This document shows positions 1 to 64,000 of a stretch of DNA of 64,000 bases, one piece after another. Positions within the stretch are counted from its first letter, which is position 1. Each line of letters starts with the position of its first letter. The position numbers were made by a program, and so were the translations under genes. The DNA comes from Caldithrix abyssi DSM 13497. Its GTDB lineage: Bacteria; Calditrichota; Calditrichia; Calditrichales; Calditrichaceae. The notes under the pieces were generated by a model. It was not told the origin of the DNA and ran no database searches. It saw only the letters and a list, made by a program, of their open reading frames with translations. The stretch spans positions 1 through 64,000 of the forward strand of contig NZ_CP018099.1 of NCBI RefSeq assembly GCF_001886815.1, read 5' to 3'.

Positions 1-62
1 GAAAGCAAATTTTGTTTATAATTATTTTATTTGTACTACTGTTTTTTTAGAACTTAAAATAG

Positions 63-79
63 TTACCCACATTTCCACA
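63..79. promoter_or_regulatory. DnaA-box-like words in an AT-rich leader (possible origin fragment)
   Basis: TTACCCACA at 63-71 is one base from the consensus DnaA box TTATCCACA, and ATTTCCACA at 71-79 is two bases away. A very AT-rich stretch follows (about 95-150), as a duplex-unwinding element would look. The neighbouring dnaN-recF-gyrB-gyrA cluster is typical of origin regions. Only two imperfect boxes are visible and dnaA is not in the window, so this is a weak call. Confidence 0.3.
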
Positions 80-169
80 CACACTACTACTACAATGTTT
101 ATTTTTATATTTAATATTAATAGATTAATATGTGTTGCAAATTGATTTAAAAAATTTGAGGAGAGATAA

Positions 170-1372
170 ATGGTTCATGTCTTTTTTTCTTTATTGATAT
201 TAATCCATTTTCTGATCGCTCAACCACATCAAAAAATGGATGTTAGCTTGTTGCATGAAAATGCATTTGTTGCTGATCTTCACTGCGACGCCATCTATCG
301 TTATTTACGGGGCATTGATCTTTCTAAAGAAACACAGGGACATGTGGATATTCCCAAACTACGACAGGGCGGTGTGGACCTTCAGGTTTTTGCCTGCTTT
401 GCGCCTGCCCCTCAAAATGATATGGAAAAAAATCAGTCAGCAAAAAATGTTTTACGTCAAATAGATGGGGTTTACCGGCTGATTGAAGGAAATAAAAATT
501 TCCTCTCTCTGGTAACTTCTTATGACCAGATTGGCCAATTAAAAGAAGAAAATAAAACAGGAATTATGATTGGCATTGAAGGAGGTTACGCCATTGAAAA
601 CGATCTGGCCCTTTTAAGAGATTTTTACCGTTTAGGCGTACGGATTATGACGCTTACACACTGGACGCATACCGATTGGGCCGACGCCTCTGGCGATTCT
701 ACGACTACATTTGGCGGCTTAAATGAATTTGGCGTAAAGGTGGTGCAGGAAATGAATCGCCTGGGAATGATTATTGACGTTTCCCATGTTCACGATGAAA
801 CTTTCTGGGATGTGATCAACATTTCTACAAAACCGATTGTCGCTTCCCATTCCTGCTGCAGAGCATTGAGTAAGCATCACCGAAATCTATCGGATGAAAT
901 GTTGTTGGCGCTGGCTCAAAACGGAGGAATGATTGGGATTAATTTTGAACCTGGCTATTTAAATGCAGAATTCTGGAACGAAAGAGATCGGCTAAAGAAA
1001 AAATTGGCCGAAAAATTTGGGTTACCACGGAGCAGAAACGAAAGACGTAAAGCAGATCCAGAAAAATTAAAACTATTCAGACAGGAATTAAAAACAGAAA
1101 CCGAACGGCTAAAACAAAAATACCAGATAGATGTTAAGTTGGTAGTTGATCATATTGAGCATGTCATCCAGGTGACCGGAAGCGCGGATTACGTTGGATT
1201 GGGATCGGATTTTGACGGTATCAGTACCACGCCTATCGGACTTGAAAACGCCGCGGCCATTCCTAATATTACGAAAGAATTGCTGAAAAGAGGATATGAT
1301 AAAGACGACATTGAAAAGATTCTCGGTAAGAATTTTTTGAGAATATTTAAAGAAGTCGGTTCGCCGTTGTAA
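170..1372 (+). CDS. Membrane dipeptidase, peptidase family M19 (renal dipeptidase-like)
   Basis: A zinc dipeptidase of the amidohydrolase-fold M19 family, expected to cleave dipeptides outside the cytoplasm. The 400-residue product starts with a hydrophobic segment (about residues 4-17) that looks like an export signal. Family metal-binding motifs appear in order: the HxD in ADLHCD, the bridging Glu in GIEGGY, His in DVSHVHD and in ASHSCCR, and the late Asp in GLGSDFDG. A GAGGAGA ribosome site supports the ATG at 170. It stands alone, about 130 bp upstream of dnaN and on the same strand. An insertion rich in Lys and Glu (about residues 275-325) precedes the final metal site; this is common in M19 proteins. 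The family call is firm; the natural substrate cannot be read from sequence. Confidence 0.92.
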   Translation: MVHVFFSLLILIHFLIAQPHQKMDVSLLHENAFVADLHCDAIYRYLRGIDLSKETQGHVDIPKLRQGGVDLQVFACFAPAPQNDMEKNQSAKNVLRQIDGVYRLIEGNKNFLSLVTSYDQIGQLKEENKTGIMIGIEGGYAIENDLALLRDFYRLGVRIMTLTHWTHTDWADASGDSTTTFGGLNEFGVKVVQEMNRLGMIIDVSHVHDETFWDVINISTKPIVASHSCCRALSKHHRNLSDEMLLALAQNGGMIGINFEPGYLNAEFWNERDRLKKKLAEKFGLPRSRNERRKADPEKLKLFRQELKTETERLKQKYQIDVKLVVDHIEHVIQVTGSADYVGLGSDFDGISTTPIGLENAAAIPNITKELLKRGYDKDDIEKILGKNFLRIFKEVGSPL

Positions 1373-1501
1373 ATTTATTTAAAAAGGACGATAAAAAAGA
1401 ATGAGTAATAACAGCGTAAAACGTTTAATAATTGTTGTGTTCTTGCTAATTTAATACCTTTTCCGTAAATTTTATTTTTATAGATAATACTTGGAGGGAT
1501 A

Positions 1502-2623
1502 ATGGAATTTACGATTGAAAGATCGGAATTTTTAGCGGCATTACAACGTGTTATTAACGTTGTGCCGACAAAAACTACCAAAGAAATTTTATATAATGTA
1601 TTATTGATTGCCGAAGACAACCAATTAAAAATTATAGCGACAGATCTGGATATTACGCAAATTTCCTGGGCCAGAGCCAGCGTTAGCGAAGAAGGCGCGG
1701 TAGCCGTTCTTGGCAAACTGCTGTTAGATATTCTGCGTGAAATGCCGGAAATTGAAATTAAGTTTCACGTGGAAGAAAATTTTCGCGTACAGATGGAAAC
1801 ATCCATGGGGCATTACAAATTATTGGGAGAGCCGCGCACAGAATTTCCATCTGTGCCCATGGTTGATAAAGAAAATTCCATTTCCTTACCAAATGATAAA
1901 ATGAAGAAAATGATAGAACGTACCATTTTTGCCTGTTCAACGGAACCGGCGCGTCCGGCATTAACTGGTGTGCTGTGTCAGATTTTTGAAGAGGAATACC
2001 GAATGGTAGCCACCGACGGTCATCGGTTGGTGCGGTTTATAAATAAAAATTTTCAAAATCCCGGCTTCACCAAACAATATATTGTGCCTACAAAAGCGTT
2101 AAATTTTGTGGCGCGTAATTTACCGGAAGAGGGCCAGCATCAGCTTTTTATTAGTAATGACCATATTCTATTCGAATTGCCCAACACCAAAATTTATTCC
2201 AGATTGATAACAGACCCATATCCGGATTATGAACGCGTTATTCCCGATTATTTTCAGAAAGAAATGATCATCAACCGAGAAGATTTAATTCATTCGGTGA
2301 AACGCGTATCCCTGTTTGCCAATCCAATGACGTACCAGATTCGGTTACAAATCAATCCCGATAATGTAACGATTATGGCGCAGGATATTGATTTTGGAGG
2401 AGAGGCCAGCGAAACCATTCCATGCCGTTTTGATTATGAACCATTGCTCATCGCATATAATGCCAATTATTTGTTAGATCTATTACGGCATATGGATGCA
2501 GAACAAATCCGCGTGATGGTGGAAGATGCTGACGGACCGGGTTTACTTTTTCCTCTGGAACAGGAAGAAGATGAAGATATTCTGATGTTGATTATGCCGG
2601 TGAGGTTAAGTGAAGCTGATTAA
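1502..2623 (+). CDS. dnaN: DNA polymerase III beta subunit (sliding clamp)
   Basis: The ring-shaped processivity clamp that tethers DNA polymerase III and other repair proteins to DNA. At 373 residues it has the usual length and the three-fold repeated clamp domain (roughly 1-120, 125-245, 250-373). Recognisable features are the N-terminal EFTIERSEFLAALQRV, the central ATDGHRLV motif and a C-terminal LIMPVRL close to the usual MPMR(L/I) ending. A strong GGAGG site sits just before the ATG. Its stop overlaps the start of recF by 14 bases, so the two are translationally coupled, as in many origin-proximal clusters. The identification is secure. Confidence 0.97.
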   Translation: MEFTIERSEFLAALQRVINVVPTKTTKEILYNVLLIAEDNQLKIIATDLDITQISWARASVSEEGAVAVLGKLLLDILREMPEIEIKFHVEENFRVQMETSMGHYKLLGEPRTEFPSVPMVDKENSISLPNDKMKKMIERTIFACSTEPARPALTGVLCQIFEEEYRMVATDGHRLVRFINKNFQNPGFTKQYIVPTKALNFVARNLPEEGQHQLFISNDHILFELPNTKIYSRLITDPYPDYERVIPDYFQKEMIINREDLIHSVKRVSLFANPMTYQIRLQINPDNVTIMAQDIDFGGEASETIPCRFDYEPLLIAYNANYLLDLLRHMDAEQIRVMVEDADGPGLLFPLEQEEDEDILMLIMPVRLSEAD

Positions 2624-3720
2624 TCTACAGGTTAAAAATTTTAGAAATATTAAACAATTAACATTAAACATAACAAAAAATATCAATATCATTTACGGGG
2701 GCAACGCACAAGGAAAAACGTCAATATTAGAAGCAATCTATTTGCTGGGAATAACCAAAAGTTTTCGCGTAAATGATGATCGGGCAATTGTAAATTCAGG
2801 GAATGAATTTTACGAAGTAAGAGGAACTTTCCGGAAAAATTTAAAAAATACCTTTAATATAAGATTATTCTTTTCCATAAATGAAGGAAAACACCTCTTT
2901 TTGGAACAGAAAAAGGTGAAAACTTTTTCTGAAATGATCGGAAAAGTTCCTGTAATACTTTTATCTTTAGAAGATCTGGAATTAACGTATGGTTCGCCGT
3001 CTTTTCGCAGAAAGTTTATTGATATTTTGATTTCGCAAATAGATCCACTCTATTTGCAGGCATTAAAACAGCTGATCAGAATTTTAAAAAACCGCAATAA
3101 ATTATTAAGCATGATCAAAGAAGGCGGGCAAAAGGAAGAGGCGCTAATACCCTGGAACTTACAATTGGCGGAACATGCTTCTTATGTGTGTTTAAAACGT
3201 CATGAGATTATTGAGGAAATAAATCCGTTAATTTACCATTTTTATAAAAACGTCTCAGGACGCAATGAGAAAATTGAAATAAAATACAAATCCTTTTTTG
3301 ATGTGGCAGCGTTAAAAGAAAAAGAGGTTATAAAAACGTTGTATTTAAAAAAACTGGATGAAGTAAAAGAAAGAGATATCAATTACACGACCACAACCAT
3401 TGGGCCGCATCGAGATGACCTGATCTTTTTTAAAGATGATGCGTTAATAAAAATTTTTGGTTCGCAGGGAGAAAACAAAACTTTTTTAATCAGTTTAAAA
3501 TTTGCAGAGGCGGTTTTGATGGAAAAAAGAATCGACGAAAAACCAATTCTGCTTTTAGACGACATATTTAGCGAGCTGGACCTAACCAGAATTCAAAAAG
3601 TGGTGGAAAATATCCAGCAGTTGCAATTTCAAACCTTCATCACAACGACCAATGCGGAAAAATTTGACTCTGGGTTGTCTGATGTTGGGTTGTGGCACGT
3701 ACAAAATGGTCAGGTGCATT

Positions 3721-3731
<11 letters not shown>
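2610..3731 (+). CDS. recF: DNA replication and repair protein RecF
   Basis: An SMC-like ATPase that works with RecO and RecR to load RecA at single-strand gaps. The 373 residues match the family length. The Walker A motif is GGNAQGKTS (about residues 31-39) and the ABC-type Walker B region is LLLDDIFSELD near residue 315, preceded by a signature-like SQGENKT. The N-terminal LINLQVKNFRNI is typical. The gene overlaps dnaN by 14 bases at its start and the DUF721 gene by 11 bases at its end. There is nothing unusual apart from the compact packing. Confidence 0.97.
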
Positions 3732-5927
<2,196 letters not shown>

Positions 5928-5939
5928 TAAGGAGTAAAA

Positions 5940-8384
5940 ATGGCTTCGAAGGAAAAAATAATCCCTATTTTAATAGAAGATGAGATGCGCGAGTCGTATC
6001 TCGATTATTCCATGTCGGTGATTGTTTCACGAGCCCTGCCAGATGTGAGGGACGGCTTAAAACCGGTGCATCGCAGAGTGTTGTTTGGCATGCACGAATT
6101 AGGCCTGCAGCACAACAAAGCCTTTAAGAAAAGCGCCAGAATCGTTGGCGAAGTTCTGGGTAAATACCATCCGCATGGCGATATGGCCGTTTATGACACG
6201 CTGGTGCGTATGGTGCAGGATTTTTCGCTGCGCTACCCTTTAATTGACGGCCAGGGAAACTTTGGCTCGATTGATGGCGATTCCCCTGCGGCCATGCGTT
6301 ACACGGAAGTCCGTTTACAGAGAATTGCAGAAGAGCTCTTAACCGACATCAACAAAAATACCGTCGATTTTGTTCGTAATTTTGATGAGACTCTGGAAGA
6401 ACCGGTGGTCTTACCGGCCAGGTTGCCAAACCTTTTGATTAACGGGGCAAGCGGCATTGCCGTGGGTATGGCAACCAATATTCCACCGCATAATTTGGGA
6501 GAAGTGGTTGCAGCCATTAAGGCGGTTATTGATAATCCAGAGATTGAAATTACGGAGATCATGCAGTATTTAAAAGGACCGGACTTCCCCACTGGTGGAA
6601 TTATCTATGGTATTGAAGGCATCCGTCAGGCTTACGAAACCGGACATGGAAAAATATTGGTTCGCGGAAAAGTAGAAATTGAAGAAATGCGCGGCGGCCG
6701 CGAAGCCATTATTATTAAAGAAATTCCCTACCAGGTAAACAAACTAAATTTGATCAATAAAATTGTCAGCCTGATTAAAGAGCGTAAGTTAGAAGGAATA
6801 TCGGACATGCGCGATGAGTCTGATCGCGATGGAATGCGCATTGTAATCGAAGTGAAAAAAGATTTTAATCCGCATGTGATCATCAATTTTCTGTACAAGC
6901 ACACCCAGCTACAAACAACATTTGGCATTAATATGCTGGCTCTGGTACAGGGACGGCCAAAGGTGCTAAACCTTAAAGAAATGATTCAGCACTTTATCGA
7001 TCATCGCATAGAAGTTATTGTTCGCCGTACGCAATATGATCTGGACGAAGCGGAGCGCCGAGCCCATATTCTGGAAGGATTGCGCATTGCCATTGATAAT
7101 ATCGATGAAATCATCGAACTCATTAAATCTTCTGCCAATCCGGATATCGCCAGGGAAAAATTGATTCAACGATTCGGTTTAACGGAAATTCAGGCCAAAG
7201 CCATTTTAGACATGCGCTTGCAACGCCTGACCGGTCTGGAGCGAGAAAAAATTGAAAACGAATATCGCGAACTCTTAAAATTGATTGATGAACTCCGATC
7301 CATTTTGGCTTCAAAGGCAAAGCAGTACGAAATTATTAAAGAAGAGCTGGACGATCTGGTTAAAAAATACAACGATGAACGGCGGACAGAAATTGTTTCG
7401 TCGGTGGAAGATGTATCCATAGAAGATCTGATTCTTGAAGAGGATGTCGTCATTACCATTTCGCACATGGGTTTTGTGAAACGCATTTCATTGAATGAAT
7501 ATCGCACACAAAACAGAGGCGGAAAGGGCATAACCGGCGCGGTTACAAAAGATGAAGATTTTGTTGAGCATCTGTTCATTGCCAATACTCATGATTATAT
7601 TTTGATCTTTACAGACCGCGGAAAATGTTACTGGCTAAAAGTGTATGCCATTCCAGCCGGGAGTCGCATTTCCAAAGGTCGGCCGATAATCAATCTGATC
7701 GATATCGAATCCGGCGAAAAGATTAAAGCCGTTTTACCGGTAAAAGAATTTGATGACGAACATTTTATTTTAATGGCTACCCGAAAAGGATTAATCAAAA
7801 AGACCAATTTAAGCGCGTTTAGCAGGCCGCGTAAATCGGGCATCATCGCCCTGAATATCAGGGAAGACGACGAGTTAATCGAAGCAAAACTTTCTGATGG
7901 CGATCGAAAGGTATTGTACGTTACGGCTCACGGCAAAGCCATCCATTTTCATGAAAGTCAGGTAAGGCCAATGGGTCGCGGGGCAACCGGGGTAAGGGCC
8001 ATTCGATTGCGCGAGGGCGACCGCGTGATTGCCATGGTTGTGGCAAACGGTGAAATGGATCTTTTAACCATTTCGGAACTGGGTTATGGAAAACGCACAC
8101 CGATTAAAGAGTTTCGCCAGCAATCCCGTGGCGGAAGCGGAATTATTGGAATGAAAGTTACAGAAAAAACCGGACAACTGGTTGGCGCCCTGGGCGTTTA
8201 TGATAACCAGGATATTGTGATTATTACGGTAAAAGGTATTATTAATCGCCAGAACACCATCAACATCAGCCGCTATGGCCGTAGTACGCAAGGCGTTCGA
8301 TTGATTCGCTTAACGGAAGGCGATCGCGTAAGCGACGTGGCCAAAGTATCGGTGGAAGACGAGGAAACGCAATCGGATATTTGA
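5940..8384 (+). CDS. gyrA: DNA gyrase subunit A
   Basis: The DNA breakage-reunion subunit of gyrase, 814 residues. The catalytic tyrosine is Y121 in AMRYTEV, and the winged-helix region carries HPHGD. The residue equivalent to E. coli Ser83 is a methionine (M82, codon 6183-6185), an uncommon choice at the quinolone contact. The C-terminal beta-pinwheel follows, with repeated blade motifs such as [10 protein letters not shown]. The GyrA-box that normally reads Q(R/K)RGGKG is QNRGGKG here (residues 524-530). Presence of this box and the adjacent gyrB argue for GyrA rather than ParC. The tail is acidic (EDEETQSDI). AAGGAG precedes the ATG. Confidence 0.97.
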
Positions 8385-8442
8385 TTCTTGAGAAAAATTT
8401 CGTAATTTTAATCAGGTCATGTATTGTTTTTTGGAGGATAGG

Positions 8443-9075
8443 ATGAAAAAAATATCGGATTCGACGATCAGTCGGCTTTCCACCTACTATCGAACGCTTT
8501 CTCATTTGATTGATCAGGGGATTGAAACCGTTTCATCAGAACAAATCGCCGAGATCAACAACATTACGTCCGCCCAGGTAAGAAAGGACCTGTCTTTTTT
8601 CGGTTCGTTCGGAAAACGCGGATTGGGATACAATACCAGAGATTTGCGCGATCAAATCGCCAATATCTTGGGCCTGTCCAAAAAGTGGAACGTGGCGCTG
8701 GTAGGCGTCGGAAATATTGGACGCGCTTTGATCGACTATGCAGAATTCAAAAAACAGGGATTCCATATTAAAGCGCTATTTGATAACGATCCAAAAAAAG
8801 TTGGTCAGGAAATAGGCGGCTTGAAAATTCATCACATGGATAGCGTTTGCAATGTGGTGAAAGAGGAAAAAATAGAAATTGCCATTATTGCCGTGCCGGC
8901 TAAAGTTGCGCAATCGGTGGTGGATAGCCTTGTAAAGTGTGGGGTTAAGGCCTTTTTAAATTTTGCGCCCATTACCATTAAAGCGCCAGATGATGTGATG
9001 GTTAAAAATGAAAATATGTCTATTGAACTGGAAGCCTTATCCTATTTTTTAACTCAAAATGAAAAGGGAGATTAA
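8443..9075 (+). CDS. rex: Redox-sensing transcriptional repressor Rex
   Basis: A repressor that senses the NADH/NAD+ ratio and typically controls fermentation and anaerobic respiration genes. An N-terminal winged helix (about 1-75, with SDSTISRLSTYYR and the ITSAQVRKDLS recognition region) is followed by a Rossmann domain with the NAD-binding GVGNIGRALIDY motif. The start at 8443 is preferred over an in-frame ATG at 8419 because a perfect GGAGG lies 6 bases before it; the product is then 210 residues, the usual size. It follows gyrA by about 58 bases and ends in a strong hairpin. No canonical Rex operator (TTGTGAA-N4-TTCACAA) was seen nearby. Confidence 0.94.
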   Translation: MKKISDSTISRLSTYYRTLSHLIDQGIETVSSEQIAEINNITSAQVRKDLSFFGSFGKRGLGYNTRDLRDQIANILGLSKKWNVALVGVGNIGRALIDYAEFKKQGFHIKALFDNDPKKVGQEIGGLKIHHMDSVCNVVKEEKIEIAIIAVPAKVAQSVVDSLVKCGVKAFLNFAPITIKAPDDVMVKNENMSIELEALSYFLTQNEKGD

Positions 9076-9094
9076 TCTTTATTAATCTCCCTTT
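9063..9094. terminator. Bidirectional hairpin terminator between rex and the TPR gene
   Basis: A perfect 14-bp stem (AAAGGGAGATTAAT at 9063-9076 with its complement at 9081-9094) and a 4-base loop. It overlaps the last codons of rex and lies between two convergent genes. T-rich tracts follow on both strands, so it can serve both directions. Confidence 0.85.
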
Positions 9095-9127
9095 AAAATT
9101 TAATCTTTTTTACTTATCTAAGATTTC

Positions 9128-10216
9128 TTATTCAACGCCTAAAGCTTTGGCTTTGTCAATCGCTTCTTGCGCTTTTTCGGTGTCCTTCAAGTTGTAATAG
9201 ACTACGCCAAGGTTGTACCAGAATTTACCTTCATCCGGAAAACGTTCGGTTGCCTGTTTTAAAGTAACCAGGGCGTCTTCATAATCTTTGGCCATAAGTT
9301 CGCAGTTGGATTTGTAATCGTACGCTTCTTTCATGGATGGATCAAGTTCAATAACACGCCCGAAAGCTTTAGCGCATTCGTGTAAGTATTGTTGTTTGGT
9401 GCTGTCGTCGATGCTGCCCGAAGCAACCTTTTGAAAATAGAGCCGCCCTAAATTAAAAGGAAAAGCCTTTTCTTCGGGATTAATTTCCATGGCTTTTTTA
9501 TACGTTTCGATGGCCTTATCTGTTTTACCGGCAAAGTCATAGGCTTCGGCAATAATCTGAATGGCGTCTGCATTTTCTGGATCTAACTCCAGAGCCTTCT
9601 CCAGTAAAGGAATGGCTTCTTCAAATTTTTGATTGACCACATAAAATCGACCGAGTTTTACATAGGCGTCGGCAGAATCGGGCCATTCCTGGGTTAATTT
9701 GGTGTAGTAAACAAAAGCGCTGTCTTTTTCACCAAGGATAGAATAGGCAAAGGCAATTAAATCAACGGCTTTGTAATCGGGCTTAACAATATTTGCCTTT
9801 TTAAAATATTCGGTTGATTTTCTGAGCTGCTCTTTGGCTTCTTCTGAAGCGGTGTCTTGCATTTTGGCGTAAGTATTGTAGTTGCTAACCCCTCGATTAA
9901 ACAGATTTTGAAAATAGTACATGGTTGCATTTTTGATTTTGTTCTGGATATCCGGGGTGGGGTTGTTTGCCAATGCCTTATCAAACGCATGTTTCATTTC
10001 AGAATACATTTCTTTTTTGCCATAGATTTCACCCAATAAATACCAGGCTTCGGCATTTGTCGGATATTTTTCCGTTGCTTCTTTGGCCAACTTTAAAGCA
10101 TTGTCATAACGTCCGGCGTTGTAATCCACAAAAGCGCCCTCGAGTTCAGGCGGCCGGCAGGAAGTGAGCAAAGTTAACACCAGAATTGGTATGGCTAATA
10201 AGAAGAGTTTCTTCAT
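9128..10216 (-). CDS. TPR-repeat lipoprotein
   Basis: A 362-residue exported protein built almost entirely of tetratricopeptide repeats, which usually act as protein-binding scaffolds. The N-terminus is a signal peptide ending in LLTSC, a good lipobox, so it is probably lipid-anchored in the periplasm or outer membrane. About eight TPR units follow; clear ones include DPENADAIQIIAEAYDFAGK and the NPEEKAFPFNLGRLYF segment. It is read after mtnA and overlaps it by the four bases ATGA, so the two are translationally coupled, although no functional link is obvious. No enzymatic motif is present, and the partner protein is unknown. Confidence 0.85.
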   Translation of the reverse strand: MKKLFLLAIPILVLTLLTSCRPPELEGAFVDYNAGRYDNALKLAKEATEKYPTNAEAWYLLGEIYGKKEMYSEMKHAFDKALANNPTPDIQNKIKNATMYYFQNLFNRGVSNYNTYAKMQDTASEEAKEQLRKSTEYFKKANIVKPDYKAVDLIAFAYSILGEKDSAFVYYTKLTQEWPDSADAYVKLGRFYVVNQKFEEAIPLLEKALELDPENADAIQIIAEAYDFAGKTDKAIETYKKAMEINPEEKAFPFNLGRLYFQKVASGSIDDSTKQQYLHECAKAFGRVIELDPSMKEAYDYKSNCELMAKDYEDALVTLKQATERFPDEGKFWYNLGVVYYNLKDTEKAQEAIDKAKALGVE

Positions 10217-11265
10217 GTTGCATCTCCTTTATTAAATTGTTTTGGAACGTTAATTATATTTTTTTCGAATGGTTTTTTTATTATTCCGAATTCTGTGATT
10301 ATACCGTTTATTAAATCGCCAGGAGTAACGTCAAATGCTGGATTGTAAACCTGATAGGAATCATTTGACGGTATATTCCAGAATTGTAAAACTTCCTCTT
10401 TTGGTCTTTGTTCAATAGGAATTTGTTGTCCAGAATCGATGTTCAAGTCAAAGGTGGAATAAGGCGCGGCAATATAAAAAGGAATGTTATGGGCTTTGGC
10501 CAGAACAGCCAGCGAATAGGTGCCAATTTTGTTAGCCGTATCGCCATTGGCGGCAATGCGGTCTGCTCCGGTAATTACAATATCGACTTTTCCTTCTTTC
10601 ATTAAAGAGCCTGCCATATTATCGGTGATTAAAGTGGCAGGAATGCCAGCCTGGTTCAACTCCCAGAACGTTAAGCGTGCGCCCTGTCCCACAGGCCTGG
10701 TTTCATCTACAAATACATGAACTTTTTTATGATTTTCTGCCGCTTTGTACACAATGCCCAGCGCCGTCCCAATACCGCCAGTGGCTAAAAAACCGGTATT
10801 GCAGTGCGTTAAAATATTAAACCCATCAGCAATCAGGGCATCGCCATAACTTCCAATTTTATCGCATGTTTCGCGGTCTTCGTCGTGGATGGTTTTGGCT
10901 TCATGGATTAAAGCGGAAACCATCTCGTCTTGGTCATTTTGTAAATTTTCAATCACGGCCATTTGACGATCGATAGCCCATTTTAAATTAACTGCTGTGG
11001 GTCGCGCCTGTTTCAGCTGCTGCGCGGCATTTTTCAGCGCTACAAAATCGAGTTTTTTTAATGCCTTCAGGTTTAACGCATGAATGGCAAGGCCATAGGC
11101 GGCTACAATGCCAATGGCCGGAGCGCCGCGAACACGCAGGGATTTAATCGCTTCGATTACCTGAGATAAATCCTTTAGCGTGCGATACTCTTGCTTATGC
11201 GGCAAGAGGGTCTGGTCTAAGATTAACAATCTGTTGTTTTTAAATCGAATCGTTTCTATATTCAT
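10213..11265 (-). CDS. mtnA: S-methyl-5-thioribose-1-phosphate isomerase
   Basis: Converts methylthioribose 1-phosphate to methylthioribulose 1-phosphate in methionine salvage (or the related 5-deoxyribose salvage). The 350 residues carry the eIF2B-alpha-like fold with family landmarks: RVRGAPAIGI near the N-terminus, the catalytic cysteine in LTHCNTGFLATGG, and the catalytic aspartate in TGADRIAANGDTANKIGTY. It is distinguished from ribose-1,5-bisphosphate isomerase and true eIF2B subunits by that combination. It is the first gene of a two-gene minus-strand unit with the TPR lipoprotein. No other methionine-salvage genes are in the window. Confidence 0.93.
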   Translation of the reverse strand: MNIETIRFKNNRLLILDQTLLPHKQEYRTLKDLSQVIEAIKSLRVRGAPAIGIVAAYGLAIHALNLKALKKLDFVALKNAAQQLKQARPTAVNLKWAIDRQMAVIENLQNDQDEMVSALIHEAKTIHDEDRETCDKIGSYGDALIADGFNILTHCNTGFLATGGIGTALGIVYKAAENHKKVHVFVDETRPVGQGARLTFWELNQAGIPATLITDNMAGSLMKEGKVDIVITGADRIAANGDTANKIGTYSLAVLAKAHNIPFYIAAPYSTFDLNIDSGQQIPIEQRPKEEVLQFWNIPSNDSYQVYNPAFDVTPGDLINGIITEFGIIKKPFEKNIINVPKQFNKGDAT

Positions 11266-11345
11266 CTTTTGTTCGTTATTGTTTGTTCAAATTTTTAATT
11301 TACTAAAAAGGTAATGGAACAACAAATAAAATGTAAGGGACGCGC

Positions 11346-12143
11346 ATGCAGAAAATTTTAATGATTGTTTTCGCTTTAATTTTTGTCGGAAAATCTTATG
11401 CTCAGCTTTTTGATGAAGTATCTTTTTTACATAATTTGAAGAGTTCTTACTATTTGTTGAATAATCAATCGGTCAAAAATTTTGTGGTTCAAATAACCAG
11501 CGCCAAGATGGATGCCTTTACCAAAGCAAATTGGGACAAGACGAATGTCCCTGTGCTGCAATTGATCTGGCAGGCGCCGGCCGATGTATATCTATCGGAG
11601 ATAAAGACGCCGTTTAATATGAACAATGAACAGAAAAAAGAATATCGTGAATTATTAGACGGATTAAAAATTCAGGTAAAAGGCATATTTTTAGACTTGC
11701 AGAGATTCTATTTAACAGGGTTAATATCAGACGCTTTACTTAGTAATTACACACTAAAGCATAATGAAGAAGCGGTTCAAATGACTTTTAGAAATGTGGA
11801 TCAGCAGGGAACCGTCGTTAAATACTTGTTGGGTTTAAATGCCCTGTGCATTCTAATCGACATCGAATATCCTGCCCAGGCAAAGCACATGGTGATTTAC
11901 CCGGAATTTAAATTGAAAGACACAAAATGGCTTTGCCAGGGCTGGACCGTTCAAACCATGATCAACGGCCAGGTGCGCAGCGGTTTTAAGCTGACCATCG
12001 ATTATGAGCAATATAATCAAATTTATTTACCAGTAAATTTCTTTCTGGAGGTGCAAAAAGCCGAAGAAAAGGATAAAATCTATTTTGATGAGATTCGGTT
12101 TATGAACTATCAATTAAATCAGAACATTGAAGTTTCTAAATAA
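11346..12143 (+). CDS. Secreted protein of unknown function (possibly LolA/LolB-fold)
   Basis: A 265-residue protein with a clear cleavable signal peptide (MQKILMIVFALIFVGKSYA, cut before QLF). I do not recognise the family with confidence. The C-terminal half alternates short beta-strand-like stretches, including WTVQTMINGQVRSG and YLPVNFFLEVQ, which loosely recall the half-barrel of outer-membrane lipoprotein carrier proteins, but no decisive motif is present. It is transcribed divergently from mtnA across an 80-bp AT-rich spacer and faces the anti-sigma gene tail to tail with only 4 bases between stops. No terminator hairpin is visible between them. Confidence 0.6.
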   Translation: MQKILMIVFALIFVGKSYAQLFDEVSFLHNLKSSYYLLNNQSVKNFVVQITSAKMDAFTKANWDKTNVPVLQLIWQAPADVYLSEIKTPFNMNNEQKKEYRELLDGLKIQVKGIFLDLQRFYLTGLISDALLSNYTLKHNEEAVQMTFRNVDQQGTVVKYLLGLNALCILIDIEYPAQAKHMVIYPEFKLKDTKWLCQGWTVQTMINGQVRSGFKLTIDYEQYNQIYLPVNFFLEVQKAEEKDKIYFDEIRFMNYQLNQNIEVSK

Positions 12144-12147
12144 AAAC

Positions 12148-12405
12148 TTATTTGAGACTTTTCAGAATAAATTTAATTTTTTGCTGAACCACTTCTTTGG
12201 GAAGTTCCTGTTTAACTTTTAAGCGAACGACTTCTTTAAATTTTTTCTCGAATTCAACCTTTTTGTCACAGGGCAGACAATATTCAATGTGCTCTTCGAA
12301 GAGACGTTTTTTCTCTTCGTCCAGCATGTTGTCCAGATATTGTTGAATATATTTTTCAATATCTTCGCATTCAAAATGTTTTTTACTTTTTGGGCTTAAA
12401 TTCAT
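12148..12405 (-). CDS. Zinc-binding anti-sigma factor (RsrA/ZAS type)
   Basis: An 85-residue partner of the ECF sigma factor encoded just upstream. The start at 12405 is chosen because it gives a protein beginning MNLSPKSKKHFECED; the longer reading would run through the sigma gene in another frame. The zinc-binding anti-sigma signature is complete: an early Cys (C12) and the H-x3-C-x2-C motif in EEHIEYCLPC. Thiol-disulphide switching at this zinc site releases the cognate sigma in RsrA-type systems, so a redox or thiol-stress role is plausible. The gene overlaps the end of the sigma gene by 23 bases, implying coupled translation. Confidence 0.85.
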   Translation of the reverse strand: MNLSPKSKKHFECEDIEKYIQQYLDNMLDEEKKRLFEEHIEYCLPCDKKVEFEKKFKEVVRLKVKQELPKEVVQQKIKFILKSLK

Positions 12406-12964
12406 CCGTAATATACCCTCTCTCTTTAGCATAATTCCAAAGATAACGTTGTAATAATTTTCGACCACGATATAATCTCGACATAACCGTTCCCAGAGGC
12501 GCATCAATAATTTCTGAAATTTCCTGGTAAGAAAACCCTTCAACATCACATAAAAGAACCACCAGCCGGAATTGATATGGTAAATTATCCAGCGCTTCTT
12601 TTACATCGTCGTCAAAAAGATTCTCCAAAAATTCCTCTTTGGGAACTTCCTGCATCGATACTGTTTCATCTAAACGCTTATAAAGGAAGAATTCTTCCAT
12701 CTCGTCGTAACTAACTTTTTGCGGCTGCCTGATCGTTTTACGATAGGCTGTAATAAAGGTGTTAACCAGGATGCGAAAAACCCAGGCGCGAAAGTTCGTA
12801 TCCTTTTGAAATTGATCAAGAGCCCGATAGGCCTTAAAAAGCGTGTCCTGCACCAGATCTTCGGCGTCATGCTGGTTGTGCGTCATGCGCAAAGCGGTAT
12901 TATATAAGGAAGAAAGATGCGGTTCGATCAGTTCTGCAAATTCTTTCTGTCTATCTCTTGTCAA
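12383..12964 (-). CDS. ECF RNA polymerase sigma factor, SigR/SigH-like
   Basis: A 193-residue extracytoplasmic-function sigma factor. Region 2 is seen in HDAEDLVQDTLFKAYRALDQF and WVFRILVNTFI; region 4 in PYQFRLVVLLCDVEGFSYQE and GTVMSRLYRGRKLLQ, which resembles the SigR/SigH oxidative-stress group (ECF12). The start is taken as TTG at 12964 because a perfect GAGGGG lies six bases upstream; a more distant TTG at 13021 adds a hydrophobic leader unlike sigma factors. The paired ZAS anti-sigma gene overlaps its 3' end. It follows the histidine kinase gene by about 60 bases on the same strand. Target promoters cannot be read from this window. Confidence 0.9.
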   Translation of the reverse strand: MTRDRQKEFAELIEPHLSSLYNTALRMTHNQHDAEDLVQDTLFKAYRALDQFQKDTNFRAWVFRILVNTFITAYRKTIRQPQKVSYDEMEEFFLYKRLDETVSMQEVPKEEFLENLFDDDVKEALDNLPYQFRLVVLLCDVEGFSYQEISEIIDAPLGTVMSRLYRGRKLLQRYLWNYAKERGYITDEFKPKK

Positions 12965-13023
12965 ATTGTGCCCCTCATTTTTCAAATCTTGAAAATTAAC
13001 CAAAACAATAAAATAAGTCAAAA

Positions 13024-14247
13024 TTATGCTTGGAGTTTTAGGCTGATTCTGAAGGTTGACCCTTTATTATTTTTAGTTTCTTTCAAAATTAAACGTCCCC
13101 CATGGTAATTTTCTATAATCCGTTTGGCAAGGCTCAGGCCTAACCCCCAACCTCTTTTTTTGGTGCTGAAGCCAGGTTTGAAAATTTTTCTCTTTTCATT
13201 AGAAGGTATTCCCTTGCCATTGTCAATAATATCGATATAAAGCTCGTTTTTATCAACGTCTTTCATTGCCTGAATAACAATCTTTCCTTCAACCCCGGAA
13301 CGCATGGCGTCTATGGCATTTTTGATCAGGTTTTCAAGAACCCAGCTAAATAAATCTTCATTAACGTTGGCGATTAATTTTTGATCCTTGAAGTTGGTTT
13401 CAATAATAACGGTTTTTTGGATATTTGGAAGTCTGCGGTTAAAATAATCCACCACATTGTTTATAATGGGAATAATGTCGGCCTTTTTAACGGTTGGCCT
13501 GGAGCCGATCTTGGAAAAACGATTGGCGACCTTATTGAGGCGTTGTAAATCTTTTTGGATTTCCTCAATGGCCGTCTCTTTTACTCCATTGTTCAAACGC
13601 AATAGTTCCAGCCATCCGGAAATGGAAGTAAGGGGCGTGCCCAGCTGGTGCGCCGTTTCTTTTGCCATGCCCACCCATATAAATTGTTGTTCGCTTTTTT
13701 TAATGTAAGAAAAACCAATGTATCCAACCAGTCCAAAGGCCAGAGCAGAAATAATGGCCAGGTAAGGAAAGCGACGTAATTTATATAAAACATCAGGATA
13801 CCCATAGTAGTAATAGCCAAGAACAATTTTATTTTGATATTTTATGGGAATGGGCGCATTTTCTTCTTTTATTTTTTTTAAGGCATTAAAGAGCTTAAGG
13901 CTATCTTTGTGCGTAAATTCGTCCATGCTTTTATTGTCAATTTCAGGATCGATGTTGCGCCAGCTTCGCGGATTATTTTCCGTATCCGTGTAAATGAGCG
14001 GATAATCTGCATTCTGGATAACTTCATTAAATAAAAAATCAATGTCTGTGTTTGAGTTTGGATTATTCAGGCTTTCTTCCAGTAGTTTAATTCGAAACTG
14101 CACGGCTTCAGCGGTCTTTTTTTCAAGAACCGAAACCAGCCTTTGTGAGTACCAGATGCCGGAAATCACCAGAGCAATACCCAAAAGAAATAAAAAGGCT
14201 TTAAAATTGGCTTTAACTCGTTCGTTAGAAAAATCTATTTTTGGCAT
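13024..14247 (-). CDS. Membrane-bound sensor histidine kinase
   Basis: A 407-residue two-component sensor kinase. One membrane span lies near residues 17-33, a roughly 120-residue extracytoplasmic sensor follows, and a second span sits near 145-165. The H-box reads KETAHQLGTPLTSISG (autophosphorylated His), the N-box LENLIKNAIDAM, the G1 box DNGKGIP and the G2 box GWGLGLSLAKRI. No HAMP or PAS domain is apparent. No response regulator gene is adjacent; instead an ECF sigma and anti-sigma follow on the same strand. The start lies 3 bases after the stop of the HEAT/cyclophilin gene, so they are co-transcribed. The signal sensed is unknown. Confidence 0.9.
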   Translation of the reverse strand: MPKIDFSNERVKANFKAFLFLLGIALVISGIWYSQRLVSVLEKKTAEAVQFRIKLLEESLNNPNSNTDIDFLFNEVIQNADYPLIYTDTENNPRSWRNIDPEIDNKSMDEFTHKDSLKLFNALKKIKEENAPIPIKYQNKIVLGYYYYGYPDVLYKLRRFPYLAIISALAFGLVGYIGFSYIKKSEQQFIWVGMAKETAHQLGTPLTSISGWLELLRLNNGVKETAIEEIQKDLQRLNKVANRFSKIGSRPTVKKADIIPIINNVVDYFNRRLPNIQKTVIIETNFKDQKLIANVNEDLFSWVLENLIKNAIDAMRSGVEGKIVIQAMKDVDKNELYIDIIDNGKGIPSNEKRKIFKPGFSTKKRGWGLGLSLAKRIIENYHGGRLILKETKNNKGSTFRISLKLQA

Positions 14248-14250
14248 AAT

Positions 14251-16212
14251 TTATTCAACTATTTTAATCGACAGTATTTGATCGCCTACTTCAATTTGAT
14301 CAACCACATTCATGTTCTTAATAACTTTGCCGAACCGGGTGTAGTTCCCGTTTAAATGAGGTTGTTCAGAATGACAAATGAAAAACTGACTGCTTCCCGT
14401 GTCAAAACCGGCCGTGGCTATGCCCACAGCACCTCTTTCAAATGAACGGGGAGAATGCTCAGAAGGAATCAAATATCCGGAAGTTCCCCATCCCGTGCCC
14501 GTTGGATCGCCGCCCTGAATTACAAAGTCTGGAACCACCCGATGGAAATACAACCCATTATAAAAGCCTTTTTGTGCCAGGTGTAAAAAGTTTTTAACAG
14601 TAAGCGGGGCAAGGTCTGCCTCAAGCCGAATGGAAAAGCGGCCCTTTGTGGTCTCCACTTCAACAACAGGGGCGGAGGAGGGAAAATATAAACTATCGGG
14701 CAATAGAAAAGAAGGTAAATAGCTCACCCAATCATATTCCTGTTTCGTTTCAAATATTTCAGGAAATTTTTTGAACAGTACGGGATGCACGGCGTACTTT
14801 GCCAGGCTATCGGCATTAACGACGCTGGAATATTCAAAATTTTTGAACATCTGACAAATGCTCATTTGAATTTCCAGCGCATCCATTCCCCTGAATTTTT
14901 TAAATAAATTCAGCAGTTCAAGATCGGGTAATTTTTTCTTTTTTTGTAAATACCAGTCGAGAGCGGTGCCAACATTGGAAACATATTTTGAGTTTAACAA
15001 TAGATTTGCATCCTTTGTTTGAACGCTGTTTAGTTCGGCAAGAGCAGAAAAAGCGCCGTTACTTAAAAAGGGATCGTTTAATTTTAAAAATTCTCGCAAT
15101 AAGCGGTTACTTAGTTTTAATTTTGTTTTTGCCAGAGCGTATAATAGCGTTCGTTTAAAATAGGGATTTCCTTTATCCAGAGCATTGTTAATTAACAGAT
15201 AAGCCGTGTTGGGGTCAACTTGCGCCAGAAATCCGGCAATAGCCGCTTTTTCGTAGGTCGCTGGAAGTTTGCCGAACTGATTAACTAAAAATGGGCTGAT
15301 TTTTTTACCGGCCATTTCAACAAGGGCCTGGTAGGCGGCAATGCGAACGTGGCCGATGGGGTACTCCGTGAGTTGTTTAACCTGTTCCTGCAATACAGAG
15401 TCTTTAACCATGGGCGTCATGTAAATGGCGGAAAGTAAAAGACGCCAATTAGAGTTGGTTGAGTTAAGATTGCGCTGTAAAAAAGAATACAGAATATTCG
15501 AAGAAAGAGAATCCAATAGATGGCTTTGCTTTTTAGCCAATAATTTGCGCAGCTTTTTTAAAAGAAAAATTTGCGCCTCAGGATCGCTGTTTTTTATTAA
15601 ACGAATTAAAGAGGGAAAGGCGCCGTCGGGCAGGTTTGAGTTGTAAAGATAATAGGCTTCCGCAGTTGACAGCGAAGATTTAGCTGAATCGATGATATTC
15701 AATGTCTGGCGGAAGTGAACTTTGCGGTTTAAGACACCGAGAGTTGTCAGCGCCGCGTCCTTCAAAAGATCATCGTTTATAAATTCCTGAAGAACGTTCC
15801 AGGCATGTTGTTGACCGCAGTTGGCCAGAAATCGAATCAGATAATTTTTAACGCGCGGAGATATTTTGTCGTCCTGTAAAGAAGAAATCAAAAGCTGTTC
15901 GGAATGTGTGTGATTTAATTGCGAAAGGGCAAAAGCGGCGGCAATTTTCAAAGAATCGCTCGAAGCCCCAATAAAAAGTTCTTTGGCGATGGGAAACAAT
16001 GAATCTTCTTTAGTGCGGGCGATGGCCAAGGCAATTTTTATGCGGGCCTCCTCACTGTTGGCGTTAGTAATCAGTTTCTGCCAGTGTTCCACATCTGAGG
16101 AGCGGGAAATTTCGAGTGTTTTTAGTTGAACATCAAAGTTAGTTTGCTGATTTTGAGTTGTGCAAAAAGTTAAAGAGAGGATCAATAGCAAAAAGAGTTG
16201 TTGGTATCTCAT
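14251..16212 (-). CDS. HEAT-repeat protein with C-terminal cyclophilin-type peptidyl-prolyl isomerase domain
   Basis: A 653-residue exported protein. The N-terminal signal ends in LTFCTT, possibly a loose lipobox that would anchor it in the outer membrane or periplasm. Residues about 40-480 form alpha-helical HEAT-like repeats (for example DAALTTLGVL and HVRIAAYQALVEMA). Residues about 505-653 are a cyclophilin domain with the family landmarks FHRVVPDFVIQGGDPTGTGWG, GSQFFICHSEQPHLNGNYTRFGKV and a C-terminal VGDQI strand. The active-site Arg of FHRV and the QGGD segment are intact, so isomerase activity is likely. It is the first gene of the operon ending in the sigma/anti-sigma pair, which hints at an envelope-stress role. 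Confidence 0.88.
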   Translation of the reverse strand: MRYQQLFLLLILSLTFCTTQNQQTNFDVQLKTLEISRSSDVEHWQKLITNANSEEARIKIALAIARTKEDSLFPIAKELFIGASSDSLKIAAAFALSQLNHTHSEQLLISSLQDDKISPRVKNYLIRFLANCGQQHAWNVLQEFINDDLLKDAALTTLGVLNRKVHFRQTLNIIDSAKSSLSTAEAYYLYNSNLPDGAFPSLIRLIKNSDPEAQIFLLKKLRKLLAKKQSHLLDSLSSNILYSFLQRNLNSTNSNWRLLLSAIYMTPMVKDSVLQEQVKQLTEYPIGHVRIAAYQALVEMAGKKISPFLVNQFGKLPATYEKAAIAGFLAQVDPNTAYLLINNALDKGNPYFKRTLLYALAKTKLKLSNRLLREFLKLNDPFLSNGAFSALAELNSVQTKDANLLLNSKYVSNVGTALDWYLQKKKKLPDLELLNLFKKFRGMDALEIQMSICQMFKNFEYSSVVNADSLAKYAVHPVLFKKFPEIFETKQEYDWVSYLPSFLLPDSLYFPSSAPVVEVETTKGRFSIRLEADLAPLTVKNFLHLAQKGFYNGLYFHRVVPDFVIQGGDPTGTGWGTSGYLIPSEHSPRSFERGAVGIATAGFDTGSSQFFICHSEQPHLNGNYTRFGKVIKNMNVVDQIEVGDQILSIKIVE

Positions 16213-16347
16213 AATCCATACTTCCCCACGGTTTTATGTATAATTTTAATGTTAACAATAATAATTAAAAAAACAAACCCAGGCAAAAGTAAACAAAAAA
16301 AAGTAGAACATGTTGTTTTTTTAAAAATTATAACAACCAAAAAATGA

Positions 16348-16376
16348 TTGACATTATTTTATTAATTACGTAATTT
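16348..16376 (+). promoter_or_regulatory. Candidate sigma-70 promoter for the pseudopilin operon
   Basis: A perfect -35 box TTGACA at 16348-16353 is followed after exactly 17 bases by TAATTT (16371-16376), a partial match to TATAAT. It sits in a 230-bp AT-rich spacer, about 68 bases upstream of the ATG at 16444, between divergent genes. The rest of the spacer shows no other clear element. Confidence 0.5.
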
Positions 16377-16443
16377 GGAAAACGTGAATTTATTAATATT
16401 TACAATAGCAAATTTTATGTAAAAACAGATAGTTGGAGGAAGA

Positions 16444-18144
16444 ATGTCTAAACACGAAGCAAAAGGATCTATAGTATTAGAACTCATAATCGTTCTTCTG
16501 GTAGCGGCCCTTGTTGCTGTTATTTTAATCCCTGGTAAAATATGGAAAGAGCAAGAGCAGGAAGCCAAAACAGCGCACAGCAACATGACCGCTATTTACG
16601 AAGCCCTTAAATACTACAAAACGCTGACAGGAAAATACACGTCAGATCCGGCCGAATTGCTTAATACCATCCGTGCCGATTCCAATTTAATGCGTAAACA
16701 AAAAGTGGTAAATTACACGCGGGAACTAATCAGGAACTTTAACGGCTATTTAAATTCACCGTACGTGCGGAATTTAATGCGCATTAGAGTTAATATCAGC
16801 CAGATTATTGATGATCTGGAAAGTAATCGTTATCATTTCCGAACGGTTGAAGAGATTAATAATGAGGCAAACGAGTTAAAAATTCAGTTGGGCAACTATT
16901 TAAATTCTCCGGCCATGCCAGACCTGGTAAAGGTATTTTCTTATCTGGATTCGCTGAACCAGATCAAGCAAACACTAACCGACTATACTTTGCAGGTTAA
17001 TACCATGAAAATTATTTCGGCGATCGATTCGCTGGAGAAATATTTGCAAAATGTCGATCCTATTAAAGCTCAGGAGGCCTGGGCGCCGTTGTCCGAACGG
17101 ATCGCAATCTTTGATAAAAAAGTGAAGCGTTCGCCGATTAACAGAGTTTCAAGCGTTGCCGACCGGGTAGAAGATTTCAGAAAACGCGTTGATGGCTCGT
17201 TTGAACAAATAAGCGGCCTGGATATTGCGGCAGAACTTCAGAACATTCAGCAGCGTAATCAAGCACTTAAAGACATGTATCAGAAATTTTTAAAAGATTA
17301 CAACGTTACCTCCCAGTTCGCCTTGAGTAAACTTTCTGAAGCGGATTCTCTTATTGTACACCTCACCGAAAAAAACTTTTATAGTCCTGTAAACGGACAG
17401 ATGTATAAAATATTGTTCGATTCGGATTCTCAGTTTGTAAAGATTGAAAGTCCGGTTTTACTGGATGAATTAAAAGAAAAAGCGACGCCGGTGGCTAAAG
17501 AAATTGAAGCACTGCCCTTTATGCCGATCATCGAAGAGTACATCAAAATGGTAGATTCTACGTTGAAAAAAGCAAATGAAATTAGAAGTAAATACCGCAA
17601 AAATGCTGATATGTTTATTGCCTACAAAGAGCTGGAAGATCTGAAAGAACGTTTTGACAACTTAACGGTGATTACTGCGGCCAATGATTTATCGCAATTT
17701 GTCCAAATAGTGCCTCGTTGCCAGAGCTACAGCCTATTAAAAGAAAATATTGAAAAAACATTGAACGGCGTTCGGGTTTTTAACCAGGCCTACAGTGAAA
17801 ACGTATTCGGAAACCTGGATTCGGTTAACGTAAAGCTGCTGGCAAAATTAGACGAGTTCAATGAATATCTCAGCAAGATTAAAACACGTAGGCGCAGAGC
17901 AACGGTTCCAACTCTGGAAAATGAGCGCATGGCTTTAGATTCATTACTGACCGCTTTTAAAACAGTAAAAGACGAACAATTGATTGACAAGCTCAATTCG
18001 CTGGAAAAAGAACTGGAGCACCTTTTTGTGTTTGCAGAAGAAGGTAAAAAGATCAAGGTTTACGGCGTGTTTGATAAAGAAATAAAGAATTTTGGATACA
18101 TTTACAAGGATGTGAAAAGCTGGGAAGAAGAAAAGAAAAAATAA
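16444..18144 (+). CDS. Pseudopilin-headed coiled-coil protein
   Basis: A 566-residue protein with a class III (prepilin peptidase) leader: cleavage would follow G8, leaving SIVLE with Glu at position +5, then a single hydrophobic helix (about residues 10-28). This is the hallmark of type IV pilins and type II secretion pseudopilins. After a short GspG-like segment (AIYEALKYYKTLTGKYTSDP), the protein does not fold into a normal pilin head but continues for about 480 residues of mostly helical, coiled-coil-like sequence rich in Leu, Glu and Lys, roughly four times the usual pilin length. A TTGGAGGA site precedes the ATG. The next genes encode PilM-like and PilN-like proteins, which supports a pilus or secretion-platform role. 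The exact job is unknown. Confidence 0.65.
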   Translation: MSKHEAKGSIVLELIIVLLVAALVAVILIPGKIWKEQEQEAKTAHSNMTAIYEALKYYKTLTGKYTSDPAELLNTIRADSNLMRKQKVVNYTRELIRNFNGYLNSPYVRNLMRIRVNISQIIDDLESNRYHFRTVEEINNEANELKIQLGNYLNSPAMPDLVKVFSYLDSLNQIKQTLTDYTLQVNTMKIISAIDSLEKYLQNVDPIKAQEAWAPLSERIAIFDKKVKRSPINRVSSVADRVEDFRKRVDGSFEQISGLDIAAELQNIQQRNQALKDMYQKFLKDYNVTSQFALSKLSEADSLIVHLTEKNFYSPVNGQMYKILFDSDSQFVKIESPVLLDELKEKATPVAKEIEALPFMPIIEEYIKMVDSTLKKANEIRSKYRKNADMFIAYKELEDLKERFDNLTVITAANDLSQFVQIVPRCQSYSLLKENIEKTLNGVRVFNQAYSENVFGNLDSVNVKLLAKLDEFNEYLSKIKTRRRRATVPTLENERMALDSLLTAFKTVKDEQLIDKLNSLEKELEHLFVFAEEGKKIKVYGVFDKEIKNFGYIYKDVKSWEEEKKK

Positions 18145-18148
18145 TATG

Positions 18149-18171
18149 AAGGGGGGAAACAATCCCCCCTT
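18149..18171 (+). terminator. Hairpin with T-rich tail after the pseudopilin-like gene
   Basis: AAGGGGGGA (18149-18157) pairs with TCCCCCCTT (18163-18171) across a 5-base loop and runs into TTATTTC. It lies between the pseudopilin-like gene and the PilM-like gene, so it may reduce rather than abolish read-through to the downstream genes. Confidence 0.65.
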
Positions 18172-18197
18172 TTATTTCAATTAAAGGTTGCAGACAA

Positions 18198-19088
18198 ATG
18201 GAAGAATATCTTGGAATTTCCTTTACCAACCGTTCTCTCTCATTAACAAGGGTCCATGAAAGTGAAGAGCATCCCAAATTAATTTCGACCCATGAAATTC
18301 TTTATCCATTCCCTTTTGAATTTAACGCTCTTTTAAACGAAGAAAACTTTAACTTACTGGTAGAAAAGCTTACCCAATATGTACAGAATAACAACTTACA
18401 GGGTATGCTTTGTAATGTTTCGCTTCCCATGTATTTAGCGCAAATTAAACGCGCGCCTCTGCCCTATGACGCCGATAGCCGTGTGTTGCAAAAACACCTG
18501 GTGTGGGAGATGGAAAACATTGGCACGAGACCGCTTGAAGACACTAAAGTGGTGAAGCTGGATCATGAGTTCCGCTTTGGTTCGTACGAAGAATCGGTGT
18601 TTGCCTTAACCCCTAAAAGCATCATCCAAAAAATAAAAGAATTGATTGAAAAAAGCGGGTTAAAAATTCGACGTTTACTGTTGGACTGCGATACGATTCT
18701 AAAATTATTAAAGAAATTCAATTTTTTGAATCCGGCTAAAAATCAACTTGTGTTTCAAATAGATGTGTTCAGCGTTACCCTGTTTCACTATATGGATGGC
18801 GCATTTTATAGTTACGATCTTTTTACTTTTGCCGAAAAAGAGAAAGAGAAAAATTTTGAACAAAAGGTAATCCGTCTTTTGGAAGAACAGGTCGAAAAGT
18901 TTACCAATCTTGTGAACATGTTGCCTGGATATGAATATCCGCTGGATGTTTATGTCTCGCGTTTGATAACGGAAAGTTTGAGCAGGAAAATGAAAGATTT
19001 AGATTTCCAGGTACATGAAATACGGATGGATAAGTTATTGGGTGAAAAGTTACCAGTAACAATTGAATCTTATGCCGTGATGTTATAG
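18198..19088 (+). CDS. PilM/GspL-like actin-fold protein
   Basis: A 296-residue cytoplasmic protein with no signal peptide. The opening EYLGISFTNRSLSLTRV resembles the first phosphate-binding loop of actin-like ATPases, and the segment QKHLVWEMENIGTRPLED matches the position where PilM carries its helical subdomain. PilM is the cytoplasmic actin-like ring protein that binds the PilN tail in type IV pilus and related machines. The match is by layout and short motifs, not by strong similarity. Flanking genes fit: a pseudopilin-headed protein upstream and a membrane protein with a PilN-like periplasmic domain immediately downstream (19 bases). Whether it still binds ATP is unclear. Confidence 0.5.
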   Translation: MEEYLGISFTNRSLSLTRVHESEEHPKLISTHEILYPFPFEFNALLNEENFNLLVEKLTQYVQNNNLQGMLCNVSLPMYLAQIKRAPLPYDADSRVLQKHLVWEMENIGTRPLEDTKVVKLDHEFRFGSYEESVFALTPKSIIQKIKELIEKSGLKIRRLLLDCDTILKLLKKFNFLNPAKNQLVFQIDVFSVTLFHYMDGAFYSYDLFTFAEKEKEKNFEQKVIRLLEEQVEKFTNLVNMLPGYEYPLDVYVSRLITESLSRKMKDLDFQVHEIRMDKLLGEKLPVTIESYAVML

Positions 19089-19107
19089 AAATTTGGGGAG
19101 GGAAGCA

Positions 19108-20364
19108 GTGGATCACGATTTATTGAATGAAGATGATTTTTTTGAGCAATTAAAAAAGGGGAAACAAAAGCCGACGCAACCCCGGCAGGAAGAACCGAAA
19201 GAAGAGATAAAGAAAGCAGAAATAGAAGAACAGCCCGAAGAGCCCTTGGAAACAGATTTGTTCGAAACAGGACAAAAAGATGAGGCTCTTTCGGTAGTAG
19301 ATGAAGGAGCGCCTTCCGAACCCGTCCGGGAAAAAGAGGAAGAAGAATTAATGCCGGATGTTGGCATGGAACCACCGCTGGAGCCGCATCCTTTTGAAGA
19401 AGAAAGCTTTGCCTCTTACGAAGAAGATATGTTTAGCGCCCAAACTGGCGTTGAAAAGGAGCAAAAGGAAGAGGTTGAGCAACAGGAAAAACAAATAGAA
19501 GAACAAGAGGCGCAGCAGCCACAGCCACCTCAAAAGATTTACATTCCGGAAGATAAAGTTGAAGATGAAAAATTGCCCACACTGAGCAAAAGGCCGGTTA
19601 TTGTCTGGAGTGTAATCGCCGTTACGCTAATTGTGGCGCTGTTTGCAGGATATATGTTTTTTAGCGACAAAGGCACGGAAGAAAAGCCCGTGGCGCAGGA
19701 ACAGCAGCCGCAAAGTCCGCAGGAGCAAAGCCCTTCGATGGACCCGCTCCTGGAAAAGCAAACCCAATATCTGGGCATGATTGCGGCTGAAAACAACCAG
19801 AACCTGGGCGTTATAAGCGCCATTAGTGATATTGCCGGAAAAAACAAGGTGCAGATTTCCAGTTTGTTGTTTTACGGCGGAGACCTTTCAGTCGAATTGT
19901 TCGGGCAAACTCGCGATCAACTGGCGCGAGCTTTAATGGATATTAAAGCGGCATTTGGCGGCACGGCAGTAAAAGTAGTCGCCTCTGATGAAAGGCCTGG
20001 TGATGGCATAACCAGCGTTATCTCCTTAAAATTAATGAAAAAAGGCGGCACGGCAGACCTTAACGCAAAAGTGGGAAGTTTAGAAGAAGCAAAACAATGG
20101 CTATCAATGTTGGCTCAACAATTTTCATTAACGCTTTCGTTGGTCAAACCATTAGATACAAAGCCGGCTCAATTCAACTTGAGCGAACAGCGCGTTCATT
20201 TTAGAATGAAGGGCGCCTATGACAATTGTTTTAAGTTTTTGAGCGCTTTAGGCCAGAGCAACCGAAATCTTAAGGTTTACAAGCTGGTGGTTTCTTCTCT
20301 TGATCAAAAATCTTTTAATAAAAGCAAATATCAGTTAGAAATTATATTGGACTTGTTTTTGTAG
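19108..20364 (+). CDS. PilN/PilO-like bitopic membrane protein with long acidic cytoplasmic tail
   Basis: The start is taken as GTG at 19108, preceded by GGGGAGGG; a TTG 15 bases upstream would lie within that ribosome site. The 418-residue product has a very acidic, Pro/Gln/Glu-rich N-terminal region (residues 1-155), one transmembrane helix (about 161-184), a Gln/Pro linker, and a periplasmic region of two alpha/beta domains. The first (KVQISSLLFYGGDLSVELFG and on) has the ferredoxin-like pattern of PilN and GspL; the second could be PilO-like. Such proteins link the cytoplasmic PilM ring to the periplasm. The acidic N-terminus is much longer than that of PilN. Function is inferred from layout and neighbours. 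Confidence 0.5.
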   Translation: MDHDLLNEDDFFEQLKKGKQKPTQPRQEEPKEEIKKAEIEEQPEEPLETDLFETGQKDEALSVVDEGAPSEPVREKEEEELMPDVGMEPPLEPHPFEEESFASYEEDMFSAQTGVEKEQKEEVEQQEKQIEEQEAQQPQPPQKIYIPEDKVEDEKLPTLSKRPVIVWSVIAVTLIVALFAGYMFFSDKGTEEKPVAQEQQPQSPQEQSPSMDPLLEKQTQYLGMIAAENNQNLGVISAISDIAGKNKVQISSLLFYGGDLSVELFGQTRDQLARALMDIKAAFGGTAVKVVASDERPGDGITSVISLKLMKKGGTADLNAKVGSLEEAKQWLSMLAQQFSLTLSLVKPLDTKPAQFNLSEQRVHFRMKGAYDNCFKFLSALGQSNRNLKVYKLVVSSLDQKSFNKSKYQLEIILDLFL

Positions 20365-20377
20365 GAATCGGGAATGA

Positions 20378-20938
20378 ATGCGAATAATAGCGGGTATCTA
20401 TAAAGGAAGAAAACTAAAAGGAAGTGCGGATCTTTCCATCCGCCCCACAACGGGGCGTGTAAAAGAATTAATTTTTAACGTCTTGCAAAAATTTCCTGAA
20501 AACAAGGTTGTTGTAGATCTATTTTCTGGCAGTGGTAACCTGGGCATAGAGGCCCTGAGCCGGGGGGCGCAAAGAGTAATCTTTGTCGATGCTTCTGACC
20601 GTTCGCTTTTAGTGTTGAAAGAAAATTTAAGCTCCATTGGCGTCCCGGAAGATAAATACACGATTGTAAAAAGCGACGCCATCAGCTTTGCCCGAAAAGC
20701 CAGCTTTCGGGCGGATCTTCTGCTTCTGGATCCGCCGTTCAAATATCCGGAACTGCAAACGTTAATTGATTTACTAACTTCGTCAGAGATGATGACATCC
20801 AAAACAGTGCTGGTTGTTGAGCACGAAAACATAAACCCCGTGCAAAAAGAAGGCGCGGAATACGAAGTGTTAATTCAGAAAAAAATGGGACGTAGTTTAA
20901 TTAGTTTTATCGTGAAAAAAGAAGAAGATGAGCAATAA
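20378..20938 (+). CDS. rsmD: 16S rRNA (guanine(966)-N(2))-methyltransferase
   Basis: Methylates G966 of 16S rRNA using S-adenosylmethionine. The 186 residues show the usual RsmD N-terminus (RIIAGIYKGRKLKG), the SAM-binding DLFSGSGNLGIEALSRGA, and the catalytic DPPF motif (LLLLDPPFKYP). A GGGAAT(G) stretch precedes the ATG. It overlaps coaD by 11 bases; the rsmD-coaD pair is a common bacterial arrangement, which supports both calls. Confidence 0.95.
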   Translation: MRIIAGIYKGRKLKGSADLSIRPTTGRVKELIFNVLQKFPENKVVVDLFSGSGNLGIEALSRGAQRVIFVDASDRSLLVLKENLSSIGVPEDKYTIVKSDAISFARKASFRADLLLLDPPFKYPELQTLIDLLTSSEMMTSKTVLVVEHENINPVQKEGAEYEVLIQKKMGRSLISFIVKKEEDEQ

Positions 20939-21440
20939 AAAAATAGCAATTTATCCGGGAACGTTTGATCCCATTACGCTGGGACATATCGATATTATCG
21001 AAAGAAGCGCCAGGCTTTTTGATGAAATCATTGTAACTCTGGCTATTAATCCGGCCAAGGAACCTTTGTTTGATGTGCATGAACGAATGGAAATGATTGA
21101 GGAGGCGATCAAGGATTTTCCCAATGTGCGCGTTGAAAAGTTTGACGGATTGATTGTAGATTTTGCCAGAAAAGCTAACGCCAGGGTAATCATCAGAGGG
21201 TTGAGAGCCATTACGGATTTTGAGTACGAATTTCAGATGGCTTTAATGAATCGCCAACTATCAGAAGATATTTCAACTGTGTTTTTGATGCCTCATGAAA
21301 AGTTTACTTATTTGAATTCAACCATTATTAAAAATGTAGCCAATTTTGGCGGGAATATTGAAAAATTTGTAACAAAATTTGTCGAACGGAAACTAATAGA
21401 GAAACTGTCGCAGAAAGGAAGCAAAAATGGACTTTATTGA
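20928..21440 (+). CDS. coaD: Phosphopantetheine adenylyltransferase
   Basis: Catalyses the penultimate step of coenzyme A synthesis, adenylating 4'-phosphopantetheine. The 170 residues contain the nucleotidyltransferase [16 protein letters not shown] (T/HxGH motif), the [15 protein letters not shown] substrate-binding segment and the ATP-site [11 protein letters not shown] variant of the SSS(L/F)(V/I)KE motif. It overlaps rsmD upstream and pta downstream (14 bases), so the three are coupled; a CoA-making enzyme next to a CoA-using enzyme is a sensible pairing. Confidence 0.96.
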
Positions 21441-22407
21441 AAAGATCAGAACCAATGCCAGCCAAAACTTAAAAAAAATAGTATTGCCCGAAGCCTTTGA
21501 CCCACGCGTATTAAAGGCCGCAAGATATTTAAAAGATAAAAAACTGGTTACGCCGGTTCTTTTAGGGAACCCGGAAGAGTTAAAGAAGATAGCTGCAGAA
21601 AATAACGTTGAGCTGAATGATCTGGAAATTGAAAACCCGCAGCAATCGGGAAAGCTGGACGAATTTGCCGAAACATTTTATGAGCTGCGTAAACACAAAG
21701 GCATTACGCGGGAACAGGCCAGAGAAACGGTTAAAAATGTTTTGTATTATGGAGCGCTGCTGGTGCGCAAGGGAGAAGTTAGCGGCGGCGTGGCCGGCTC
21801 GGTTGCCACCACAGGCGATGTGTTGCGCGCCGCCATCCAGGTAATCGGAATGAAACAGGGCATCAAAGCCGTTTCCAGTTCCTTTATCATGGTTTTAAAA
21901 GACGGCAGGGAACTTGGTTTTGGCGATTGCGCGGTGATCCCAAATCCTGACGTGGAGCAATTGGCCAGTATTGCGATTAGCAGCGCTACTACCTACAAAG
22001 GATTGGTGGGCGATGAACCGCGCGTGGCCATGCTCTCTTTTTCTACCAAAGGCAGCGCCGCTCACGAAGATGTGGAAAAAGTGGTGGCGGCAACCGCAAA
22101 GGTTAAAGAATGGGCGCCCGATTTAAAGGTTGACGGCGAGTTGCAGTTTGACGCCGCTCTGCTTCCGGAAATTGCCCAACGCAAAGCCCCGGGCAGCCCG
22201 GTGGCGGGTAAGGCTAACGTGTTTATTTTCCCGGACCTGGATGCGGGCAATATTGGCTACAAAATAGCCGAACGTCTTGGCGGCGCAGAAGCCGTTGGCC
22301 CGGTAATTCAGGGACTGGCCAAACCCTTTAATGATTTGTCGCGCGGCTGCAGCGTTGATGATATTATTAATGTGGCCTGTATCTGCAGCTTATTGGCTGA
22401 AAATTAG
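21427..22407 (+). CDS. pta: Phosphate acetyltransferase
   Basis: Interconverts acetyl-CoA and acetyl phosphate, the first step of acetate fermentation or the last of acetate activation. The 326-residue protein is the short, single-domain PTA form without the N-terminal DRTGG/AAA extension. Landmarks are [16 protein letters not shown] at the start, [18 protein letters not shown] in the middle, and the C-terminal [29 protein letters not shown]. It overlaps coaD by 14 bases. No acetate kinase gene is adjacent. Phosphate butyryltransferase is the main alternative but fits the motifs less well. Confidence 0.93.
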
Positions 22408-22430
22408 GATTCGGAAGGAGGTGAAAGACG

Positions 22431-22664
22431 ATGCCGACCTATGAATATATTTGTACCAAATGCGGATATGAATTTGAAGAATTCCAGAGTATTTCTGCTG
22501 AACCGATCAGCATTTGTCCCAAATGCAACGGCCGTGTTGAAAGAAAAATAAGCGCCGGAGCCGGTCTGGTTTTTAAGGGCTCAGGATTTTACATAACCGA
22601 TTATAAAAATAAAGAAAATAAATCCGGTTCAAAAAAACCCTCAAATAAAAAATCAGATTCATAA
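22431..22664 (+). CDS. FmdB-type zinc ribbon protein
   Basis: A 77-residue putative regulatory protein of the FmdB/zinc-ribbon family. It opens with PTYEYICTKCGYEFE and holds two CxxC pairs (C8/C11 and ICPKC), enough to bind one zinc ion, followed by the conserved GSGFYITDYK ending and a Lys/Ser-rich tail. A perfect AGGAGG lies 7 bases before the ATG. Members are widespread and their biochemical role is poorly defined; no specific function is claimed here. Confidence 0.9.
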   Translation: MPTYEYICTKCGYEFEEFQSISAEPISICPKCNGRVERKISAGAGLVFKGSGFYITDYKNKENKSGSKKPSNKKSDS

Positions 22665-22703
22665 GCCGTTTATTTTTTAACCTTTTAAAGAAAGGGGATA
22701 GGT

Positions 22704-24011
22704 ATGTCAAAGCTAAAACAAAAGTTAGCGGAAAAAATTCCTTCATATCGTGAAAGAGTTACCAAACTCATGAAGGAATACGGGGATGTTGTTGTCGATC
22801 AGGTACACATTCGTCAGTTTTATGGAGGGATGCGCGGCTTAAAGTGTTTGACCACAGATATCTCTTATCTCGATCCGAATGAAGGAATTCGTTTTCGTGG
22901 TTACACGATTCCTGAAGTACTGGAAAAATTGCCCAAACCCAAAGGCGCCGAAATGCCTTATGTTGAAGGCCATTTTTTCCTTCTGTTAACTGGCGAAATT
23001 CCAACCCAGGAAGACATTCAGGATGTGGTGGATGAGTTTAAAGCCAGAAATCGCGTTCCCCATTATGTTTACGATCTTTTAAGGGAAATGCCGCGCGACA
23101 CGCATCCCATGACCATGTTTTCCGCCGCCATTTTGGCCATGCAGCGCGAGTCGGTATTTGTAAAACGCTACAACGAAGGCCTTTCTAAAATGGATTACTG
23201 GGATCCCTATTACGAAGATGCCCTCAACTTGCTGGCCAAATTGCCGGAAATCGCCGCCTACATTTATCGAATGAAGTACAAAGCAGATACGCCCATCGCC
23301 TCCAATCCGGAGCTGGATTTCGGCGCTAACTTTGCCCACATGATGGGCATCGACCACCCCTACGATGAAGTTGCCCGTCTGTACTTTATTTTGCACAGCG
23401 ATCACGAAAGCGGCAATGTCTCGGCGCACACCACCCATCTGGTGGCTTCGGCGCTGTCCGATCCTTATTATGCCCTGTCCGCAGGAATGAACGGCCTGGC
23501 CGGACCGTTGCATGGCCTGGCAAACCAGGAAGTATTGCGCTGGATTCAACACGTAATGGACAAAATGGGCGGCAAATTGCCGAGCAAAGAAGAATTGAAA
23601 AAATTCGTCTGGGATACGTTGAATTCCGGACAGGTTATTCCGGGTTACGGACACGCAGTTTTGCGTAAAACAGATCCGCGCTACACAGCGCAACGTGAAT
23701 TTGCCCTAAAACATCTGCCGGATGATGAAATCTTTCAGCTGGTAAGCATGCTTTACGAAGTGGTGCCGCCCATTCTGATGGAACATGGAAAAGCTAAAAA
23801 CCCGTGGCCCAATGTGGATGCGCATTCTGGCGTTATCCAATGGCATTACGGCGTTCGCGAATACGATTTTTACACGGTGATGTTTGGCGTGGGCCGGGCA
23901 ATTGGCGTGTTGAGCAATATCGTCTGGGATCGTGCAGTGGGTCAGGCTATTGAACGTCCCAAATCGCTAACAACTGACATGCTGGAAAAGGTTGCCGGTA
24001 TTAAAAAATAA
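22704..24011 (+). CDS. Citrate (Si)-synthase, eukaryotic-type
   Basis: Condenses acetyl-CoA and oxaloacetate to citrate at the entry of the TCA cycle. The 435 residues align with the mitochondrial-type family rather than with the common bacterial hexameric GltA: the protein opens KIPSYRERVTKLMKEYGD, and carries the long RGLKCLTTDISYLDP and FRGYTIPE segments. Catalytic residues are all visible: His in GPLHGLANQEVL, His in PGYGHAVLRKTDPRY and Asp in NVDAHSGV. It stands as its own unit with a GAAAGGGG ribosome site and ends in a strong terminator. Related enzymes in some anaerobes run in the cleavage direction; nothing in the sequence decides that here. Confidence 0.93.
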   Translation: MSKLKQKLAEKIPSYRERVTKLMKEYGDVVVDQVHIRQFYGGMRGLKCLTTDISYLDPNEGIRFRGYTIPEVLEKLPKPKGAEMPYVEGHFFLLLTGEIPTQEDIQDVVDEFKARNRVPHYVYDLLREMPRDTHPMTMFSAAILAMQRESVFVKRYNEGLSKMDYWDPYYEDALNLLAKLPEIAAYIYRMKYKADTPIASNPELDFGANFAHMMGIDHPYDEVARLYFILHSDHESGNVSAHTTHLVASALSDPYYALSAGMNGLAGPLHGLANQEVLRWIQHVMDKMGGKLPSKEELKKFVWDTLNSGQVIPGYGHAVLRKTDPRYTAQREFALKHLPDDEIFQLVSMLYEVVPPILMEHGKAKNPWPNVDAHSGVIQWHYGVREYDFYTVMFGVGRAIGVLSNIVWDRAVGQAIERPKSLTTDMLEKVAGIKK

Positions 24012-24037
24012 CCATCTCAATTTCTCCCTCCCACTCA

Positions 24038-24070
24038 AAATCCGGGTAGCCGTAAAGGCGGCCCGGATTT
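24038..24070 (+). terminator. Rho-independent terminator after citrate synthase
   Basis: AAATCCGGG (24038-24046) pairs with CCCGGATTT (24062-24070), with an inner GCC/GGC pair, and is followed by TTCTTTTT. It separates the citrate synthase gene from the alpha-glucan locus. Confidence 0.85.
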
Positions 24071-24135
24071 TTCTTTTTAATAAATAATTAACATTTTTTG
24101 CAAAATTTGTTAAAAAAAATTTTCATTTGAAAAAA

Positions 24136-24161
24136 TTAGTAACTATATTCTGTGTTACTAA
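24136..24161. promoter_or_regulatory. Perfect inverted repeat upstream of the glucan locus (candidate operator)
   Basis: TTAGTAAC (24136-24143) and GTTACTAA (24154-24161) are exact inverted copies separated by 10 bases (half-site centres 18 bp apart), in the short AT-rich leader 30 bases before the first GH13 start. The geometry suits a dimeric regulator such as the TrmB-family protein encoded at 43773-44606, but this link is inference. A weak mRNA stem-loop is the alternative. Confidence 0.4.
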
Positions 24162-24190
24162 GTTGAAGGTTGGCGATTTGGAATGGATGG

Positions 24191-26041
24191 ATGAAAGTAA
24201 GTCGTTATTTTAATGCAATTTTGTTGTCTTTTCTTTTTTTAATTTTCTTTAATGGATGCAATGTTAATTATTCGTCAATTGAAGATCCACAACCATCCTG
24301 GATCGCCGACGCTGTATTTTACCAGATTTTTCCCGAACGGTTTAGAAACGGGGATCCCTCTAACGATCCCGATAAAAAATCACTCGCTGGCAGCTTTCCT
24401 CATGACACCACTTCGGAATGGCATGTAAGCCCCTGGACGGCCGACTGGTACAGGTTGCAACCCTGGGAAGAAAAAAATGGCAAGGGGCTGGCCTACAACT
24501 TACAGCGCAGGCGATACGGCGGCGATATTCAGGGAATCATCGAAAAGCTCGACTATTTAAAGGATCTGGGCATTAATGCCATCTACCTGAATCCTGTTTT
24601 CGAGTCGCCTTCGTTGCATAAATATGACGCCGCCACGCACATTCACATAGACGACAACTTTGGCCCCAATCCACAATTCGATCGCAAAATAGTACAGACC
24701 GAAGACCCGCTAAATCCGCAAACATGGAAATGGACCTCTGCCGACAGCTTATTTCTAAAACTCATACAAGAAGCCCATCGCCGAAATATTAAAATCATCA
24801 TCGACGGCGTTTTTAATCATGTGGGCATGACGCACTGGGCCTTTGTGGACGTTCAAAAAAACGGGCCAAACTCAAAGTTTAAAGACTGGTTTACCATTTT
24901 GCAATGGGATGATCCCAAAACGCCGGAGAACGAATTCCGCTACAAAGGCTGGTTTGACGTTCCGGAGTTGCCGGAATTAAAAGAAGATGAACACGGACTG
25001 ATTAAACCGATCCGGGAACATATTTTTGCCGTGGTTCAGCGCTGGATGGATCCCAATAACGACGGCGATCCTTCTGATGGCATTGACGGCTGGCGGCTGG
25101 ATGTGGCCGAAATGGTGCATCACGATTTCTGGAAATTATTTCGGATGAAAGTTAAGTCTATTAATCCGGAAGCGTACATTACGGGAGAGGTGTTCTGGGA
25201 AGATTGGAAAAATAATAAGTTGATGAATCCGGGCCCGTGGTTGCAGGGCGATGAATTTGACGGCGTAATGAACTATGAATGGGCCGCCGCAGTAACCAGA
25301 TATTTTATTGACCAAAAGAAAAAGATTAGCGCTTCGGAATTTGTCCGCCAGCTAAAAAAATTAGACGACCGTTACGCCCCGCGTTTTCAATTTCAATTAA
25401 TGAATTTAATGGACAGTCACGACACCGATCGTCTGGCCTCAAACATTGTCAATCCTGATTTATTTTACGATAAAAAAGTTTCTCCCTATGATAATCCGGA
25501 TTATCAGATCAGAAAACCCAACGCACAGGAGCGAAAAATACAGCGGCTTATTGCTCTTTTTCAGTTTACCTACCCCGGGCCGCCCATGATTTACTACGGA
25601 ACAGAAAGCGGTATGTGGGGAGGAGACGATCCGGATTGCCGTAAACCCATGGTCTGGAGCGACATGATTTATGAGCCGGAAGCGGTTACGGTGGATCAGC
25701 AACCGCGAGCAGCCGATTCGGTTTATTTTGATTATGAACTGTTTCATTATTACCGCACTCTAATTCACATAAGAAAGAACGAAATTGCCCTTCGTAAAGG
25801 CGAAATGAATGTGCTCCATTTTGACAATGACAAAGACATCTTAGCTTTTACGAGAAAGTTGGGAGACGAGCTTATTTTAATTCTCATTAACAATAATGAA
25901 CAACCGCAAGTTATTGAGCTGGATGAAATAGCTGGCCAGGATTGGCAAAATTTATTGAACGGTGAAAAAATCAAAGTTCAGAAAAATCGCCTAAAAATCC
26001 AACTGCAGGCTAAAGAAGGCGCCATTTTGAAAAGAATTTGA
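24191..26041 (+). CDS. Lipid-anchored GH13 alpha-glucan hydrolase
   Basis: A 616-residue glycoside hydrolase family 13 enzyme, expected to cut starch- or maltodextrin-type alpha-1,4 linkages. Start ATG 24191 is preferred over an upstream TTG (24170) because it begins directly with the signal peptide, which ends in FFNGC, a loose lipobox. The catalytic barrel is complete: nucleophile D304 in GWRLDVA, acid/base E333 in TGEVFWE, and stabiliser D411 in DSHDTDR. The opening DAVFYQIFPERFRNGDPSND is typical of neopullulanase/cyclomaltodextrinase-like GH13 members. Its C-terminal beta domain spans about 520-616. It begins the locus and lies one base from the PpiC-type gene. Precise linkage specificity is not readable. 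Confidence 0.9.
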   Translation: MKVSRYFNAILLSFLFLIFFNGCNVNYSSIEDPQPSWIADAVFYQIFPERFRNGDPSNDPDKKSLAGSFPHDTTSEWHVSPWTADWYRLQPWEEKNGKGLAYNLQRRRYGGDIQGIIEKLDYLKDLGINAIYLNPVFESPSLHKYDAATHIHIDDNFGPNPQFDRKIVQTEDPLNPQTWKWTSADSLFLKLIQEAHRRNIKIIIDGVFNHVGMTHWAFVDVQKNGPNSKFKDWFTILQWDDPKTPENEFRYKGWFDVPELPELKEDEHGLIKPIREHIFAVVQRWMDPNNDGDPSDGIDGWRLDVAEMVHHDFWKLFRMKVKSINPEAYITGEVFWEDWKNNKLMNPGPWLQGDEFDGVMNYEWAAAVTRYFIDQKKKISASEFVRQLKKLDDRYAPRFQFQLMNLMDSHDTDRLASNIVNPDLFYDKKVSPYDNPDYQIRKPNAQERKIQRLIALFQFTYPGPPMIYYGTESGMWGGDDPDCRKPMVWSDMIYEPEAVTVDQQPRAADSVYFDYELFHYYRTLIHIRKNEIALRKGEMNVLHFDNDKDILAFTRKLGDELILILINNNEQPQVIELDEIAGQDWQNLLNGEKIKVQKNRLKIQLQAKEGAILKRI

Positions 26042-26042
26042 G

Positions 26043-27713
26043 ATGAAAGCACAACTTAAAATAACCATAATTGCGGCGGTAATTTTTTTGACAGGTTTTA
26101 CGGCCTGTAAAAAGGAATTGAAACTCGATGAGCATACGGTGGCCATTGTGGGAGAGTACGCCATTCCTTTTGAGCAGTATGAAAATCGCTATCAGGAATA
26201 TCTGGACGTAACCTACCAGAAGGATAATCTGTTTTTGCGCCTGGGCGTGCTGCGCAACATGATTAATGAAATTTTGCTAAAACATTATGACGATAATCGG
26301 GCCATATTGAACAGCGAAGAATATCAAAACGATCAGGAATGGGTGAAAAAAGAAATGCTGCTGGCCTATTTAAAAGAGGATGATATTTACTCTAAAATCC
26401 GGGTTACGGATCAGGAGGCCAGAGAAGCCTTTGTGCGTTTAAACGAAAAAATTGCCGCGCGCCACCTTTACGCCCCAACGGAAGAAGAGGCCAATCGTTT
26501 GTACGAACTGTTAATGAAGGGCGCATCGTTTGACTCGCTGGCCAGAGAGGTTTTCACGGATTCAACGTTAAGAAGCAACGGCGGTTACCTGGGGTATTTT
26601 ACCTGGGGCGACATGGATCCGGCCTTTGAAGACGCCGCCTATCAGATGAAGATCGGCGAAATTTCAAAGCCGGTTAAAACGGCTCAGGGCTACAGCATCA
26701 TTAAAATAGAAGATCGGAAACGCGTGCCTATTTTAACGGAAACGGAGTACGTAAAGAAAAAGGGCCAGATCATTCGCTTCATAAAAATTTCTAAAAGAAA
26801 ACCGGCAGAAAAAGAATATTTACAAAAGGTGGTTGATTTAAAGGCGTTCCAATTCGATGATCAGGCGGTAGAAGATCTTTTAACAGCGCTTAAAGGCAAA
26901 CAGGAATTTGCACAGGAAGCAAAACCGATCGATTTAAGCAAAACGGTTGTTCGTTATAAAACGGAAAAATGGAATGGTTCCGAATTACTAAAAGCGATCA
27001 AAAAAATCCCTTCTTACCATCGAGATAGAATCGATTCCAGCGAAAAACTCAAAGCGGCCATCAAGGGCTTAATTGTCAATCAAAAATTGCTAAAAATTGC
27101 CGAGCAAAAAGGTTATGCCCGTTTGCCGGAGGTAAAGCATGCGCTGGCCAATGCAGAAAATAATCTTTACCTGAAGTACAAACGTAAGTACATTCTGCAA
27201 AACGCTACAGTGCCGGATTCTATTCTGCGACAATACTATCGAAAAAATATCTGGAAGTTTAAAGAGCCGCGAAAAATTAATGTTCGGGAAATTCTGGTCG
27301 CCGATTTACAGACGGCATTGAAAATTAAAAAGCAGCTTTTAGACGGCGCCGACTTTGCCCAACTGGCCCGAAAATATTCTTTAAGAGGTTGGACGGCGCA
27401 AAATGGCGGCGAAACGGGCTACGCCGAACTGGATCGATTTGGAAAGTTAAAAGACAAATTCTGGAATACGCCTGTCGGAAAAATCATCGGCCCGCTTAAA
27501 ATAGAAAATGTGTACGGCCTGTTTCGCGTGGAAGGAAAGATAGATGCGCAACCGGTTAGCTTTGAGCAAATTAAAGACCAGGTGGAAGAAGAATACAAAG
27601 GCGAAAATCAAACAGAAATCATGCGCGCCTATCTGCAAAAATTGAGAAAAAAGGTTAAAATTGAACGCAATTTAGATTTAGTCAAATCTTTTGTGCTTGA
27701 TAATAAAGAATGA
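26043..27713 (+). CDS. SurA/PpiC-type peptidyl-prolyl isomerase lipoprotein
   Basis: A 556-residue exported foldase. A signal peptide ends in TGFTAC, a good lipobox. Two parvulin (PpiC) domains are visible: one at about residues 135-230 (ARHLYAPTEEEA, then GGYLGYFTWGDMDPAFEDAAY) and a second at about 410-515 (REILVADLQTALKIK, NGGETGYAELDRFG). Helical arms flank them, as in SurA and PrsA chaperones. It starts one base after the GH13 stop and its stop overlaps the ribosome site of the TonB receptor gene. That position suggests it helps fold the outer-membrane proteins encoded next to it. This is inference from placement. Confidence 0.88.
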   Translation: MKAQLKITIIAAVIFLTGFTACKKELKLDEHTVAIVGEYAIPFEQYENRYQEYLDVTYQKDNLFLRLGVLRNMINEILLKHYDDNRAILNSEEYQNDQEWVKKEMLLAYLKEDDIYSKIRVTDQEAREAFVRLNEKIAARHLYAPTEEEANRLYELLMKGASFDSLAREVFTDSTLRSNGGYLGYFTWGDMDPAFEDAAYQMKIGEISKPVKTAQGYSIIKIEDRKRVPILTETEYVKKKGQIIRFIKISKRKPAEKEYLQKVVDLKAFQFDDQAVEDLLTALKGKQEFAQEAKPIDLSKTVVRYKTEKWNGSELLKAIKKIPSYHRDRIDSSEKLKAAIKGLIVNQKLLKIAEQKGYARLPEVKHALANAENNLYLKYKRKYILQNATVPDSILRQYYRKNIWKFKEPRKINVREILVADLQTALKIKKQLLDGADFAQLARKYSLRGWTAQNGGETGYAELDRFGKLKDKFWNTPVGKIIGPLKIENVYGLFRVEGKIDAQPVSFEQIKDQVEEEYKGENQTEIMRAYLQKLRKKVKIERNLDLVKSFVLDNKE

Positions 27714-27721
27714 GGTGTTTT

Positions 27722-30502
27722 ATGAATAACAGAATGCTAACGATTCTAAGCGCAATATTTTTCATGGCCGCAAATATCTTTGCAGGCACGACCGGAAAAA
27801 TTGCCGGAAGGGTAGTCGACAAAAGTACGGGCGAACCCTTACCCGGCGCCAATGTGTATTTAGAAGGAACGTCTTTTGGATCAACCACCGATCTTGACGG
27901 TCATTACGTGATATTAAATGTACCGCCGGGTAATTACACTATTGTGGCGCAATACATTGGGTATCAGGAAATTAAAATGACCGGCATAAAAGTTTCCATC
28001 GACCTTACTACGAGAATTGATTTCGAACTGCCCGAAACTACGCTGGAAACGACCGAAGAAATAGTGGTGGTGGGCGAACGGAAGCTCATTCAAAAAGATA
28101 TCACCTCCAGTCAGGCCAGCGTTTCATCGGAGGAGATTGATGTTTTGCCGGTTACGGAGATGACCGATGTGCTGCAGTTGCAGGCAGGTATCACGCGTGA
28201 TGCGGGCGGCGGTTTTCACATTCGCGGCGGCCGTTCCAACGAAATCTCTTATTGGGTAAACGGCGTTTCGGTAACCGATGCCTTCGATAACAGCATGGGC
28301 ATAGAGGTGGATAATAATAGTATTCAGGAACTGCAGGTCATTAGCGGAACATTTAACGCCGAGTATGGCAACGCCATGTCCGGAATTATTAACCTGGTTA
28401 CTAAAGAAGGCGGCCGTAATTACGCTGGTAATATTAAAATTTACGCCGGCGACAATTTGAGCAATTTTACGGATTATTTTTATTACATCGACCATTTCGA
28501 TCCGCTGGCAGAATACAATCTTCAATCCAGTTTAAGCGGACCGATTCCTTACACCGGTAAAAAATTAACCTTTTTTGCCAACCTGCGTTACAATAAAAAT
28601 GACGGATACCTTTACGGACAGCGGCGCTACAATCCGGACGGCAGCTGGGCCAGCGCCGACACTCTTTTGCCGGTAAGCGCCAAAGACGATCCGGAAGCGC
28701 GCTATGTGGAAAAGAACGGTAAAATTTACAAGGTGGTGCCGCCCATGAGCGGCGAACCGGTGCCCATGAATTGGAGCAAAAAATACAACGCTCAGGCCAA
28801 AATCACTTACTATGCTCTGCCCACTTTAAAATTCAACGCCGAAATTCTGTATTCCAGCCGCAATTTCCAGGATTACGATCACAGCTACAAGTGGGAACCG
28901 GACGGAAACGTTAAAAAGTATTCCGACAGTTACAACACCTGGCTTTCCATGACGCACACCATCAATCCAAAAACATTTTACACCGTTTATGGCTCCTTTT
29001 TTCAAAATGAATTTCAGGAGTATTTGTACAAAAATCCTTACGATCCGCGCTATGTTTACAGCGACACACTGCAACCCATCGCCTACGCCTTTCGCACGGC
29101 CGGCACCAACAACCATCGCTTTGATCGCATGACCAGGACGTACGGTTTAAAAATGGATTTTACCAGTCAGGTGACCAATCGGCATTTGATTAAGTTCGGA
29201 TTGGAAGGTAAATGGCACGTTTTAAACTTTGACGATTACTGGCTGCAGGCGGCGCGCGATGCCAGCGGGCAGATCATTTCGCCTTACCAGCCCATGGTTC
29301 CTGCTGATACCAGTCATATTCGCACCAAGTACACGCGCAGGCCAAGAGAATTCGCAGCCTACATTCAGGATAAAATCGAATACGAAGACATGATCATCAA
29401 TGTAGGCCTGCGCTTCGATTACTTTAATTCCAAGGGCAAGGTACTGGTAGACCCCAAAGACCCCAATATTTACTTTCCGCTGCGAGAAGGTCTGGACAAA
29501 TTGCCTTTATCGGAACGGGAAAAATATTTTTACAAAGACGCAAAGCCTAAAATGCAAATTAGTCCGCGCCTGGGTATTGCCTACCCCATCAGCGCAGACG
29601 GCGTTATCCATTTTTCTTACGGGCATTTTTTGCAAATCCCATCCTTTGTCTATCTTTTTAACAACGGTTATTATCGCGTGGGCGAAACCGGTCAGTTTTA
29701 CGGGCCTTACGGCAATCCGGATCTGGACGCCCAGCGAACGGTGATGTACGAAATCGGTTTGCAGCAGGGACTGTTCGGAGATTTTAAGATCGATGTTACT
29801 GGTTTTTACCGCGACGTCCGTAACTGGATTTCGACCAGCCCGCTTTACATTACTTACAACCGTGTAACCTATTCGCTTTACATCAATAAAGATTATGCCA
29901 ACGTTAAAGGCATAACCTTAAATTTAAAAAAGCGTTACAGCAATCATTACTCCTTTGACATCAGCTACACTTTTCAGGTTGCGGAAGGAAGTAATTCCAC
30001 GCCGGAAGAAGAATTTAACGCCGCGCGTTCTAACCTGGAACCCACGCTTATTCTTCTGCCGCTGGACTGGGATCAACGCCATCTGATCAATGGTTCCTTT
30101 TATGTGGGCGGCGACACCTGGGGCGGCAGTTTAATTGCCCGCTTTGGAACAGGTCTGCCCTACACGCCGCAGATTACGCAGTACACATCCGATCGCGGCA
30201 TTCGTTGGGGGTTGCAAAAAAATAGCAGGCGGCGCCCCAATCAGTTTAGCCTGGACTTACGTTTGCACAAAAATCTGGTTATCAATGGATTTAAGTTCAC
30301 CACCTTTGTGAACATCACGAATTTGCTGGACAACAAAATTCCGATCAACGTCTTTGCCGACACCGGCAAGCCGGACTACACCACGGTAAACGTACCGGAC
30401 GATCCCGTTAAAAGACCGAATACCGTGGAAGAATATCGAAAATATCCGTGGCACTATGCCGAGCCGCGCAGAGTTCAATTTGGCATTGATTTCAATTTTT
30501 AA
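27722..30502 (+). CDS. TonB-dependent outer-membrane receptor with CarboxypepD_reg-like N-domain (SusC-like role)
   Basis: A 926-residue outer-membrane transporter. The start at 27722 follows GAGGTG by 6 bases and begins directly with the signal peptide (MNNRMLTILSAIFFMAANIFA); an upstream in-frame ATG at 27710 would place the ribosome site inside the gene. Residues about 25-110 form a carboxypeptidase-regulatory-like domain (GKIAGRVVDKSTGEPLPGAN), then comes the plug (GGGFHIRGGRSNEISYWVNG and AEYGNAMSGIINLVTKEGG) and a beta-barrel ending in an aromatic residue (QFGIDFNF). This architecture is that of SusC-type importers. With the neighbouring glucan enzymes, uptake of malto-oligosaccharides is the likely job. 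A typical SusC is somewhat longer. Confidence 0.88.
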   Translation: MNNRMLTILSAIFFMAANIFAGTTGKIAGRVVDKSTGEPLPGANVYLEGTSFGSTTDLDGHYVILNVPPGNYTIVAQYIGYQEIKMTGIKVSIDLTTRIDFELPETTLETTEEIVVVGERKLIQKDITSSQASVSSEEIDVLPVTEMTDVLQLQAGITRDAGGGFHIRGGRSNEISYWVNGVSVTDAFDNSMGIEVDNNSIQELQVISGTFNAEYGNAMSGIINLVTKEGGRNYAGNIKIYAGDNLSNFTDYFYYIDHFDPLAEYNLQSSLSGPIPYTGKKLTFFANLRYNKNDGYLYGQRRYNPDGSWASADTLLPVSAKDDPEARYVEKNGKIYKVVPPMSGEPVPMNWSKKYNAQAKITYYALPTLKFNAEILYSSRNFQDYDHSYKWEPDGNVKKYSDSYNTWLSMTHTINPKTFYTVYGSFFQNEFQEYLYKNPYDPRYVYSDTLQPIAYAFRTAGTNNHRFDRMTRTYGLKMDFTSQVTNRHLIKFGLEGKWHVLNFDDYWLQAARDASGQIISPYQPMVPADTSHIRTKYTRRPREFAAYIQDKIEYEDMIINVGLRFDYFNSKGKVLVDPKDPNIYFPLREGLDKLPLSEREKYFYKDAKPKMQISPRLGIAYPISADGVIHFSYGHFLQIPSFVYLFNNGYYRVGETGQFYGPYGNPDLDAQRTVMYEIGLQQGLFGDFKIDVTGFYRDVRNWISTSPLYITYNRVTYSLYINKDYANVKGITLNLKKRYSNHYSFDISYTFQVAEGSNSTPEEEFNAARSNLEPTLILLPLDWDQRHLINGSFYVGGDTWGGSLIARFGTGLPYTPQITQYTSDRGIRWGLQKNSRRRPNQFSLDLRLHKNLVINGFKFTTFVNITNLLDNKIPINVFADTGKPDYTTVNVPDDPVKRPNTVEEYRKYPWHYAEPRRVQFGIDFNF

Positions 30503-30517
30503 ATAGAGAGGTGATTC

Positions 30518-33500
30518 ATGAGACAGGTGATAAAGATATTGTCGCTTATATGGTTGCTCTTTTTTATGACTCAAAGCCTGTTCGCACAAAACAATCAAAT
30601 TACGCACGTTCCTTCCAAGGAACGCGGCGACCCCAAGTATCGTCGTAAGGCGCAGTTAGAAGGCAACAACATTCGTACAACGATCTTCAATTTCGGACAT
30701 ACGGGCCGCACCGGCGCGGTGCCCATTTATGAAGAAACGCCTTACGAATGGCCTAAAAACACCGGCAAGGTTTATCTGGCGCAAACGACCATCTGGTGGG
30801 GCGCCGAAGTCATTGACGAAAACGGCGAAAAACAACGCATCGTCATTGTGGACAATGGCCGAACTTCCGACGAAGGGAAAAGCTGGAATATTGAGCCCTG
30901 TCCGGGTTACTTTAACCCCAACTCAAACAGCATTGCCAATAGCGTCGATCCGAGCACCTGGCCGGAGTACTGGCCGGACAAAATGAACATCGACCCGGAA
31001 AGCGGTTCGGAACCGGGCTGGCCGGGAAGCTGGAATGGTTATTTTGGGCAGGACAAATTTAACGCTGATCAGGAATTGTTCTACCGCGCATCGGACGACC
31101 GCTACGATAATTATCTCTATTTTCCGGATTCAACCGACAAAACGCGCCACGGGCTGGGCATTTTGATGGATGTGCGGGCCATGGCCTGGTCGCAGATTCT
31201 GGTGAGCGATGTGGTTTATCTGCTGCACTTTTTGAAAAACGACGGAACCAAAGATATTGAAAAATTTGCCGTTACCTTTGGCGTGGCCGATTTTGTGGGC
31301 GGCGATGGCGATTCCCAGGACGACATCTCCGAATTCGACCTGTTAGAAGACATCATGTGGAGCCGCGATTCAGACAATAAGGCGCCCACTTTTGGAAAAG
31401 ACCCCGTGGGCATTGTAGGCGTGGCCCTGTTAGAAACTCCGGGCAACGCGCACGATCGCATCGACAATGACGGCGACGGCGAAGAAGGCGGGCCCAAAGT
31501 TACCGAAGAGATGCTGCAGGGCGAAGGCACAGCGGAAATTCTGGACAATCCCGGCGATCAGCGTAATGCCAACGGCATTGACGATAACCGCAACGGCCTG
31601 ATCGATGAAACCATTGCGCACATTCCTTTTGCCGGCCAGGTGGGCGTGACCTACGCAGATGGCATTGACGCTAACGGTAATGCCGAAGAAGGCAGCCCGC
31701 TGGTAACCGTTGAAATGGTTGACCTGGCCAAAACCGATCAGGTAACGGTGGACGGCGAAACCTACTACTGGAATCGCTGGCCAGCCAATGTGGAAAGCGA
31801 TCCCATTCAAAACGGTCAAATTCACCTGACCATGGTGGACGAAACCGATATTGGCAAAGCTTTTAAAGACTACATCGATAACAATGGCAACGGCGAAGAT
31901 AACAGTCCGGTGGTTACGCAGGAAATGATCGACGCCGCCGCTCAGGACGCGCCTTATTATCGCTATCGTGTTCCAAACAGCAATATCATTCTTTATGATT
32001 TAAAAGCCGAAGACCTGGGTAAGAAATATGCCGACGGCATAGATAACGACGGCGACGGAGCCGTCGATGAAGATATCGATGAAGGCATCGACGAGATGAT
32101 CGACGAACGGCGCGATGATTTTATCGATAATGACGGCGACTGGAACCCCATTTTAGATGACGTTGGAATCGATGGCATTGCCGGCACCAACGACCTGGGC
32201 GAGGGCGACGGCAAACCAACTTCCGGCGCGGCAACGGATGATCCTGGCGAACCGAATATTGACGACACCGATATCTCTGAAACGGATCAAATCGGTATTT
32301 CCGCTTCTGCCAGAACGCCGGCAGGCGGTTTAAACCTGAACAGCGACGCCACCCTGTGGTTCGATTTTATGATCCCGGGAAAATTTTACGATCCCAGAAC
32401 GGTGCTCGCCGGCGAATACGACCTGTGGGTGACATCCGGCTACTTTCCCATTAAGGCCGGACAAACCGAACCCATTTCGGTGGCCGTAATCCTGGCCAAT
32501 GCCAATCAGAACGATCCCAACGGCGAGCTGCGCAAACAGGCGGTGCTAAAGAAACGCGTTCGCGCGCAGGAAACTTACAACAACGATTATCAGTTTGCCA
32601 ACGCGCCCATTACGCCCAAATTGACGGCCGTACCCGGCGACAATAAAGTTACGCTGTACTGGGACGACCTGGCAGAACAATCGTTCGACAACTACATCTA
32701 CAAAATAGGCGGAAATCCCTATGATTTTGAAGGATACCGCATCTACCGCGCAACCGATCCGGCTTTTCAGGATCCGCTGGAAATTACCGATGCCTTCGGT
32801 ACCCTGCGCTTTAGAAATCCGATTGCTCAGTTTGACTTGATAGACGGCATCACCGGCCTGGATTCAGTGGGCATTGACGGAGCCAACTTTTATCTGGGCA
32901 ATGACAGCGGCTTACGCCACACCTTTGTGGACTCTTCTGTGAAGAACGGATTTACCTATTACTATGCCATTACCTCTTATGATTTTGGTTATCCGGCAGG
33001 GGGCATTTTGCCGACCGAAAGTCCAATCCGCGTGAATCTGCAACCGGATGGTTCGGTAATTTTAGGCCCCAATGTGGTGCGCGTAACGCCGGAGGCGCCT
33101 GCGGCAGGATATGTTCCGGCCACTCTGGGCACCATTGAGCACGAAGAGGGTTCTTCAACAGGCAGAATTTCTTATGAAATAATCGACCCCAATAAAATTA
33201 AAGACGGCCATGTATATTACATAACTTTTGAAGACACCTTAAAGCCGGGCAAGCCTGGTAAGCCAGACACCCTGACCACAAAGAGTTACACTCTGGTCGA
33301 TTCCACTGCCGATTCGGTGCTGGTCTGGAAAAGCCCGCACCTGGAAGAAGACTTTGAACAGCCCTTAACTGATGGCTTTCGTTTGCATTTTGTCAACGAG
33401 GATCAGGTGGGTATTAATGCCAATCTTTCCGGCTGGCGGCCAAAAGACGTGAACATCCCGGCCTTTACCTTTCAGAAGTTAACGCAGAGCGTTGGCCCGG

Positions 33501-34288
33501 AAGGTGAGTTCAGAGTCAATGACTATTTGATCCTTTTTGGCGATGTGGGCATGGCCACATCCTTACCGGGCGTCTATGAAGGCAACTATTATGATTCAAA
33601 AGAGGTGAACTTTAAAATAATCAATCTTAACACCAATGAGCCTGTAGATTTTGTGTTTGTGGAAAACGATACCATTGGAACGCCGCCGGGCGTATTCTCT
33701 TCTAACTACCGCATAATAAAGCTGGGCAATACAGAAATTAAAATTCCCTATAAAGATGTTATTGCCTTTCTGGAGCCGAAGACTGTAAACGACCGCGATA
33801 CACTGGTTTATACCTGGCAGTTCTATTTGAGCTCCATTCCGGATTCGACCCAAAGAATACCGGCTGCTGGCGATACGGCGAAGATAATTCTCAAAAAACC
33901 GTTCCTCTCGCAGGATGTGTACCGCTTTGTGGCCCGGGGCAGCTACATCAACAAAAGAGAAGCTAAAAACGATATGGATCGAATTAAAGTAGTGCCCAAT
34001 CCTTATGTTGCCACGGCAGAATGGGAACCGCGCAATCCGTACAATTCCGGTCGCGGGCCACGTTCCATCCACTTTACGCATTTACCGGCAAAATGCACCA
34101 TTCGTATTTTTACGGTAAACGGAGAGCTGGTGCGCAAAATAGAGGTGGATAATCCGGAAGATAACGGAACGGCCTACTGGGATTTATTGACCAAAGACCA
34201 TCTGTCGGTTTCTTACGGCGTTTACATCTACCATGTTGAGGCGCCGGGAATCGGTGAAAAAGTCGGCAAATTTGCCATTATTAAATAG
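30518..34288 (+). CDS. Large secreted Asp/Gly-rich surface protein, possible receptor partner
   Basis: A 1256-residue exported protein with a signal peptide ending at SLFAQ. The middle (about residues 310-580) repeats calcium-loop-like motifs of the form DNDGDG, DDNRNG, DANGN, DNNGNG and DNDGDW, resembling thrombospondin type 3 or EF-hand-like loops. A fibronectin type III-like segment follows (PKLTAVPGDNKVTLYWDD). The C-terminus (about 1155-1256) resembles a type IX sorting domain: VVPNPYV, IRIFTVNGELVRKIE, YGVYIYHVEAPG, ending GKFAIIK. It lies 15 bases after the TonB receptor and just before a PorV-like gene. It takes the place SusD has in Bacteroidetes loci but shows no SusD signature. Function is unknown; a receptor-associated surface role is inferred. 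Confidence 0.6.
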   Translation: MRQVIKILSLIWLLFFMTQSLFAQNNQITHVPSKERGDPKYRRKAQLEGNNIRTTIFNFGHTGRTGAVPIYEETPYEWPKNTGKVYLAQTTIWWGAEVIDENGEKQRIVIVDNGRTSDEGKSWNIEPCPGYFNPNSNSIANSVDPSTWPEYWPDKMNIDPESGSEPGWPGSWNGYFGQDKFNADQELFYRASDDRYDNYLYFPDSTDKTRHGLGILMDVRAMAWSQILVSDVVYLLHFLKNDGTKDIEKFAVTFGVADFVGGDGDSQDDISEFDLLEDIMWSRDSDNKAPTFGKDPVGIVGVALLETPGNAHDRIDNDGDGEEGGPKVTEEMLQGEGTAEILDNPGDQRNANGIDDNRNGLIDETIAHIPFAGQVGVTYADGIDANGNAEEGSPLVTVEMVDLAKTDQVTVDGETYYWNRWPANVESDPIQNGQIHLTMVDETDIGKAFKDYIDNNGNGEDNSPVVTQEMIDAAAQDAPYYRYRVPNSNIILYDLKAEDLGKKYADGIDNDGDGAVDEDIDEGIDEMIDERRDDFIDNDGDWNPILDDVGIDGIAGTNDLGEGDGKPTSGAATDDPGEPNIDDTDISETDQIGISASARTPAGGLNLNSDATLWFDFMIPGKFYDPRTVLAGEYDLWVTSGYFPIKAGQTEPISVAVILANANQNDPNGELRKQAVLKKRVRAQETYNNDYQFANAPITPKLTAVPGDNKVTLYWDDLAEQSFDNYIYKIGGNPYDFEGYRIYRATDPAFQDPLEITDAFGTLRFRNPIAQFDLIDGITGLDSVGIDGANFYLGNDSGLRHTFVDSSVKNGFTYYYAITSYDFGYPAGGILPTESPIRVNLQPDGSVILGPNVVRVTPEAPAAGYVPATLGTIEHEEGSSTGRISYEIIDPNKIKDGHVYYITFEDTLKPGKPGKPDTLTTKSYTLVDSTADSVLVWKSPHLEEDFEQPLTDGFRLHFVNEDQVGINANLSGWRPKDVNIPAFTFQKLTQSVGPEGEFRVNDYLILFGDVGMATSLPGVYEGNYYDSKEVNFKIINLNTNEPVDFVFVENDTIGTPPGVFSSNYRIIKLGNTEIKIPYKDVIAFLEPKTVNDRDTLVYTWQFYLSSIPDSTQRIPAAGDTAKIILKKPFLSQDVYRFVARGSYINKREAKNDMDRIKVVPNPYVATAEWEPRNPYNSGRGPRSIHFTHLPAKCTIRIFTVNGELVRKIEVDNPEDNGTAYWDLLTKDHLSVSYGVYIYHVEAPGIGEKVGKFAIIK

Positions 34289-34326
34289 AGCGCTTTTAAA
34301 GAACCGAGAAAGTGAAGGAGAAAAAA

Positions 34327-35355
34327 GTGCGCAAAATAAAGATGATTTTTAAGACCCTGATAATGATCATATTGATCAGCGCTCTGGCGCAGGCGCAGGG
34401 CGTGACCAAAACCGGGACAACGGCCGGTAAGTTTTTAAGCGTGGGCATCGGGCCGCGGGCCATTGCCATGGGCGGCGCTTTTACTTCCAGCGCCAATGAT
34501 GCAACGGCCATGTACTGGAATCCCGCCGGCATCGATCAGATTCCCACCAATCAGTTTGTGTTTACGCAAACCGATTGGTTTGTGGACATCAAAGTCAATT
34601 TTGTTGGAGCGGTTTTCAAAGCTGGCGAACTGGGAACGGTGGGCGTTCACATGACGGCCATGACCATGGGAGACATGGAGGTGACCACCACTAAAAATCC
34701 GGAGGGCACCGGCGACTATTTTTCTGCAGGCATGTACGCTTTTGGTTTTTCTATTGCCCGCCATTTAACGCAGAAGTTTACCATTGGCGCCAATGTCAAA
34801 TACATCCGCGAAACCATTTCCCAATCCGCGGCGCACGGCTTAGCGCTGGATATTGGAACCATGTTTATCACGCCGTTTTATGGCGTTCGTCTGGCGGCGA
34901 ATATTAGCAATTTTGGAACCAAGATGCGCATGTCTGGCGAGGACCTGTTGATTCAGCACGACCCCAATCCGAACATTGCCGGCGACAACGCCAACCTGAA
35001 CGCCTATTACGAAACGGAGAGTTTTGAACTGCCCTTGCGTGTGCAAATTGGCCTGGCGCGCGATTTTTATCCGGTTGACGGACAGCGCCTCACCCTGGCC
35101 GTGGAGGCGGCGCATCCCAATGATAATTCGGAGTATATGAATCTGGGCGGCGAGCTGGCCCTGTTTAAAGAACGTGTTTTTATCCGCGGCGGTTTTAAGT
35201 CTTTGTTCATGAAAGACCGGGAAGAAGGATTGACCCTGGGCGTTGGTTATCGTACGCCGCGCCTTGGCCGCTTTCACTTAAATATCGACTATTCTTTTCA
35301 AGATTTTGTACATCTGGGCGATGTACACACCTTTGGTTTTATTTTAACCTTTTAA
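34327..35355 (+). CDS. PorV/PorQ-family outer-membrane beta-barrel protein
   Basis: A 342-residue predicted barrel of the PorV/PorQ (FadL-like) family. In type IX secretion systems PorV shuttles cargo at the outer membrane. The start is taken as GTG 34327, with AAGGAG seven bases upstream; a GTG at 34312 would overlap that site. A signal peptide (ending ALAQAQG) leads into the family hallmark FLSVGIGPRAIAMGGAFTS followed by NDATAMYWNPAGI. The end alternates strands and closes with FGFILTF. It lies directly after the large surface protein and before another sorting-domain protein, so it may serve these two. It could also be a non-T9SS family member. Confidence 0.85.
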   Translation: MRKIKMIFKTLIMIILISALAQAQGVTKTGTTAGKFLSVGIGPRAIAMGGAFTSSANDATAMYWNPAGIDQIPTNQFVFTQTDWFVDIKVNFVGAVFKAGELGTVGVHMTAMTMGDMEVTTTKNPEGTGDYFSAGMYAFGFSIARHLTQKFTIGANVKYIRETISQSAAHGLALDIGTMFITPFYGVRLAANISNFGTKMRMSGEDLLIQHDPNPNIAGDNANLNAYYETESFELPLRVQIGLARDFYPVDGQRLTLAVEAAHPNDNSEYMNLGGELALFKERVFIRGGFKSLFMKDREEGLTLGVGYRTPRLGRFHLNIDYSFQDFVHLGDVHTFGFILTF

Positions 35356-35439
35356 CGCAGGAAAGGGGGTGAAACAGCAGAGGGGTAGTTAATTTTTTTA
35401 AAAACAAAATGATCCATTAACCAACTTAAGGAGGTAAGT

Positions 35440-37674
35440 ATGAAGAAATTCGGCTTACTAATGTTAGCGCTTGTGTTCATGGCTTTTGCCAGCGCACAGG
35501 CAGTCAATGTTACCTTCAATTTAAGCATGAAGGTAAAAGTGCAGATGGGCGAATTTGATCCCATGACGCAGCACGTAAGGATTACCGGTAATCTGGTGGA
35601 TCCGAACTGGAGCCCGGCTGACGCGCCGATTCTGGATCTGGTTGATTCTGTAAATTACATCTACAGTACAACGCTGGATATCGCGCAGGGAAACTATGAA
35701 TACAAATATCTGATTGGCGACGCCTGGGGCAACGACGAGCTGCAGGGACAACCAAACCGTACTTTGACGGTTGGCGATACGGACATGAACCTGGACCTGG
35801 TTTACTACAACGATATGATGGCCGTGCCGTTTGATCCCGCGCCGGCAGGTATGGTTAACGTGATGCTCAGCGTTAACATGACGCGCTGGATTCAAAAAGG
35901 CGCTTTTGATCCGGATAATGAGGTGGTGCGCGTAACCGGCACTATTACTGACCCTCAGTGGGACCCGGCCAATGCACCGATTTTACAGGACCCAGATGGT
36001 AACTTTGTTTACACCACCACGCTGCAGGTTGCGCCTGGTGATTATGAATATAAGTTCTTGATTGGCGATGCCTGGGGCCGCGATGAATTACAGGGTCAGC
36101 CCAATCGCGCTATCACTGTTGTAGCCGATACCGCTGTTTTCCCCGTGTATTTCGACAACGAACCGTATGTGGAAAATCCGCCGGTAAGCACCGATTCTGT
36201 AATGCTGACCTTGAACGTGAACATGCGCGTTCAGGTGCTGGAAGGCAATTTTGATCCGACCAATGATTTTGTTGTAGCAGCCGGTTCCTTCCAGGGCTGG
36301 AATCCTGCAGCTTCTGCTCCGATGGATGATTCTGACGGCGACAGCATTTACACTGGAACCTACAAAGTGCCTTCTAATGCGCGCTACGAATACAAGTTTG
36401 TCATTAATGCCAGCAACTGGGAATCCACTCCCAACCGCGCCGTTGTGGTGGACACGACGGATAAAGAAGTGCCTCCGGTTTATTTCAATGATGATAGTGT
36501 TGTAACGATTAAGAAAAATGGTAATGTTAAGTTTTCCGTCAATACCGATGTGCTGATCGAAGTTGGCCTTTTTGATCCTTCGGTTGACTCGGTACATGTT
36601 CGTGGCAGCTTCAATGGTTGGAATTCCGACGATCCTGCCCGTTCGCACATGAATCAGAACCTGAGCAATCCGTTGAACTGGTTCTTAAATGTTCCGTTTG
36701 AGTCGTTTGGCGTTGGCGATCCGCTCTATTACAAATTCTGGATTAAAAAAGCGGATAACGTTATCAACGGCGTGGCCTGGAACGATACCTGGGAACGTCC
36801 GACGCACACAGGCGGCGGCAATCGCACCGCTTATTTTGAGGGAACCGACAATCAGGAAATTGAAGCCGATTATTACGATCACATTCAGCCCGATTGGGTT
36901 GTACCGGAAGGAACGGGCCTGAAGGTAACCTTTAACGTGGATATGAGCCCGGCGGCCGATCCCAACTTGCAGCCGATTCCTTTTACCGCTGGTCAGGACA
37001 CCGTATGGTGGATCTGTGAACAGCCCGCTTTTTGCGTAACCCAGGGCTGGGAAGACACCGATGAAATGAAAGTATTGCCTTTGACCGACCCCGATGGCGA
37101 CATGATTTATTCCGGAACTCTGGAAGTTCAAGAGCCTGCCTGGAACGGCTTTGTGTATCGTTATGCCTTTATTTCCGAAAGCGACGGCAGAACCTGGCAG
37201 TTTGAGCCGGCCGGTTTCGCCAACTTTGCCTATCGCGCGCGCTTTGTTGGTCAGGATGCTGAGCGCAGCTTTCCGTTCAAAGAGTGGAATATGCCGGTGG
37301 ATACCTGGACCAACGCGGAATTGAAGACCGATGATCAGGAAACCGATCCTTACACTTCGCTTACTGCCATTGGCGACACGCCGCAAACGCCAAGAGAATT
37401 TACCCTGAACCAGAACTATCCGAATCCCTTCAACCCGACCACGACCATTAGCTTTACCTTACCGGAAGCTTCTCGTGTGACGTTGTCGGTTTACAATGTG
37501 CTGGGACAAAAAGTCCGCACGTTGATTGACAACCAGCTGGCCACTGCCGGTACGCACGCCAAACAGTGGGATGGTCGCGATGAAGCAGGCCACAAAGTGG
37601 CGTCCGGAATCTACTTCTACAAACTGGAAGCGGGCGACTTCTCTTCTATTAAAAAGATGGTTTTAATGAAATAA
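35440..37674 (+). CDS. Surface protein with five starch-binding-like modules and a T9SS-type sorting domain
   Basis: A 744-residue secreted protein. After a signal peptide (ends FASAQA) come five tandem beta-sandwich modules at about residues 23-130, 132-240, 245-350, 355-475 and 480-615. They share a VxFxVNM-like opening strand, a GxFDP turn, a module-central GSFxGWN or similar, and a YEYKF(L)I strand, the pattern of E-set/CBM48- or CBM20-like glucan-binding domains. The C-terminal sorting domain (about 655-744) begins FTLNQNYPNPFNPTTTI and ends KKMVLMK. No catalytic motif is present. It probably holds alpha-glucan on the cell surface, the role SusE and SusF have in Bacteroidetes. An AAGGAGG site precedes the ATG. 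Confidence 0.8.
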   Translation: MKKFGLLMLALVFMAFASAQAVNVTFNLSMKVKVQMGEFDPMTQHVRITGNLVDPNWSPADAPILDLVDSVNYIYSTTLDIAQGNYEYKYLIGDAWGNDELQGQPNRTLTVGDTDMNLDLVYYNDMMAVPFDPAPAGMVNVMLSVNMTRWIQKGAFDPDNEVVRVTGTITDPQWDPANAPILQDPDGNFVYTTTLQVAPGDYEYKFLIGDAWGRDELQGQPNRAITVVADTAVFPVYFDNEPYVENPPVSTDSVMLTLNVNMRVQVLEGNFDPTNDFVVAAGSFQGWNPAASAPMDDSDGDSIYTGTYKVPSNARYEYKFVINASNWESTPNRAVVVDTTDKEVPPVYFNDDSVVTIKKNGNVKFSVNTDVLIEVGLFDPSVDSVHVRGSFNGWNSDDPARSHMNQNLSNPLNWFLNVPFESFGVGDPLYYKFWIKKADNVINGVAWNDTWERPTHTGGGNRTAYFEGTDNQEIEADYYDHIQPDWVVPEGTGLKVTFNVDMSPAADPNLQPIPFTAGQDTVWWICEQPAFCVTQGWEDTDEMKVLPLTDPDGDMIYSGTLEVQEPAWNGFVYRYAFISESDGRTWQFEPAGFANFAYRARFVGQDAERSFPFKEWNMPVDTWTNAELKTDDQETDPYTSLTAIGDTPQTPREFTLNQNYPNPFNPTTTISFTLPEASRVTLSVYNVLGQKVRTLIDNQLATAGTHAKQWDGRDEAGHKVASGIYFYKLEAGDFSSIKKMVLMK

Positions 37675-37685
37675 TCTTCTGATCC

Positions 37686-37719
37686 ATACCGATCTTCGGC
37701 GCTTGCCGGAGATCGGTAT
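37686..37719 (+). terminator. Strong terminator after the starch-binding-like protein
   Basis: A 15-bp stem (ATACCGATC and TTCGGC pairing with GCCGGA and GATCGGTAT, one wobble) with a GCTT loop, followed by seven T residues. It divides the surface-protein part of the locus from the transport part. Confidence 0.88.
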
Positions 37720-37752
37720 TTTTTTGTTTTTTTCAACTCCGGGGAGAATTAC

Positions 37753-39564
37753 ATGGCCTTAATTGATTATTTGATTGTCGTTGTGTATTTAACGAGTATG
37801 GTATTTGTGGGGCTTTACTTTAGTAAAAAGGCCTCGCAAGGGATTAACTCTTACTTTTTGGGAGAACGCGGCATGCCGTGGTGGGCGCTTGGCGCTTCGG
37901 GCATGGCTTCTAACCTGGATATTTCCGGTACAATGATTAATACCGCCTTTGTGTTTGCTCTTGGATTAAGCGGCTTTTTTATCGAAATCCGTGGCGGAGT
38001 AACTCTGATCATGGCCTTTTTAATGATCTTTCAGGGAAAATGGAACCGGCGGGCGCTGGTGATGACCCTGGCCGAGTGGATGAGTTTTCGCTTTGGTAAA
38101 GATCGGCAGGGCGATGTGGCGCGTCTGGTCGCTGCTGTCTCCGTGATCATAGTTACTATTGCCATGATAACCTACTTTGCTATTGGCGCAGGAAAGTTTG
38201 TGGGCGAATTTCTGGGCATTCCCTCGTTCTGGGGGCTTTCTTCGGAATTTTGGGCGGCTACTTTGATGATTGTGCTGGCCATGATTTACACGGTGGCCAG
38301 CGGACTGTACGGCGTGGTCTGGACGGATGTTTTTCAGGGCGTGCTGATTTTTTTCACCATCATTTATATTTGCGTTTTAGCCTTTACACAGTTTAACCTG
38401 CCGGAGGTGTTCAACGTTTCGGTGCCCTTGAAAGACGGCGGATTTTTAACGCTGCCGACTACCAAAGAAGCCTGGACCAGCGTTATTCCGCACTGGAAAT
38501 TGAATTTACCGCCCGAATCAGCTTATTCTATTTACAACCTGTTTGGAATTGCCATTTTGTTTTACCTGTTAAAAGTGACCCTGGAAGGCAGCGGCGGAAC
38601 CAGCCAGTACATGATTCAACGCTTTTTTGCCTCCCGCAGCGACCGAGAGGCTGGCCTGCTCTCATTATTCTGGACGTTTTTGCTGGGCTTTCGCTGGCCC
38701 TTTATTGCAGCCATTGCCATGATGGGCGTAGTGTTTGGCACACAGCAGGGCGTTATTGCCGATCCGGAAAAAGTTTTGCCCGTGGTGGTAAATCAACTGG
38801 TGCCCATCGGCTTAAAAGGATTGATGGTGGCCGGTTTAATGGCGGCGGCCATGTCCACCTTTGATTCAACGGTCAACGCCGGCGCCGCTTACTGGGTGAA
38901 GGATATTTACCAGGCCTACATCAACCCAAAGGCAACGGAAAAAACCTTGATGCTGCACAGCCGACTGGCATCCGTGGGCATCGTTGTCCTTGGTCTGGGA
39001 TTTATGCTGATCATAAAAAACATCAATGAAATATGGGGCTGGATTACATCTAGCCTTGGAGCGGGCATGCTTATTCCCACCCTGGCGCGCTGGTACTGGT
39101 GGCGCATGAACGGCTACGGTTTTGCCGTGGGCACGATTGCCGGTATGGTAGCGGCCATCATTCAAAAGACCTTTATCCCCGGCGTGCCGGAATACGTTTC
39201 GTTTACGATTGCCACGCTGGCCTCTCTGGTCGGTTTGATTGTGGGCACTTACTCCGGGCCGCCGGCAAAAGAGGAGGTCTTGTTCGAGTTTTACAAGCGC
39301 ACCCGTCCTTTCGGCTTCTGGGGGCCGGTGCGCAAAAAATTAGGCCCGGAAGTACTGGCTCAAATCGATAAAGAAAATCGCAGAGACATTCTTTCGACCT
39401 TTTTCGCCGTTCCCTGGCAGATTGTACTTTTTCTGACAGGCATGACGCTGATTGTTAGGCGCTGGGATGAATTCTGGATTCTTTCTTTTGTTTTAATGGG
39501 CTTATCTATTGCGCTCTATTTTAGCTGGTTTCGCCATTTATCCACAGAAGTTAAAGTCGATTAA
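37753..39564 (+). CDS. Sodium:solute symporter (SSS family)
   Basis: A 603-residue inner-membrane transporter with about 13-14 predicted helices, belonging to the SSS family (SGLT/PutP-like, LeuT fold). Features are the N-terminal DYLIVVVYLTSMVFVGLYFSKK, the GERGMPWWALGASGMASNLDISGT segment (the conserved sodium-site region) and the AMSTFDSTVNAGAAYWVKDIY loop typical of the family. It uses a sodium gradient to import a solute. Its place between the starch-binding protein and the maltose-type ABC genes suggests a sugar substrate, perhaps glucose or maltose, but the family also carries many other solutes. GGGGAG precedes the ATG. Confidence 0.9.
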   Translation: MALIDYLIVVVYLTSMVFVGLYFSKKASQGINSYFLGERGMPWWALGASGMASNLDISGTMINTAFVFALGLSGFFIEIRGGVTLIMAFLMIFQGKWNRRALVMTLAEWMSFRFGKDRQGDVARLVAAVSVIIVTIAMITYFAIGAGKFVGEFLGIPSFWGLSSEFWAATLMIVLAMIYTVASGLYGVVWTDVFQGVLIFFTIIYICVLAFTQFNLPEVFNVSVPLKDGGFLTLPTTKEAWTSVIPHWKLNLPPESAYSIYNLFGIAILFYLLKVTLEGSGGTSQYMIQRFFASRSDREAGLLSLFWTFLLGFRWPFIAAIAMMGVVFGTQQGVIADPEKVLPVVVNQLVPIGLKGLMVAGLMAAAMSTFDSTVNAGAAYWVKDIYQAYINPKATEKTLMLHSRLASVGIVVLGLGFMLIIKNINEIWGWITSSLGAGMLIPTLARWYWWRMNGYGFAVGTIAGMVAAIIQKTFIPGVPEYVSFTIATLASLVGLIVGTYSGPPAKEEVLFEFYKRTRPFGFWGPVRKKLGPEVLAQIDKENRRDILSTFFAVPWQIVLFLTGMTLIVRRWDEFWILSFVLMGLSIALYFSWFRHLSTEVKVD

Positions 39565-39573
39565 AATAAGGAT

Positions 39574-40896
39574 TTGAGCAAAAAATATGCTGGCAAAAAA
39601 ATGAGTTTTCCACAATTAAAAGCAGATAAAAATATCTTTGCTAACAAGAATCAAATAATAAAAAAATGGGTAACAATCATACACCATATTGTAATAATTT
39701 TAATAATTACAATAGGTTGTGCGCAGAAAACCGAAAAAATCGTTGTGTGGACTTCCATGAGGCCTCTGGAGCGGCAACTATTGGACTCACTTTTGCACGA
39801 GTTTTCCACAACTTACCCACAATACCGCTTTGTGCAGTTGTTTTACGCCCCGGAAGAGGCCCGCACCAATTTTATTATTAGTTCGCTGGCAGGCAAAGGG
39901 CCGGCTTTAATCCACGGCGCCAATGACAATATCGGCCCGTTTGTGGAGCTGGGCGTCATTCAGCCCATGGAAGACTATTTCAGTCAAAGCGAACTGGACG
40001 AATTTTTAGACGATCCGTTTCCGGCCAATACCTATTTTAAGGGACATCTTTATCAGGTTGCCGATCGGGTTGGCAATCATCTGTGTCTGGTTTACAATAA
40101 AAAGCTGGTAAAAAAGCCGCCGCAAACCATGCATGAGTTGATTGAAATGGGTAAAAAGTTAACGGTGGATGAAAACGGCGACGGACGTCCTGAGCGCTAT
40201 GCCATCGCCTGGAATTACACTGAGCCCTTTTTCTTTGTGCCGTTTATTACCGGCTATGGCGGCTGGCTGTTTGACGATCAGTATCGACCGACTTTAAACA
40301 CCGAGGCGACAAAGAAGGCGGCGCAGTTAATTTATGACCTGGTGAATAAATACAAGATCATGCCCAAAGAAGCGGATTACGAAATTGCCAACGCCCTTTT
40401 TAAAGATGGGCTGGCGGCGATGATTATTAACGGCCCCTGGTCGTGGAGCACCTATTTAAAAAACAACATTCCCATCGGTATTGCCAGAATTCCAAAGATT
40501 GATGAAACGGGTTTGTGGCCGGCGCCGCTGGTTTCGCCCATGGGCTATTCATTGAATAAAAATTTAACAGGAGAGAAGCTGCAGGTTACCGTAAAGTTAT
40601 TAAAATTTTTAACCAGCGATTCGGTACAACTGCGCTTTACAAAATTAAGCGGCTCCATTCCCTCGCGTAAAACGGCCTTTAAAGACAGCCTGGTGCAGAA
40701 CAATGAAATCATAAGAGCCGCGCTGGACCAATTGTTAGTGGGCAGGCCCATGCCGGTAATTACCGAAATGCGCTGGATCTTTGACGCCATGCGTCCGGCC
40801 TACCAGGGCATTTTTACCGGTCAGGTAACCCCGGAAGAAGCGGTGGAGCAAATGCAAAAACTGGCGGAAAAACTAATCAGGGAGAACCGTGAGTAG
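39574..40896 (+). CDS. ABC transporter sugar-binding lipoprotein (maltose-type)
   Basis: A solute-binding protein of family 1 (MalE-like), 440 residues from the TTG at 39574. The true start is uncertain: no well-placed ribosome site precedes 39574, and the ATG at 39601 is possible. A hydrophobic segment ends in ITIGCAQK, a lipobox, so it is anchored outside the inner membrane. The mature part begins KIVVWTSMRPLERQLLD and contains VYNKKLV, the DENGDGRPERYAIAWNY loop and AAMIINGPWSW, all usual for MalE-type proteins. It overlaps the first permease gene by 8 bases. The likely ligand is a malto-oligosaccharide, from context. Confidence 0.88.
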   Translation: MSKKYAGKKMSFPQLKADKNIFANKNQIIKKWVTIIHHIVIILIITIGCAQKTEKIVVWTSMRPLERQLLDSLLHEFSTTYPQYRFVQLFYAPEEARTNFIISSLAGKGPALIHGANDNIGPFVELGVIQPMEDYFSQSELDEFLDDPFPANTYFKGHLYQVADRVGNHLCLVYNKKLVKKPPQTMHELIEMGKKLTVDENGDGRPERYAIAWNYTEPFFFVPFITGYGGWLFDDQYRPTLNTEATKKAAQLIYDLVNKYKIMPKEADYEIANALFKDGLAAMIINGPWSWSTYLKNNIPIGIARIPKIDETGLWPAPLVSPMGYSLNKNLTGEKLQVTVKLLKFLTSDSVQLRFTKLSGSIPSRKTAFKDSLVQNNEIIRAALDQLLVGRPMPVITEMRWIFDAMRPAYQGIFTGQVTPEEAVEQMQKLAEKLIRENRE

Positions 40897-41782
40897 CACC
40901 ATTTTCAGTCGGAATAATCGCCTGGTTTATCTTTACGTTATGCCGGCAATCATCGTGATGAGTTTGATTGTGTTGTGGCCCTTTTTGTACAACGTGGTCA
41001 TCTCCTTATCAAACATGAATCTGACGCATTTTAAAGACTGGCGGATTGTTGGGCTTAACAACTACTGGGCGGTGCTGAGCGACGGCACTTTTTGGTACTT
41101 CTTTTTCAAAACCATTTTGTGGACGGTTTTAAATCTGATTTTTCATGTGGGCATTGGCGTGATGCTGGCTTTAATCATTAATGAGGATATTAAGGCCAAA
41201 TCGTTTTTTCGCACCTTGCTTATTCTACCCTGGGCCGTTCCGCAGTACATCACCGCCTTAACGTGGCGCGGCATGTTTAACAGCGAATACGGAGCGATTA
41301 ACATTTTGTTAGGGCGCTTGTTTGGCATCGAGCTTCCCTGGCTTTCCACGGAATGGGGCGCCTTTGCCGCCTGTTTGATTACCAACATCTGGCTGGGTTT
41401 TCCCTTTATGATGATTGTGGCGCTGGGCGCGCTACAAAGCATTCCGCGCAGCCTTTACGAAGCGGCCGAAATTGACGGCGCTTCCCGCTGGCAGCAGTTT
41501 AAAAACATTACGGTGCCGTTAATCAAGCCCGTAATGGTGCCGGCCATTACGCTGGGCGTAATATGGACGTTTAATAATTTTAATGTGGTCTGGCTGGTCA
41601 GCAACGGCGGCGAGCCTTCGGACAAAACGCATATTCTGGTTTCATGGGTTTACAAAGCCGGTTTTACCTATTTCCGGATGGGCTACGCCGCAGCCTTTTC
41701 TATGGTAATCTTTTTTATTTTATTGATTTTTAGCTGGCGCTTTATCATGAAGACCAAGGCAACGGAGAACGTTTATTCTTAA
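40889..41782 (+). CDS. ABC transporter permease, MalF-like
   Basis: A 297-residue inner-membrane permease with six predicted helices. The cytoplasmic EAA loop that contacts the ATPase is present (YEAAEIDGASRWQQFKNITVPLI). It starts at GTG 40889 with GGGAG upstream, overlapping the binding-protein gene, and is followed 9 bases later by its MalG-like partner. It lacks the long periplasmic P2 loop of E. coli MalF, as most sugar permeases do. No ATP-binding subunit is encoded anywhere in the window, so it must use an ATPase from elsewhere. Confidence 0.93.
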   Translation: MSSTIFSRNNRLVYLYVMPAIIVMSLIVLWPFLYNVVISLSNMNLTHFKDWRIVGLNNYWAVLSDGTFWYFFFKTILWTVLNLIFHVGIGVMLALIINEDIKAKSFFRTLLILPWAVPQYITALTWRGMFNSEYGAINILLGRLFGIELPWLSTEWGAFAACLITNIWLGFPFMMIVALGALQSIPRSLYEAAEIDGASRWQQFKNITVPLIKPVMVPAITLGVIWTFNNFNVVWLVSNGGEPSDKTHILVSWVYKAGFTYFRMGYAAAFSMVIFFILLIFSWRFIMKTKATENVYS

Positions 41783-41791
41783 GGCAGTAAT

Positions 41792-42637
41792 ATGAAAAAA
41801 AACGTAAGAAAGCTTTCTTTTTTCGAAAAAATCGCAGCCTACGCGGTTTTAATCTTTTTTTCGCTGTTTTCCATTTATCCGATTCTGGTGGTTTTTTCCA
41901 TCTCGCTACGGCCGGGCGATCGATTATTGAGCAAGTCGCTGGCCATCATACCGCCCGATTTTACATTTCAATCCTATGTGGATTTGTTTGTCAATCAGCC
42001 GTTTTTACGCTGGATGTTTAACAGTCTGGTGGTTTCCATCTCGGTAACGATTTTTGCCGTTGTACTGGCCGCCACGGCAGGGTATGCCTTTTCGCGCTTT
42101 AAATTTAAGGGACGCGATGCCTCGATGATCGGCTTGATTACAACGCAAATGTTTCCGGTAACCATGCTGCTTTTGCCGCTGTTTATTATCATGATCCGCC
42201 TGGGCTTTTATGACAGCTACTGGGGGCTGATCATCGCTTACGCGGCAACAGCCTTACCGTTTACCGTGTGGCAGATGAAGGGCTATTACGACACCATCCC
42301 CTACAGTCTGGAAGAAGCGGCAACCATTGACGGAGCCAGCCAGTTTACCACCTTTTACAAGATTATTTTACCGCTGGCCCTGCCCGCTCTGGCCATCACC
42401 TCTCTTTTTTCGTTCATGACGGCCTGGTCTGAATATCTGGTGGCGGCGGTATTGATTCAGGACAAAGATTTTTTTACACTTCCGCTGGGTTTAAAGATGT
42501 TTTCATCCAATATGGAGGTAGCCTGGGGATTGTATTCCGCTGGCGCCATTGTGGTCAGCATTCCCGTTGTGCTGCTCTTTTTAAGTTTGAGTCGCTGGTT
42601 GATTTCGGGCCTGACATTGGGGAGCGTTAAAACATGA
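41792..42637 (+). CDS. ABC transporter permease, MalG-like
   Basis: The second permease half of the sugar importer, 281 residues with six predicted helices. The EAA loop reads LEEAATIDGASQFTTFYKIILPLA, and the C-terminal SRWLISGLTLGSVK is the standard MalG-type ending. It follows the MalF-like gene by 9 bases and overlaps the esterase gene by four bases (ATGA), so it is part of one transcript. Confidence 0.94.
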   Translation: MKKNVRKLSFFEKIAAYAVLIFFSLFSIYPILVVFSISLRPGDRLLSKSLAIIPPDFTFQSYVDLFVNQPFLRWMFNSLVVSISVTIFAVVLAATAGYAFSRFKFKGRDASMIGLITTQMFPVTMLLLPLFIIMIRLGFYDSYWGLIIAYAATALPFTVWQMKGYYDTIPYSLEEAATIDGASQFTTFYKIILPLALPALAITSLFSFMTAWSEYLVAAVLIQDKDFFTLPLGLKMFSSNMEVAWGLYSAGAIVVSIPVVLLFLSLSRWLISGLTLGSVKT

Positions 42638-43776
42638 ACCGTTTAAAATGCGTTGTCCTGGCCTTAAGCGCTTTGCTTTTAGTTCAATGTTCTTCTAATG
42701 AAGAACGTTTTAGTTCTTTGTTAAAAGAAATGGAAGGCCTTACCAGCCAGGAGAAAACGCAAAGTCTTAAACAATTTACTCAACAAAACATCTTTCCATT
42801 TATTGAAGATTCTACCGCTTATTTTTTATTTGAAGACAGCTCACGGCAGGCGGTTTATCTGGCGGGCGATATGAGCGCCTGGCGTCCGGACTCCATTCCT
42901 TTAATAAACATTGAGCAAACCAACTTTTGGTACGCGGCTTTGCGCTTTCCGCAGCGCGCCCGGCTGGAATACAAATTCGTTTGCGGCGGTAAGTGGTTTT
43001 TAGATCCTTTGAATCCTTTAAAAGACCGCGGCGGGATGGGCGAAAATTCCGTGCTGGCCATGCCGGCTTATGAATTCCCGCAGGAAGTTTTATTTAAGCG
43101 CGAGTTCCGGAAAAGCGATCTGGACACCGTTGTTTTTAAAAGCCGCCTATTAAAAAACAGGCGCCGAATCTATTTTTACAAACATCAAAAAGCGGGAGAT
43201 AATTCGCCGCTGATTCTTTTTAACGATGGCGGAGACTATCTTACATTTGGCAAGGCGCGCATCGTTCTGGACAATTTAATTGGTAGCGGTCAGTTAAAGC
43301 CGTTGTTAGCGATTTTTATAGAGCCGCGAAATCGTAAACGTGAATACCGTTTTAATGACGCCTACCTGAAGATGGTGTTTCAGGAGCTGCTGCCATTCAT
43401 TCAAAAAAGATACGGTCTAAAGAACAATCGCCTGGCCATGGGCGGCGTTTCGCTGGGCGGCCTGATTTCTTTGTACGCTCTGAAAAATTATTCCCGCAAC
43501 CTCGATTTTGTCTTCTCCCAGTCGGGCGCCCTCTGGCTTGATGATGAACGGATTCTAAAAGAGTTGACGGATCTGTCACAGCCGAAAACATTTTTGTCCT
43601 TAAGTTATGGCCTTTTTGAAAACATGGAAGCGAGTCATGAGCATTTGAAAAAGATTCTTGAACAAAAGCAGATAAATTTTGAGATAAAGACGTATTACGA
43701 AGGACATAATTGGGGGAACTGGCGCGCCCATTTAAAAGACGCGCTTTTACCCTTTGCCGGAGGTAAAGCAAAATGA
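42634..43776 (+). CDS. Exported esterase of the enterochelin-esterase/CE1-like group with N-terminal E-set domain
   Basis: A 380-residue alpha/beta hydrolase with a signal peptide that ends in LLLVQCSS, perhaps a lipobox with a loose -1 residue. Residues about 60-150 form a CBM48/E-set-like domain (VYLAGDMSAWRPD, then RLEYKFVCGGKW), and the hydrolase follows. The nucleophile is S273 in GGVSLGG, and the likely catalytic His is H358 in GHNWGNW. Such enzymes (IroE/EstD type) cleave small esters; in this locus removal of acyl groups from glucans or oligosaccharides is plausible but unproven. It overlaps the MalG-like gene and the TrmB gene by four bases each. Confidence 0.82.
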   Translation: MNRLKCVVLALSALLLVQCSSNEERFSSLLKEMEGLTSQEKTQSLKQFTQQNIFPFIEDSTAYFLFEDSSRQAVYLAGDMSAWRPDSIPLINIEQTNFWYAALRFPQRARLEYKFVCGGKWFLDPLNPLKDRGGMGENSVLAMPAYEFPQEVLFKREFRKSDLDTVVFKSRLLKNRRRIYFYKHQKAGDNSPLILFNDGGDYLTFGKARIVLDNLIGSGQLKPLLAIFIEPRNRKREYRFNDAYLKMVFQELLPFIQKRYGLKNNRLAMGGVSLGGLISLYALKNYSRNLDFVFSQSGALWLDDERILKELTDLSQPKTFLSLSYGLFENMEASHEHLKKILEQKQINFEIKTYYEGHNWGNWRAHLKDALLPFAGGKAK

Positions 43777-44606
43777 ACGAGACCAGATTAATGGAGCGCC
43801 TGCGTGCGCTGGGTTTTACGACTTACGAATCAAAAGCTTATATTACGCTTTTGAAAAATAATCCCAGCACAAGGTATGAATTAAGTAAAAATTCCGGGGT
43901 GCCGCGCTCGGCGATTTACGATGTGATTAAAAAACTGGAGAACATGGGAGCCGTAAACGCGCTTTACACCAGCCCGGAAAAATACGTGCCCCTGCCGCCG
44001 GAGCAATTGCTGGAGCTTTTGGAAAGGCAATTTAAAGAAAGAATTGAAGAAGCCCGCAGCGCTCTTAAACACTTTGATACGCAAATTGAACCGGGGCACC
44101 TGTGGAACATTGTCGGCTATCGCAACATGCTGCACAAAGCGCGCGAAATGATATCCCGCGCGGAAAAAATCATCTTTCTTTCCGTATGGGATCGGGAGTG
44201 CAAGCGTTTGAAAGAGGACCTGGACGCAGCCCGGCAGCGCGGCGTGCGCATCATCGTCTTTTCTTTTACCCCGCTCAATCTGGAAGGAGAGGAGATCTAT
44301 TCCTACAACATTCCGGAAAAAGAGCTGTTAAACATCTGGGAACGAAAAATCATCCTGGTCGTTGACCATGTACAATTGCTCATGGGCGAGGCGGATGACC
44401 GCTACACAAAGAAAACGGCCTGGACAGACAACAAGGCCATTGTGGACATTGCGACCAATCACATCATTCTGGATATCACGCTGTACGGAATTCGCATGAA
44501 AGAGGATGTGAGCCATTCGGTGGTGGCCATGCAACAGGGCGCCTTTGAAAATCTTGATAAATTGATTGAAAAGTACAAGAAAAGACAGATTGAACCGATC
44601 TTTTAA
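43773..44606 (+). CDS. TrmB-family transcriptional regulator
   Basis: A 277-residue regulator. The winged-helix domain covers residues 1-75 (LRALGFTTYESKAYITLL, then GVPRSAIYDVIKKLENMGAV), which is the TrmB-type HTH. A coiled linker with EERIEEARS-like sequence follows, then a PLD-like effector domain (KIIFLSVWDRECKRLKEDL). The larger C-terminal maltose-binding domain of archaeal TrmB is absent. TrmB proteins control sugar transport and glucan genes, so local control of this locus is likely. The gene overlaps the esterase gene by four bases and lies 11 bases before a GH13 gene. Confidence 0.9.
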   Translation: MNETRLMERLRALGFTTYESKAYITLLKNNPSTRYELSKNSGVPRSAIYDVIKKLENMGAVNALYTSPEKYVPLPPEQLLELLERQFKERIEEARSALKHFDTQIEPGHLWNIVGYRNMLHKAREMISRAEKIIFLSVWDRECKRLKEDLDAARQRGVRIIVFSFTPLNLEGEEIYSYNIPEKELLNIWERKIILVVDHVQLLMGEADDRYTKKTAWTDNKAIVDIATNHIILDITLYGIRMKEDVSHSVVAMQQGAFENLDKLIEKYKKRQIEPIF

Positions 44607-44617
44607 TAAGGAATTGG

Positions 44618-45943
44618 ATGCGTTTAAATTACAGAAAGATATTCGCCGAGGTTGAACCGGGCATCAGGGAATTTGCCTTTCAGCGGGAGTTTGTTGACCT
44701 TGGCCGTGAGACGGGCCCTGCCAACGCGGAATGGATTAAAGGCCGGGCGATTTACGAAATTTATGTCAGAGCTTTTTCCGAAGAAGGAAGTTTTAAGGCC
44801 GTACAGGCCGCGCTGCCGGAGTTAAAACAATACGGAATTGATGTAATCTGGTTTATGCCCATTTTCCCCATCGGGGAAAAAGAGCGCAAGGGGCCGCTGG
44901 GCTGCCCGTATTCGATTAAAGATTATTTTACGGTAAATCCGGAGTATGGCACAGAACAGGACTTTAAAAATTTAATAGAAAGCGCACACCGTTTGGGAAT
45001 GAAGGTGTTGATTGACATGGTGCCCAACCATGTGGCGCACGATTACCGATATCTAAAAACGATTCCGGAACTGATCCGCTACGATGAACGCGGCAAGCCC
45101 CTGCGCAAAGTAGCCGACTGGACAGATGTGGTTGATCTGGATTATTCCAGACCGGCAACGCGCGAACACATGGCCGAGGTGATGAAGCACTGGATTACGG
45201 AGTATGATGTTGACGGCTACCGCTGCGATGTGGCCGGCCTGGTGCCCATGGATTTCTGGGAGTGGGTGGCGCCAAAGCTGCGCGCGCTCAAAGAGGATTT
45301 TTATTTGCTTGCAGAATGGGAAAGCCAGCTTTTACATCAAAAGGTATTTAACAGCACCTACGATTGGAGCACCCTGCAAATTTTGAAGGATGTTTTTGAA
45401 AAAAAGGTATCTGTACAAAGGCTGGCCGAATGGTTGTTGACCAAAGCGGCCATTTATCCGCAAAACGCCCTGCCTTTGCGCTTTCTGGAAAATCACGATT
45501 TACCGCGCGCGGCCGCCGAATTTTCTGAAGAACAGGTGTTGTGCGGCCTGTTGTTCATCTTCAGCTTGCACGGCGTTCCGCTTATTTACAACGGGCAGGA
45601 AATCGGCGACAGACAAACGCCTTCGCTATTCGAAAAACAGACGATCGACTGGCAAAATAAAAACCAAAAAATTTACACCTTTTTGCAAAGCTTACTTCGT
45701 TTACGCAAGGAGAAGGCTGCGCTTTCTTCAAAAGAGTACGTTTTTAAAAGCGCTTATTTTAAAGACGATATTCTATCTTTTGAAAAAGAAGACCTATGGA
45801 TCATTATTAATTTTTCAGATGTACAAAGAGAAATGGCCGCCGAAGAAGGCGAACTTTTATTAAATACGCACGACGAACTGAGACGCCATGCCGGGCGTTG
45901 GCAGCTAAAACCCTGTCAGGGAATTTTGCTGCGTAAGCAATGA
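44618..45943 (+). CDS. Cytoplasmic GH13 alpha-glucosidase/amylase-type enzyme
   Basis: A 441-residue glycoside hydrolase family 13 enzyme without a signal peptide, so it likely acts inside the cell on imported oligosaccharides. Catalytic residues are intact: D204 in GYRCDVAG, E233 in LLAEWES and D294 in ENHDLPR. The barrel starts at AIYEIYVRAFSEEGSF. A short C-terminal beta domain (about 370-441) ends the protein. It is 11 bases downstream of the TrmB gene, so it is probably the last gene of the transporter operon. The specific activity (maltogenic amylase, alpha-glucosidase or transferase) cannot be assigned. Confidence 0.88.
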   Translation: MRLNYRKIFAEVEPGIREFAFQREFVDLGRETGPANAEWIKGRAIYEIYVRAFSEEGSFKAVQAALPELKQYGIDVIWFMPIFPIGEKERKGPLGCPYSIKDYFTVNPEYGTEQDFKNLIESAHRLGMKVLIDMVPNHVAHDYRYLKTIPELIRYDERGKPLRKVADWTDVVDLDYSRPATREHMAEVMKHWITEYDVDGYRCDVAGLVPMDFWEWVAPKLRALKEDFYLLAEWESQLLHQKVFNSTYDWSTLQILKDVFEKKVSVQRLAEWLLTKAAIYPQNALPLRFLENHDLPRAAAEFSEEQVLCGLLFIFSLHGVPLIYNGQEIGDRQTPSLFEKQTIDWQNKNQKIYTFLQSLLRLRKEKAALSSKEYVFKSAYFKDDILSFEKEDLWIIINFSDVQREMAAEEGELLLNTHDELRRHAGRWQLKPCQGILLRKQ

Positions 45944-45948
45944 GTTTA

Positions 45949-45965
45949 ATGCCTTACAAAGGCAT
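45949..45965 (+). terminator. Small hairpin downstream of the cytoplasmic GH13 gene
   Basis: ATGCCTT (45949-45955) pairs with AAGGCAT (45959-45965) around ACA. It is followed by a second weak CCGGC/GCCGG pairing, with a CTTCTTTT tract between. The lack of a direct T-run makes it a weak terminator candidate. Confidence 0.4.
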
Positions 45966-46066
45966 CCCGGCTCCTTCTTTTAATAGCGCCGGGGAAAAGG
46001 TCGGCGAAGGAAGAAAACCGACCACGGTGTCTGAAATTTCAACAAAAAGAAAAAGGAATTCAACGG

Positions 46067-48961
46067 ATGACTAAAAATCTAAAAATAACGGCATTTTTAA
46101 TTTTACAATTTTTGACGACGGCGGTTTTCGCTCAGGTGGTAACCACCGAACCGCCCTACGCAACAGCAAACGACTCGATTATTGTTTACTTTCATGCCGA
46201 TCGGGGCGATCAGGGATTGATGGACTATTCGGGAACGGACGTTTACGCGCATACCGGCGTGATTACCAATTTAAGTTCCGGCCCGAGCGACTGGAAATAC
46301 GTGATCGCCGCCTGGGATCAAAACTTACCCAAAGCCAAACTAACCAGAATCGAGCAAAATTTATGGAAGCTGACAATCGGCAATCCTTACGATTACTATG
46401 GGGTTCCGCAAAACGAGCAGATCCTTAAACTGGCCTTTGTCTTTCGTAATTCCGATGGCTCCAGAACCGGCCGCGATGTGGGCGGAGCCGATATTTTTTA
46501 CGAACTTTACGAACCAGGCATTAATCTGGTGATTCTTGAACCTCAGGTCAGCGTTCCCTATGGTATTCCAGAGCGCTCGCCGGTTTTTGTCAACGCCGGC
46601 GATTCGCTAAAAATTGTTTTAACCGCGGCCGCTCTGGGAACGAAATTGGATCGTTTTGATTTACGCATTAACGGCATGCTGGTGGCGCAGTCCACGGCCG
46701 ATACTCTGCGCTACACCTACCATGCCCCGCAGGATGACCACGGCAAAAAGACGGTTTTTGCTTCTGCAACCGACACCAGCGGCAACGAAGCGTCGGAAAC
46801 CTTTGTTTTTATGATTACGCCCGTTCAGCAGGACGAAGACCGGCCTGCGGGCATTGTTGAAGGCGAAAATTACGCAGACGACCAGAGCGTTACGCTCTGT
46901 TTGTTTGCGCCTTACAAAAAATTTGTTTACGTCATTGGCGATTTTAACGACTGGAAAGTGGATGAAGCGTACCTGATGAAAAAAGATTCCATTGATCGCG
47001 ATAGCACCTATTACTGGCTGACGATTTCTGGTCTGAATGCCGGCCAGGAATATGCCTACCAATATCTGGTGGATGGCGAAATACGCATTGCCGATCCTTA
47101 CACGCAAAAAATCCTGGATCCATGGAACGATCAATATATTCCCAGCACAACTTATCCTAATTTAAAACCTTATCCGTCGGGCAAAACGGACTTTCCGGTT
47201 TCTGTGTTGCAAACCGCGCGTTCAACCTACCAGTGGAAGGTTCAGGATTTTAATCGACCCGCTCCAGAAAAGCTGATCGTCTACGAATTGCTGGTGCGCG
47301 ATTTTCTTGCAAAGCACGATTTTAAGACGTTGATCGATACGCTGGATTATCTGCAGAAGCTGGGCGTGAACGTTATTGAATTAATGCCGATTAACGAATT
47401 TGAGGGCAACGAAAGTTGGGGCTATAATCCTTCTTTTTATTTTGCGCCGGATAAATATTACGGCCCTGCAGAAGATTTAAAGCGCCTGGTAGATTCCTGC
47501 CATGTGCGGGGCATGGCCGTGGTTCTGGATATGGTGTTAAATCATGCCACCGGGCAATGTCCGCTGGTTCGCCTGTACAACGAAGGCGATTTTGGACGGC
47601 CGACGCCGGAAAATCCCTGGTTTAATGTGGAGTCGCCCAACCCCACTTACAACTGGTTTAACGATTTTGATCATGAAAGTCCGGCCACGCAAAAATTCGT
47701 TGATCGCGTTAATCGTTTCTGGCTGACCGAGTACAATGTGGATGGTTTTCGCTTTGACTTTACCAAAGGATTTACCAACACGCCCGGAGACGGCTGGGCC
47801 TATGATGCCAGGAGAATCAATATCTTAAAAAGAATGGCGGATAAAATATGGGAAGTAAAGAGCGACGCCTATGTTATTTTAGAACATCTTACAGATAACA
47901 GTGAAGAGAAAGTGCTGGCGAATTACGGCATGTTGTTGTGGGGGAACATGAATTACAGCTACAGCGAGGCGACTATGGGCTACCACGACAACAATAAGTC
48001 TGACTTAAGCTGGGGTTATTACAAAACGCGCGAATGGAGTAAACCGAACCTGATTACCTACATGGAAAGCCACGATGAAGAGCGTTTAATGTACAAAAAC
48101 CTGACTTACGGACGTTCCTACGGATCTTACAATATCAAAGAGCTTTCCACTGCCCTGGAGCGCATGAAGCTGGCCGGCGCTTTTTTCTTTTTGCTGCCGG
48201 GCCCTAAAATGATCTGGCAATTTGGTGAATTGGGCTACGATTATAGTATCGATTACAATGGGCGCGTGGGCAACAAGCCCATCCGCTGGGATTATTTTCA
48301 GCAAGAAGAACGCCGTAAGCTGTACAAAGCCTGGGCGGCCATGATTAAACTGCGTAATGAGAATCCGGTTTTTTATAGCGCAGCTTCTTCAGCCGATCTT
48401 TTTGTGGTGGGAGCGGTCAAACGCATCAATTTGTATCACGGTTTGATGAATACCAGTATTGTGGGTAATTTTGGCGTGACCACGGCCAGTATCCAGCCCA
48501 ACTTTAATCATGGCGGCTGGTGGTACGATTTCTTTTCCGGGGATTCTTTGTTCGTAACCAATACCGATACGACCATTACGTTGCTGGCCGGTGAATTTCA
48601 TATTTACACCGACCGCAAGACTTTTACTCCGGAGCAAGGGCTGATTTTAACCGATCTTGCGGGTTCCAGCTTTGCGACGCCGGAAGAGTTTACCCTGGCG
48701 CAAAATTATCCCAATCCTTTTAATCCGAGCACAACCATCGCCTTTTATTTGCCGACAACAGAGGAAATAAGTTTGCGCGTTTACAATATGCGCGGGCAGT
48801 TGATTAAAGAATTAATAAGCGGACGTTTGAACAGCGGATGGCACAAAATAGCGTGGGATGGCGTCAATCAGGCGGGCAATACTGTGGCTTCTGGCGTGTA
48901 CGTGTATCGTCTGCAGGCGGGAGAGAAGACGCGGCTGCGTAAGATGATTTTGCTGAGATAG
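46067..48961 (+). CDS. Secreted multidomain GH13 alpha-amylase with T9SS-type sorting domain
   Basis: A 964-residue exported amylase. A signal peptide (ends AVFAQ) is followed by a DUF4961/starch-binding-like domain (about 23-155, ending GGADIFYELYEPG), an Ig-like segment (about 160-255), a CBM48-type E-set (about 265-345, VYVIGDFNDWKVD), and the catalytic barrel (about 395-780). Catalytic residues are D564 in GFRFDFT, E606 in ILEHLTD and D670 in ESHDEER. The C-terminal sorting domain opens FTLAQNYPNPFNPSTTI and ends LRKMILLR. It is likely delivered to the cell surface by a type IX-like system, where it would make oligosaccharides for the receptor and ABC importer of the same locus. GAAAAAGGA precedes the ATG. 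Confidence 0.9.
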   Translation: MTKNLKITAFLILQFLTTAVFAQVVTTEPPYATANDSIIVYFHADRGDQGLMDYSGTDVYAHTGVITNLSSGPSDWKYVIAAWDQNLPKAKLTRIEQNLWKLTIGNPYDYYGVPQNEQILKLAFVFRNSDGSRTGRDVGGADIFYELYEPGINLVILEPQVSVPYGIPERSPVFVNAGDSLKIVLTAAALGTKLDRFDLRINGMLVAQSTADTLRYTYHAPQDDHGKKTVFASATDTSGNEASETFVFMITPVQQDEDRPAGIVEGENYADDQSVTLCLFAPYKKFVYVIGDFNDWKVDEAYLMKKDSIDRDSTYYWLTISGLNAGQEYAYQYLVDGEIRIADPYTQKILDPWNDQYIPSTTYPNLKPYPSGKTDFPVSVLQTARSTYQWKVQDFNRPAPEKLIVYELLVRDFLAKHDFKTLIDTLDYLQKLGVNVIELMPINEFEGNESWGYNPSFYFAPDKYYGPAEDLKRLVDSCHVRGMAVVLDMVLNHATGQCPLVRLYNEGDFGRPTPENPWFNVESPNPTYNWFNDFDHESPATQKFVDRVNRFWLTEYNVDGFRFDFTKGFTNTPGDGWAYDARRINILKRMADKIWEVKSDAYVILEHLTDNSEEKVLANYGMLLWGNMNYSYSEATMGYHDNNKSDLSWGYYKTREWSKPNLITYMESHDEERLMYKNLTYGRSYGSYNIKELSTALERMKLAGAFFFLLPGPKMIWQFGELGYDYSIDYNGRVGNKPIRWDYFQQEERRKLYKAWAAMIKLRNENPVFYSAASSADLFVVGAVKRINLYHGLMNTSIVGNFGVTTASIQPNFNHGGWWYDFFSGDSLFVTNTDTTITLLAGEFHIYTDRKTFTPEQGLILTDLAGSSFATPEEFTLAQNYPNPFNPSTTIAFYLPTTEEISLRVYNMRGQLIKELISGRLNSGWHKIAWDGVNQAGNTVASGVYVYRLQAGEKTRLRKMILLR

Positions 48962-49149
48962 ACGATTGTTTAAAGAACAGGGGAAGCTCCTTTTCCCGGC
49001 AGGTTCAGGCGCTTGCTGATTTTGCCGGGGGTGGGGTATTAATAAAAAGTTGAGTCGATCGCAAATGTCGGTTGAGCTTAAAAATTATCGGATGGGAATA
49101 TGAAGGGCGCAAGCCATTATTCCGATCCAACAGAGAATCGTTAGGCTAA

Positions 49150-49389
49150 CTAAAAATAATAGGTTTTCCAGTTTCCGTAATCCTGCAATCTTTTGGACTG
49201 GAATTTCAAACGGGCATTCCGGTTTCCATTATTATAGGATAATCCGGGCATGCGAAGTCCGAAGGGATAGTAATCGTCTTTGATTACAATATCGCCCTGT
49301 TCGTTGACCGTCACGCGGATGTTGCCAATGTGGTCTTTAAGATAATAATAACTGTTGCCATCAGGTGTTTTGTAACCAAAACTTATCAT
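49150..49389 (-). pseudogene. Rhs core remnant
   Basis: A 79-codon fragment that reads as the region just before the Rhs signature: YYYLKDHIGNIRVTVNEQGD, then DDYYPFGLRMPG. It loses similarity inside the place where YKYSSKELDEEG should be (here FQSKRLQDYG) and stops. No toxin tail or complete core remains. It is on the opposite strand to the two Rhs tips farther right and is clearly related to them (compare LKDHLGNIRVTVDENGD at 52405). I read it as a decayed copy left in the island. Confidence 0.75.
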
Positions 49390-49461
49390 AATTCAGACCC
49401 GGCAGGTGATAACCAGTGGAGAACCATTTCTACTAAAAGTAAAAAAGAGAGTCGCTCAAAA

Positions 49462-49827
49462 CTATTCGGATTGCTCTTCCAGTTCACTTAAACTTTTCCC
49501 TAAATTCTCCCTATGTGTTATTTTATGTTTAAGATTATTTTTTTGCAAATTTAATTCCCGCACCAGCGACTTATCGGCCTTAAAACGGATTTGTAAGGTG
49601 CCGTCCAGTTTAATGCTTGGACGAAAAATGCCGATGCCTTCCAGCCTAACCGGACGAGCAATGGATAAATTATAGAGCAGTACATCACTTAAAGCATAAA
49701 TAACCGCAATGATATCAGGAGGGCTTAATGTAGAACGTTCAGCAATGTATTTAGCCATATCTCTTGTCTCAAGCGGCTTTTCCAGTTTCAAACGGGGAAA
49801 ACGATCATTAACCTGTGATAAAGGCAT
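49462..49827 (-). CDS. HU-like DNA-binding domain protein
   Basis: A 121-residue protein resembling the HU/IHF-fold DNA-binding proteins common in FCB-group bacteria. The N-terminal helical half (TRDMAKYIAERSTLSPPDIIAVIYALSDVL) is followed by the beta-arm-type segment VRLEGIGIFRPSIKLDGT and a strand QIRFKADKSLVREL. The tail is charged and probably flexible. The match is by domain pattern, not by strong identity. Two copies of TCAATGAGTTT lie in its upstream region. It sits between an Rhs remnant and repeat sequence, so it may be part of the accessory island. No function is claimed beyond DNA binding. Confidence 0.65.
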   Translation of the reverse strand: MPLSQVNDRFPRLKLEKPLETRDMAKYIAERSTLSPPDIIAVIYALSDVLLYNLSIARPVRLEGIGIFRPSIKLDGTLQIRFKADKSLVRELNLQKNNLKHKITHRENLGKSLSELEEQSE

Positions 49828-49885
49828 GTTGTTTTCCTTTTCTTAAAACCTTTTTAAGAAAAGATACGTACAAATAATTAAAAAT

Positions 49886-49938
49886 TCAATGAGTTTCTAA
49901 TAATTTTCATTGGATATTTTTTTAAACTCAATGAGTTT
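49886..49938. promoter_or_regulatory. Direct repeat TCAATGAGTTT, candidate operator of the HU-like gene
   Basis: TCAATGAGTTT occurs at 49886-49896 and 49928-49938, exactly 42 bases (four helical turns) apart, 60-110 bases upstream of the HU-like start. The second copy extends to the palindrome AAACTCA-A-TGAGTTT (49924-49938). The spacing suggests a protein binding one face of the helix; this is inference. Confidence 0.35.
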
Positions 49939-49970
49939 TTATCGTATTATGGTAACATTTGTATAATAAG

Positions 49971-50240
49971 TTTAGGATACTTTTTTGAAAAGATCTATCT
50001 TGCAAGTGCAGGACGAAGTGAAGGCCAACACAGTAAATCCATGCCAAGTTGGATGGTTAAATGGGAATGGATGGCCTAAAACTCACCTGCCGTTTCTATG
50101 GTGGAAGAATTTGTTTCTCGCTAATCGCGCAGATTTTTTTTATTTTTCTGAGAGTATCTGCGTAAAAAAGAATTGTGATTTAAAAATCTCTTTGCGGTTG
50201 ATTATATTAAAAATTTTGGCTGCGGGTGTGCTGCCTTGGA
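49971..50240 (-). repeat. Composite intergenic repeat, copy A (minus orientation)
   Basis: Read on the minus strand, this spacer has the same modules in the same order as three other spacers: CCAAGGCAGCAC-CCGCAGCC near 50219-50240, a CGCAGAT-rich middle, and AGATCTTTTC...GTATCCTAAA at 49971-49995. An ORF of 90 codons on the plus strand across it has no protein-like pattern and was discarded. The gene-free stretch 49828-50338 holds this copy and the operator-like repeats; nothing else was seen. Confidence 0.6.
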
Positions 50241-50338
50241 TTGTAATAAAACCATAAAAAATTTTTCACCTGATTAAATACATTTTTATTATTTCAGATA
50301 TTATCGTTCTTTGAAATAGTTTAACAGTTTATCAACAC

Positions 50339-50682
50339 GGCGGCGGCAATAGCTACCGCGCTTCCCAATCTGCAACCTATTTAAGACGTGTAACAGAACC
50401 ATGGGACGAACAAACCATTACCTGGAACAATCAACCTTCTTCAACAATTGCCGATCAGGTAAGCGTTCCGGCTCCAGCCACTACAACTTCCGATTTTGAA
50501 ATCGATGTGACCAATCTGGTACGGATAATGAACGACGGACAAAGCAACCACGGCTTTTTGTGGATATTAAATCCTGAGCAAAAGTGGCGCAGCGTGTTTG
50601 CCGCCTCGTCCGATTACTCCTATCCGGCCAAACGCCCGAAGTTGGGGTTAAGTATCGGAGCGCAGCGGAGATCCCGCTCCGG
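50339..50682 (+). pseudogene. DNRLRE-domain fragment, copy 1 (cut by the IS1182-type element)
   Basis: A reading frame without a start translates as a DNRLRE-type beta-domain: GNSYRASQSATYLRRVT, EPWDEQTITWNNQP, DFEIDVTNLVRIMNDGQSNH, GFLWILNPEQKWRSVFAAS. Such domains sit in large surface proteins, often ahead of Rhs repeats. The 5' part is missing, and the IS element interrupts the sequence at 50683. Joining the sequence across the element does not put it in frame with the Rhs tip beyond. Bases 50417-50641 are repeated, without gaps, at 58570-58794. Confidence 0.7.
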
Positions 50683-52387
50683 AGGCTGTTGCATGGGGGG
50701 GAGGAATTAATGCTTATATTCTCCGATATTGATAATTTTTTCTCATTCTTAAGCGTTGGGCAAAATATAGAATTAAAAACGCCAAAATATTCTTTGAAAA
50801 TAAAATTAATAGATCATCTTTTTCTTGTGATGCTGTTATAAACGCTGCTAAACGTTTCCCTAACATATTTTTAAATAGAACATTAATATTATGCCCAATA
50901 CACATTAACGTAAATTCACTACGAACATTATTAAGACCAGATAAGGAAAATCCACGATAGCCTAAATTATGCTTCAAGTTACCAAAAACAGGTTCAACTG
51001 TCACCGAACGCTTCTTTAGTCGTTCCTGCGCCGCTGAAGTTTGTAACTTTTTCGCCATACGTTCGCAATAACTCTCATTAACTGAACGATGGATTTGCTT
51101 AACTTTCTTTTTACTGGAAATACATAAATTAATTAAGGGACAGTCCTGACAATCATTGGAACGATATACGATCCGTTCGCTATTCCTCTCAACTGGAAAA
51201 AGCTTCTTACCCGTCGGACATTCATAGTAATCTCCCTGTTCATGATACACAAAATCACTTCGTTTTAGTTTTCTTTCTTCTTTTTGCAATTCTTCCTTGG
51301 AGGTTGGTGTCTCCTTTATCGAACGATTGGATAACTGGGGATCGGCTATTACGGCATCAATCTGCTTTTCTTCCAATTCTTTTAGGTCTGTGCTATTGTG
51401 ATAACCGGAATCGGCCGTGTAAGATCGCTTATCATCTGAACCAAGATTCTTCTCTACTTGTTCTTGAATCGGTATGAATTGACCCTGGTCGTTGGGCTGG
51501 CTTACGACTTCATGAGCTACTATTAAATGACTGGACATATCTACGCCTAATTGTGCGTTATAGCCCGGTCCATCCACCGAAGGCATCATGCGGGCATCCG
51601 GCTCTTTTACATTTATTTGATGTCTTGAACGATGTTCTGATTTGAGCTGTTTCTTACGCTCTTTCAATTGGGCTTTACGTTCTAATATCTCTTTCTCTAA
51701 GCGCTCAAGCCGTTCTTTCTCCGCTCGAAGAGTTTCTAAATCTAATTCATCCGTGGCCCCCTGTTCTACAAAATTACAGCGCTGCATGTATTGCTTGATC
51801 TCTGCTCTTAACTTCTCTATACGTTTGTCTAATTGATCCTCAGTGTAGCCATGACGCTTACTGCTGTGCGCTTTGATTTTCGTGCCATCTATGGCTATCT
51901 GGTTGAAACTACTTATGCCTTCGGCCTGGGCAATTAAAAGTATCTCTACAAAATATTGGTCTAATAAATCCAAATGTGCCTTGCGAAAACGACTTAATGT
52001 ACTATGATCCGGATGCTGATTCCCAGTGATATAAATGTAGCGCGTATCATATTTACACAATTCCTCCAGCTTACGGGTGCTGGTAATGCCGTTACTATAA
52101 GCATAAAACCATAAGGCAAGCATCATGTCTGGGGCATAAGAATCACCGCCTTGTGAACTATAACGGGAATAAAGTGCACTTAAATCAAGGCGCGAAACCA
52201 ACTCCACTACAAATCGACTCTTTGGATCGTCTCTGGCAAAATCTTCCACACTATAGCCAAAGAGATTCATTTGTGAGCGATTATAAGTAATAAAACTCAT
52301 GGAATTCCTTTGTTATTACTTGTTTTATCTGTCGCCCAGAATTTACAAATTTTTTGAATTTTACTCAAACTGAATTTGCAACAGCCT
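50683..52387. mobile_element. IS1182-type insertion sequence, complete
   Basis: A 1705-bp element bounded by an 11-bp perfect terminal inverted repeat: AGGCTGTTGCA at 50683-50693 and TGCAACAGCCT at 52377-52387. The flanks CTCCGG at 50677-50682 and 52388-52393 are a 6-bp target duplication. It holds one minus-strand transposase gene. The intact ends and open transposase indicate a recent insertion. It lies between a DNRLRE fragment and the first Rhs tip. Confidence 0.9.
50714..52300 (-). CDS. IS1182-family DDE transposase
   Basis: A 528-residue transposase, the full length for the family. The N-terminal DUF772-type domain is seen in YAPDMMLALWFYAYSNGITSTRKLEELCKYD and NQHPDHSTLSRFRK; the catalytic region includes AIDGTKIKAHSS (first Asp), YTADSGYHN (second Asp) and a C-terminal VTVEPVFGNLKHNLGYRGFSLSG carrying the Glu. 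A Lys/Glu-rich coiled segment lies between. A cluster of Cys residues (ECPTGK, DCQDCPLINLC) may bind zinc. No frameshift or stop is seen, so it may be active. Confidence 0.93.
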   Translation of the reverse strand: MSFITYNRSQMNLFGYSVEDFARDDPKSRFVVELVSRLDLSALYSRYSSQGGDSYAPDMMLALWFYAYSNGITSTRKLEELCKYDTRYIYITGNQHPDHSTLSRFRKAHLDLLDQYFVEILLIAQAEGISSFNQIAIDGTKIKAHSSKRHGYTEDQLDKRIEKLRAEIKQYMQRCNFVEQGATDELDLETLRAEKERLERLEKEILERKAQLKERKKQLKSEHRSRHQINVKEPDARMMPSVDGPGYNAQLGVDMSSHLIVAHEVVSQPNDQGQFIPIQEQVEKNLGSDDKRSYTADSGYHNSTDLKELEEKQIDAVIADPQLSNRSIKETPTSKEELQKEERKLKRSDFVYHEQGDYYECPTGKKLFPVERNSERIVYRSNDCQDCPLINLCISSKKKVKQIHRSVNESYCERMAKKLQTSAAQERLKKRSVTVEPVFGNLKHNLGYRGFSLSGLNNVRSEFTLMCIGHNINVLFKNMLGKRLAAFITASQEKDDLLILFSKNILAFLILYFAQRLRMRKNYQYRRI

Positions 52388-52404
52388 CTCCGGCGGGACA
52401 GCCG

Positions 52405-53763
52405 ATGAAGAAGTATTTCTATTTAAAGGATCACCTCGGCAACATTCGTGTAACCGTTGATGAAAACGGAGATGTTGAGGGTTATAATGACTATTATCCA
52501 TTCGGACTGCAAATGCCCGGTCGTTCCATGAACAACGCTCTGGCCACGGATATGTACAAATACAGCAGTAAGGAATTAGATGAGGAAGGGCTTACGGGCT
52601 ATACACCATTTAGTGTGCGGGTGATTTCCAAAGGTTATTTAGACGGAAATGCTGCTGCAATTTATGTGAACGATTCGTATATTAGCGGCAGTGGTTTATA
52701 TGCCAGAGGTTATACGATTGTTGTGGTCGATGAAAACGGTACCGTTGTGGATAAAGCCCATTTTGACACCTATAGCTCCACAGCCGAAGCAGATGCCATG
52801 GCAGATTTCATTAATAACGTAGCGACTGGTCACTATGTTATTGGCGTAATAAAAGATGACGGTAGCCAGAGTATGACAGAAAATGCCTACAATGCCTTAG
52901 CCAGTGTCGGTTGCCAGCACAGTCGTGACGTGGGCTATCGATATTCGTATGCGTTTATTGGCAAAAAAGGCGAAAGTAGTTGTGGATATGAAGCTTATGC
53001 GCATGCCGGTCACGGTTTTGTGGATAAAACTATTGGAGATTTGCGACCATTGGCCTGGTACTATTTTGGAGCGAGGTATTATGATCCGGCCATTGGGCGG
53101 TTTTTACGGATTGATAGATATGATTATAAATATCCATCATTAAATCCTTACCATTATGTGTTCAATAATCCAATACGATTTACAGATTTTACTGGTGATA
53201 CAGTTGATATTGATCCAAAGCTATTGACTCCGGTCGTCTATACCGAGGGTAAAAAGAAGGGGCAATCCAAATCGATTAAAGATATGACACCTGAAGAAAA
53301 GCAACGGTATTTTTTTCAGTTGTGGTGGAATAATAACAAGAAAGAAATATTAAGTTTATTTGGTATTGGCGGAAAATATGAAACCACAAACATTCTATTT
53401 AAGTTAGGTACTTATCCTCGAAAGTGGTTCGGGATAAATTTTGGATCAGTAAAATCATTTATTGGACATACGGCATGGGCAAAAAGAGGTACTGATGAAG
53501 GATACTTTTATCATGGAGGAGGCTTTTTTGATGGAGGCAAATTATATTCTGATGGAGTGGTTAATCCAGAATTTGGTATTGATGAATTACAGATCAATGT
53601 ATATTTCAACCCTAACCTTTCCAGAGATATTCCGTTTACTGCTCCTCATGAATGGAAACATGTAAAAATAATTTTTGATGCGGTCAAAAATGGTAGACCT
53701 GTTCCTAATGGAATTAATCAACATAAGCTAGTGAAAAATGATAATTTACCAGAAATAAAATAG
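52405..53763 (+). CDS. Rhs tip cassette 1: Rhs core with inserted ILEI/FAM3-like domain and HExxH toxin-like tail
   Basis: A 452-residue partial Rhs protein. ATG 52405 is the first start outside the IS end; an ORF from 52354 would begin inside the IS. It opens in the Rhs core (YLKDHLGNIRVTVDENGD, DYYPFG). The core signature is split: KYSSKELDEEGLT ends at residue 64, and WYYFGARYYDPAIGRFL resumes at 218. The 153 residues between them match the ILEI/PANDER/FAM3 domain (GYTIVVVDENGTVVDKAHFDTY, then YRYSYAFIGKKG). The variable tail (about 268-452) contains HEWKH at 415-419, a zinc-protease-type HExxH. The N-terminal bulk of an Rhs protein is absent, so this is an orphan tip. The next gene may encode its immunity protein. 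Confidence 0.8.
   Translation: MKKYFYLKDHLGNIRVTVDENGDVEGYNDYYPFGLQMPGRSMNNALATDMYKYSSKELDEEGLTGYTPFSVRVISKGYLDGNAAAIYVNDSYISGSGLYARGYTIVVVDENGTVVDKAHFDTYSSTAEADAMADFINNVATGHYVIGVIKDDGSQSMTENAYNALASVGCQHSRDVGYRYSYAFIGKKGESSCGYEAYAHAGHGFVDKTIGDLRPLAWYYFGARYYDPAIGRFLRIDRYDYKYPSLNPYHYVFNNPIRFTDFTGDTVDIDPKLLTPVVYTEGKKKGQSKSIKDMTPEEKQRYFFQLWWNNNKKEILSLFGIGGKYETTNILFKLGTYPRKWFGINFGSVKSFIGHTAWAKRGTDEGYFYHGGGFFDGGKLYSDGVVNPEFGIDELQINVYFNPNLSRDIPFTAPHEWKHVKIIFDAVKNGRPVPNGINQHKLVKNDNLPEIK
52522..53115 (+). repeat. Rhs-ILEI core repeat, copy 1 of 2
   Basis: A 594-bp block that recurs, with no length change and well over nine bases in ten identical by eye, at 54213-54806. It spans from CGTTCCATGAACAA through the ILEI-like insert to the end of the Rhs core. 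Outside it the two cassettes diverge completely on the 3' side, the usual pattern of polymorphic toxin tips. Confidence 0.9.
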
Positions 53764-53772
53764 GATATTAAA

Positions 53773-54090
53773 ATGATTAATATATCTTTTTTAGTATTTC
53801 CTTACATTTTTTTTATAATTTTATTATTCTTTTTAATTTTTAAAAAGAATAAATGGAAAAATTTTTTTAAGATATTTATTTTAATTATTTTATTTGCCTA
53901 TTTATACATAATAATTTTTTTTCTATTTAATTATCTTGTGATTTATTATGATGCTTTATATGGAAGATTTGAAATTCCAATGGAAGAAATAGCGAATACT
54001 ATAGTATTGTATGATTTTTATGTAGTAGTAATATTTATTATTTTTAATATTTTTGTTCTTTATTTTTTTAGTAGGATATATAAAAAATAA
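53773..54090 (+). CDS. Small polytopic membrane protein, candidate immunity protein of tip 1
   Basis: A 105-residue, very AT-rich gene encoding three predicted transmembrane helices (about residues 3-22, 30-55 and 79-99) with a short acidic loop between the second and third. I do not recognise the family. It starts 9 bases after the toxin-like tail and ends just before the second Rhs tip, the place where immunity genes lie in polymorphic toxin loci. A membrane immunity protein would suit a toxin met in the envelope. The role is inferred from position only. Confidence 0.55.
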   Translation: MINISFLVFPYIFFIILLFFLIFKKNKWKNFFKIFILIILFAYLYIIIFFLFNYLVIYYDALYGRFEIPMEEIANTIVLYDFYVVVIFIIFNIFVLYFFSRIYKK

Positions 54091-54101
54091 TTTAAAAAAT
54101 A

Positions 54102-55430
54102 TTGCTTCATGGTAATATTTATGTAACAATTGACGACAACGGGAATATTAAGGGATACAACGATTATGGCGAAAGCCACCACTTTCGTGGTTATCCTTTC
54201 GGATTACGAATGCGTTCCATGAACAATGCTCTGTCCACTGACATGTACAAATACAGCAGTAAGGAATTAGATGAGGAAGGGCTTACGTGTTATACACCAT
54301 TTAGTGTGCGGGTGATTTCCAAAGGTTACTTAGACGGAAATGCCGCTGCAATTTATGTGAACGATTCGTATATTAGCGGTAGCGGTTTATATGCCAGAGG
54401 CTATACGATTATTGTAATAGATGAAAACGGTACCGTTGTGGATAAAGCCCATTTTGACACTTATAGCTCCACAGCCGAAGCAGATGCCATGGCAGATTTC
54501 ATTAATAACGTAACTACTGGTCACTATGTTATCGGCGTAATAAAAGATGACGGTAGCCAGAGTATGACAGAAAATGCCTACAATGCCTTAGCCAGTGTTG
54601 GAAGTCAGCACAGTCGTGAAGTGGGCTTTCGTTATTCGTATGCGTTTATTGGCAAAAAAGGCGCAAATAGCTGCGGTTATGAAGCTTATGCGCTTGCCGG
54701 TCACGGCTTTGTGGATAAAACGATTGGAGATTTGCAACCACTGGTCTGGTATTATTTCGGCTCGAGGTATTATGATCCGGTGATAGGACGGTTTTTGTCA
54801 ATTGATCCAAAAGCTGATTTTTATGTTGATCTGAATCCTTATAATTATGTTGGTAATAATCCTATTGTTTTCATTGATCCTACAGGAATGGATAGTATTT
54901 ACTTTGTAGATCAAGCTAATAGACCTCGTGATGATGGGACAAAAGGCACAACTTATACCGCAACAATATACGTAGTGAAAAATGGAAAGGTAATTGCAAT
55001 TTATGTAAATGGTGGCAGTACATATCCGAATTCAAAAAGTCCAACTGATAATAGCACCGAATATAATACTGTTAATGAAGGAAGATATTCTTTCAACAAT
55101 AAATATGGACATAAGGGAGGGAGGAAAAAAGGCCTGAATCTTGTCAATGAAAAAGGGGAAAGGATTGTTCAAGGAACTAGCCCAGATGGTAAAATTGTAA
55201 ATATGAAATATGTAAATATTCATGCAGGAGTTTCCAATAAAGGCAATTATAAAAGTCGTGGATCAACAGGATGTCTTACGTTAGACCCCAACATTAGTGA
55301 AAGTTTTTTTAGTCATTTTGATTTTAGTAATGGTACTACAGGAAATGCTTCCGGAAGTGTTATAATTTCAAGAGGTTGGATTCCAGTAGAATTATTATTT
55401 TTAGAATATTCATCTGTTTTTTTACCCTGA
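54102..55430 (+). CDS. Rhs tip cassette 2: Rhs core with ILEI/FAM3-like insert and L,D-transpeptidase-like tail
   Basis: A 442-residue open frame starting at TTG 54102, with no ribosome site, so it is probably an untranslated orphan tip or expressed only after recombination with a longer gene. The N-terminal core is degenerate, with a 24-base in-frame insertion (GESHHFRG). From 54213 it copies tip 1, including the ILEI-like insert between KELDEEGLT and WYYFGSRYYDPVIGRFL. The distinct tail (about 262-442) resembles a YkuD-type L,D-transpeptidase: H374 in NIHAGV and C391 in GSTGCLTL, spaced as in the family HG...SxGC pattern. Such a toxin would act on peptidoglycan. A separate gene after the ISL3 element may be its immunity gene. 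Confidence 0.75.
   Translation: MLHGNIYVTIDDNGNIKGYNDYGESHHFRGYPFGLRMRSMNNALSTDMYKYSSKELDEEGLTCYTPFSVRVISKGYLDGNAAAIYVNDSYISGSGLYARGYTIIVIDENGTVVDKAHFDTYSSTAEADAMADFINNVTTGHYVIGVIKDDGSQSMTENAYNALASVGSQHSREVGFRYSYAFIGKKGANSCGYEAYALAGHGFVDKTIGDLQPLVWYYFGSRYYDPVIGRFLSIDPKADFYVDLNPYNYVGNNPIVFIDPTGMDSIYFVDQANRPRDDGTKGTTYTATIYVVKNGKVIAIYVNGGSTYPNSKSPTDNSTEYNTVNEGRYSFNNKYGHKGGRKKGLNLVNEKGERIVQGTSPDGKIVNMKYVNIHAGVSNKGNYKSRGSTGCLTLDPNISESFFSHFDFSNGTTGNASGSVIISRGWIPVELLFLEYSSVFLP
54213..54806 (+). repeat. Rhs-ILEI core repeat, copy 2 of 2
   Basis: Second copy of the block at 52522-53115, same length and direct orientation, 1691 bp farther on. Recombination between the copies would delete the first toxin tail and its immunity candidate and fuse tip 2's tail to tip 1's upstream sequence. 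Confidence 0.9.
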
Positions 55431-55444
55431 TATTTCAAATAAAA

Positions 55445-56732
55445 GGCTCTACTGGGATTTTTGTGAAAAACAAAAATAATCCTTAGATTGAGTTTATGAA
55501 AGATAAAGAATTATTTAAACAGATTTTGGGACTTTCGCATCCCTGGGAAGTTTCTAAAGTTGACTTAGATATTGCGAATGAGGAAGTAGAAATAGAGATT
55601 ATCTATAAGTCAAAAAAAGGTTTTTGTCCCGAATGCGAAGTGGAATATGATATTTATGATCACCGCGAAAAACGTCGTTGGCGGCATTTGGATACATGCC
55701 AAATGAAGACCTATATTGTCTGCAAAGTACCCCGCATTAAATGCAAGGAACATGGAGTAAAAACGATCAAAGTACCTTGGGCAGAAAAGTCGAGTCGAAC
55801 GACTTTATTATTTGAACGTTTTGCTATTGAGTTATTACTGGCCTCCAAGAACCAGAGCAAAACGGCACAATTTTTACGGATCAGCTTTGATATGCTTCAT
55901 CATATAATGAGCAAAGCAGTGGAACGCGGGCTATCACGCCGAACGGAAGAGGACATTAAATATATCGGGATAGATGAGAAGAGTATGAAAAGAGGTCATA
56001 CTTATGTAAGCGTATTATCCGATAGTGAAAGAAGACGTGTAATAGATGTAAGTGAAGGTCGCACAACAAGCTCTGCCAGTTCGTTAATAAACAAGGGATT
56101 AACAGAGAAACAAAAGGAGGGCCTCAAAGCGGTCAGTATGGATATGTGGAAAGCTTTTATTAAAGCTGTTCAAAAGGAGCTTCCCAATGCTTCCATAGTG
56201 CATGACAAATTTCATATAATGAAGTATTTAAATGATGGAGTGGATAAAACCAGACGAGAGGAAGCCCGTAAATTACAAAAATCTAATGATAAAACCTTAG
56301 TGAAAAGTAAATATTTATTTTTAAAGAATCTGGAAAATATGACGGACAAGCAATTATCGCGTTTCAGAAAAATTCAAGAACTTAACCTTATCACTTCCCA
56401 GGCTTGGGCGGCCAAAGAGAACTTCAAAGAATTCTTTAGGAGTGAAACAATAAATGATGCGAAATTTTTTTTTGCGGAATGGTATCAGGATATTAAGGAA
56501 CGTTCTTTAAATAAAATGATTAAAGTAGCAAAAATGCTCATTGCTCATTCAGATGGCTTATTAAACTATATAAGATATCAGATAGATAATTCAGTAGCCG
56601 AATGGTTGAACGGCAAGATACAGGAGATAAAAACAGTTGGTAGAGGCTTTAGAAAATTTGAAAATTTTAGGATAGCAATACTTTTCTTTCTTGGTAAATT
56701 AGACCTTTTTCCACAGGAATCCCAGTAGAGCC
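55445..56732. mobile_element. ISL3-type insertion sequence, complete
   Basis: A 1288-bp element with terminal inverted repeats GGCTCTACTGGGATTTTTGTG (left, 55445-55465, complement pairing over about 20 bases with two mismatches) and its counterpart at 56711-56732. The flanks AAATAAAA at 55437-55444 and 56733-56740 are an 8-bp target duplication, the size expected for ISL3. It lies between the second Rhs tail and its presumed immunity gene, which were about 90 bp apart before insertion. Confidence 0.95.
55496..56728 (+). CDS. ISL3-family transposase
   Basis: A 410-residue transposase of full family length. The N-terminal zinc-binding domain shows FCPECEVEYDIYDHREKRRWRHLDTC and PRIKCKEHG; an HTH region follows; the DDE catalytic part includes YIGIDEKSMKRGHTYVSVL, AVSMDMWKAFIKAVQ and HDKFHIMKYLNDGVD, with the Glu near SVAEWLNGKIQEIK. 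The stop codon lies inside the right inverted repeat. The frame is intact, so it may be active. Confidence 0.95.
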   Translation: MKDKELFKQILGLSHPWEVSKVDLDIANEEVEIEIIYKSKKGFCPECEVEYDIYDHREKRRWRHLDTCQMKTYIVCKVPRIKCKEHGVKTIKVPWAEKSSRTTLLFERFAIELLLASKNQSKTAQFLRISFDMLHHIMSKAVERGLSRRTEEDIKYIGIDEKSMKRGHTYVSVLSDSERRRVIDVSEGRTTSSASSLINKGLTEKQKEGLKAVSMDMWKAFIKAVQKELPNASIVHDKFHIMKYLNDGVDKTRREEARKLQKSNDKTLVKSKYLFLKNLENMTDKQLSRFRKIQELNLITSQAWAAKENFKEFFRSETINDAKFFFAEWYQDIKERSLNKMIKVAKMLIAHSDGLLNYIRYQIDNSVAEWLNGKIQEIKTVGRGFRKFENFRIAILFFLGKLDLFPQESQ

Positions 56733-56816
56733 AAATAAAATAAAATATGAGATAAAATTTGTAAATATCCTTATATTTTAAAATAAATTGTATACAAAAA
56801 ATATAGGAGTAAGAAG

Positions 56817-57359
56817 ATGAGTAAAAATCAAATTATTATTAGTGTAGTAATTATCTTATTTTTTGTTTTCTCGTTGTTTTCTTATAGTAAAAATAGAGAG
56901 GATGTTATAAAAAAATTTAATTACGCAATAGAAAAAACTGATTTATCTGTATTTCTTGAATTTATAAATGAATTTAAAAAGTTGGATGAAGATTCTAAAT
57001 TATCTTTCGAATTGGAAGAATCTAATCTGATAAAAATTATAAATTTTGAGAAAAAAATGTTTAAACTCCTCCCTTCTGATACTATTTTTTATGTTCATAT
57101 CGGTCTTAGGGAAATACTTTTTGACAATGCAGAATATAGTGAATGGATAGATGAATTATTTTCTGATTATTTTTTAAAAAATCTGAAAAAATCTTTATCA
57201 GTATTAGAAAATATTAAAAATACTGATGATTTAGAAAAAATCATAGTTAGTGCAGTATTTAATGAAGGGGCAGAAAATAAAATTATAAAGTTTATTGAAA
57301 ATGAAGGTTTGACTAAAAAGAAGTATTACAAAATATTTCTTAAATATAGGACAAAATAA
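56817..57359 (+). CDS. Membrane-anchored or exported small protein, candidate immunity protein of tip 2
   Basis: A 180-residue, AT-rich gene with a single N-terminal hydrophobic helix (about residues 6-22) and then a helical, charged domain that should lie outside the inner membrane. No family is recognised. AGGAG lies 8-9 bases before the ATG. Without the ISL3 insertion it would directly follow the tip with the L,D-transpeptidase-like tail. A periplasm-facing immunity protein is what a peptidoglycan-acting toxin would need, so position and topology agree, but the function is inference. Confidence 0.5.
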   Translation: MSKNQIIISVVIILFFVFSLFSYSKNREDVIKKFNYAIEKTDLSVFLEFINEFKKLDEDSKLSFELEESNLIKIINFEKKMFKLLPSDTIFYVHIGLREILFDNAEYSEWIDELFSDYFLKNLKKSLSVLENIKNTDDLEKIIVSAVFNEGAENKIIKFIENEGLTKKKYYKIFLKYRTK

Positions 57360-57403
57360 TTTTACTACGAACATTTTTTTAATTCCTTATATTTTACTAA
57401 ATT

Positions 57404-57648
57404 TCCAAGGAGTGAAGCCGCAACCAAAAACAACCGCAACGTGCGCAAAGTAATTTTCACGCAGATTACGCTAATCATCGCAGAAAATTATTTAACATTT
57501 AAGACAAAAGCTAAACAAAACCGGCGCTATTTACGCCCCTTCTCTTTTTTAAAGAAAAGGGGCTGGGGGATGAGTTTTTAAAACAGCACAAAAATTTTCA
57601 AATTTCGCCAGGGCGGGACTAGATCTCTCAGAGGAAGTATCCTAAAAT
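57404..57648 (+). repeat. Composite intergenic repeat, copy B
   Basis: It begins CCAAGGAGTGAAGCCGCAACC, has the middle CGCAGATTACGCTAATCATCGCAGAAAA (57452-57484 region), and ends with TGGGGGATGAGTTTTTAAAAC through AGATCTCTC to GTATCCTAAAAT (57564-57648). The same blocks recur in order at 60876-61286 and 62969-63421. No gene is seen in the spacer 57360-57762. Confidence 0.7.
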
Positions 57649-57762
57649 ATAAAAATACAAAATATCAGAATCTGAATATTCGGTGCAAAAATGTTTTAAA
57701 AAATAGCATCTGATGATTTTTTCATTTAAATTATTCCTTAAAAGTAGTAAGGAATTTTAATA

Positions 57763-58080
57763 ATGAAAATGAAAAAAATTAAGCTTGTTTTAAATAATAT
57801 TTTAATAGACTTTGGGGTAACAATAGATAAAATGTACTTGTTCGGCTCCAGAGCAGGTGAAAAATATGGGCGCTTTAGCGATTACGATATTTTAGTCGTT
57901 ACTAAACAAGATTTGTCAATCGAAAAGAAAAAAATTTTGAGCAAGAATATTCGCAAAAAATTTGCCCAATTACATATTGATCTGGATATTTTAATAAAAA
58001 GTTCAAATGAATTAAAACAATCCCGGAATAAAACTGGAAGCGTCATTAAACAGGCCATTAAAGAAGGAATTTTACTTTAA
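57763..58080 (+). CDS. MNT-type nucleotidyltransferase, antitoxin of a HEPN/MNT pair
   Basis: A 105-residue minimal nucleotidyltransferase. The active-site motif is LFGSRAGEKYGRFSDYDILV (GS...SDxD), with a third acidic residue in HIDLDILI. In characterised HEPN/MNT systems this protein modifies the HEPN RNase with AMP and so neutralises it. It precedes the HEPN gene by two bases on the same strand, so they are co-translated. AAGTAGTAAGGAA lies upstream. All key residues are present, so the protein is probably active. Confidence 0.88.
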   Translation: MKMKKIKLVLNNILIDFGVTIDKMYLFGSRAGEKYGRFSDYDILVVTKQDLSIEKKKILSKNIRKKFAQLHIDLDILIKSSNELKQSRNKTGSVIKQAIKEGILL

Positions 58081-58082
58081 GC

Positions 58083-58481
58083 ATGAAGAATTATCATCTT
58101 CAATGGATTCAAAAAGCGATAGAAGATTTAACCGTTGTAGAACATGAACTTTCCTTTCCTGCTAATGAAATACCTACAGGAGCAGTTTGCTTTCATGCCC
58201 AACAATGTGTCGAAAAGCTATTAAAAGCATTTTTAGTTTATCATAATCAAGAATTCGGGCGCACGCACAATATCGAATTTTTAATTCAACTTTGCTCAGA
58301 AATTGATAAGGATTTTGCCCATTTACCAAGCGGAGATTTAAGTTTCTATGCCGTAGAAGTACGTTATCCAGACGATTTTTATACACCATCGATTGAAGAA
58401 GCGCAGGAGTGTTATTCTTTAGCAATTACTGTTAAAAAATTTGTTTTTGAAAAACTTAAATTGCCTGATAAGTTTCCTTGA
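58083..58481 (+). CDS. HEPN-domain protein, toxin of a HEPN/MNT pair
   Basis: A 132-residue all-helical HEPN protein. Family markers are the N-terminal WIQKAIEDLTVVEHEL, the CFHAQQCVEKLLKAFLV helix, the RTHNIEFLIQLC segment and the VRYPDDF motif near the C-terminus. The RNase signature R-x4-6-H found in many HEPN toxins is not evident, so the protein may use a different surface or have lost activity. Pairing with the adjacent nucleotidyltransferase gene is the standard arrangement. Confidence 0.85.
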   Translation: MKNYHLQWIQKAIEDLTVVEHELSFPANEIPTGAVCFHAQQCVEKLLKAFLVYHNQEFGRTHNIEFLIQLCSEIDKDFAHLPSGDLSFYAVEVRYPDDFYTPSIEEAQECYSLAITVKKFVFEKLKLPDKFP

Positions 58482-58569
58482 TCTTAATGGTAAAGTTCTT
58501 TGAAAATTCTGAAATACCGATTTTATTATTTGATATATCTCATATCGCTCAAATTATGTCAAGGATCTC

Positions 58570-58794
58570 ATTATCTGGAACGAGCAACCATCAACCACAA
58601 CGACCGATCAGGTAAGCGTTCCGGCGCCTGCAACGACTACCTCAGATTTTGAAATCGATGTGACCAATCTGGTGCGGATAATGAACGACGGACAAAGCAA
58701 CCACGGATTTTTGTGGATATTAAATCCTGAGCAAAAGTGGCGCGGCGTGTTTGCCGCCTCGTCCGATTACACAGATCCTGCCTAACGCCCGAAG
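58570..58794 (+). pseudogene. DNRLRE-domain fragment, copy 2 (nonsense-mutated)
   Basis: A 225-base copy of 50417-50641 with no indels. It reads IIWNEQPSTTTTDQVSVP, DFEIDVTNLVRIMNDGQSNH, then meets TAA where copy 1 has AAA (GCC AAA CGC becomes GCC TAA CGC), near 58782. It has no start and no longer frame. The copies lie in direct orientation on either side of the Rhs/IS/HEPN block. The rest of the spacer 58482-59203 holds a fragment of the composite repeat (about 58832-58876) and a short tandem repeat. Confidence 0.8.
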
Positions 58795-58973
58795 ATAAAT
58801 CAAGTTATTTTTTCTTGCGGCATGCTTCCTTAAAATACTCTCTTCAAAAGATCTATCCCTATCCCGCAAGTGCGGGGTTTGAAAATTTTATGCCGCTGGA
58901 GTGGTTGATTCGCTGAATGGCTGAATAGTTAAATGTTTAACGAAAATTCTCATCCCTTACAACGTTAAATAAA

Positions 58974-59012
58974 GGCTGCTTGCACTGGCTGCTTGCACTG
59001 GTTGCCTGCACT
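58974..59012 (+). repeat. 13-bp tandem repeat, three units
   Basis: GGCTGCTTGCACT occurs twice exactly (58974-58986, 58987-58999) and once as GGTTGCCTGCACT (59000-59012), followed by a partial GGTGGC. It is in non-coding sequence between the DNRLRE fragment and the CDF gene. No function is evident. Confidence 0.85.
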
Positions 59013-59203
59013 GGTGGCGATCATCTTCCCCTTCTTCCAGACTTTTATTCGGTGATAAGGTAAGTCAGTATTGAAGGTTACCCCAGCTTAATTAGTCTGA
59101 GACGCTTGCGTACTTTGCTACTGCTACGCGTTCTTTACGGTTTTTTACCCTTTTATTTTTTGGGCTTGCAGTCGTCGCCCGAAAAAAAAGAAAACGTACC
59201 TTT

Positions 59204-60133
59204 TTATTTCAAATGTCCTTCCTGATAATACGGCTCCACATGGATTGAAATAAAACTGTCTTCGCCAAACTCTTTTTTTAAGGCGTTTTCCAGATCGCTG
59301 GCAATCTGATGCGCTTCCACTACCGAAAGGGTGGGTTTGACCTTAATGTGCATGTCGATGGCAATGGTGTTGCCGATGCGCCGCGTTTTTAAATTATGCG
59401 GCAGGTAAACCCCGTTAACCTGTTTGCTTATTTCCATTATCTGGTCGGTCATTTCCTGTCCAAGCGAAGCTTCCAGCAATTCATTAATCCCCTCCTGAAA
59501 GGAAGTACGCACATAATTAAGGATGAAAACACTTACCAGTATGGCGGCGATGGGGTCCATGATTAAATACTGTTTGCCCAAAAAATAGGCGCCGCCAATG
59601 CCAACGGATACGGCGATCGAGGTGAAGGCGTCTGTACGGTGGTGCCAGGCATTGGCAATTAACGCGCTGCTTTTGATTTGCTGCCCTTTTTTTAACGTGT
59701 ATTGGTACAATCCTTCTTTAACAATAATGGAAAGAATGGCAGCTAAAAAGGCAGCCAGGCCGGGATGATCTAACGGCACGCCTTTGTAAAAATCGATAAT
59801 TTTTAAACTGCCTTTAATTAAAATGCCTATAGCCACAAAAAAAAGGAAAACTGTAATGATAATGGAAGCCAGGGTTTCAATTTTACCGTGGCCATAATGA
59901 TGCGTGTCGTCAACCGGACGGTTAGAAAGCCGCACGCTGATCAAAACGGCAATGTCGCTGCCAAAATCCGAAACCGAATGAAAGGCGTCGGCAATCAACG
60001 CGGAACTGTGCGCCAGAAACCCGGCTACAAATTTAATGGCGATCAGCACTAAGTTCCAGATAATGCCAACCCAGGTTACCCTTCGGGCGATTGTCGCCCG
60101 CTCTTTAAAATTAACGTTTCCCATCATTCTCAC
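59204..60133 (-). CDS. Cation diffusion facilitator family transporter
   Basis: A 309-residue inner-membrane exporter of divalent metals (Zn, Co, Cd, Mn or Fe), driven by proton exchange. Six helices are predicted. The metal-site motifs are the HxxxD in ALIADAFHSVSDFGSD and the HxxxD in ANAWHHRTDAFTS. The C-terminal cytoplasmic dimerisation domain (about 225-309) contains GNTIAIDMHIKVKPTLSV and EAHQIASDLENAL. The start may be GTG 60133 or one of the ATGs at 60127 and 60124; all overlap the end of the AMMECR1 gene, so the pair is co-transcribed. Metal specificity cannot be read with confidence. Confidence 0.92.
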   Translation of the reverse strand: MRMMGNVNFKERATIARRVTWVGIIWNLVLIAIKFVAGFLAHSSALIADAFHSVSDFGSDIAVLISVRLSNRPVDDTHHYGHGKIETLASIIITVFLFFVAIGILIKGSLKIIDFYKGVPLDHPGLAAFLAAILSIIVKEGLYQYTLKKGQQIKSSALIANAWHHRTDAFTSIAVSVGIGGAYFLGKQYLIMDPIAAILVSVFILNYVRTSFQEGINELLEASLGQEMTDQIMEISKQVNGVYLPHNLKTRRIGNTIAIDMHIKVKPTLSVVEAHQIASDLENALKKEFGEDSFISIHVEPYYQEGHLK

Positions 60134-60674
60134 TGAATATTAAGGCTGAAAATTTAAAGATTTCTGTGCGCGGATCCTGCCAGGCCGTTGGCGGAAGACC
60201 CGCTTTTAAACAGGTTTCACTCAAAAACGTCTCGCGGTCCCAGCCATATTCGCTGGCCACCTGAGGCAGGAGCAATCCTTCGTAAAAACCGTTGCGCACC
60301 ATTAGGCCGTGCTTGCCTGTTTCAATTTCTGAAATATCCTTCACCGGCTCTAAAGGCGTAAGCACCGAAATCTCAATTTCCACATCGTCCAATTCTTCTT
60401 TTTCTAACGGCGGAAAGCGCGGATCATTAAAGGCCGCGGCAATAGCCAGCTCCTGAATGGCCTGATAAAGCGGCTTAAGGCCAACCACATAACCGATGCA
60501 GCCACGCAACCGCCCGTTTTTGTTCAGAGTTACAAAGGCCCCGGTGTTGGTCTTTAAATTTTCAGAAATCGCTTCCGGCTGCGGCAAGGGCCGGCCGAAC
60601 AAACGCGCTTTAATGGTTTCTCGAGCTAACTGTAATAGATATTTTTTTTCATCCTGGTTTAGATTAAATTCCAT
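60111..60674 (-). CDS. AMMECR1-domain protein
   Basis: A 187-residue protein of the AMMECR1 family, widespread in archaea and bacteria and of unknown biochemical function. The start ATG 60674 is preferred because GGAGG lies 4 bases upstream; an ATG at 60695 would precede that site. The family core is clear: GAFVTLNKNGRLRGCIGYVVG (the LRGCIG motif), AAAFNDPRFPPL, and LLLPQVASEYGWDRETFLSETCLKAGLP. In many genomes this domain sits beside a Memo-family gene; none is visible here, and the neighbour is a metal exporter whose start it overlaps. Confidence 0.92.
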   Translation of the reverse strand: MEFNLNQDEKKYLLQLARETIKARLFGRPLPQPEAISENLKTNTGAFVTLNKNGRLRGCIGYVVGLKPLYQAIQELAIAAAFNDPRFPPLEKEELDDVEIEISVLTPLEPVKDISEIETGKHGLMVRNGFYEGLLLPQVASEYGWDRETFLSETCLKAGLPPTAWQDPRTEIFKFSALIFSENDGKR

Positions 60675-60875
60675 CACGCCTCCGCTTTGATCCATGCCCT
60701 AAAATTAAAAAAGATTTCATTCGAATCAAACCAAATTTTATAGACGTGTAAAGGAAAGAAGCCATAAAGCGCACAAAGATTTTTTCACGCAAACCCTTCT
60801 GTCCAGCTCAGCTGAAAAGGGAACGCCAGGATCGAAGAGAAAAAATAGAACTGTATCTCAACATGTAAGAAGAAA

Positions 60876-61286
60876 ACCAAGGCAGCACAGCCGCAACCAA
60901 AATCAACCGTAACGTGCGCAATGAATATTTTAAATTAAATTACCCTTGCTCGCTCGATCCTCACTCCCAGACAAAAGATAAGGAATGAACGTACTTGTAA
61001 GGGCGAAGGATTTCCAACCCTACTTTATCCAGAGCGCTTTTTTGATATGACTAAAGATTAATGCTTACCAGCGCTGAATTGTTCTTGGAAATGCTTCGCC
61101 TCTACATAAACGGTGGCAGGAATTTACCACATTTGCAGAAACAGGTTTGAAATGACAGGCTAACTATTCAACCATTCAACCAATCAACTATTCAACCAAT
61201 ACATGGATGGGGGATGAGTTTTTAAAACAGCACAAAAATTTTCGCACGCTAAGGCACTAGATCTTTCGAAAGAAGTATCCTAAAAT
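60876..61286 (+). repeat. Composite intergenic repeat, copy C
   Basis: Modules in order: CCAAGGCAGCACAGCCGCAACC (60876-), GCGCAATGAATATTTTAAAT (60916-), TGACAGGCTA plus a short ATTCAACCA/ATCAACTA array (about 61152-61200), and TGGGGGATGAGTTTTTAAAAC to GTATCCTAAAAT (61207-61286). The spacer 60696-61446 contains no gene. Confidence 0.7.
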
Positions 61287-61446
61287 CTCCCGACCTTGAA
61301 AATATGAGGAAACATTTTACACAATGCGCTTGTGTAATCTAAAAACTTTTTAACGGGCGCCTTTCGCTGATTGGTTAATGTGCGAATGCCATTGCGCCTT
61401 AGCGATGAACATCTTAAATTGAATCTATTAAAAACAAGGAAAAACA

Positions 61447-62883
61447 ATGACCCTGCAGCAAGCTTTAAAAAAATATTTTGGATTTGATCGGTTCAGAGAA
61501 CCGCAGGAAACCATTATTGAACAGATTTTAAACGGACGCCATACTCTGTGCATCATGCCAACCGGCTCAGGCAAATCCATCCTTTACCAGCTGCCTGCCC
61601 TGCTGTTGCCGGATTTAACTCTAGTCATTTCTCCGTTAATCGCCCTGATGAAAGATCAGGTGGACGCCCTGCGCAAAAAGGGCATTGAGGCCACGTTTAT
61701 CAACGCCTCGCTTTCGCGCCAGGAACGGGAAAAGAGACAGAAGCAAATTAAACAGGGAAGGTATAAACTGCTTTATGTAACCCCGGAACGCTTCAGGAAG
61801 GATGAGTTTCTGGAAATCATTGCCGCGCGCACCATCAGTCTTTTTGCAGTGGACGAAGCCCATTGCATTAGCGAGTGGGGACATGATTTCAGGCCCGATT
61901 ACACCCGCCTCGGAGAAATAAGAGAGCTTCTGGGCAATCCCACAACCATTGCTCTGACCGCAACGGCTACCCCCCGCGTTCAGCAGGACATCATCAAACA
62001 ACTACGGCTGAAAGAGGTGAAAATTTTCCATACCGGTATTGAGCGCCCTAATTTGTTCCTTGGCGTGGACGAAGTGTTTGGCGAAGATGAAAAGTTCGAT
62101 ATTATCGCGCAGCATATTGAAAAATTAAGCACAGGTTCAGGCATTGTGTATTTTGCCCTTATTCAGGATTTGCTTAAAATGAGCGAACGGCTGAAAAAGG
62201 CAAAAATCGAACATCTGGTTTATCATGGTAAGCTCGAAGCCAGCCTGCGCAAAAAAATACAGAACAACTTCATGCAGGGACAGCGCACAGTGGTCCTGGC
62301 CACCAATGCCTTTGGTATGGGCATCGACAAGTTCGACATCCGCTTTGTTTTGCACGCCCAGATACCGGGCTCTATCGAAGCCTATTATCAGGAGATCGGC
62401 CGCGCCGGCAGAGACGGCCTCCCATCTAATTGTATTCTGCTCTACGATCAACAGGATTTGAATATTCAGATGGAATTTATCAAATGGAACAATCCCTCCT
62501 CAGATTTTTTTTATCGCGCCTACCAAATTTTACATGAACATCTGGAAGAGGTGAACGCTAACGGAATGGAATATTTTAAAGAACAATTGACGTTCAAAAA
62601 TCGCCACGATTACCGGGCCGAAACCGTGCTCTCTTTATTTGATCGCTGGGGCGTCACAGTGGGCAGTATTGAAGAACGCAACCTGCAAATTATCGACGAA
62701 CTGCCTGAAGAATGGCTGGATGAACAACATTTAGAAAGAAAATTAAAAATGGAGCAAATGCAGCTCTATCAGATGATGCAGTATGCTAAATTAGAAACCT
62801 GCCGTAAAGCGTTCATTCACGAATACTTTGGAATTAACCACGGAACGCATTGCGCTTCGTGCGATAACTGCCAAAAAGGTTAA
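61447..62883 (+). CDS. RecQ-family ATP-dependent DNA helicase (short form)
   Basis: A 478-residue superfamily 2 helicase. Motifs: I MPTGSGKS, II DEAHCISEWGHDFRPDY (with the RecQ aromatic loop), III TATATPR, V ATNAFGMGIDK, VI QEIGRAGRDG. A zinc-binding domain closes the protein with four Cys (CRKAFIHEYFG, then HCASCDNC). The winged-helix RQC and HRDC domains of full RecQ (about 600 residues) are absent, and the gene ends right after the zinc site. It stands alone between two repeat-filled spacers. An AAGGAAAA site precedes the ATG. A repair or recombination role is expected. Confidence 0.93.
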   Translation: MTLQQALKKYFGFDRFREPQETIIEQILNGRHTLCIMPTGSGKSILYQLPALLLPDLTLVISPLIALMKDQVDALRKKGIEATFINASLSRQEREKRQKQIKQGRYKLLYVTPERFRKDEFLEIIAARTISLFAVDEAHCISEWGHDFRPDYTRLGEIRELLGNPTTIALTATATPRVQQDIIKQLRLKEVKIFHTGIERPNLFLGVDEVFGEDEKFDIIAQHIEKLSTGSGIVYFALIQDLLKMSERLKKAKIEHLVYHGKLEASLRKKIQNNFMQGQRTVVLATNAFGMGIDKFDIRFVLHAQIPGSIEAYYQEIGRAGRDGLPSNCILLYDQQDLNIQMEFIKWNNPSSDFFYRAYQILHEHLEEVNANGMEYFKEQLTFKNRHDYRAETVLSLFDRWGVTVGSIEERNLQIIDELPEEWLDEQHLERKLKMEQMQLYQMMQYAKLETCRKAFIHEYFGINHGTHCASCDNCQKG

Positions 62884-62968
62884 GCGGATCAATGATTAAA
62901 AGGGCCGAACGAACATAAATACTTTTTCTGGCGTGTAAGAACCATTTCTTTTTAAGAATGGCCAGGCT

Positions 62969-63421
62969 TAACCTGGGCAACACAGCCGCAACGCGCACAA
63001 AGTAATTTTCTCGCAGATTACGCCAATCATCGCAGAAAATGATTAAACAAATTATTTCAAGCAACCAGAGAAGTCACAAAGGGCGCAATGAATATTTTAA
63101 ATTAAATTGCCCTCACGCCTCGATTCCCTTCTATCACAATAAAAATTGGGGATAAGGGGAATATTTGCTGTTGAGAATTTTCTCCGACGGTGTGCTGGGC
63201 GCCAACGCCGGATAATTTCTATTTAACCATTCAACGGTATAGATTCTTCACTCCGTCCCGATTTCTCAAGACTGAAGCTGGCGCTCCGTTCAGAATGACA
63301 GGCTAGCGACTATTCAACCATTCAACTAATCAACTAATCAACCATTCAACCAATCCAGCGAAACAAAAACTTTCAAATTCCACCCGAACTGGACGTATCT
63401 TTTGGATGAGGTTTTCTAAAA
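62969..63421 (+). repeat. Composite intergenic repeat, copy D (diverged end)
   Basis: Same module order as copy C: AACACAGCCGCAAC (about 62979-), CGCAGATTACGCCAATCATCGCAGAAAA (63014-63042 region), GCGCAATGAATATTTTAAAT (63084-), TGACAGGCTAGCGA with an ATTCAACCA-type array (63295-63353), and a diverged final block (63360-63421). The spacer 62884-63500 has no gene. Confidence 0.65.
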
Positions 63422-63500
63422 ACAACCTTCACGCAATTTTTTGCATCGCCAGCCGGAGTCGGTTATATTAAAAAAAAAGTTCACAAAAAAGGAGAAAAAA

Positions 63501-64000
63501 ATGCGACGCAGAAGATTTATTCGCCTCGCCTCAACAGCGCTTGCCAGTTTAAGTTTTTTACCGTATTCTGTGGGAAAACTTCACGCACAGTCACTGCCGC
63601 AGGCGGTGTGGGTGGAAAACGGAGAGCCGGAAGCCCTGCTGCGTCGCGCCCTTAAAGAGTACGGCGGGTTGGAGCGCTTTATCCAAAAGGGCAATCGTGT
63701 GGTCATTAAACCCAACATAGGTTGGGATCGTCCGCCGGAATTGGCAGCAAACACTAACCCCCACCTGGTAGCCGCTCTGGTCAAAGCCTGCAAACAGGCT
63801 GGCGCCCGAGAAGTTATCGTCTTTGATCGTACCTGTAACAATCCTCGGCGCTGTTATCGCAATAGTCAAATTGAAAAGCTGGCGAAAGATGCCGGCGCCA
63901 GGGTCGAACAAATTCGTCCCAATCGTTTTAAAAATATCGCCATACAGGGACAACTGGTTAAAGAATGGCCCATTTACGAAACGTATCTTAAAGCGGATAA
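63501..64000 (+). CDS. DUF362 family protein with Tat signal, truncated by the window end
   Basis: The frame is open from ATG 63501 to the window edge (166 codons). AAAGGAG lies 6 bases before the start. The N-terminus is a twin-arginine signal (RRRRFIRLAS, then a hydrophobic stretch to LHAQS), so the protein is exported folded, usually with a cofactor. The DUF362 core follows: RVVIKPNIGWDRPPE, ANTNPHLVAALV, VIVFDRTCNNPRRCYRNSQI. Members often bind iron-sulphur clusters. The remainder lies outside the window. Confidence 0.88.
   Translation, partial: MRRRRFIRLASTALASLSFLPYSVGKLHAQSLPQAVWVENGEPEALLRRALKEYGGLERFIQKGNRVVIKPNIGWDRPPELAANTNPHLVAALVKACKQAGAREVIVFDRTCNNPRRCYRNSQIEKLAKDAGARVEQIRPNRFKNIAIQGQLVKEWPIYETYLKAD

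Follow-up and report, generated by a model that had tools for sequence, protein, structure and literature searches.

The window analyzed here, a stretch of 64,000 nucleotides (contig NZ_CP018099.1, positions 1 to 64,000), comes from the bacterium Caldithrix abyssi DSM 13497, and all features described below lie on its + strand. A TonB-dependent receptor gene (REC; 27710..30502, 930 aa), identified by its CarboxypepD_reg N-terminal extension and plug domain (Pfam PF13715/PF07715), is followed by an open reading frame for a putatively surface-located partner protein of 1256 aa (BIG; 30518..34288) and by a gene for a 347-aa outer-membrane barrel of the PorV/PorQ family (PORV; 34312..35355). The observation made on 30518-34288 from the letters alone is confirmed as real: BIG starts 15 nt past the REC stop, as the earlier note had it, and the PorV-like gene announced as its next neighbor is PORV, which exceeds the NF033709 cut-off (183.7 bits vs 90) and thereby belongs to the PorV/PorQ family. 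The PORV family profile matches the solved PorV structure 6h3i_F (E 2.7e-27). PORV scores 55 bits with the PorV model and 94.3 bits with the PorQ equivalog model NF033711, below the latter's cut-off of 220. REC reaches 87.4 bits against the SusC model TIGR04056, under the curated cut-off of 368.

The trio is located in a starch locus. Upstream lie a lipoprotein-like GH13 alpha-amylase (24170..26041; PF00128, lipoprotein signal read from sequence) and a double-PPIC peptidyl-prolyl isomerase (26043..27713; Pfam), at which the conserved neighborhood begins. Downstream are a CBM20/X25 starch-binding protein with a canonical type A C-terminal domain (CTD) (35440..37674; PF00686, TIGR04183) and the remaining alpha-glucan locus (37753..48961), comprising an SSF symporter, an ABC sugar importer, an esterase, a TrmB regulator and two further GH13 genes, identified with Pfam except for the three ABC genes (39574-42637), which were named by reading and by similarity to an SBP_bac_1 protein. 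Among the 35 closest loci in the comparison (L045-L079), the isomerase immediately precedes REC in all 24 testable cases, and the CBM20/X25 gene immediately follows PORV in 28 of 31. Growth of C. abyssi on starch is reported in PMC5317091.

BIG has no Pfam family match at E≤0.1, and its architecture was delineated from models, structure matches and motifs. The signal peptide (residues 1-24; 30518..30589), read from the sequence, has no lipobox Cys, and a lipobox-like motif occurs in 3 of 198 full-length homologues. It is followed by the first part of an N-terminal beta-supersandwich (about residues 36-314; 30623..31459, limits approximate), modelled with AF2 at a pLDDT of 87.7, whose galactose mutarotase-like fold resembles dextran dextrinase 9ju0 (VIA Z 19.3, 260 aligned, rmsd 3.1) and GalM 4bze (VIA Z 13.0). 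According to this model, the N-terminal domain is a beta-supersandwich of the carbohydrate-enzyme type, the match being one of fold and any ligand site in it putative. The remainder of the supersandwich (about residues 594-689; 32297..32584) was placed, with approximate limits, from model strands 570-636 and alignment ranges.

Between these two parts lies an insert carrying six EF-hand/dockerin-like Asp loops (about residues 315-593; 31460..32296), defined by motif count and modelled at partly low pLDDT. Sites of the form Dx[DN]x[DN][GAW] start at residues 316, 355, 384, 454, 509 and 537, while composition shuffles of BIG gave a mean of 0.91 such sites and reached six in 0 of 2000 trials. The previously claimed minimum of five DxDGDG-like loops holds for this relaxed motif but not for exact DxDGDG, found in two loops only. 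Asp 316, 318 and 320 of the first loop are invariant across 76 aligned homologues, and the loops would be expected to bind calcium, judging from their motif. The fibronectin-like module proposed earlier was recovered as a fibronectin-III-like fold (about residues 694-859; 32597..33094; VIA Z about 8.3-9.0 to FN3 modules over model residues about 15-180), although Pfam gives no FN3 match in BIG. The model of residues 25-1155 is mainly beta with few short helices; SusD, dockerin and other folds are missing from the list of structure matches, and such a gap does not count as evidence against them.

BIG ends in GKFAIIK, which had been read as a sorting-type C-terminus, and structure matching bears this out: residues 1148-1256 (33959..34285) form a type IX secretion system (T9SS)-type CTD. 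Its closest solved structures are PorZ 5m11 (VIA Z 11.5, 93 aligned, rmsd 2.5, 26% identity) and PorU 6za2 (VIA Z 9.4), and the modelled domain is an Ig-like fold of the PorZ/PorU kind. The CTD part of NF052228 matches BIG at E 4e-4 with 18.9 bits, far below the whole-protein cut-off of 260. At E≤0.1 BIG has no TIGR04183/PF18962 (Por_Secre_tail) match, whereas the neighboring 35440-37674 protein does. The genome encodes type IX secretion components (SprA frame, 909.5 bits; PorU, 789.1 bits) and abundant canonical cargo. BIG as canonical type A cargo was rejected, its CTD differing from the canonical CTDs of this genome.

The suspicion that receptor, large protein and PorV-like gene form a reusable unit is supported. 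In the stretches of the C. abyssi genome that were examined, 16 of 17 such receptors are followed by a BIG-type gene and 16 of 17 have a PORV; one receptor (L033) has PORV without BIG, and one locus (L038) has BIG without PORV. Across 210 loci from other genomes, 202 of the 208 BIG genes that could be assessed have REC as a neighbor, 202 of 209 have PORV, and the order is kept across phyla. Homologues standing mostly without a TonB receptor are clearly not seen. A strict count allowing gaps of ≤400 nt still places REC upstream of 192 of 213 BIG genes and PORV at 195 of 213. No gene fusion among the three was found in the subset of loci examined.

SusD, the usual partner of such receptors, has a helical (TPR-like) fold. 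BIG occupies its slot, as the earlier note remarked, and being encoded directly after a TonB receptor is a SusD trait that it shares; in fold and lipidation it is not SusD-like. Homology to SusD/RagB was ruled out by the mostly beta fold, the lack of a lipobox Cys and the lack of a Pfam match. The whole C. abyssi genome contains zero matches to SusD PF07980, which leaves 17 receptors of one class (in the examined stretches) with no SusD to pair with. Among 40 Calditrichota genomes, PF07980 rises above cut-off in 19, in 1-3 copies, and BIG is present in 39. Bacteria with the trio are mostly without SusD, but the two are not mutually exclusive, since some genomes carry both.

Contacts within the trio were approached by covariation in 256 trios, a modest depth (Meff80 224), with two estimators and re-pairing controls. 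The CTD window of BIG gave a top score of 11.9 with PORV and 14 pairs >6, against at most 7.8 and at most 4 pairs >6 for the other nine BIG windows. The real CTD-PORV pairing scored 12.3 vs ≤7.6 in 16 random re-pairings, and a pseudo-likelihood fit, ended after 60 steps while a gradient of 15.6 remained, returned the same leading pairs. REC and PORV scored 15.7, 10.3, 10.3 and 8.8 vs ≤7.9 in 10 re-pairings. Their charge-complementary pairs, 739-201 (E-K, K-D, K-E) and 713-236 (R/K-D/E), are placed side by side by the intra-protein couplings 201-236 and 711-739. No direct REC-BIG covariation appeared in two runs (36 of 40 window pairs, and 30 window pairs, none >7 on the second run's inter-score scale), and a direct REC-BIG contact was rejected on this absence of signal. 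Neighbor-swapped controls were far lower (top 2.5-3.3), in part perhaps through sequences repeated by the swapping. A separate joint reduced-alphabet inversion of all three proteins was uninformative (permuted controls 22.3 vs real 19.4), carries no weight here and does not support the contacts.

The proteins also co-diverge. Among eight paralogous trios of C. abyssi, REC-BIG distances correlate with r 0.92 (4 of 5000 permutations as high) and BIG-PORV distances with r 0.87 (8 of 5000). Partial distance correlations in 100 trios were 0.51 for REC with the N-terminal domain, 0.53 for REC-PORV, 0.30 for CTD-PORV and 0.12-0.16 for the other three pairs; the eight paralogs, a noisy set, differ (REC-CTD 0.80, REC-PORV -0.01). 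Covariation finds candidate contacts of the BIG CTD with PORV and of PORV with the REC barrel, so PORV looks like the physical link rather than the delivery accessory for which the earlier note took it. The note's interpretation is thus partly supported: its picture of BIG as a surface-attached partner arriving by a type IX-like route fits the conserved Asp loops, the sorting C-terminus and the presence of SprA and PorU, whereas a lid role would be conjectural.

We consider it probable that REC, PORV and BIG constitute an outer-membrane uptake complex, an alternative to SusCD with BIG as its outer, substrate-side subunit. This reading builds on the recurring unit, the model folds, the CTD-PORV and REC-PORV covariation, the presence of SprA and PorU and a genome in which no SusD was found, and it proposes T9SS delivery, calcium binding, CTD retention, a lid or capture function and a ligand. 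BIG would be synthesized with a signal peptide, carried across the outer membrane by the type IX system, and keep its CTD, which would be seated on PORV as PorZ is on PorQ and PorU on PorV. With PORV docked laterally on the REC barrel, the calcium-stabilized supersandwich would thereby be held above the mouth of the receptor or next to it, in a position to capture or pass on ligand, in the starch locus alpha-glucan oligomers. The complex would thus fill the role that SusCD has in Bacteroidia with a different build. A more specific version is tentative, and we give it somewhat less than an even chance: PORV would be a permanent structural subunit, not a shuttle, of REC-PORV-BIG trimers in Calditrichota, Ignavibacteria, Marinimicrobia, KSB1 and relatives, and the T9SS-delivered, calcium-stabilized supersandwich, hinged on PORV, would open and close over the receptor.

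PORV might instead be only a dedicated shuttle that collects BIG at the SprA translocon and brings it to the surface; BIG would then be a free-standing surface glycan-binding protein co-transcribed with REC and sharing no complex with it. For F. johnsoniae it is established that type B CTD proteins have PorP/SprF shuttles of their own (PMC12618676), and the absent REC-BIG covariation would suit this explanation, which we nonetheless regard as unlikely, as charge-swapping covariation between REC and PORV is not expected of a receptor-unrelated shuttle and the trio order is conserved across phyla. That BIG is ordinary T9SS cargo, its CTD cut off by PorU before attachment to LPS or release, accords with the T9SS components and plentiful canonical cargo of this genome but appears improbable: the CTD is unlike the genome's type A CTDs, lacks a Por_Secre_tail match, covaries with its own PORV, and is nearest to PorZ and PorU, which retain theirs (PMC10202324, PMC5562754). 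An enzyme feeding the receptor, related to glycoside hydrolases or phosphorylases rather than a binding partner, is very improbable, for although the N-terminal domain folds like the N-domains of GH94/GH65/GH15/GH116 and like galactose mutarotase, the matches listed span about 210-275 residues, the sandwich domain, and the mostly beta model shows no catalytic (alpha/alpha)6 domain and BIG matches no Pfam family.

The proposed REC-PORV-BIG complex resembles SusCD in its SusC-like N-extension, a TonB receptor gene followed by that of its own surface partner, glycan loci and many paralogues per genome. It differs in that BIG is mostly beta, is not a lipoprotein, bears a T9SS CTD and apparently reaches the receptor through a third protein, and in that SusD was not found in C. 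abyssi. With the PorZ-PorQ and PorU-PorV pairs of the T9SS attachment complex it shares the CTD fold, a PorV/PorQ-family holder barrel and CTD-barrel covariation, but it serves a TonB receptor, occurs in many paralogous copies and has heads that are neither sortase nor PorZ propellers. BamA-BamG-BamH of the Bacteroidota BAM, as presented in PMC12578637, likewise has a large barrel and, at its side, a FadL-family barrel whose outer loops hold a surface protein, yet it is an assembly machine and BamH is a lipoprotein; in the sole sequence comparison with BAM, PORV scored 15.3 bits against NF053685 (BamG). Type B CTD proteins and their PorP/SprF-like partners, as described in PMC9143113 and PMC12618676, also pair a cognate surface protein with a barrel, often from adjacent genes, but their CTD is type B, the barrel PorP/SprF family, and the proteins adhesins rather than receptor partners.

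We did not find the trio as a described system in the open-licence PMC literature. The same gene order is printed once, for the Rhodothermus marinus alginate locus tonB-hypA-hypB (PMC9530828), where the lines that give it pass without comment: a TonB receptor, a T9SS CTD protein (2181 nt) and a PorV/PorQ family protein (1056 nt), differing in a shorter middle protein named 'hyp'. The trio recurs in many FCB-group lineages. Were it one complex, many genes annotated as 'hypothetical', 'sorting domain' or 'PorV/PorQ family' would gain a function, PorV-family barrels a new use, and TonB-driven uptake of large molecules a second design; a hinged trimer would amount to another pedal bin beside that of SusCD, built independently and with a PorV-family barrel as the hinge. 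Two C. abyssi trios (L030, L031) adjoin subtilases, so glycans may not be the sole ligand.

The TonB receptor (REC, 27710-30502), the 1256-residue protein behind it (BIG, 30518-34288) and the 347-residue PorV/PorQ-family barrel (PORV, 34312-35355) form a trio that, with high confidence, is a real unit. Nearly all of the 80 best loci, in named genomes from Calditrichota, Ignavibacteria, Rhodothermales, Marinimicrobia, KSB1, WOR-3 and Gemmatimonadetes records, carry REC-BIG-PORV, the exceptions being L090, L092 and the second BIG of L093. For less bias, 210 loci with 213 BIG genes were drawn from the listed matches: every fourth row (rows 8-84) of the Calditrichota match list, 30 loci from the search of the Ignavibacteriales phylum plus every third row of that list, counting up from its end, and most remaining listed rows, a sample of best-scoring matches and not of every BIG homologue. 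Where a gene was found or had more than 300 nt of room (testable), REC lay within 4.5 kb upstream of BIG in 202/208 cases and PORV accompanied BIG in 202/209, which supports the earlier note's view of the trio as reusable; the PORV miss at L153 is an overlap artefact. A strict count (up to 400 nt, none set aside as untestable) gave 192/213 for REC and 195/213 for PORV, with median gaps of 19 and 15 nt. In a few loci PORV comes before BIG, giving REC-PORV-BIG (L110, L141, L196), and L084 and L140 hold two successive BIG genes. Paralogous trios diverge together, as expected of a unit, and operon inheritance alone could also produce this co-divergence. Our literature search found no paper on the trio as a system; its gene order is present in the R. 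marinus alginate locus, according to part of one report (PMC9530828).

The window opens a single-contig genome of 4,978,541 bases, covering its first 64 kb. In stretches of this genome picked for containing matches, 17 receptors exceeded 400 bits with the receptor profile; 16/17 have a BIG-type protein downstream, and 16/17 have PORV. BIG homologues here are long (930-1256 residues, eight trios) or short (590-730 residues). At L033 (6191-10085, minus strand) PORV directly follows the receptor, with no BIG in between and a 707-residue BIG-type protein upstream, an adjacency that fits direct REC-PORV pairing. A complete trio is followed by three further tandem BIG-type genes, each of 1100-odd residues and with no additional receptor among them (L031 17161 to L032 8418; G000:C1, this genome's contig, about 987,000-997,400); they are possible swap-in partners for one receptor. 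In a short-form trio, a 313-residue lipoprotein-like ORF with no Pfam match (L034 15430-16371) separates the receptor from its BIG-type protein.

BIG matches at E<=1e-30 occur in 39/40 Calditrichota genomes and in 63/148 from the phylum to which the Ignavibacteriales genome G040 belongs. Scoring was limited to 20 or 5 candidates per genome, so that copy numbers are minimum values. SusD (PF07980), the usual partner of SusC-type receptors, had no match in the window's genome and three others of its genus, and passed the cut-off in 19/40 Calditrichota (1-3 copies each) and in 1/6 further BIG-holding genomes. BIG is thus the common partner here, yet SusD and BIG can coexist. For one R. marinus xylan locus, the available part of its description places CTD and hypothetical proteins after a TonB receptor, with a separate SusC/SusD pair alongside (PMC6987092).

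Confident AlphaFold2 models were obtained for BIG residues 25-1155 (pLDDT 87.7, pTM 0.77) and 680-1256 (pLDDT 91.4, pTM 0.83). The N-terminal part is a beta-supersandwich whose top match is dextran dextrinase 9ju0 (Z 19.3, 260 residues, rmsd 3.1), followed by GH94, GH15, GH116 and GH65 N-domains and galactose mutarotase. An Asp-loop insert lies inside the supersandwich and an FN3 module after it; judged from sequence, the Asp loops may have a calcium role, with moderate to low confidence. The C-terminal domain (CTD, residues 1148-1256) is structurally nearest to PorZ (Z 11.5, 93 aligned, 26% identity) and also resembles PorU (Z 9.4); the CTDs of PorU and PorZ are described, in the portions available, as kept and bound to PorV and PorQ (PMC10202324; PMC5562754). 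Receptor-linked CTDs of the window's genome mostly form a group separate from the canonical NYPNPFNP type, and for a few short-form CTDs the two profiles give roughly equal scores. This genome also has a second, partial PorU-like protein (G000:C1 4423618-4427973), which adjoins another PorV-like match, the full PorU being at 4539630.

For covariation, 266 trios were assembled, 259 used and 256 kept after near-duplicate removal. When PORV was compared with ten successive BIG windows by mean-field analysis, the CTD was the sole outlier (top 11.9, top-ten mean 9.0, 14 pairs >6), against maxima of 7.8, 5.8 and 4 pairs elsewhere; with 139 trios it already ranked first, less clearly (10.7 vs 9.8). 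On a common scale, the real CTD-PORV top of 12.3 compares with a maximum of 7.6 in 16 random re-pairings, and a pseudo-likelihood fit gave the same leading pairs. In window numbering these are BIG V1249-PORV V91, K1251-G120, V1235-A139, F1198-H334, A1165-Y233 and E1203-D271. There is good support for a CTD-PORV contact.

Support is likewise good for a contact between the REC barrel and PORV. The leading pairs, in alignment numbering, are REC 607-PORV 180 (15.7), 739-201 (10.3), 713-236 (10.3) and 735-143 (8.8), against a maximum of 7.9 in 10 re-pairings, and the first three also lead the pseudo-likelihood fit (17.3, 13.1, 9.0). At 739-201, 118 trios have E-K and 32 have K-D or K-E; 713-236 mostly joins R/K with D/E. 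In the window they are E759-K204 and K733-E239. Because PORV 201 adjoins 236 and REC 711 adjoins 739 in intra-protein couplings, the two salt bridges would be side by side; our reading of the strands would place them at the outer strand ends, with Y625-T183 at the inner ones. For REC-BIG, no pair of sequence segments stood out. One further estimator failed its own control and was set aside.

Most simply, the three proteins would form a REC-PORV-BIG chain, in which the PorV-family barrel would lie on the flank of the receptor barrel and seat the BIG CTD, with the BIG head above. The earlier note had treated the large protein as a possible lid or partner of the receptor that could be delivered by a type IX-like route; the unit stands, but the PorV-like protein seems instead to be the joint between the two, and lid action is held at moderate to low confidence. 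The layout is the same as BamA-BamG-BamH of the Bacteroidota BAM, where, per the accessible part of the source, BamG, a barrel of the FadL family, rests against BamA and holds BamH (PMC12578637).

The window trio lies in an alpha-glucan locus reading GH13 amylase, peptidyl-prolyl isomerase, REC, BIG, PORV and a CBM20/X25 protein, and further comprising an SSF symporter, an ABC importer (its genes named partly by reading), an esterase, a TrmB regulator and two more GH13 enzymes. In the 35 closest loci (L045-L079), the isomerase precedes REC in 24/24 testable cases and the CBM protein follows PORV in 28/31. Starch, cellobiose, glucomannan and xyloglucan are listed as growth substrates of C. abyssi in the part of the literature available (PMC5317091). 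Taken from gene context, starch may be the ligand, at moderate to low confidence. The double-PPIC isomerase (26043-27713), directly 5' of REC, is perhaps a folding helper dedicated to the trio. Another trio, at L028, has a GH18/GH3/CBM9 context; secreted subtilase-type proteases beside two others (L030 17955-20000; L031 1386-4802) hint at peptide import by some trios. A 528-residue DDE transposase (50714-52300, minus strand) has ORFs of the same length at L027 13661-15247 and L030 2018-3604, which share their first residues with each other; with three such ORFs it is probably a multicopy insertion element.
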